Below are positions 1 to 35,699 of a stretch of DNA of 35,699 nt, piece by piece (positions within the stretch are counted from its first letter, which is position 1; every line of letters begins with the position of its first letter). Under the pieces are notes generated by a model. That model was given only the letters and a program-made list of their open reading frames with translations, searched no databases and had not been told where the DNA came from. The position numbers were made by a program, and so were the translations under genes. Location: positions 1 through 35,699 of the forward strand of contig CABZJG010000002.1 in NCBI GenBank assembly GCA_902525995.1. The letters run 5' to 3'. The DNA comes from Paracoccaceae bacterium. Lineage in GTDB: Bacteria > Pseudomonadota > Alphaproteobacteria > Rhodobacterales > Rhodobacteraceae.

Positions 1-230
1 CATGGATTGATGGCGTTTTTGATGCGCAAAGCGTCGAAACCCTTCTCGGCGATATTCACTGAGCGGCTAAGCCAAACCAAAGACCCCAATCCAACTTGGC
101 ACGAAATTTGCAACCAAAGCTGTATAGCCGTTATCCCCAGTAGCGCTATCTTTTCCAGTTGCCCGGCGTTTCGGCGCCGGGTAGCTGCCAAAGACGAAGA
201 TTCCCCGCAACCGGGATTATGGCTGTTCAT
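1..230 (-). CDS. Partial hypothetical protein running off the left edge (MNSHNPGCGESSSLAATRRRNAGQLEKIALLGITAIQLWLQISCQ...)
   Basis: Open minus-strand frame from an ATG (complement of cat at 228-230) to the window edge without a stop; purine-rich GGGAAG upstream. No family recognised. Confidence 0.35.
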   Translation of the reverse strand, partial: MNSHNPGCGESSSLAATRRRNAGQLEKIALLGITAIQLWLQISCQVGLGSLVWLSRSVNIAEKGFDALRIKNAINP

Positions 231-350
231 TTTTTCTTCCCTGTTGACCTGGGCGCGGCATAGGCTGCGTCCTCTTTTTTTGGACAGCTCGGCCACATCC
301 TGAGATCACAATACGCCCCAAACTCTGCGCTTTTACCCACCATATTTTCC

Positions 351-1598
351 TCACAGCTCTCCCTCTTTCTCTTTTCGCTTTTGCTTTTGATCGAGACCGA
401 TGAGAGATCCGACAAGGTTTAGTCTTCCGGCTTTGTGCTGCCGCGTCATGGCACGCAGCATTCCCCCCGGATTTTGTACAGGATTTGAGTTTCGCGTCAT
501 GTTTGCATCGATGATCAGCAGGCAAATGGCAGTTGTCAGATCTCCCATGGTCTCCACAGCCTCCTGATAGGCTGAACTGTGCACACCGAGGCGATGCAGC
601 TGGTCAATGGAGCCTAGAACGAAGTCCTGTTCGGTAATTTGCGCCTTTGATCCTTGGTAGAACCTGACAGCTTGTTCGAAATCGCTAGAGCCAAAGGATA
701 TCATACGTTCGGGATCAACGATTTCTGTTAGATCTTTCTTGCGCTCCACCTCGGCTTCGCCATACTTATTTTCTAAGCAATTCGTGGACCCTTTAGGGTC
801 CGCGTCAGTAAAATCATTTTCTGATGATTTATCATCAGGCCGCAAAGGGATGTTTTCATTACAGACAGAGATTATATCTTCTTTTTTATCTTGTAATGGT
901 AGGAAGTCTATTTCCGCTCCGCCGGAAGAATCAAAACGTAATTCATCGATTTGTTGCAAACCTATCAACAGGTTTTGCACAGCCTCAAAATGCTCCTCTA
1001 CACTCTCCAGCGTCGGGAAGGCGTCATTCCTACGAGGAAGATCCACAAACACATCTCTGGCAGCGCTCACATCCGCATCATCCGGCATTAAGGTCAGAAG
1101 TTTCATTAGCAGCGTTTTGATGTTCCGCTTCACCGCAGAGCATTTGTATAGCGTCACGCGCCGCGCTTCTTCATGCTCCTGCAGCTGCTCGCGTAGGCGC
1201 AGAAGAGCCGGCACCTTCTCGATGAGCGGCGTAAAGCACATCCCCTGGCGGAAGTGATCACTGACGGATTTGCGCGCCCCATTGGCGCACACGCGCTTTT
1301 CTATGAGACCAAGCTGCTCAAGCTTATATTCATCAAAGCGCACTGCACGCGCGGTCTTGCCCAAGGTATGTGCCAGATCCTGCTGCATCTTCGAGCAGAT
1401 CGGCTCCACATGCGGATTGCCCCAGTCAGACGGACGTGTCGCACGGATCATCGTCAGCAAACTGTTTAAAAGCGAGGCGCTCAGGCCCAGCCTTGATCGT
1501 AAATCGGTTAAGAGCCCCTCAAGGGCGCCGCGGGTCATGCCATCGGGCAACACCGCATAGATGAGTTCATCGCTGTGAACCTGATTTTGTAAGGTCAT
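351..1598 (-). CDS. repC: RepC-like plasmid replication initiator
   Basis: 415 aa. N-terminal pattern RPSDWGNPHVEPICSKMQQDLAHTLGKTARAVRFDEYKLEQLGLIEKRVCANGARKS resembles the RepC winged-helix region of repABC/repC replicons; C-terminal half fits the RepC C-terminal domain layout. Confidence 0.83.
   Translation of the reverse strand: MTLQNQVHSDELIYAVLPDGMTRGALEGLLTDLRSRLGLSASLLNSLLTMIRATRPSDWGNPHVEPICSKMQQDLAHTLGKTARAVRFDEYKLEQLGLIEKRVCANGARKSVSDHFRQGMCFTPLIEKVPALLRLREQLQEHEEARRVTLYKCSAVKRNIKTLLMKLLTLMPDDADVSAARDVFVDLPRRNDAFPTLESVEEHFEAVQNLLIGLQQIDELRFDSSGGAEIDFLPLQDKKEDIISVCNENIPLRPDDKSSENDFTDADPKGSTNCLENKYGEAEVERKKDLTEIVDPERMISFGSSDFEQAVRFYQGSKAQITEQDFVLGSIDQLHRLGVHSSAYQEAVETMGDLTTAICLLIIDANMTRNSNPVQNPGGMLRAMTRQHKAGRLNLVGSLIGLDQKQKRKEKEGEL
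786..838. repeat. Pair of perfect inverted repeats with identical TTTA loops inside repC (GGACCC-TTTA-GGGTCC and CTGATGA-TTTA-TCATCAG)
   Basis: Read directly: 786-801 and 821-838, in an AT-rich low-complexity part of repC. Confidence 0.7.
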
Positions 1599-1677
1599 TT
1601 TCTGCTCGCCTTTTTTTATGGTTAAGGCAGGGCACCATCAGGCTACAAAAAATTATGCGCACAAATGCGTTTTTTAG

Positions 1678-1706
1678 TTGCGTTCTGAGGCAGAGGCTGA
1701 TAAAAA
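1678..1706 (+). promoter_or_regulatory. Candidate sigma70-like promoter TTGCGT-N17-TAAAAA, antisense to the repC leader
   Basis: -35 at 1678-1683, -10 at 1701-1706, exact 17 nt spacing. Confidence 0.35.
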
Positions 1707-1712
1707 CAGAGT

Positions 1713-1797
1713 TAACGAATTATCGAACTCATAAGGATTGCCGTCCTTTGTTCTTAAAAGCCCCCCGTTAGGTTTACCCTGCGGGGTTTTGCTTTTC
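1713..1797 (+). ncRNA. Candidate ~85 nt counter-transcribed RNA in the repC leader
   Basis: Lies between the candidate promoter and a terminator-like hairpin, on the strand opposite repC, immediately upstream of repC; comparable in position to the ctRNA of repABC replicons. Confidence 0.3.
1755..1797 (+). terminator. Rho-independent-terminator-like hairpin
   Basis: aaaagccccccg-ttaggtttaccctg-cggggttttgctttt: complementary C-rich and G-rich arms followed by a T-rich tract. Confidence 0.45.
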
Positions 1798-2148
1798 TGG
1801 GGGTTAGGTCTCCTTTTCTGGTTGGTGGTTAGAATCGGGGCGGAATCGGCTCCGCAGCCTCATCATACTATATGCTGTGGTCTTCGCATAGGCTATGACT
1901 GCATTTTGCGACACTGCCTAAATCTTGTTTTTAACGCCAAAGCGCAACGATCTGGCGCTGAATTCAGGTGGAGTTTTTCCTTTTCCAACTCGCTCTCTGA
2001 TTGATCACATAGCAGGAACAAAAGATTTTGGCTATTATTTTTCATGTTTTTCTAAACTTTTTTCTCAAAATTTCTGTTTATAAACCAAAAAAATGGATTC
2101 AAAACAAAGGCTTAGAGTGTAAACTGAATCCCAAATAAGGGGTTTACT

Positions 2149-2847
2149 TTGACATCTGAATTACCAGAAAGCGCTAAAAGTATTGGCGATATCATGAAGA
2201 AAATGCGTAAAGAGCGCAAGATTCCGATGCGTGAACTAGCAGAAATAACAGGTATGTCCCATGGTCATTTGACAATGATCGAAAACGGCAAATCAAGCTG
2301 CACTTTAAGAAGTTTAGAAAAAATCGCGGCTGCACTTGGGACAAGCGCAGCGGCCTTACTCTCAGCTGCGTCAAGGGCTGAGGCACCAGACACCGAATAT
2401 CTCAAACAAATAGTAGCGTCGAACCTACGCCAGGCGCGCGAAGGCAGATGTCTATCACGCCGACAGCTTGCAGAACCTATTGGTTTTATTCCACAATATA
2501 TAGGAACAACCGAACTCGCCAAGCGATTACCGAATGTTAGAAACATTGTAAGGCTCGCGCAAGGTTTGCAAATTCAACCCTCTGAACTACTCAAGGAAAC
2601 CTTCGATCCAAACTGCCTAGAGGCTCCGCGTGTTTATGAGCATATCACCCTAGAAATCTTAGCGGCTCGCCTAAAACAAGGACGTCACGAACAGTGCCTG
2701 ACGAGAAAAGAAGTAGGCGTGGGAACAAGTATTTCTGACACTATACTTTATTTATTGGAAAGCGGAAAAAGTTGGTCAACCGTTCCAAAGCTAATGTCTA
2801 TTTGCAATTACTATGGCTGTCCTGCCTCTAAATTTCTTGATCTATAA
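2149..2847 (+). CDS. XRE-family regulator with three tandem HTH-like repeats (TTG start)
   Basis: Repeat 1 IMKKMRKERKIPMRELAEITGMSHGHLTMIENGKSSCTLRSLEKIAAALGTSAAALL; repeat 2 LRQAREGRCLSRRQLAEPIGFIPQYIGTTELAKRLPNVRNIVRLAQGLQIQPSELL; repeat 3 ARLKQGRHEQCLTRKEVGVGTSISDTILYLLESGKSWSTVPKLMSICNYYGCPASKFL. Confidence 0.85.
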   Translation: MTSELPESAKSIGDIMKKMRKERKIPMRELAEITGMSHGHLTMIENGKSSCTLRSLEKIAAALGTSAAALLSAASRAEAPDTEYLKQIVASNLRQAREGRCLSRRQLAEPIGFIPQYIGTTELAKRLPNVRNIVRLAQGLQIQPSELLKETFDPNCLEAPRVYEHITLEILAARLKQGRHEQCLTRKEVGVGTSISDTILYLLESGKSWSTVPKLMSICNYYGCPASKFLDL

Positions 2848-2980
2848 ATTTTTATTGACTTTATTTGGAATCGTTTTAATGTGTTACTATGTGCTACCCT
2901 TTCATCATACCCCTCCCCAAAGCTTCGACCTCTAAAAACCGGGCCTATATTTTGATGAAGCCGCCAAAAAAGAGATTGCG

Positions 2981-3070
2981 AGAGCGCTACAGCGCTCTGC
3001 GATCCGGGCGTCTTGAGCGCACATATCAAGATTGCTCGGTGGGGAGGCTATGCAACAGCCTGGCCTCCCC
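2981..3070 (+). other. Cluster of three inverted repeats in the pil-operon leader
   Basis: H1 agagcgct-ac-agcgctct (2981-2998); H2 tcttga-N9-tcaaga (3011-3031); H3 ggggaggc-N14-gcctcccc (3041-3070). All arms perfect. Confidence 0.55.
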
Positions 3071-3113
3071 TGAAACAGCTAATAAGTCTTTCAATCAAAA
3101 AAGGACCCCAGCA

Positions 3114-3203
3114 ATGAATCGTACAGAAAAGCAGGCAATCCTGATCATGTAGGTCCTCATCGCGGCCGCCTCAGCTGTCTTGACTTTAACTTTAGGAGTT
3201 TAA
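3114..3203 (+). pseudogene. Possible single-TM small ORF interrupted by an in-frame TAG: MNRTEKQAILIM*VLIAAASAVLTLTLGV*
   Basis: ATG at 3114 behind AAAGGA; TAG at 3150-3152; reading resumes in the same frame into a hydrophobic segment ending at TAA 3201-3203. Confidence 0.3.
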
Positions 3204-3226
3204 TTTAACATAATTGTAGGGATGCA

Positions 3227-3952
3227 ATGATAGGAATTAAGGAACCAATTTGGCGGCTTGGTCCCGCAAAATACATGGCTGTGTACTTGGTTTTGCTTAC
3301 TACCCCGACCCTTGCCCAAGAAATCCGCTGTCCCGATTGGGAATATCTTGTCGCAAAATACGAAGGCCGCGCGGCACTTCGCTCGGTTGCACCCTCTGCT
3401 AACTTTGACGAGCTGATCGGCAGACCTGCCGCGCAACCGGCCTCTGCTACAGTGCCAAAGACGCCCTTGGCAGCCACCAAGCAACCCCTGAGCACCCAAG
3501 CCACCCAATGCACATATAGCGTAAAGAAGGGAGATACGCTCTCCTCTATTGCGCTCAAAAACCTTGGCAGTCAAAATCGCTGGCGGCAGATATTAAGTCT
3601 CAACACATCAACACTTCCGAATGAAAACTCTCTGCGTGTTGGCCAGAGCATCAGGCTTCCGTGCGAGGGTCAACCTCTAAGCGCCACTGCCGCGCCCAAA
3701 GCTGCGCCAATCCCAGTGTGGACCGCCAAAAAGGGCGAACGTCTGACGGATATTTTAAAGCGCTGGTCTGCCCGTGCCGGCTACCAGCTCATCATAGAAA
3801 CCAAAGATGACTGGATTATTGCAAGCCCTGTGTCCATCGAAGGTGCGTTTCGCCCGGCAGTTAAAGAGCTGATCAAGGGGTTGGCCACATCAGGCTCTAA
3901 TCCGCCTGTAAGGATATTTTCAAACAACACTTTGAAGTTAGGTAATTCATGA
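3227..3952 (+). CDS. pilL: PilL-like protein: signal peptide, LysM domain, TcpQ/PilL-like C-terminal domain
   Basis: LysM motif YSVKKGDTLSSIALKNLGSQNRWRQILSLN...LRVGQSIRLP; C-terminal VWTAKKGERLTDILKRWSARAGYQLI...GAFRPAVKELIKGL fits the TcpQ C-terminal pattern; followed by the secretin gene. Confidence 0.7.
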   Translation: MIGIKEPIWRLGPAKYMAVYLVLLTTPTLAQEIRCPDWEYLVAKYEGRAALRSVAPSANFDELIGRPAAQPASATVPKTPLAATKQPLSTQATQCTYSVKKGDTLSSIALKNLGSQNRWRQILSLNTSTLPNENSLRVGQSIRLPCEGQPLSATAAPKAAPIPVWTAKKGERLTDILKRWSARAGYQLIIETKDDWIIASPVSIEGAFRPAVKELIKGLATSGSNPPVRIFSNNTLKLGNS

Positions 3953-5415
3953 ATAGATTGGCCTACATTTTTCCCCTTGGTTTCAGCGTGGTTTTGTGCG
4001 GCTGCGCGGCCACAAATGTTGCGGAGCGCGAAATCACCGCAGGTAAAAAACTCACAGCTGCTGCGCGCGCAGAGATGGCCGCCATTCAGCGCGGCGAAGT
4101 CATTGAGGTGAACAAGCCATATTACGGCCATCAGGTGAAGGTGGAGCGCGGCTCGCAGCGCGGCAAGCCTTTGCCAAAAAGCGTTGAGGGGGCCAACAGC
4201 ACCAGCTTCAATTTCACGGGCGATATTCACAAGTTTGCTGCAAACGTAAAAGACCAAACTGGTATACCTGTGTCCATTGCCGCACGCTTCACCGACCTTG
4301 ATGGCAACGTCATTTCCATGCCCATTTCCACATTGCTTTCGTTGAACTCAAAAGGCGCTCTGTCGAAGGCATTGGACATTGTGGGATCGAGAACCGATAC
4401 GGATTGGTCCTTTGATGGATCTACAATTGTGTTCACCCGCATGACGAATAGATCCTACGCACTTTCGATCCCCACGGGCAAAGTATCGTTTTCAAAAGCC
4501 TCATCCGGGCTAAGCGGCAGTGGGTCATCGCCCATATCGATCACCCGCTCTGGAGAGCTTGATGCATGGAGTTCATTGACAACGCGGCTTGCCAATGTGG
4601 TCACGCCGCCCTCTCAAGCAATGCTGGACCAACAATCTGCCACATTAACAGTCTTTGGCCCGCCTTCCGTTCACGCCAAGGTAAAGGCGACCATCGATGA
4701 GATGAACGCGCTTTATGCGCAAAAAATAGGGATTGAGGTGGCTGCATTTTTTGTGGAAACATCCAAAGTCGATGATTTTGCAGCTTCTATCTCTGCACTT
4801 TCAGGCACAAATTCTTTCACCGGCCTAGCGCAAGCGATCTCGGGAAATGGTGTGGCAACCATCGCAGGCGGCGGCAACAGTTTCAATTTCCGCGCAATAT
4901 CACGCGATGCGTCTGTTTTTGATTTTGTCCAAGGCTCAAGCACATCGCAAAGCGGCGTATGGGCCCCTATTAAAATAGAAACCACCACCAATTATGTGGC
5001 AAACGCGGTGACGACAACGCAGGACGGTGTGAGCAGCACCAGTTTGCAAACCGCCTCTGTCGGAGAAGGGCTTTCCATTCATGCGCTTCCGCGCATTCTG
5101 GATGGCAACAAAATCCAACTGCATCTGACAGTGGTGCAACGCACTCTCACTGATCTGGATGAATTCACCACAAGCACCTCCAGTGTTCAACTGCCCAAAA
5201 TAGATGCCCGAGAAATTCAATCAGATGTCATTCTGGCCTCAGGCGAAACATTACTGCTCGCAGGTTACGAGCAGGACAAATATAAAAAATCCTCCTCTGG
5301 ACCCGGATCACCACTGGCATGGATTGCCGGGGGTAGCAAAGACGCCGAAGCTAAGAACATCCGTATGATTTTAATGGTCCGCCCCTCCATCCTTGCCACA
5401 AGTGGAAGGCCATAA
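3949..5415 (+). CDS. pilN: Type IVb pilus secretin, lipoprotein (PilN-like)
   Basis: Lipobox-like VVLCGCAA near the N-terminus; C-terminal secretin features (LSIHALPRILDGNKIQLHLTVVQRTL...VQLPKIDAREIQSDVILASGETLLLAGYEQ); overlaps pilL by ATGA. Confidence 0.87.
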   Translation: MNRLAYIFPLGFSVVLCGCAATNVAEREITAGKKLTAAARAEMAAIQRGEVIEVNKPYYGHQVKVERGSQRGKPLPKSVEGANSTSFNFTGDIHKFAANVKDQTGIPVSIAARFTDLDGNVISMPISTLLSLNSKGALSKALDIVGSRTDTDWSFDGSTIVFTRMTNRSYALSIPTGKVSFSKASSGLSGSGSSPISITRSGELDAWSSLTTRLANVVTPPSQAMLDQQSATLTVFGPPSVHAKVKATIDEMNALYAQKIGIEVAAFFVETSKVDDFAASISALSGTNSFTGLAQAISGNGVATIAGGGNSFNFRAISRDASVFDFVQGSSTSQSGVWAPIKIETTTNYVANAVTTTQDGVSSTSLQTASVGEGLSIHALPRILDGNKIQLHLTVVQRTLTDLDEFTTSTSSVQLPKIDAREIQSDVILASGETLLLAGYEQDKYKKSSSGPGSPLAWIAGGSKDAEAKNIRMILMVRPSILATSGRP

Positions 5416-5416
5416 G

Positions 5417-6628
5417 ATGCAGCGCGCGTATATATTCAAAGCAGAGTTTGCAAGCGGTGCCATAAAAGCCGTTGTGGGGGGGCTTTGGTCCAGCCGCAAG
5501 AGTTTTAAAAACAGCCCTATAAGCAGCTCACGACAAAAGAAGTGGGTTTTTGGCGCGCATGTGTTCAAAGCGCATGGAAAGTTTTCCAAGGGCGCAGTGC
5601 CTCTTTTCGGCATCGTCAAAAACAATCTGCCCAAGGAACTGCACGGGTCTGATGGGATTGTAACATTAAAGTGCGACCATTTGCTGGCATCGCATGCGTT
5701 TGTCAAAGGCCAGCCGGTGCGCGGATTAGAAACACTCCACACCAGCCTTGAGGACTACATAGACTGGCTAAGCGCGCAGCTGATTGGACCTGTGTATTGC
5801 CCTGCTGACGTTGCCCCAGAGGTGGACGGCTTAGACGGTAAATCCGCTGTGATATGGGATATACATTCGTGCGATGTCGGCTCAAAGCTGCCCCCCAAAC
5901 AGCGATCCTATTTTGTGAGCACCAAAGAAGCACTTGCTGGCATGACGGCTCTCGCCGCCGGTCTTCTGGCCTGGCCGTTTATGGGCGCGGCTCTGGCGTT
6001 GGTTTTTGCAGAAAAAATACCCCCGCCGCTGCCGCTTGAGTTTACCCAACGCGACACCGGTGCCTTTTTGCAAAACTGCTATGAAGAGGTCAGCAAGGCA
6101 GGCCCGCGCACCTACGGCTTTGAGGTTGTCGAGCGCGGCTGCATTGATGATGGCGCGGCACTCTTTCCCGAACTCGGGCAAGATAAATGGCTCGCAGTCC
6201 AGATTTCAAAGCCAACAGGAAAGGTGCATGCGCATCTGGGCGCGCAGCTGTCGCGGCAGGCTTTTGAGAATTGGCCTCACCAAAAATCTATCAGCGACGA
6301 AAAAATCACAAGCGGCGTGATCTTTGACAGCACATATCTGCCTTCAACCGAATTGCCGCCGGCCAGCGCCATTGAGGCGGATATCCAGAACGCCCTTTTT
6401 GCCATTACTAAAAGCGTAAGTGGGGATCTTAGAAAGGGCGGGCGCAACTTTGTGCTGGAGACATCGCTCGAAGATGCAGTGCGCCGCTTGAGCGAAATCC
6501 CAAATATTCAAGTCAGCAGCCTTATTGAGAAGAAAACCGGCTCCAGCACATCTGTTGCTGTCACATTAAAGCTCAATGCGCCCATTGCACAATTTGCAAG
6601 CGCAAAGATTGGAGAAGCCTCCAAATGA
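5417..6628 (+). CDS. pilO: PilO-like pilin accessory protein
   Basis: Position between secretin and ATPase; PilO-like layout with a mid-protein TM (MTALAAGLLAWPFMGAALALVFA). ATG at 5417 preferred over the upstream TTG at 5393. Confidence 0.65.
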   Translation: MQRAYIFKAEFASGAIKAVVGGLWSSRKSFKNSPISSSRQKKWVFGAHVFKAHGKFSKGAVPLFGIVKNNLPKELHGSDGIVTLKCDHLLASHAFVKGQPVRGLETLHTSLEDYIDWLSAQLIGPVYCPADVAPEVDGLDGKSAVIWDIHSCDVGSKLPPKQRSYFVSTKEALAGMTALAAGLLAWPFMGAALALVFAEKIPPPLPLEFTQRDTGAFLQNCYEEVSKAGPRTYGFEVVERGCIDDGAALFPELGQDKWLAVQISKPTGKVHAHLGAQLSRQAFENWPHQKSISDEKITSGVIFDSTYLPSTELPPASAIEADIQNALFAITKSVSGDLRKGGRNFVLETSLEDAVRRLSEIPNIQVSSLIEKKTGSSTSVAVTLKLNAPIAQFASAKIGEASK

Positions 6629-8847
6629 TAAAAGGATATTTAAAAGCAACAACCGCTTTGGCCATATGCACGGCTTTGAGCGCGCATCCGGCCCATGCAC
6701 AGCAAACGCAATTTGAGCGTGATCTTGGAGTGGCCCGCCAGGTGATCAACTCGTTGCTAAGCTTTCACCGCACGAATGAGGCCACGCTCTATAGGCAAAA
6801 GCTGCGGCGTGATGCCCTGATGGACTTCGAAGAGCCCTATGAAGCCCCGTTTACCGAATTTGAAGACGAGTTGATCCTGTATCAAGGAAAGCGGGCAGAC
6901 CGGATACAAGCGCTGAACGCATCCACACGGCGTACCAGAATTGATCTGGATTTTCGCGCTTGGATTTGCATTGAAGAGGGCGATGCAGGCGTCCATCCCG
7001 AAATTACAAAGCCTTTGCCCTATGGCGGAACGAGATATACACTTGTTGGATTTTTTGCAGATGAAACCACCGGCGTTTCCACTGAAGAACTCTACGACTT
7101 TGCGCGCAGCGGTCAGGCCAAAATCACCGGAGCTATGCCGTATCATCGCTTGGTCAAATTCAACTGGGGGAGCGGGCAGTATCATGATGCCAAAACCGAT
7201 ACATGGCATACGCTTTCAGAGTGTTTGAACGACATTGCTCCGCTTTTTGCCAAAGACAGTGTCGGCTTTATCTCCACGGGGCGCCGGGTGTCAGAGTTCA
7301 ACAAATTGCAGTTTACCGAAAGCTATGTGGAAGAAGCGCCCGTTGCCTGTCCGCCAGCTGAATTTCCAAACAGAACAATCGGGCAGCAAATCCGGCGCTA
7401 TAAAACCTTTACGCTCTCGGATGTAAGCCCAGGCGATCCAATGCTGGATCATCGCGGAAAAAACGTCGCGCAGTCTTTAGGCGAGTTGGAAACCAAGGCA
7501 TCGACCTATTATCAGGGCTGCCGCGCGCCCCAATATTTAACATATGGGACGTTTCGGGAGACCTGCCCACGCACCATTAAGGGCAGGCTCTATCCCGATA
7601 AAGGGATCCGTGTTTGGGATGTGCATCTTTTGGAAGAGGTTCCAGCGCGGGGCTATTACCTTGAGGGTGAGAACAAAATTTTAAAACCGGTTGATGGCAC
7701 CTGGAGCCTGCGCCTGCAGCTGTGTGACGATGATGCGCCGCAAACCGGGCCAGCCTTCACGACAGCCAAACACTCTGCTTACACATCAGGATCGCAGGCC
7801 TGTTCAGCAGTGTACGGCAACAGTTATCCGGACGGCACACAAAGCCTGCGGCGCTCCAAACAAACAACAACCGTGACCTATACAAACGCGGATCCTCCCT
7901 CAAGCCGCGAGGTAATTAGCTATGGGGATTGGCAAGTGCTCAGCAATCCTTGCTCAAAGACAACGCTGTCTGGAATAAAAACCCGTGAGCGCGGATCAAC
8001 CTCAAGAAGCTGCATGATCGAAGCGCAAACCTACCGTATCGCCACAACCTCTTACGCAGATGGCCGTGCGTTCAGAACATTTGAAACAAACCAATCGGGC
8101 TGGTCGCCTGCGCGAAACACCTGCCCGCCACCTCCACCAAAGCCCAGTAATAATCGAAAAACATATTTTGACGTTGATGGAGATGGTAAGGGCGATTTCA
8201 GGACCTGGCACGAAGCATACCGTTACCATAAAAACCACGGCGGCCCTATTCCTGTAAGCATTGACGATGGCGGGTGCGAGACAGCAGGATGTAATGGCCC
8301 GAAAAAGGATACAGCACCGCCGAAGAGCAAGTCTCCTGAAAAAAATAGAGATCATGGGAGCTCCAGTGAGAGTGCCCCGAGCGACAAAATTGTGTGCACG
8401 GCCATGAACGCCGCTTATGGATTTGGCAGCTATCGGCAGGCCATATGGCTCGCGCATGCAGCCCAAAATCTCACCAGATACCATCAAACAGGCTATCATA
8501 TGATGGCGCTGCCACTCATTCGCGTGGCCTATGGATCGGACACGCATACTGCGCGGGCCCTTCGCGCGGCACTGGAGCATATGGCGCGAGAGCGCACGGC
8601 GGATATTCGCGCCGAGATGCGCGGAGCGGCTCGCCGCCCGCTTGGCCGTCTTTATCGCGCGATATTAGAACCCCTAAGCTACGGGCTTGGATGCCTTGTG
8701 GGCGGACGCGATATTGAGGGCATTGACGAGGTTCCCGTTCTGGCGCGGCAGATCAAGGCGTTTGCTCAAAGCCAAGCATCACCGCTTGATACAAAATTGT
8801 CACCTCACACCACGCCGTCAAAACCCATACAAAAAGGAGCCGTATGA
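6625..8847 (+). CDS. Large Cys-rich secreted protein of unknown function with a DxDxDG Ca-binding-like loop
   Basis: N-terminal signal peptide (LKATTALAICTALSAHPAHAQ); many Cys; TYFDVDGDGKGDFRTWHEAYRYHKNHGG; Pro-rich linker; overlaps pilO by ATGA. Confidence 0.75.
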   Translation: MIKGYLKATTALAICTALSAHPAHAQQTQFERDLGVARQVINSLLSFHRTNEATLYRQKLRRDALMDFEEPYEAPFTEFEDELILYQGKRADRIQALNASTRRTRIDLDFRAWICIEEGDAGVHPEITKPLPYGGTRYTLVGFFADETTGVSTEELYDFARSGQAKITGAMPYHRLVKFNWGSGQYHDAKTDTWHTLSECLNDIAPLFAKDSVGFISTGRRVSEFNKLQFTESYVEEAPVACPPAEFPNRTIGQQIRRYKTFTLSDVSPGDPMLDHRGKNVAQSLGELETKASTYYQGCRAPQYLTYGTFRETCPRTIKGRLYPDKGIRVWDVHLLEEVPARGYYLEGENKILKPVDGTWSLRLQLCDDDAPQTGPAFTTAKHSAYTSGSQACSAVYGNSYPDGTQSLRRSKQTTTVTYTNADPPSSREVISYGDWQVLSNPCSKTTLSGIKTRERGSTSRSCMIEAQTYRIATTSYADGRAFRTFETNQSGWSPARNTCPPPPPKPSNNRKTYFDVDGDGKGDFRTWHEAYRYHKNHGGPIPVSIDDGGCETAGCNGPKKDTAPPKSKSPEKNRDHGSSSESAPSDKIVCTAMNAAYGFGSYRQAIWLAHAAQNLTRYHQTGYHMMALPLIRVAYGSDTHTARALRAALEHMARERTADIRAEMRGAARRPLGRLYRAILEPLSYGLGCLVGGRDIEGIDEVPVLARQIKAFAQSQASPLDTKLSPHTTPSKPIQKGAV

Positions 8848-8848
8848 A

Positions 8849-9598
8849 ATGCTTAACATTTTAAAAATAGCAGCCCTCTCTGCCCTGCTGGTCGCAGCTG
8901 GCTCGATCGCTTCTGCCGAGGATACTACGGCGGGGGGCAAAGAATTTAAGTACCCCGGTGCAAACTATAAACATTGGCACGTCACAAACCGATGGTCTGC
9001 CGGACGCGTGGCCTCCAATCTGACAAAAGAAGATATGGCCGAGCTTTTGAACGGCAGTACCTTTGTATCCCGTCAAGGCGTAGACAAAGGGTCCAAAACC
9101 GACACTATCCAAATCATACATTTTGCAACAACGGGAAAACTCTATCATTGCGACATAAGAGTCGACGGCTATCACTGGACTGCTAACTGGACAACGGTTA
9201 ACGAAAATAGCAGCCGTGTCAAAGTCATGCGGCCCTTTGGATACAGATACGGGGACGGCGAAAAGCACACGCCACACGGCGGCTTTTTTTCGACCTATCG
9301 CTATGATGCTGAAACAGGCGCACTTGCGGATTTAAAATATTACAAAAACCATGGACGCAAATTTTGGGAATATTTGGTGGGCCACCTGCAAAAAGGTATT
9401 CCAGTAGTCTTATATGAGAGTTGCCCTGATTTTCCCACGGGCAAAACGCTTGGCACGTTCATAAACAAAAAACAAACCTCAAAACTGTATCATGAGCTGA
9501 TCAAGCAAGATCCCGGACAGCGCATTCTCCGGCCCGATCTGATCACAAAGGATACCGCAAGGCCGTATGATCCTTGGCTTCCACAGCTTATCTTTTGA
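8849..9598 (+). CDS. Secreted hypothetical protein
   Basis: Signal peptide MLNILKIAALSALLVAAGSIASAED; start at 8849 preferred over 8687 because of the RBS (aaaaggagc) and the upstream gene stop at 8847. Confidence 0.7.
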   Translation: MLNILKIAALSALLVAAGSIASAEDTTAGGKEFKYPGANYKHWHVTNRWSAGRVASNLTKEDMAELLNGSTFVSRQGVDKGSKTDTIQIIHFATTGKLYHCDIRVDGYHWTANWTTVNENSSRVKVMRPFGYRYGDGEKHTPHGGFFSTYRYDAETGALADLKYYKNHGRKFWEYLVGHLQKGIPVVLYESCPDFPTGKTLGTFINKKQTSKLYHELIKQDPGQRILRPDLITKDTARPYDPWLPQLIF

Positions 9599-9608
9599 AA
9601 GGTTGGTT

Positions 9609-10973
9609 ATGAAAACTTTATCCATTACGCTTTTAGCTGCGCTGTGTCTAAATAATCCGCTGAGCGCAAGGGAACAGCTCTATGGCGTGGATATACTGGC
9701 GCTAGCCAATCAGAACCCAGCCACTGTTTTTGAGCAGCCGGACGGCTTTCATCTGTCTCTTAGGCCCTCCGAGAATATTGCCGTTTTTACAGGGCCAGAG
9801 GACGGCCCGGAATGGTATGCCAATACACGCATTGATGAAGCAGGGGTTATTGAAATTTTCAATGACACAATTGCTCTGACAATTGTTCTTAATAAAGAAA
9901 CACTCTTTGCAGTTTCTCCAAAGTCAATCAAAGCCTTCGCAGCTGATCGGCTGGCACGGATCATAGGCCAGCCGCTGACAATAGGCGCTTTATCGCAGCA
10001 AGCGACGTTTTTACCTAGCCATATAGTCAAATTTAACAATGGTGATTTAGCGCAGTGGTATATTTCACGCGACGGCACAGAACTCCTCATCTCAATGGAA
10101 CAGAATGAAGGACCCTTGCGGGTAAATCTACTGGACTTGCTGAAGGATTGCGGCGCGCCCTGCGCAAAGCCTGTGCCAGCGACCACTCTGCTGCAATCGG
10201 CACCTACACCACAGGCAGGATATACACCACCCGCGCTCAGCACAGCCAACACATTGGAAATCTGGCCCAAATGCCCGGCCGAAACTCTGCGCGCGGCCTT
10301 TACCTCGGCGCTGAGCGGTAAGGTGGGCGTGGATATTTATTTGATTGAAGTTGAGGTGCTCAAGGCCTGCGCCCGCACACGGGAGTTATTGAATGAACTG
10401 GTTTCAGCAGAGGGCGCATTGGCCCGATCCTACGGCGAAATGCGCAGCACATTGCTCGAAATTGAAAACAGGGAGCGCGCCGCTGCAATGGCTCAAAAAA
10501 TGGCGGCGCTCGATGCGCAGGCGGCAGCTCTCGCGGCAACAGAGCAGCAAAAAGCGCCCCCGTCCAATCAGGCAGAAGACATGCAAGGGTCTGCGCAAGA
10601 CAAAGAAAATGATCAAAAAGCCGAAGAAGCCTCAGAGCCCTTGAACGAATGCCCTACGCCGCGGCCACTGGAGTTGATTGAATGGACTGCCGTGGTGCAG
10701 AGCCGTGATGGTGTCTGGCGCATTGATCTGCGCGTGAAAGAAAGGCCCAGCTTGGTGCGCGAGGTTGTCTTTGGCGAAGATTTCCTAGGGGCGCAGGTGA
10801 TTGCCGTTGAGCATCCGCCCGGTCGGGTAACGGGTCAGGATTGCGCCGGTGTCGCAACCATTGCGCGCGAAGCCGTAGATATTCACGTCCCCCTGACGTA
10901 CGGGACGAAAATACCGGTTGAAACCGATCCTGAAACCGGCGCCAAAATTTTCCGAGGGTATGGCTATGACTGA
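9609..10973 (+). CDS. Secreted/periplasmic hypothetical protein of the pilus operon, coiled-coil middle
   Basis: Signal peptide MKTLSITLLAALCLNNPLSA; Ala/Gln/Glu-rich middle; sits immediately before pilQ. ATG at 9609 preferred over 9567. Confidence 0.7.
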   Translation: MKTLSITLLAALCLNNPLSAREQLYGVDILALANQNPATVFEQPDGFHLSLRPSENIAVFTGPEDGPEWYANTRIDEAGVIEIFNDTIALTIVLNKETLFAVSPKSIKAFAADRLARIIGQPLTIGALSQQATFLPSHIVKFNNGDLAQWYISRDGTELLISMEQNEGPLRVNLLDLLKDCGAPCAKPVPATTLLQSAPTPQAGYTPPALSTANTLEIWPKCPAETLRAAFTSALSGKVGVDIYLIEVEVLKACARTRELLNELVSAEGALARSYGEMRSTLLEIENRERAAAMAQKMAALDAQAAALAATEQQKAPPSNQAEDMQGSAQDKENDQKAEEASEPLNECPTPRPLELIEWTAVVQSRDGVWRIDLRVKERPSLVREVVFGEDFLGAQVIAVEHPPGRVTGQDCAGVATIAREAVDIHVPLTYGTKIPVETDPETGAKIFRGYGYD

Positions 10974-12600
10974 GAGGCAAACAGCATTGTCTCAGGCATG
11001 GACATGGCTCACGGAGGATCGCAGTTCCAAAAGCGCCCGCCATACGGCCTCTGTGCTGGAAAACGGCATTCTTGAAGTTGGCACACCCGAATTTCGCGCC
11101 TGCTGTGCCTATCACACGGATGGCTATGCTTTGGTCAGCGCCGCGCAGTTTTACGATGAAGATGTTCAGATAGAGGTAGAAAATCTTGTAAAGCGCGGCG
11201 TTTTACCACCCGACATGCACATGCGTGCGGCCGGCCTCAAAGAGATCGAGGATGCCTATAACGCGCGCCCGGTCGATGTCAGAGAGGATACAGCGCAGAT
11301 CACGCAAAACAAGATTTATGCAATCCTTGCAGAAGCGGCCGCACTCCGCGCTTCCGATGTGAAGCTCATTGTGCGCGGCCATTCAACGGAGTTGCGCATC
11401 CATGCGGGCGGTGAAGAGCATAGTGTCGATTGTCCACTGGCCTCAGTGGGTGAGGGCAATGGGGCGATCAACTTCCTGTTTGAAATTCGCGATGCCCGCT
11501 CGGGGCAGGTGGGCGATCAAGATCAGGAGTTTCAGAGTTTTGCGATAACTTCTAGTGACCGGTTTCGTCTTCCGCCCGGCCTATCGAAACTGCGCTGCGC
11601 CAAAGGGTATCACGGGATATCAGGCGGGGGAACAGCCCGCCATCTGGCAATGCGGCTTTTTTATGAAAACGGCAACGACGAAACAGCAACAATCCATGAC
11701 TTGGGCCTGGACGATGAGGTTCTCAAAGCGCTTGAGTATATGCGCTTCCGTGATGCCGGTGCGCTGATTATCGGCGGCTCAACCGGGCAGGGCAAAAACA
11801 CAACTTTGGTGCGCGCGCTTGAGAAACTGCACAAAGAGCGGATGGGCAATTTATCGATTGTGTCGGTGGAATCGCCCATTGAGATCGGGATTGATTTGCC
11901 CGGTGTTATCCAGATCCCCGTGCCAAGCGTAAAAGAGGGCGAGGCGCGCAACGAGGCTTACGTGTCTGCACTGCGGCACTTCAAGCGCATCCATCCAGAT
12001 GTGGGGCTGGTGTCAGAAATTACCGACAAAGAGGGCGCGGAGCAGACCGTTGAATTCGTGTCCTCAGGCCATGTGTGTTACACAACGGTTCACGCAAACT
12101 CGTGCATTGAAGTGCCCTTCGAGCTGATTTCCAAAGGGATAAATCCTGCGAGCATTGCGCGCCCGAATTTTCTGGCCGTTGCCATGGCACAAATTCTGAT
12201 CAAAAAACTATGTGAACACTGCGCTTTGCCCGCGATGCAAGCAGAGCTTTCCGCCCGTTTGCGTGATGCGCAAAACATTCAGTTTTCAGGTGTGCGGCGG
12301 CGCAATCCGGCCGGGTGTGAGCACTGCCGTTCTAAAACCAAAAATGTGCATATTTGGAGCGGGTATTCGAGAGTGATCGCCGTGGCAGAGGCGGTCATTC
12401 CGGACGATAAAATGCGCGCGGCTTTTGCGGCCAATGACCCAACCGGTGCCTATGAGCATTGGCGGCGAGAAAAAGGCGAAGGTGGGCTTGGCGGGGTGCG
12501 CATTGCCGATAAATTGGTGGATCTGGTGAATAAGGGCCGCGTTGATCCAGAGGATGCGATGAACCGGGGCATGATTGATGCTTTGGAGGCGCGCTCATGA
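10966..12600 (+). CDS. pilQ: PilQ-like type II/IV secretion ATPase (GspE/PilB superfamily)
   Basis: GALIIGGSTGQGKNTTLVRAL; HFKRIHPDVGLVSEITDKEGAEQTVEFVSSGHVCYTTVHANS; tetracysteine LCEHC...GCEHC. Confidence 0.88.
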   Translation: MTERQTALSQAWTWLTEDRSSKSARHTASVLENGILEVGTPEFRACCAYHTDGYALVSAAQFYDEDVQIEVENLVKRGVLPPDMHMRAAGLKEIEDAYNARPVDVREDTAQITQNKIYAILAEAAALRASDVKLIVRGHSTELRIHAGGEEHSVDCPLASVGEGNGAINFLFEIRDARSGQVGDQDQEFQSFAITSSDRFRLPPGLSKLRCAKGYHGISGGGTARHLAMRLFYENGNDETATIHDLGLDDEVLKALEYMRFRDAGALIIGGSTGQGKNTTLVRALEKLHKERMGNLSIVSVESPIEIGIDLPGVIQIPVPSVKEGEARNEAYVSALRHFKRIHPDVGLVSEITDKEGAEQTVEFVSSGHVCYTTVHANSCIEVPFELISKGINPASIARPNFLAVAMAQILIKKLCEHCALPAMQAELSARLRDAQNIQFSGVRRRNPAGCEHCRSKTKNVHIWSGYSRVIAVAEAVIPDDKMRAAFAANDPTGAYEHWRREKGEGGLGGVRIADKLVDLVNKGRVDPEDAMNRGMIDALEARS

Positions 12601-13631
12601 ACGCCTCTATGCGTCTCAACAAAGTGTTTTGGAGCAACACGGCGCGCGCGGAGTTTTACCGCCTGATGGCGGGCCTTTTGAAGATGGACACAGATATTCC
12701 CGAAGCCCTCAGGGTTGTGCGTGAAGCCTGCGCGGCGCGCGGCGCAAAAAGCACATTGCGCGTGATTGATGATCTGCAAGAGGCAAGGTTGCGGGGCGCA
12801 TTGCAACAAACATTGGTATTTTACGCCAGCGGCGGGGAGCGGTTATTATTTTCCGGCATTGGCGCTCAGGATCCTGCACCGCTCTTTCTCGGTGCGGCAG
12901 AGATTTTAGAAGGGCGCACCAAGATGAGCCGCGCGATCAAAAGCGCACTTGTGATGCCAACGCTTTTGTTGGGATTGATTGGCGTTTTGGGTGTGATGCT
13001 TCACTTGCAAGTGATCCCAGCGTTTGCGCAGATTATGGATCCGGGTGATTTTCCACCCACCGCGCGCATACTGGCCTCCTCTCTTGAATGGATGGCCGAT
13101 TGGGGCAGTTTTATTGGTGTAGGTGCTGTAGCGGCTGTTTTGATTATTCTTGGTAGTCTGCCGCTTTATGCAGAAGCGGGCCGCTCTCTACTCGATAAGG
13201 TCTTTCCCTGGAACCTTTACAAGTTGAATCTTGCCATTGGTTTTTATCTGGCAATCGCCGCTCTTATCAAATCAGGGCGCGATTTTACGCTCCGTGAACT
13301 CAGCACCGTTGCGGGTTCAATGCCGCGCTATGGCCAGCGCAATATTGCCGCAATTATTGACCAATCCGCAGAACTTAAGCTCGAAGATCGTATTCTGGCG
13401 GCGGGTAAAGCCTGGCCGGATCAGGAGTTAAACGCGGTCTTTCGAGCCTTTAATTCAAAATCCGGCGGCGCACCGCTGTTTTCAGAGTATCTGGACAGCT
13501 GGATACAATCGGCTGAGGCACGCATTAAGGCGCGCGCGGCGACGCTCAACACAGTTCTGCTGATTGCGATCAGTGCGCTGATCATGGTGGGCATGTTTGC
13601 CATGTTTCAGTTTTTTCAAACCATATCTTAG
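12597..13631 (+). CDS. pilR: PilR-like inner-membrane platform protein (GspF family)
   Basis: GspF-like duplicated domains with TM segments (MPTLLLGLIGVLGVMLHLQVIPAFAQIM; C-terminal TM LLIAISALIMVGMFAMFQFFQ); downstream of pilQ. Confidence 0.85.
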   Translation: MNASMRLNKVFWSNTARAEFYRLMAGLLKMDTDIPEALRVVREACAARGAKSTLRVIDDLQEARLRGALQQTLVFYASGGERLLFSGIGAQDPAPLFLGAAEILEGRTKMSRAIKSALVMPTLLLGLIGVLGVMLHLQVIPAFAQIMDPGDFPPTARILASSLEWMADWGSFIGVGAVAAVLIILGSLPLYAEAGRSLLDKVFPWNLYKLNLAIGFYLAIAALIKSGRDFTLRELSTVAGSMPRYGQRNIAAIIDQSAELKLEDRILAAGKAWPDQELNAVFRAFNSKSGGAPLFSEYLDSWIQSAEARIKARAATLNTVLLIAISALIMVGMFAMFQFFQTIS

Positions 13632-13640
13632 GAGGTAAAA

Positions 13641-14144
13641 ATGTCAATTTTGCAAGTTATACTTGGCCTGATCATATCGGTCGGAATCATAGTGGGAATA
13701 TTGGAGCTGTTCGAGCGTGCTCAGAACACGAATAAAAACTTCCAGCTCACTTCGCAGGTCATACAGATCACCACAACAGTTGATCGTGTATGGCAATTTC
13801 GCGGCGATTATCCCAAAGCATCAATGACCGAAACGGTGATCAATCGTGGGGAATTCTCCGGACAGTCTGTGCAAGGAACAGCGCCAAACCGGACGATTAT
13901 ATCTCCTTATAACACAGCTGTCACAGTCACAGGGGCAGGGGGCCGGGACTATAGCATCAGCTATGCCGATCTGCCGGCCAATGCCTGTTCGGCTTTTTTG
14001 GAGCGCTACATCGGTGAGACGCGGGAGATTGACGGCGCATCGGTTGAAGGCACTGCGCTGACAATTCCGTTGACAGGCGCGCAAATTGACACAAGATGCA
14101 CGGGCCAGGCTGATAATAAATATACAGTGGCAGTAACATACTGA
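13641..14144 (+). CDS. pilS: PilS/TcpA-type IVb major pilin, apparently leaderless
   Basis: MSILQVILGLIISVGIIVGILELFERAQNTNKN hydrophobic pilin helix; YADLPANACSAFLERYIG...DTRCTGQADNKYTV Cys pair as in PilS/TcpA; strong SD aggagg. Confidence 0.78.
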   Translation: MSILQVILGLIISVGIIVGILELFERAQNTNKNFQLTSQVIQITTTVDRVWQFRGDYPKASMTETVINRGEFSGQSVQGTAPNRTIISPYNTAVTVTGAGGRDYSISYADLPANACSAFLERYIGETREIDGASVEGTALTIPLTGAQIDTRCTGQADNKYTVAVTY

Positions 14145-15361
14145 TGGTCCACTTGGCCCTCATAAGGTCTGGCGCCAGAGGTGCGTGGCGCAAATACCCT
14201 CGCACAGGGCGGCGCGGCTCTGCGGTGCTATCCATTACTCTTGGCTGGATTATTGTAATGGCCGTGGCGGCGCAGGTGCTTGATGAACTGCATAAAACAC
14301 GTAAAAAAGAATGGTTCTCTGGCGTGGCACTGGAAATCGCGGTTTTGATGGATCGCTATGATCAGGCGGTGCATCATGTCAGAAACACACCCGGCCATGC
14401 TGCATTTGCAGATTTGGCGAGCCTTGATGGCGTCAAAGTTTTCCCCGCAGGTCTCATTACAACCCAGATGCAAATGAGCACGGATCCAGCGCGGTGGTTT
14501 GGGAAAGATAGCGTGACATGGCAGACAGGGCGCGCCGGGCAGACCATCACGCTGACGTTTCACACGGCCCATTTGAGCAAATACGGCGCTGCGACAGGCG
14601 TGGGCCTGATGGATACAAGTGGGCTTTCAGCCGCAGAGGAAAACTGGTTTTTAGAGCAACTCACCCTTGGGTGGGATGGAAGTATTGAAGATATTCACCG
14701 CGCCTCGGACGAATACAAAACTCTATCAGGCGTATTGAGCGATCAGCAGTGGGCCGTATATGGCCATTGGTTTTCCGGACTTAACGAAGATTTCCTGTTT
14801 CGCGAGCAGCGCCCGCGCGAAACGCCGAATGTTATGCAAGTGCGCCTGGACATGGGAAATCATTCATTATCTGGCATCAACGATATCATCCCGTCAGGGC
14901 AATCAGGCGGCACGCATCGTTTTGCCTCGAGCGCTGCGGCCTCAGCTGTTGTTTCAGGGCCGATCACGGCAAAGAATATGTCGCTTACAGGCAGCGCAGA
15001 AGTCACCGAGCTCTCCAGTGCAGGAGAAGATAACTTAGATATTTCAGCGACAGGGTCCCTGAGAGCCCCTCAAATCAGTGTAAGTGGCACACTCAGCGCA
15101 ACAACACTGACACAAACAACAGGTGATCGTGCCACTTTAGATGTCGTGACAGGGCGCGCCCCCCAAGATGGACAAAGCCGGGCTTCAAGCGGCGATGTGA
15201 CAGGAAACATGAGCGCCGGATCCCTGCAGGCAGATGGCAGGACCCTCAAGATCTCTAACCAAATGAGCATACCTGCGGGCGGTCTCATGAGCGCTATTGA
15301 TATCGACGCACGCTCTTTGCGCATCAACCAATTGACAACATCGGGGTGCACAGGATGCTGA
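14144..15361 (+). CDS. pilV: PilV-like minor pilin (first copy), shufflon-type shaft, C-terminal CTGC
   Basis: Prepilin site RTGRRG^SAVLSITLGWIIVMAVAAQVLDEL; downstream Gly/Ser/Thr beta-repeat shaft; ends TTSGCTGC*. Confidence 0.7.
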   Translation: MVHLALIRSGARGAWRKYPRTGRRGSAVLSITLGWIIVMAVAAQVLDELHKTRKKEWFSGVALEIAVLMDRYDQAVHHVRNTPGHAAFADLASLDGVKVFPAGLITTQMQMSTDPARWFGKDSVTWQTGRAGQTITLTFHTAHLSKYGAATGVGLMDTSGLSAAEENWFLEQLTLGWDGSIEDIHRASDEYKTLSGVLSDQQWAVYGHWFSGLNEDFLFREQRPRETPNVMQVRLDMGNHSLSGINDIIPSGQSGGTHRFASSAAASAVVSGPITAKNMSLTGSAEVTELSSAGEDNLDISATGSLRAPQISVSGTLSATTLTQTTGDRATLDVVTGRAPQDGQSRASSGDVTGNMSAGSLQADGRTLKISNQMSIPAGGLMSAIDIDARSLRINQLTTSGCTGC

Positions 15362-16524
15362 AACGGTTGATCAATATGCGCAAATTACTCCTGCTTGCAC
15401 CGTGTGGGAAAAACACGTCGCACAGGCCGCACATAGCGCATATGCCGCACATATCGCATATGCCGCGCCTGCGGCGCAGAGGTATGGGGCTTCTGGATGC
15501 CATTTTAGGCCTGATTTTATTTGTCGCGATGGTCAGCATGGCGGCCCAAATATGGGCAGCGCAGTTGGAAAAAATTGCGCGTGATGTAGAAGCGCGGAAC
15601 CTGTGGGAAGTAAAGACAGCACTTAAAGCCTATGTTGAGGCCGACATTCCGGCGCGGCATACCGCAGCGGTCGTAGCCGGCGGCGCGCTGGAAATTACGC
15701 CCGCCATGCTGAACGGGGCAAATATCACCCTGCGCAGTGGTGCACTTTATGGTCTTGAGCGCCGCCCTATTGATATGTGGGTAATCCAGGATGGATCCGA
15801 TCTGATTTATTTTGCCCGAGCCTCTGGCCCCATTAAATCTGCCCATTACCCTGCCGCCAATGTCATTTATGGGCCCATGGGATCAGTCTCTGGAGAGCAA
15901 CCGGGTAAAGTGCAGGGCCCCGCTCTGGACTGGGATGTGGCCAGCTTGCAGAACGCACACGGATTGCCTCTTTTGAACGATGTTCTGGCCGTCGATTTCG
16001 TCAGCCTAGAGGCAGATTACCTCCCCTATCTCAGCCGAACAGGCGCCGTGACCCGGGACGGCGTGAACCTTTCTTCCATGGCAAGCAATCTCGATCTGGG
16101 GGGCCAAAATCTGGTCAATGTAAATGACGTCACCGCATCCGGCGCACTCACAGCAGATACGTTAGATGTGAACACACTCACAATCACCGGAACCATGAGC
16201 GGCGCCAATCTACAGATCAGCGATACTGCCAGCGTTGCCGGCACGCTCACAGCAGGTCAAGTAACCTCTCTTGAGACAATCACCGCCGGGAGCGCCTCTA
16301 TCAACGGGCCGCTTGACGCTTCAAGCTTGAGTATTTCGGGCAGCGCGACTTACGGCAATCTCACGGTCACTGGCAAGATAGACGTTGGCGGTGATGTGAG
16401 CGCGGTATCTGCCAGAGTAGAGAACATTGAGGCCAATTCCATTTTGGCCACGGGCGCGTCTGGCGTGGCGTTGAATACAGGCACATTTGATCAAATCATA
16501 ACCGGGAGCTGCTCAGGATGTTAA
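15355..16524 (+). CDS. PilV-like minor pilin (second copy), shufflon-type shaft, C-terminal CSGC
   Basis: Prepilin site RLRRRG^MGLLDAILGLILFVAMVSMAAQIW; shaft DLGGQNLVNVNDVTASGALTADTLDVNTLTITGTMSG resembles the shufflon constant region; ends ITGSCSGC*. Confidence 0.72.
   Translation: MLKRLINMRKLLLLAPCGKNTSHRPHIAHMPHISHMPRLRRRGMGLLDAILGLILFVAMVSMAAQIWAAQLEKIARDVEARNLWEVKTALKAYVEADIPARHTAAVVAGGALEITPAMLNGANITLRSGALYGLERRPIDMWVIQDGSDLIYFARASGPIKSAHYPAANVIYGPMGSVSGEQPGKVQGPALDWDVASLQNAHGLPLLNDVLAVDFVSLEADYLPYLSRTGAVTRDGVNLSSMASNLDLGGQNLVNVNDVTASGALTADTLDVNTLTITGTMSGANLQISDTASVAGTLTAGQVTSLETITAGSASINGPLDASSLSISGSATYGNLTVTGKIDVGGDVSAVSARVENIEANSILATGASGVALNTGTFDQIITGSCSGC
15427..15462 (+). repeat. 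Two near-identical 18-bp tandem units in the leader of the second minor pilin
   Basis: ccgcacatagcgcatatg | ccgcacatatcgcatatg, encoding HIAHMP HISHMP. Confidence 0.8.
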
Positions 16525-16865
16525 AGAAAGCGGCTGCATATCTCAGTGCGGTTTTGGCAGCTGCGGCGGCTCAGGCACAAGAGGGCGCGAATGTACCGTC
16601 CCTCAAGGATGTGGGTGCAGCGCAGCTGCGCGCAGAGCTCTTGCAGGATTTGGAAGACCTCAATGAAATCGCCCGCCGGATGCAGGCTTTAAAAGCCTAT
16701 CAAGCGGCTCTTGGACAAAGGCTTGCCGGCGCAAAAGATGGCTCCGTTCACGATGTGTTCTTTCCCAAGGATCTGTGCAGTGGGCAGATGGAAAACATCT
16801 GTGCCTTTTTGCCCATCACAACAGGCAAGATTGCGATCAGCAGTGCAAGGAGGCAGGGCAAATGA
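16518..16865 (+). CDS. Small secreted protein, possibly PilP-like
   Basis: Signal peptide ending AAAAQAQ; short helical segment VGAAQLRAELLQDLEDLNEIARRMQALKAYQAALGQRL; embedded in the pil operon. Confidence 0.5.
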   Translation: MLKKAAAYLSAVLAAAAAQAQEGANVPSLKDVGAAQLRAELLQDLEDLNEIARRMQALKAYQAALGQRLAGAKDGSVHDVFFPKDLCSGQMENICAFLPITTGKIAISSARRQGK

Positions 16866-17461
16866 CAGAGTTTGCACTCGAAATTCACTTAGGCATTGCT
16901 CTCATTGCTCTGCTGTATCTGGCGCTGTGTGACGGGATATATTTTGAAATCAGTCCCCAATGGGCGATCATTGCATATGCGCATATGACGGCTGTTCAAA
17001 TGAACTTGGGGGTACCCGCTTTGGATCTGGCTGTGGGTGCCGCGTTTTTTGCAGCAATCACAACAGCCTATTATTTTCTGCTGAAATTAATGGGCAGGCA
17101 ACTTGGCCTTGGGGACCTCTATTTGCTGCCTCTCTTTGGCCTCCTCTTTCCCCGCTTTGAATACATCTGGGCAGGATTGATTTTGCTCACGGCACTCTTG
17201 ATGTTTCATAAGTTTGTTCTGTCAAAGCGGCGCGGAAAACCATTCTGGAAAGGACATATGCCTGTGGCACCTGCGTTTTGCACGGCGCTTGGGATCGTTC
17301 TCATGGTGCAATATTCTCAGGCCACAAGCTCACAGGTAGCGCACGCGTTTCAATCCCCGTTTCTATCACAGTTTCAGGTTTTAATCTTGAGCTTTGCCGC
17401 AAGCGCAGCCGCCCTTGCATGGTTTATTCACGAACACATATCTTGGAGAAACACTCGATGA
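16862..17461 (+). CDS. pilU: Prepilin peptidase, A24 family, PilU-like (no N-terminal methylase domain)
   Basis: First Asp in LALCDGIYFEISPQWAI and second in GRQLGLGDLYLLPLFGLL (GxGD); multi-TM; ATGA overlap with the upstream gene. Confidence 0.78.
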   Translation: MTEFALEIHLGIALIALLYLALCDGIYFEISPQWAIIAYAHMTAVQMNLGVPALDLAVGAAFFAAITTAYYFLLKLMGRQLGLGDLYLLPLFGLLFPRFEYIWAGLILLTALLMFHKFVLSKRRGKPFWKGHMPVAPAFCTALGIVLMVQYSQATSSQVAHAFQSPFLSQFQVLILSFAASAAALAWFIHEHISWRNTR

Positions 17462-17745
17462 AATATTTTGGCTCGGGAGAACATGAGCTTTGGTGCGCGG
17501 TTTTGCTCGCGGTGGTGCATGATTTAACCCATCCGATGTTTGAAAAATCAAGAGAACGCGAGATAGCAGAAGCTTGGGTTGGCCTATACCCCAGCCGGGA
17601 TTTCAAAATCGTTTGCTCTTTGGCAGGGCTTGACTATGAAGCCGTTTTTGATCAATTGCGCGCCATTTGTAAAACCCCGTTTGAAGAGCGCTGCTGGCAG
17701 GGGGATGCAAAACCGCACGCCACAAAGATGGGGCGGGCCGCTTAA
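17458..17745 (+). CDS. Small conserved hypothetical protein
   Basis: MKYFGSGEHELWCAVLLAVVHDLTHPM...AWVGLYPSRDFKIVCSLAGLDYEAVFDQL; ATGA overlap with the peptidase gene. Confidence 0.6.
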   Translation: MKYFGSGEHELWCAVLLAVVHDLTHPMFEKSREREIAEAWVGLYPSRDFKIVCSLAGLDYEAVFDQLRAICKTPFEERCWQGDAKPHATKMGRAA

Positions 17746-17758
17746 TGGGCAATACGTA

Positions 17759-18175
17759 TCAAATAACTTTACCGCAACCACAGGGGCATTTTGATTCACG
17801 CGCGATGCGCTCTAATTTACGCACGGCAATAGCATCTGTGTTCTTTTTCGGCGGTGATGCACGTCTGCGCTGCTCAAGATCTGCCAGATATCTTTCCACG
17901 TCTTCTTTTATGAGCTCTGGAGTGACCAGATTTTTAGGTTTTGGCGGGAAAAAATATCCCCACATGACCGAAAACCAGTCCTCGTTATATGCGGCAATTC
18001 TGCGCAAAATCACCACGCCCGTCACCCATAAAACGATGCAGGGGGAAATGACCGTCAGCGCCATGGACGACACAGCAACAGGTAAAAGCATCACGATTGT
18101 GAGCGCACAAAAGGGCATTGGCTCGCAGCCCATAAGCATCGGTCGATCTGTTAGCGCCTTGATCACATACATCAC
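17759..18175 (-). CDS. VirB3/TrbD-like membrane protein, inverted relative to the operon
   Basis: LTDRPMLMGCEPMPFCALTIVMLLPVAVSSMALTVISPCIVLWVTGVVILRRIAAYNEDWFSVMWGYFF resembles the RP-x-x-G...two TM...D-x-F layout of VirB3/TrbD; Cys-rich tail KCPCGCGKVI. Confidence 0.55.
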   Translation of the reverse strand: MMYVIKALTDRPMLMGCEPMPFCALTIVMLLPVAVSSMALTVISPCIVLWVTGVVILRRIAAYNEDWFSVMWGYFFPPKPKNLVTPELIKEDVERYLADLEQRRRASPPKKNTDAIAVRKLERIARESKCPCGCGKVI

Positions 18176-18244
18176 CGTTATCCTTTTTAGTTGCAGCCCA
18201 AAAATAACGCACTGCCGCCTTCAAAACAAGAGGGCAATTGCGCC

Positions 18245-19144
18245 ATGACGGGTCTGCACAGCCAATTAAAAAAGCATAGCGGCGCACTTTTCGAGCTTCT
18301 GTTTGAAAGCGATGTGATCGAAATTCAGCTGGTTGAAACGGGTGATGTTTTTGTGGATCGCTTTGGCCGCGCCCCCTGCGCATCAGGGCGTTTGGATCGT
18401 CAAGAAGCAACCCGATTTTTGCGCTTTTGCGCATCGCACTCAACAACGGAATTCAACCAGGTTCTTTGCCCAATTATCTCAGGGCAGGTGCCGGGCACGC
18501 CGCACCGCATCGAAGGCCTTTTGCCCAAAACGGTCAAAGCTCCTATTTTTTCCATTCGCCGGCACCGCGAAGGCTCTTATGATCTATCGGAGTTTTCAAA
18601 CAGCCGCGAGATTGTGAAAACGATTGAAGCGGCCATACTTCAAAAATCCAATATTGTGATTGTTGGCGGCACCGGAAGCGGAAAAACGTCTTTGTGCAAT
18701 GCAGCGCTTGCGTTTTTAGCGCGCCAAAAACCCCAAACCCGCGTGATCGCAATCGAGGACACTCCGGAGCTTCAGCTTGAATTTGAGCGCGGCTCAAGCC
18801 TTTTGTCTACCGATCATGTGAGTTTGGACCGCTTGCTGGTGTCGTCCTTACGCCTTGCGCCAGATCGTATTGTGGTTGGAGAAATTAGAACGGGTCAGGT
18901 TTTAATGACCGCGCTGAAATCTTGGAACACGGGCCATCCGGGCGGGCTCACCACGCTCCATGCCAATAGCGCCGAGGACGCCTTTGCGCGTATGAAAGCG
19001 CTTGGTCTGGAAGTGGGCGGACTTGATTTAACACCGCTGATCACTGCGGCCGCCCTTGTCATCATTTACGTCGAAAGGGGCTCAGGAGCGCCTCAAATAA
19101 AGGACATTAAAACTTTAAAAGAAGGAGACGAACGACATGACTAA
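18245..19144 (+). CDS. trbB: TrbB/VirB11-family conjugation ATPase
   Basis: NIVIVGGTGSGKTSLCNAALAF; RVIAIEDTPELQ; LAPDRIVVGEIRTGQVLMTALKSWNTGHPGGLTTLHANSAEDA. Confidence 0.9.
   Translation: MTGLHSQLKKHSGALFELLFESDVIEIQLVETGDVFVDRFGRAPCASGRLDRQEATRFLRFCASHSTTEFNQVLCPIISGQVPGTPHRIEGLLPKTVKAPIFSIRRHREGSYDLSEFSNSREIVKTIEAAILQKSNIVIVGGTGSGKTSLCNAALAFLARQKPQTRVIAIEDTPELQLEFERGSSLLSTDHVSLDRLLVSSLRLAPDRIVVGEIRTGQVLMTALKSWNTGHPGGLTTLHANSAEDAFARMKALGLEVGGLDLTPLITAAALVIIYVERGSGAPQIKDIKTLKEGDERHD
19084..19143 (+). repeat. Imperfect direct repeat, copy A (3' end of trbB)
   Basis: aggagcgcctcaaataaaggacattaaaactttaaaagaaggagacgaacgacatgacta; matches copy B with about 6 mismatches and one 3-nt gap. Confidence 0.88.
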
Positions 19145-19577
19145 AGACATGTTCTTTGGGACACTTACAATAGTATATATAGTGGCGTTTGTAGCGTTGG
19201 GCTTAAACGATTTGCTGGCTTATCTGGATAATTCGGAGAAATTTCGCCCAACGTTTTTTAAGGCGGATTTTGGTATCGCGATTGCGTTAGGCCTAGGTTT
19301 TTTGGTGCGCTACATGGGAGCCAAAAAAAATCCATCAGCCCATGAGGATATAAAGACATTTTGGCCAATTTGTCTTGGGTTTTGTATTCTCTTTTTGGTG
19401 TTGAGAGTAACCGCTTATCTCATATCGGTTGATTTATTACCAGACACTTTGAAGATTTGGTTCCTATATTCTGTCTCATTCATTCTCTTGGGCCTGGCAA
19501 TTTTAGGGAGCATTTATGCGTTTGAATTAGCCGAAAGGGCGCAGAAGCGCCTCAAAACAAAGACAGCAAAACTTTAA
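19137..19577 (+). CDS. Hypothetical 4-TM membrane protein bracketed by the direct repeats
   Basis: Four hydrophobic segments; starts inside repeat A and ends inside repeat B. Confidence 0.7.
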   Translation: MTKDMFFGTLTIVYIVAFVALGLNDLLAYLDNSEKFRPTFFKADFGIAIALGLGFLVRYMGAKKNPSAHEDIKTFWPICLGFCILFLVLRVTAYLISVDLLPDTLKIWFLYSVSFILLGLAILGSIYAFELAERAQKRLKTKTAKL

Positions 19578-19599
19578 AAGAAGGAGAACGACATGACTA
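19543..19599 (+). repeat. Imperfect direct repeat, copy B (vestigial duplicate of the trbB 3' end before trbC)
   Basis: agaagcgcctcaaaacaaagacagcaaaactttaaaagaaggagaacgacatgacta; the trbB-equivalent frame still reads EAPQNKDSKTLKEGERHD*. Confidence 0.88.
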
Positions 19600-19931
19600 G
19601 ACAAATATTTTATGTGCTACTTGCGGCAAGCATACTCGCCCTGCCGCAAACGGCATTTGCGTCTATGAGTCAAGCAGATGCACTGCTGGGCGATACAAAC
19701 CCGTTTGAGGTTGTGTTTAAATTCATAACAGGGCCGTTGGCGATTTTCATCGCAGTTGCGGCCGTTGTGGTCTTTGGTGCGCAAATCATCTCCGGCAATG
19801 AAATGGGCGGCGTCATGCGCCGTTTGCCGCAGCTCCTCATCGGTGTGGCCTTTATTCTTGGCGCGGTGCGGCTAATCACGGTTTTGACGGGATCAACGGG
19901 CATGATTTTAACCACAATCGGCCCTTTTTAA
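19593..19931 (+). CDS. trbC: TrbC/VirB2-type conjugative pilin
   Basis: Signal peptide then two TMs: FKFITGPLAIFIAVAAVVVFGAQIISGNEMGGVMRRLPQLLIGVAFILGAVRLI. Confidence 0.88.
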   Translation: MTRQIFYVLLAASILALPQTAFASMSQADALLGDTNPFEVVFKFITGPLAIFIAVAAVVVFGAQIISGNEMGGVMRRLPQLLIGVAFILGAVRLITVLTGSTGMILTTIGPF

Positions 19932-19950
19932 CGTGGTAGGAGGTGCGCCT

Positions 19951-21036
19951 TTGAGACAGCTTTTTCAAACCATAATGGTATGTTTTGTTTTGGGCAAGCC
20001 CGTCTGGGCGCAAGACCTTGGCTCTGATTTGCCGTCAAACCCCAAAGATGTCATCCCAAGCGTTGCTGCCGAACCGAACGCAGGCAGCAGCACACAAGAC
20101 GGTGATCCTATTGAGCCGGCAGAGAGCGCCTCACTTGATAAGATCATCGAACATATCGCACGTGAGGTCACAGAGCAGATAAAATCCGATCTTGCGGCTT
20201 TAAATGCTTTAAATGCTTTAAATAAAGAGGCTGCTATAGAGGCAAAAGACCCCTCCCAAATCGACCTGACGATCAAAGCCGCCCGGCAAGTTTTGGACGA
20301 AACCTCACCTGTTTATCTCGGCAAGGCCGGGCGCATTGTTCAAACTTTTGGCCAGTCCATTCCGCGCCTCGTTTGCCGCGTAGGCCAGCACTGCATTATG
20401 GAGCTCGAGCCGGGAGAAATTGTCGCTGATACACCTGTGTTTTCGGACACAGCGCGGTGGGATGTCTCTTTGCGCATGCGCGATACAGGCCAAGAACAAA
20501 TATATGTATCCGTAAAGCCGCAGGCGGATGCGGCAGAAACAACACTGACGTTGATCACGGACAGGCGCGTCTATTCCGTTTTGCTGGTTCCCGATCTTTA
20601 TGCCCACACAATGATTATGAGCTTTAAGTACCCCGATAGTGAGCGCCGAGCGCTTGAAGCCCAAATTGAGGCGCAAAAAGCGGCTATTTCAGCGCAGGAA
20701 GAGGCCGAAAATACAACTAAGGCGCGCGCGCTGGAAGAAAGGGGCGTGCAGACGGCGCAGGGGCCGGTTCCTGCTGAAGAGCTTGATTTTAAGTACCGTG
20801 TGGTCTCGGGCAAGGCCGCGTTCAAACCCGTGCGCATTTATACCGACGGGATTAAAACCTATATCGAGTTGCCGGGAAAATATCGCGGTGAATATCCTGT
20901 TGTGGTGGTCAGCAACCCCGCAAATCGAAAATCAATCAACCTTGTTTACAAATTCCCTCTCATCATCGTCGACCGTAAGTTGGGAGATTTTCAACTCAAA
21001 ACGCCGGCGCGCAGTTTAAAAATCAAAAAAGGGTAA
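19951..21036 (+). CDS. trbG: TrbG/VirB9-family outer-membrane complex protein
   Basis: ARQVLDETSPVYLGKAGRIVQTFGQSIPRLVCRVGQHCIMELEPGEIV...TRWDVSLR-like block; C-terminal FKYRVVSGKAAFKPVRIYTDGIKTYIELP. TTG at 19951 behind AGGAGGTG preferred over GTG at 19933. Confidence 0.85.
   Translation: MRQLFQTIMVCFVLGKPVWAQDLGSDLPSNPKDVIPSVAAEPNAGSSTQDGDPIEPAESASLDKIIEHIAREVTEQIKSDLAALNALNALNKEAAIEAKDPSQIDLTIKAARQVLDETSPVYLGKAGRIVQTFGQSIPRLVCRVGQHCIMELEPGEIVADTPVFSDTARWDVSLRMRDTGQEQIYVSVKPQADAAETTLTLITDRRVYSVLLVPDLYAHTMIMSFKYPDSERRALEAQIEAQKAAISAQEEAENTTKARALEERGVQTAQGPVPAEELDFKYRVVSGKAAFKPVRIYTDGIKTYIELPGKYRGEYPVVVVSNPANRKSINLVYKFPLIIVDRKLGDFQLKTPARSLKIKKG
20197..20223 (+). repeat. Three perfect copies of a 9-bp tandem repeat (gctttaaat)
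   Basis: In-frame within trbG; encodes ALNALNALN. Confidence 0.9.
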
Positions 21037-21040
21037 GCAG

Positions 21041-21484
21041 ATGCTTGGAAAAATCTCGACTTTGCTATGTGCACTGATGCTTGCTGGATGCGCTGGTTTG
21101 AGTGAATTTTCAGGGTTTGATAATAGCGCTGCGCGTATCACACCCGCGCAAGAATGTGCCGTCGGCTATGATCTTTCCAAACAGATTTTCAAGCACATTA
21201 ATATCAAAGACACTGTCTTGAAGTCGCCCGATAGCAAAACCTCGCACTGCGAATTTTATATGACCAAATACCTGCGCGCCGCAGGCTACCGGATTGACGA
21301 CACACAAGACAGCAAACCTATGAAGGTCGTGATTGCGCGCGACGGGCCATCCATCACCGCTTTTGCAAATATCACCACTGGCCTGCGCATTACGCGCTCT
21401 TATTCACTAACGCCCGCCGGCGTTCTTCCGCTCGGACCGCCTACAATTGCCGCCCTGCCTACCCCGCAAGGGGATCTGCCATGA
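21041..21484 (+). CDS. trbH: TrbH-like lipoprotein
   Basis: Lipobox LMLAGCAG; position between trbG and trbE; LRAAGYRIDDTQ. Confidence 0.7.
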   Translation: MLGKISTLLCALMLAGCAGLSEFSGFDNSAARITPAQECAVGYDLSKQIFKHINIKDTVLKSPDSKTSHCEFYMTKYLRAAGYRIDDTQDSKPMKVVIARDGPSITAFANITTGLRITRSYSLTPAGVLPLGPPTIAALPTPQGDLP

Positions 21485-23859
21485 CAAAATTTAAAAACGT
21501 CGCTGATTATCTCAATTATAGCCATATGGCCGCCCCCGGCGTTGTTGTGGGCAAGGATAAAAGCTTAATGGCGGCCTGGGCGCTGAAAGGTTTTGATTGT
21601 GAAAGCATGTCTGGCGAGGAAATCGATGCGCGTTTGGACAGGCTTGCCGTGGGACTTTCGCGCATGAGCGACGGCGATGGAATTTGGATCTCTCTTGAGC
21701 GGCGTAAAGTAAAGAGGGTTTTATGCGAGCAGAGCGCCAATGCGCAACTTGGGGCGATCCTGCGCGCTGAAAATGCTGCACTCTCAGAGAGGGAAGAGGC
21801 CTATGAGAACCACCTATCGCTGGCGCTGCAATCGCATTTTACATCTCATGAGAAACGCAGCGCGGTGCTTGAAGAGTTTGAAAGCCGCCGGCAAACAATT
21901 GAAAATATTTTCAGCGCAGCCTTTGAAATGCGCCGCCTTGGGGAAATGAACACAGAAGGATCGCTTGTTAGCGACGAGTTTGTGAGTTTGCTGTGTAGTA
22001 TGGCCACAGGACGGCCCATGCCGCATTTTACAAACGCAGAGCGTCCGCTTATCGAGCTCAGCCCACATATAGCGCGCTCTTTTGCCCAAGACAATTTCAC
22101 AGCTTTACCGATCATTGATGGTGTGGGCGTTGCGATTGCAACGCTCTGGGGCTTTCCACGCAGCGAGTTGGATACGCGATTTTTACGCGATTTGGAATCG
22201 CTGCCCTTGGCCTATCGCTGGACATCCCGTTTCATAAAAATGGACAGCCAGGCGACAAAGAAAAAGGTCACGCAAATTGGGCGCCGCTGGAAACAATCAG
22301 GCACCAATATGGCGCATCAGGTGATGACGGGCGAGCAAAGTCCCATGGAAGCCTCCTCTCAAGTTGCGATCAATGAGCTTGAACTTATCAACATGGCCAT
22401 GGTGCGCGAGGGCGCGGTTTTCGGGCGTTTTACATCTGTTTTAACGGCCGCTTATGACAAAGAAGGGCTTGCGGGCGACAGCAATGAGGCTCGTGTAACC
22501 GAAGTGTGGCGCGTCTTTGAACAAGCCGCAATGGAATGTGAGCTTGATATTCGGCTGGAATGCGAAAAAGCGTTTGATGCCTTTTTAGGATCGCTGCCTG
22601 GCCATCTCAATGACAGCTGCCGCCCTCTGATCTTATCTGCAAATGCGGCTTTTGCACTGATGCCGCTGCAAACCACATGGCCAGGCGAAAAAAACGCACC
22701 ATGCCCCCCGCCCTTTTTCCCCAGCGATGCCCCACCCCTTTTAGAAGGAATGAGCATTACCGGTGAGCCGTTTTCCTTCAACATTCATTGGAAAGATGTT
22801 GGCCATACGTTAATTTTAGGCCCAAGTACGGCGGGTAAATCTGTTCTTTTAAGTGCCATTGCAGCGCATTTTCTTCGCTATGACGACGCGCAGGTCTTTT
22901 TCTTCGACAAATTACGCTCCTCTTTCTATACTGCACTGGCGTTTGGCGGACAGGTCTTTGAGTTTGGGGCCGATCATTCAACGGGCGTCGCGCCGCTACA
23001 GCAGGTCGCCGAACTGGGAGAAGAATGGACGACCGCATGGCTGTGCGAAATGTTGCGCCTTCATAATATCCCCGTCACAGCTCAAATAGAAGCAGACATT
23101 GCAGCGTGCCTCAAAGGCGCAGGTCATGACGACTTTGGGTTCGAAGATCTGGTCAGTTATGCGCTCCCTTCGGACGCTAAGGCGGTGTTTGAAAAATTTG
23201 TGGCCCATCCGATGCTGGACAACGCTGCCGCGCAAATTGGACAGAGCCCTTTTACAGTTTTTGAAAGCCATGAGCTGTTCAAGCTTGATGAAAAGCTGGC
23301 AGTTCTATTGCTCGATTACCTGTTTCAGCATGTGGAAAAACAGCTCGAAAGCGGGCGTCCAACCATCATTGTCATTGATGAAGCCCATGCGTTTCTGCGC
23401 CATACCATTTTTGAAGATCGCATACGAACCTGGCTGAAAGAGGGCCGCAAACAAAACGCCTCTTTAATACTGGCGACGCAAGAACTCACCGATGTGGCCG
23501 AGAGCAAGATTGCGCCCACTATTCAAGAGAACATCCGCACGAAAATATATTTGCCAAATGATGCTGCGCGATCCGTGGAAACGGCCGATAAATATCGCCG
23601 TATTGGACTGTCTGAAGCGCAAATCGCCATTATCAAAACGATGACGTCTAAGAAACATTATCTGGTCACGAAACCGGCCGATGGAATGGGGCGCGACACC
23701 AACTCTCACGGGCGCGTTGTCGATTTTGGGTTTTCACAAACGGCGCTGGCGCTCTTTGGCCAAACATCTGCGCAAGACAGCCTAAGGGCAGAGCAAATAC
23801 ATAAGAAAAACCCTCAATTTTGGTTGGATGATTTAACCCAAAAAGGAGCCGCCCCATGA
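21481..23859 (+). CDS. trbE: TrbE/VirB4-family conjugation ATPase
   Basis: HTLILGPSTAGKSVLLSAIAAHFLRY; PTIIVIDEAHAFLRH; LKEGRKQNASLILATQELTDVAESKIAPTIQENIRTKIYLPN. Confidence 0.92.
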   Translation: MTKFKNVADYLNYSHMAAPGVVVGKDKSLMAAWALKGFDCESMSGEEIDARLDRLAVGLSRMSDGDGIWISLERRKVKRVLCEQSANAQLGAILRAENAALSEREEAYENHLSLALQSHFTSHEKRSAVLEEFESRRQTIENIFSAAFEMRRLGEMNTEGSLVSDEFVSLLCSMATGRPMPHFTNAERPLIELSPHIARSFAQDNFTALPIIDGVGVAIATLWGFPRSELDTRFLRDLESLPLAYRWTSRFIKMDSQATKKKVTQIGRRWKQSGTNMAHQVMTGEQSPMEASSQVAINELELINMAMVREGAVFGRFTSVLTAAYDKEGLAGDSNEARVTEVWRVFEQAAMECELDIRLECEKAFDAFLGSLPGHLNDSCRPLILSANAAFALMPLQTTWPGEKNAPCPPPFFPSDAPPLLEGMSITGEPFSFNIHWKDVGHTLILGPSTAGKSVLLSAIAAHFLRYDDAQVFFFDKLRSSFYTALAFGGQVFEFGADHSTGVAPLQQVAELGEEWTTAWLCEMLRLHNIPVTAQIEADIAACLKGAGHDDFGFEDLVSYALPSDAKAVFEKFVAHPMLDNAAAQIGQSPFTVFESHELFKLDEKLAVLLLDYLFQHVEKQLESGRPTIIVIDEAHAFLRHTIFEDRIRTWLKEGRKQNASLILATQELTDVAESKIAPTIQENIRTKIYLPNDAARSVETADKYRRIGLSEAQIAIIKTMTSKKHYLVTKPADGMGRDTNSHGRVVDFGFSQTALALFGQTSAQDSLRAEQIHKKNPQFWLDDLTQKGAAP

Positions 23860-24674
23860 AACGAATGCAACACTTAATCTGTGCGTTTTATCTGACGACC
23901 GGGCTTTCAAGCCCGTCCCACGCGGGGCCCGCAACGGGTGCGGCCACAGAATGGACGCAGCTTGCAAACCTTGGGGAATTGGGCGCCCTGGTCTCAACAG
24001 AAACGCAATCGCTTAACACCTTGGCCGAAATGCTTGGCGCGGAATTCGAGCAAATCAGAACATTGAATGAAACCTATCAAACAATGCTGCAAAACACGGC
24101 CCGCGTTGACGAAAGTTTCAAGCGAGATGCGGCCCGTTCTATTTTGGATATGGCCGCAGTGCTACGGCAATCCAGCGCGCTTGTGGCAAAGGGTAAAAAT
24201 CTGGATCAATTTCTGCGCTCGGGAAACATCACTGATCCTCTTTACGATGATGCGCCGCTGGAGCGTGCCCAAATCAGTGAACGATATGACAGATGGGCAG
24301 GCCAATGGAATAGCTCTCTTAGCTCTTCTTTGAGCAAAGCAGGTCTGACGATCAAAGATGTCGAGCAGGAGGCCGATTTGCTTTCGGCCATTCAAAGCAG
24401 GGTAGGCAATGAGGACGGGCAGCTGAAGGCCTTGCAGATTTCCAATGAGCTCAGCAGCTCGCTCGCCACCCAGATGATGGATCTCAGAAGCCTCACAGCA
24501 TTGCAGGTCGAGCAGAACGGCGTGGCATGGGGCCGTGTTTTGTCCGAGCAGGACGAAGCCGAGGCCAAAGCCCGCGCTTTTGAAATTCAAAGGAATCAAG
24601 AGCTCAAACGTCTGGAGCAAGAGATGAAGAATGCGCGCGGCATCAACGAAATCTTGGGCATTGGAGGAAAGTGA
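23856..24674 (+). CDS. trbJ: TrbJ/VirB5-family protein
   Basis: Signal peptide; ATEWTQLANLGELGALVSTETQSLNTLAEMLGAEFEQIRTLNETYQTML coiled-coil layout; follows trbE. Confidence 0.82.
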   Translation: MKRMQHLICAFYLTTGLSSPSHAGPATGAATEWTQLANLGELGALVSTETQSLNTLAEMLGAEFEQIRTLNETYQTMLQNTARVDESFKRDAARSILDMAAVLRQSSALVAKGKNLDQFLRSGNITDPLYDDAPLERAQISERYDRWAGQWNSSLSSSLSKAGLTIKDVEQEADLLSAIQSRVGNEDGQLKALQISNELSSSLATQMMDLRSLTALQVEQNGVAWGRVLSEQDEAEAKARAFEIQRNQELKRLEQEMKNARGINEILGIGGK

Positions 24675-25771
24675 TGCGGGTTTTTTGGTTTGTTGTTTTA
24701 GTAATCCTCATGGCTAATCCCACCGCTGCCCAAGAGGTTGCGCCGGCCTCTGGAGGCGATGAGATTGTCGAAAACTTAAAGCAGGCCATAGATGGTATGG
24801 GCGGGCGCATAGCGCCTTACGCCATTTGGTTCCTAACCAGCCTGTTTGTTATCGATATTATCATTACGTTCGGCCGCGCCACGCTTCAAGGCACGGGTTT
24901 GGGGGAGACCTTGAACCGGTTTATTATACGTTTGCTGATTATTACGCTGGCTATATTTTTCATCAACAGTGTCTCGCAATTTGTCGAGATGTTCATCAAT
25001 GCCGCCATACGGCTCGGCTCCGAAGCCTCCGATCAAAAGGAAATATCAGATATAGCCGTATCGACAATTGTGAACGAAGCGTTGGCTTTTGCCCGTGACG
25101 TCATGGGCCTTATGGACTGGAAGCAGATCGGTACAGCTATCATCTTGGGAATTGTTATAATCATCGGCTTAATTATTGGGGCCGTGATCGCTGCGCTCGT
25201 TATTCTGGCCTATGCGGAGATGTATTTTGTCGCCTTCATGGGCGTTTTTGTTCTGGGCTTTGCGGGCCTGTCCAGCACAACGGGCGCTGCGATCACCTAC
25301 GTTAAAACTCTGATCGGGCAGGCTTTGAAACTGATGGCGCTGCTTGTGACCTATGCGTTCATGAGCCAATTGACGACCGGGCTTGCCGGGCCGGACGGGG
25401 TAACTTTTGATCAGGCTCTTTCAATGCTGATGGTGCAGGTCATTACGCTGGTGCTTGTGGCCACACTTCCCGGATCACTGCAACAGCTGGCCGGCGGGCT
25501 TGGTTCATCAGGATCCTTTGAAATGACCGCCCGCATGGGCGCCAAAACCGGGCTGACAGCGAGCGCGGCAGCAGCTGGTGCAGCAGGCGCAGCATCATTA
25601 GGTGGAATAGGGGGGGGTCTGCTGGGCGGTGGGAAGGGCCTATTGGATGCCCTTCAGGCTGGCGGCGGTGCCGATCAGGCTCTCAAAGGTCTTGGCAAAG
25701 GTCTTGGCAAAGGCGTAGCGCCCGGTGTGAGAACCGGTCTTAAATACCTCAATAAAGCAAGAGGCAAGTAA
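24671..25771 (+). CDS. trbL: TrbL/VirB6-family polytopic membrane protein
   Basis: Signal peptide, multiple TM segments, Gly/Ala-rich C-terminus; follows trbJ. Confidence 0.85.
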   Translation: MMRVFWFVVLVILMANPTAAQEVAPASGGDEIVENLKQAIDGMGGRIAPYAIWFLTSLFVIDIIITFGRATLQGTGLGETLNRFIIRLLIITLAIFFINSVSQFVEMFINAAIRLGSEASDQKEISDIAVSTIVNEALAFARDVMGLMDWKQIGTAIILGIVIIIGLIIGAVIAALVILAYAEMYFVAFMGVFVLGFAGLSSTTGAAITYVKTLIGQALKLMALLVTYAFMSQLTTGLAGPDGVTFDQALSMLMVQVITLVLVATLPGSLQQLAGGLGSSGSFEMTARMGAKTGLTASAAAAGAAGAASLGGIGGGLLGGGKGLLDALQAGGGADQALKGLGKGLGKGVAPGVRTGLKYLNKARGK

Positions 25772-25786
25772 CGGGATGGATCTCTT

Positions 25787-26443
25787 GTGAGCAATCAGGA
25801 TTTCAATAGTTTTATAGACGGTTTGGAAAAAGACCGGCGATCCTTTGTCATCAGCTGGTGGATATTCATCGTTTCGGCTGTGATATTTTCCATCACAACG
25901 CTTTGGCTGGCGTTGGATGTGACCTGGCAAAAGGCCGACAATCACGTTCTCGCATTAGACCCGGCAGGGCGCGTGGTTCTGGCGCCCAAAGCAGACAGGC
26001 TGAGCGACTGGCCAGATCAGGCGTTTGAGCGCTTTGTCATTAATTATATCGAGCTGATGCGCCGGATTGATGCTGATCACGATATTTTGCTCTCTGACAT
26101 TAGCCGCCTGAGTGCTTTGACGCCAAGTGGATCTCCCGCCCGTCAAAAACTGCGCGAGCAAGGCGCAGGCGGTGCAAGATCCCAACTGCACGGCACATCC
26201 ACCCGCAGCGTGAAAATCGAGCGCGTTGAAAAGCAAAGCGAAACGGTCTGGCTTGTGGTCTGGAATGAACAAACAAAAGATTATGGCAGCGGCAGAGTGT
26301 CGGAGGCGCATCGCTATCAGGCCAGCCTTCTGCTCCGCACCGGCCCTATTGGGAGCGCAAGCGCTTTGCAGCTCAACCCGATGGGTGTTTTTGTTCATGA
26401 TTTCGATATTCAAAGATTAATAGAGGCGAGCGGCAGTGGATAA
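25787..26443 (+). CDS. VirB8/TrbF-like protein, copy 1 (GTG start)
   Basis: One N-terminal TM (VISWWIFIVSAVIFSITTLWLALDV) then a ~170 aa periplasmic domain; ends NPMGVFVHDFDIQRL like copy 2 (NPLGLVVRDWTQTYL). Confidence 0.7.
   Translation: MSNQDFNSFIDGLEKDRRSFVISWWIFIVSAVIFSITTLWLALDVTWQKADNHVLALDPAGRVVLAPKADRLSDWPDQAFERFVINYIELMRRIDADHDILLSDISRLSALTPSGSPARQKLREQGAGGARSQLHGTSTRSVKIERVEKQSETVWLVVWNEQTKDYGSGRVSEAHRYQASLLLRTGPIGSASALQLNPMGVFVHDFDIQRLIEASGSG

Positions 26444-35699: not shown

Follow-up and report, generated by a model that had tools for sequence, protein, structure and literature searches.

We found that the type IVb pilin gene pilS in the window, by which we mean the whole stretch of 35,699 bases that was analysed, encodes no leader, and that this leaderless gene is real; it is no assembly artefact and has counterparts elsewhere. 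Subunits of type IV pili are described as having a short leader, which they then lose. Very likely, PilS serves an R64-like plasmid type IVb pilus as its major pilin and is made in mature form from the start: the initiator methionine would replace the residue normally exposed by the prepilin peptidase, the N-terminal hydrophobic helix would act as an uncleaved signal-anchor (N-in, with the globular domain in the periplasm), and the ordinary PilQ and PilR would polymerise the protein without leader removal. Topology, N-terminal chemistry, polymerisation and mating function are what we infer from sequence.

The window also carries RepC, and an adjoining conjugative T4SS would be the context for a mating pilus. 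The relevant features are listed below; a slash marks the cleavage site or, in leaderless proteins, the start.

3227..3952, + strand: LysM and TcpQ-domain protein of the pil operon
3949..5415, + strand: secretin, PilN family
10918..12600, + strand: pilQ, assembly ATPase of the GspE/PilB family (PF00437, 2.1e-37); start uncertain, ATG 10960 or 10966 likely
12597..13631, + strand: pilR, inner-membrane platform protein of the T2SSF family (PF00482, 1.9e-8)
13629..13631, + strand: TAG that ends pilR; it shares the pilS frame, which it closes three codons 5′ of the ATG
13630..13635, + strand: Shine-Dalgarno sequence AGGAGG of pilS, overlapping the end of pilR
13641..14144, + strand: pilS, leaderless, probable major type IVb pilin of 167 aa, beginning MSILQVILGLIISVGIIVGILELFERAQ (from sequence and profile alignment)
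14144..15361, + strand: minor pilin 1, PilV-like, 405 aa, leader ...TGRRG/SAVLSITLGW, cleavage after codon 14216-14218
15346..16524, + strand: minor pilin 2, PilV-like, 392 aa, leader ...RLRRRG/MGLLDAILGL, cleavage after codon 15481-15483
16862..17461, + strand: pilU, A24 prepilin peptidase with catalytic Asp24 (16931-16933) and Asp85 in GLGD (17114-17116) kept
18191..28977, + strand: conjugative T4SS with VirB11, VirB2, VirB9, VirB4, VirB6, two VirB8 and VirB10

Positions 13629-13655 read TAG GAG GTA AAA ATG TCA ATT TTG CAA, with atatct just 5′. Because the gap between pilR and pilS is only 9 nt, there is no room for a PilS leader, and the other two frames of the pilR end contain no Lys/Arg-rich stretch ending in Gly. 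The in-frame TAG, the short gap and the lack of an alternative-frame leader together mean that the window pilS can encode no leader. In profile alignments with relatives, Met1 coincides with residue 1 of the mature pilins and Gln5 stands at the Glu5 position. An earlier note on this DNA had described the strong Shine-Dalgarno sequence, the frame closed by TAG at 13629 with no hidden leader, the initiator Met at mature residue 1 with Q for E5, and an operon that holds an A24 peptidase and two minor pilins with RRG leaders; all of this was confirmed. The in-frame pilR stop could also suggest readthrough into a single PilR-PilS protein, with PilR giving the N-terminal part. We regard this as barely credible, because in two relatives (G781 and G474; G numbers are our handles for genomes) pilR stops in a different frame from that of pilS, and pilS has a strong Shine-Dalgarno sequence of its own in the window, G436, G778 and G779 contig 514.

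The window PilS belongs to the PilS-family type IVb pilins by its match to profiles, by its paired C-terminal cysteines and by its N-terminal hydrophobic alpha1. Its match to PF08805 (PilS) lies just below the cut-off of 22 bits (21.7 bits, E 2e-4), and the PilS family profile recovered BfpA (9e-17), S. Typhi PilS (2e-10), TcpA (8e-8) and CofA from the PDB. These solved type IVb pilins, which fall into the same family by profile, are processed prepilins with Glu5. Measured against the strict definition of a type IV pilin by a class III signal peptide, the window PilS lacks both the cleavable, hydrophilic, Gly-ending leader and Glu5. Cys116 and Cys153 are invariant in the family, in leadered and leaderless members alike. 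AlphaFold without an alignment gave a mean pLDDT of 43.7, with alpha1 alone confident; this helix spans residues 3-33 and is confident to about residue 30.

The locus is of the R64-like type IVb kind, with PilN secretin, PilO, PilQ, PilR, PilS, PilV and A24 peptidase in one operon, where PilO is assigned by position and size only. PilS alone lacks a leader in the window, and PilU would be retained because the two minor pilins are still leadered. The A24 peptidase reached neither PF01478 nor any NCBIfam model, but it scored 41 bits against a profile built on the A24 proteins of related pil loci, where its two catalytic Asp aligned as well. The alternative assembly route suggested in the earlier note finds no support, since the locus keeps an ordinary secretin, PilO, PilQ, PilR, leadered minor pilins and A24. 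Further observations concern the T4SS region (all + strand). In the VirB10/TrbI protein (27100-28977), the TrbI domain is joined to a GmrSD_C/HNH nuclease domain at the C-terminus (PF07510, E 3e-11, residues 491-599), a fusion that is unusual for a T4SS, and the two VirB8 paralogues are consecutive (25787-26443 and 26436-27107). The neighbouring proteins at 28965-30335 and 30197-31051 have a common muramidase-like stretch (QMTVxEVxxWQ...AAGxYQ), followed in the former by transmembrane helices; this protein has no Pfam match.

Genome contigs were scanned for exact peptides of PilS or PilQ without any close relative being found, and tblastn against plasmids with the PilS of the window, G436 or G779 contig 514 gave no match. 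Distant loci were gathered with PilR and PilS profiles from genomes of the same class, and finished plasmids were reached by searching plasmids with the proteins of G474, first those of Azospirillum and Cupriavidus and from there those of Acidovorax, Burkholderia and Paraburkholderia. Nearly all of the 104 PilS-like frames have Gly at -1 and Glu5, and a minority are leaderless. Beyond the window, at least nine genomes or plasmids of the R64-like type IVb family have a leaderless PilS; six of them are finished isolate plasmids. The window and many of the relatives are MAG contigs, and pairwise PilS identity is only 15-25%.

G436: leaderless, TGA upstream, KERS/MNPIGVLLSV
G781: leaderless, TAG directly 5′ of ATG, MTPQGVMISV
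G778/G779: leaderless, TAG upstream, GEGA/MGIVAAILG
G779 contig 514: leaderless, /MGIIGVVLG
G163/G296: leaderless, MLERLLDVAV
G394/G474: leaderless, MRDLIxxGLALF
Azospirillum argentinense p5: leaderless, PilS MKDLLAF (WP_114861686.1), PilV MKDLFAF
Cupriavidus metallidurans: leaderless, PilS MSEILGALF (WP_104670410.1), PilV MSEVLGLLF
Acidovorax, Burkholderia contaminans (two) and Paraburkholderia: further finished leaderless plasmids

Five of the six finished plasmids have no in-frame start codon between the upstream stop and the annotated PilS Met; the Paraburkholderia gene has one, 21 codons upstream, which would overlap pilR. Leadered sisters also exist, G029 (RRRRG/ISIFGVILG) for G779 contig 514 and G780 (RWRG/FSLFGVLLG) for G436, and the PilS of Azonexus and Nitratidesulfovibrio are leadered; no PilS was identified in Bosea. 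The homologues in the collected loci do not all carry a leader and E5. The leaderless state is uncommon, because a phylum-wide sample of 399 genomes gave 10 with a match, in which a leader was present on all PilS whose N-terminus could be read.

The window is contig 2 of a MAG that is 60.6% complete in 267 contigs, and a sequencing or assembly error, or decay of the gene, might have hidden a real leader behind a frameshift. The same architecture in the six finished plasmids of isolates and in several further MAGs rules out MAG error for the family, and the pilS reading frame is full-length with both invariant cysteines and the short gap to pilR; no frameshift that restores a leader was found. 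Pairs of related leaderless pilS genes gave dN/dS values of 0.06-0.41, and by this measure of the sequences the leaderless genes are under purifying selection, which argues against decay. We consider an artefact or decay exceedingly improbable.

PilS might also be a minor, tip or chaperone-like subunit, with a leadered major pilin encoded elsewhere. The incomplete window genome would allow this, tip pseudopilins are generally known to lack Glu5, and G163 and G296 hold a second, leadered PilS besides the leaderless one. Against it, pilS occupies the usual position behind pilR, it is the sole PilS found in each of the near-complete G436, G781, G394 and G474, and RefSeq annotates the homologues from isolates as 'type 4 pilus major pilin'; no second PilS was detected in the window genome (60% complete) or in G436 and G781. 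On this evidence we judge such a role unlikely.

Other leaderless subunits were also seen among the relatives. The two PilS-like pilins of G163 (L043:8036-9240) and G296 (L008, L063) are a leaderless one (MLERLLDV) and a leadered one (TRRG/ALGTMD); side by side in G163, they form a natural pair in which to look for a division of labour. The second minor pilin of G778 (L074, reverse strand, 10187-11164) is leaderless, with a stop two codons ahead of its beginning, AMGLFGALLALPV; with its leadered first minor pilin and intact A24, this locus is an apparent intermediate. Small proteins after PilS at L162:9508-9987, L161:17678-18142, L078:12118-12567 and L071:20061-20660, annotated as PilM or hypothetical, combine a hydrophobic helix at the N-terminus with the lack of a leader; they may be additional pilin-like subunits that have no cleavage site.

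In a tree of PilQ and PilR, for which the pilin was not used, the best tree shows six changes of leader state, of which well-supported branches force four or more; a smaller set gave five and four changes, respectively. A single leaderless clade was rejected on this tree (AU p 1e-54; 1e-119 within the clade of the window), and a PilS tree built without the first five residues agreed (p 3e-6; 0.005 within the clade of the window). The leader state must accordingly have switched at least four separate times. The tree is neutral as to direction; loss seems more probable than the regain of a leader that is rich in Arg and has the Gly. The finished leaderless plasmids have an acidic residue 3 (M-x-[DE]), whereas the window PilS has no acid there; a single origin of all types with an acid at position 3 was not rejected (AU p 0.12), and they may share one.

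The N-terminus of PilS matches the mature PilV N-terminus of its own locus across nine loci (permutation p 5e-5), with a same-locus score for PilS residues 2-12 of 258 versus 43 on shuffling. Where PilV is leadered (the window, G436 and G781), the match peaks sharply with Met1 on the first residue past the cleavage Gly, at a register of exactly 0, as in G781 (PilS MTPQGVMISV, PilV RWRG/MSPQGAQIGV); in the window, it is minor pilin 2 whose mature N-terminus matches PilS in register. Because PilS and PilV helices pack together in pili and the register is matched, the start Met occupies the place at which the peptidase would cut. Together with the repeated switches, finished genomes and purifying selection, this register strongly supports the proposal of the earlier note that the pilin bypasses leader cleavage.

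Without a positively charged leader, PilS might instead insert N-out, leaving the globular domain in the cytoplasm with a non-pilus function. Its N-flank has no Lys/Arg and its C-flank has two, at a net charge of 0; across PilS and its relatives the N-flank holds 0 to 1 Lys/Arg and the C-flank ranges from -2 to +2 net. The charges would therefore specify an N-in topology weakly; the remark of the earlier note that the topology would be unusual by the positive-inside rule holds in part, as the signal is weak and not inverted. The cysteine pair, invariant across leadered and leaderless members, suits an oxidising compartment and thus a periplasmic location, and PilS co-varies in register with a processed PilV, both of which make N-out insertion very unlikely. 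An uncleaved N-in anchor is the reading that we retain.

By the comparison of homologues, Q5, which the earlier note pointed out, is not conserved in its own right. Residue 5 is Q, G, A, D or I in leaderless relatives, and some leadered ones also lack E5; in the clade of the window these are G029 and G780, so loss of Glu5 may precede loss of the leader, with too few independent pairs for a formal test of linkage. Glu5 mutants of several pilins, including R64 PilS, form no homopolymers (PMC4471445), and a pilin without leader and Glu5 would therefore need compensating packing. The two losses may be linked, in that a filament without the contact between Glu5 and the free N-terminal amine needs no peptidase-made N-terminus, in whose place the start Met, perhaps still formylated, could stand.

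An A24 gene with both Asp is present in the pil loci of G436, G781, G778, G780, G163, G029 and G697. In G474, both PilS and a PilV-like protein are leaderless; its pil locus has no A24 gene, and the A24 genes of this genome belong to Tad loci and to loci for type II secretion. No A24 match over the cut-off came from the six finished leaderless plasmids (two weak partial matches, 11-12 bits), whereas the R64-like, Acetobacter and Bosea plasmids have such matches. Absence of A24 alone is not diagnostic, because the leadered Nitratidesulfovibrio plasmid also has no match. As far as their sequences tell, the loci look like a series from all pilins leadered, through PilS leaderless (the window) and PilS plus one minor pilin leaderless, to all leaderless with no peptidase. 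We lean towards a class of type IV pili without any prepilin processing, in which all pilins would be translated mature and no peptidase is present, with the window plasmid as an intermediate that has released the major pilin alone from processing.

The closest known counterpart is the R64 thin pilus (IncI), which has the same order of secretin, PilO, PilQ, PilR, PilS and PilV, a TcpQ-domain protein, A24 and a neighbouring conjugation T4SS. R64 PilS likewise has a PilS domain with paired Cys, but R64-like PilS is a leadered prepilin with E5 (HDKG/WGILEQ). The Azospirillum p5, Cupriavidus, Acidovorax, Burkholderia and Paraburkholderia PilS resemble that of the window in being leaderless and in having their start Met on, or close to, the N-terminus of the mature protein. 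They differ in that PilV is leaderless wherever it could be read (Azospirillum, Cupriavidus, Acidovorax, Burkholderia) and A24 is absent, whereas the window keeps leadered minor pilins and A24. In the literature searched, which left most subscription journals outside, we found no description of leaderless type IV pilins.

PilS2 of the PAPI-1 ICE is a plasmid- or ICE-borne major pilin of a type IVb mating pilus, as the window PilS would be. It carries a leader of 14 residues and depends on the PilD of its host, which restricts the range of donors (PMC8565334). With a leaderless major pilin, this dependence would fall away. Genome scanners keyed to the prepilin cleavage motif will miss leaderless pilins. 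Such pilins make the roles of the leader and of Glu5 testable, and the at least four leaderless switches, in some plasmids with loss of the peptidase, suggest that prepilin processing may be dispensable.

Follow-up and report, generated by a model that had tools for sequence, protein, structure and literature searches.

Genes that are absent from a related genome and flanked by long direct copies of their target have been described as cases of 'insertion with long target duplication' (Nobusato et al. 2000, as cited in PMC1643837; see also PMC3154945). The cases described in these papers often involve restriction-modification genes and lie on Helicobacter pylori chromosomes. For Arabidopsis, a model has been put forward in which genes with flanking direct repeats are moved by excision as a circle followed by reintegration (PMC2869330). 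Here we describe a short gene of a bacterial conjugation operon, referred to as X, that lies between direct copies of the junction of its two neighbours and is likely to have entered that junction from elsewhere, becoming a new gene of the operon as the target was duplicated.

The window, meaning the whole stretch of DNA analysed, is an entire contig (G000:C2, 35,699 bp) of a MAG that is 61% complete, and the named relatives of this contig are Rhodobacteraceae. It carries a RepC replication gene (Pfam RP-C domains), pil-type genes, which we take to be IncI-like and name PilN, PilQ, PilR and PilV-like, and a T4SS operon in which Pfam matches and synteny give the order trbB, X, trbC, virB9, a small putative lipoprotein gene, virB4, a virB5-like gene, virB6, two virB8 genes and virB10. 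The last 2.6 kb of the contig (33100–35699) are without a convincing ORF, the rest being densely coding. The features of the region are as follows.

17759–18175, minus strand: VirB3/TrbD-like gene, divergent and upstream of trbB (tblastn and blastp matches to the gene upstream of trbB in loci L091–L095 and to the TrbD-like ORF of L098)
18239–19144, plus strand: trbB, VirB11-type transfer ATPase, intact (Pfam T2SSE, 5e-33; NCBIfam TrbB_P, 2e-66, under that model's cut-off)
19066–19166, plus strand: repeat copy A, holding the trbB 3' end, the RBS, the trbB stop with the ORF start that overlaps it, and a stretch of about 10 codons similar to the 5' end of trbC (79/96 identity with copy B; codons 3–10 match trbC at 15/24)
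19137–19577, plus strand: presumed inserted ORF X, 146 residues, predicted four-TM inner-membrane protein (ORF; GC 40.4%; hydropathy; weak four-helix model with a pLDDT of 66)
19167–19531, plus strand: putative foreign core, through which the frame of X stays open, lacking a stop and any apparent start (open in 6 of 5,000 shuffles; no homologue)
19527–19622, plus strand: repeat copy B, holding the trbB-tail copy (last 14 codons of X), the RBS and the trbC start (79/96 identical to copy A; reading frames)
19593–19931, plus strand: trbC, VirB2-type pilin (Pfam TrbC, 6.7e-11; alignment with a seven-member family)
19933–28977, plus strand: remainder of the T4SS operon, comprising VirB9/CagX, the small putative lipoprotein, VirB4, VirB5-like, VirB6/TrbL, two VirB8 and VirB10/TrbI (Pfam; synteny with relatives)
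24671–25771, within the preceding entry: virB6 gene (Pfam)

Two peculiarities are found further down the operon. Adjacent VirB8-like genes (25787–26443 and 26436–27107), about 25% identical to each other, occupy the place where the relatives examined have a single VirB8. The ORF at 27100–28977 joins VirB10/TrbI to a C-terminal HNH nuclease domain of the GmrSD_C/DUF1524 type (residues ~491–599); the HNH part has no match in any fetched locus, and with the fusion as query none of 72,556 plasmids reaches a coverage of 80%. A nuclease at the outer end of the T4SS scaffold would be unusual.

A reading of this DNA made from its sequence alone had reported a direct repeat of 19084–19143 and 19543–19599. 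Global alignment of these two segments reproduces that report, with 51 of 57 positions identical, 6 mismatched and a single gap of 3 nt, and the repeat proves longer than was described, extending over 19066–19166 and 19527–19622 with 79 identities (about 82%) in 96 aligned positions and 5 gap columns. Its exact ends are blurred because of divergence, the longest exact stretch common to both copies being ~20 nt. The local alignment score across the region is 88, compared with at most 33 in 500 dinucleotide shuffles; the second-best score among all tested gene-junction pairs in the window is 31. This is the sole direct-repeat pair of at least 30 nt in the 35.7-kb window, in which it is listed as two overlapping families, and inverted-repeat pairs of at least 30 nt are absent from the window.

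The final ~25 codons of trbB fall in copy A, in agreement with the reported duplication of the trbB 3' end. The earlier account had missed that the 5' codons of trbC are duplicated as well, the repeat reaching into the first ~10 codons of that gene. After the common ATGACT, codons 3–10 of X are identical to trbC at 15 of 24 bases, a level reached among 4,739 in-frame windows of neighbouring genes by the trbC window itself and by no other.

As the sequence-only reading had stated, X starts in copy A (ATG at 19137) and ends in copy B (TAA at 19575–19577), and the trbB frame of copy B remains open to a TAG at 19598–19600. Overlooked had been that both ends of the ORF are built from the repeats and that copy B is entered in the trbB frame. 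X runs into copy B at 19533 with GAA AGG, as copy A reads at 19073; the copies then differ by one base (GGGG in A, GGG in B), so that X leaves the trbB frame, its last codons being an out-of-frame copy of the trbB tail that continues to the TAA at 19575. Without this difference the frame of X would reach the TAG at 19598–19600, overlapping the trbC start. At the other end, the product begins MTKDMFFGTL, compared with MTRQIFYVLL for TrbC. The TrbC proteins of several relatives begin opposite position 5 of this alignment, and the codon there is ATG in X and ATA in trbC. X is thus probably a chimera, with a start and first residues derived from trbC, a foreign core (19167–19531) and a copy of the trbB tail as its last 14 codons.

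The composition of X sets it apart from its surroundings. The insert is AT-richer than its neighbours, as had been noted, with a GC content of 40.4% compared with 52.0% for trbB and 51.0% for trbC; the region around it stands at ~51–53%, and the sharp fall is confined to the ORF. Its GC3 is 43.5% and its codon usage just mildly atypical. Since the frame of the core is open in just 6 of 5,000 dinucleotide shuffles, the core is unlikely to be random DNA. The insert consists of a single 146-residue ORF in which Pfam and NCBIfam gave no transposase or integrase domain, and no terminal inverted repeat of at least 30 nt flanks it.

Relatives of the operon were sought by aligning the TrbB proteins of the window and of genome G032 (46% identical) and scanning the alignment against 84,980 species genomes. 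The sequence-only reading had proposed looking for related plasmids without the insert, and the empty site is found in all eight same-clade T4SS loci with a readable junction (L091–L098, TrbB 43–49% identical to that of the window): trbB directly overlaps trbC, whose start lies within or at the very end of trbB, and the junction is single. At this distance the single-copy status of the target follows from gene structure rather than from nucleotide identity with the repeat, and the loci represent fewer than eight independent lineages because some share one MAG and L091, L092 and L097 are nearly identical. Locus L100, a broken trbB fragment, was left out of the junction count. In the more distant trb loci examined, trbC begins −3 to +18 nt from the trbB stop wherever it is readable, the ORF search not listing trbC in a few of them.

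X is missing from every fetched locus and from all of 194 other genomes, most of which belong to the same family, and has no record in the plasmid, phage or viral (IMG/VR) collections searched. Close relatives of the window plasmid are likewise missing from the collections, where the nearest TrbB is 49% identical; a DNA search returned only short trbB/virB11 matches in plasmids, and relatives came neither from viral contigs scanned with X, TrbB and VirB4 as single proteins nor from a genome-contig scan with TrbC. Owing to the empty sites and the absence of X elsewhere, the gene is best placed as a gain on the lineage of the window, and the polarity supported by the empty sites is insertion with duplication of the junction. 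The earlier proposal of an insertion that split the trbB–trbC junction with duplication of a segment is thus upheld by the relatives.

The operons of these relatives have accessory genes of their own. A DUF2726-type gene with an N-terminal hydrophobic segment lies between virB9 and the lipoprotein gene (L092:11520–12068, L094:11448–11996, L093:12730–13290, and G032) and is not in the window, and in G032, the closest named relative, contig G032:C68 (in L088) has a 550-residue ORF, DNA methyltransferase-like by sequence motifs, inside the T4SS operon between virB8 and virB10; neither kind of gene has flanking repeats. One Rhodobacteraceae MAG (CATOSB01) holds six loci of this T4SS type (L091, L092, L093, L095, L097 and L100), of which some are nearly identical and others are rearranged or broken by transposase-like genes.

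In the scenario that we favour, the ancestral plasmid would have had trbB overlapping trbC, as in all relatives. A foreign piece of ~365 bp (40% GC), comprising an open stretch of a membrane-protein gene, would have entered this junction, with ~100 bp of junction (trbB tail, RBS, start overlap and ~10 trbC codons) left on both sides, so that both repeat copies would have been born in the insertion event itself. trbB would have stayed whole and trbC would have kept its own RBS and start, and the foreign piece would have found an RBS and start already in place, supplied by trbC, with the trbB tail providing its end. The most likely route is template switching or illegitimate recombination while DNA was being repaired or the plasmid replicated, or else the integration of a small circle with the same junction from a related plasmid. 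It is conceivable, and in our estimation quite unlikely, that the trbB–trbC junction serves as a portable expression cassette, a junction-flanked gene leaving as a small circle and entering plasmids of the family by homologous recombination at the single junction; operon-embedded accessory genes would then move between conjugative plasmids without an integrase, each of them a chimera with a borrowed start and end.

The same anatomy could be sought in a tandem duplication of the trbB tail and trbC, the first trbC copy having diverged into X as a neofunctionalised pilin paralogue. The repeat does take in the trbC start, the first ten residues of the two products are alike, their first TM segments lie in the same place, and the body of X aligned with trbC and the start of virB9 gives a local DNA score of 16, where shuffles have a 95th percentile of 15 and a maximum of 17. 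The likeness ends at about codon 10, however, though the flanks are more than 80% identical. X, with its four TM segments, shows no evident cleavable leader and no conserved TrbC core motif, and its GC content is 10 points below that of trbC. As BLASTP of X with TrbC finds nothing, and an hhalign comparison of the TrbC family profile with X (probability 0.1% over four columns) is negative beyond the leader, a paralogue of TrbC is not supported and we consider it an unlikely source.

The polarity could also be the reverse, with X ancestral at the junction and deleted from the remaining lineages when the repeats recombined; a direct repeat could in principle remove the gene cleanly and restore a single trbB–trbC junction. 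Such a history would demand that each of the eight clade loci had lost the gene, and likewise the more distant trb loci, none of which has a trace of X, and the low GC content of the gene argues for a recent arrival, making this reading very unlikely. A misjoining of two plasmid variants at a common junction sequence, to which the fragmented and incomplete state of the MAG might lend itself, is harder still to credit: besides the gaps, 17 of the 96 aligned positions distinguish the copies, exact sharing does not exceed ~20 nt, each of trbB, X and trbC is an intact ORF, and a second trbB of this kind is absent from the MAG. Entry of a foreign gene with duplication of its target junction is accordingly the explanation that we retain.

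The X product has TM segments at residues ~5–23, 39–57, 78–96 and 105–123, a cationic loop (58–77) and a cationic C-terminal tail, as judged from hydropathy and sequence, and the charges of its loops fit a predicted four-TM topology with both termini inside. No meaningful match was obtained in Pfam, NCBIfam, PHROGs, PADLOC or the PDB sequences, and the core has no detectable homologue. EPS_sugtrans (E 0.005, well short of its cut-off) and Acyl_transf_3 gave weak matches, which seem to reflect TM composition and were set aside. The AlphaFold model, made from the single sequence, has a pLDDT of 66, and Foldseek found no match to it below E 2. An assignment as VirB3/TrbD was rejected, as the VirB3-like gene upstream of trbB (17759–18175, minus strand) means that X does not fill a missing VirB3 slot.

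X is presumably translated and, from the layout of the genes, probably translationally coupled: its start overlaps the trbB stop and it is read from the T4SS operon, so that it should be made together with the apparatus. It is most likely to be an inner-membrane accessory protein of the transfer machinery. Among the small inner-membrane proteins of transfer systems, those for exclusion are the best known, and an entry-exclusion-like or T4SS-modulating role is the leading, if weak and rather doubtful, guess. It is a guess because known exclusion genes are usually neighbours of their target or of a VirB6 homologue (PMC11493245) and X sits between trbB and trbC.

Essential operons with overlapping genes have little space for insertions. 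The present case shows in its anatomy how a foreign ORF can join such an operon with neither neighbour broken: the target duplication gives the newcomer its RBS, start codon and end, and rebuilds the upstream signals of the next gene. X is a clean, short instance of the known but poorly explained entry of genes into operons, and how genes join operons becomes testable at one short, well-bounded site.

The setting of X resembles trb/P-type T4SS with IncI-like pil genes, in that the window, G032 and L098 all carry pil-like genes linked to the VirB/Trb set; the VirB/Trb and pil gene order is largely shared between the window and G032, and X differs in being found in the window only. Like the entry-exclusion proteins TraS of F and Eex of SXT/R391, X is small, hydrophobic, predicted to lie in the inner membrane and encoded with a transfer system; unlike them, it has no sequence similarity to a known exclusion family (Pfam, NCBIfam), and its gene adjoins neither the VirB6 gene nor another known exclusion target (PMC11493245). 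The circle model from Arabidopsis shares with this locus flanking repeats whose counterpart occurs just once where the orthologous site is empty, and homology-driven reintegration would give the same anatomy, although that model was proposed for plant genes. The closest likeness is to insertion with long target duplication: the gene is absent from related genomes, where the target is single at the empty site, and is flanked by direct target copies of ~96 nt, far longer than a transposon footprint, with neither transposase, integrase nor terminal inverted repeat in the insert. In contrast to the described cases, X is a membrane-protein gene in a conjugation operon, and, as a useful further detail, the newcomer's ORF takes its two ends from the duplicated target.
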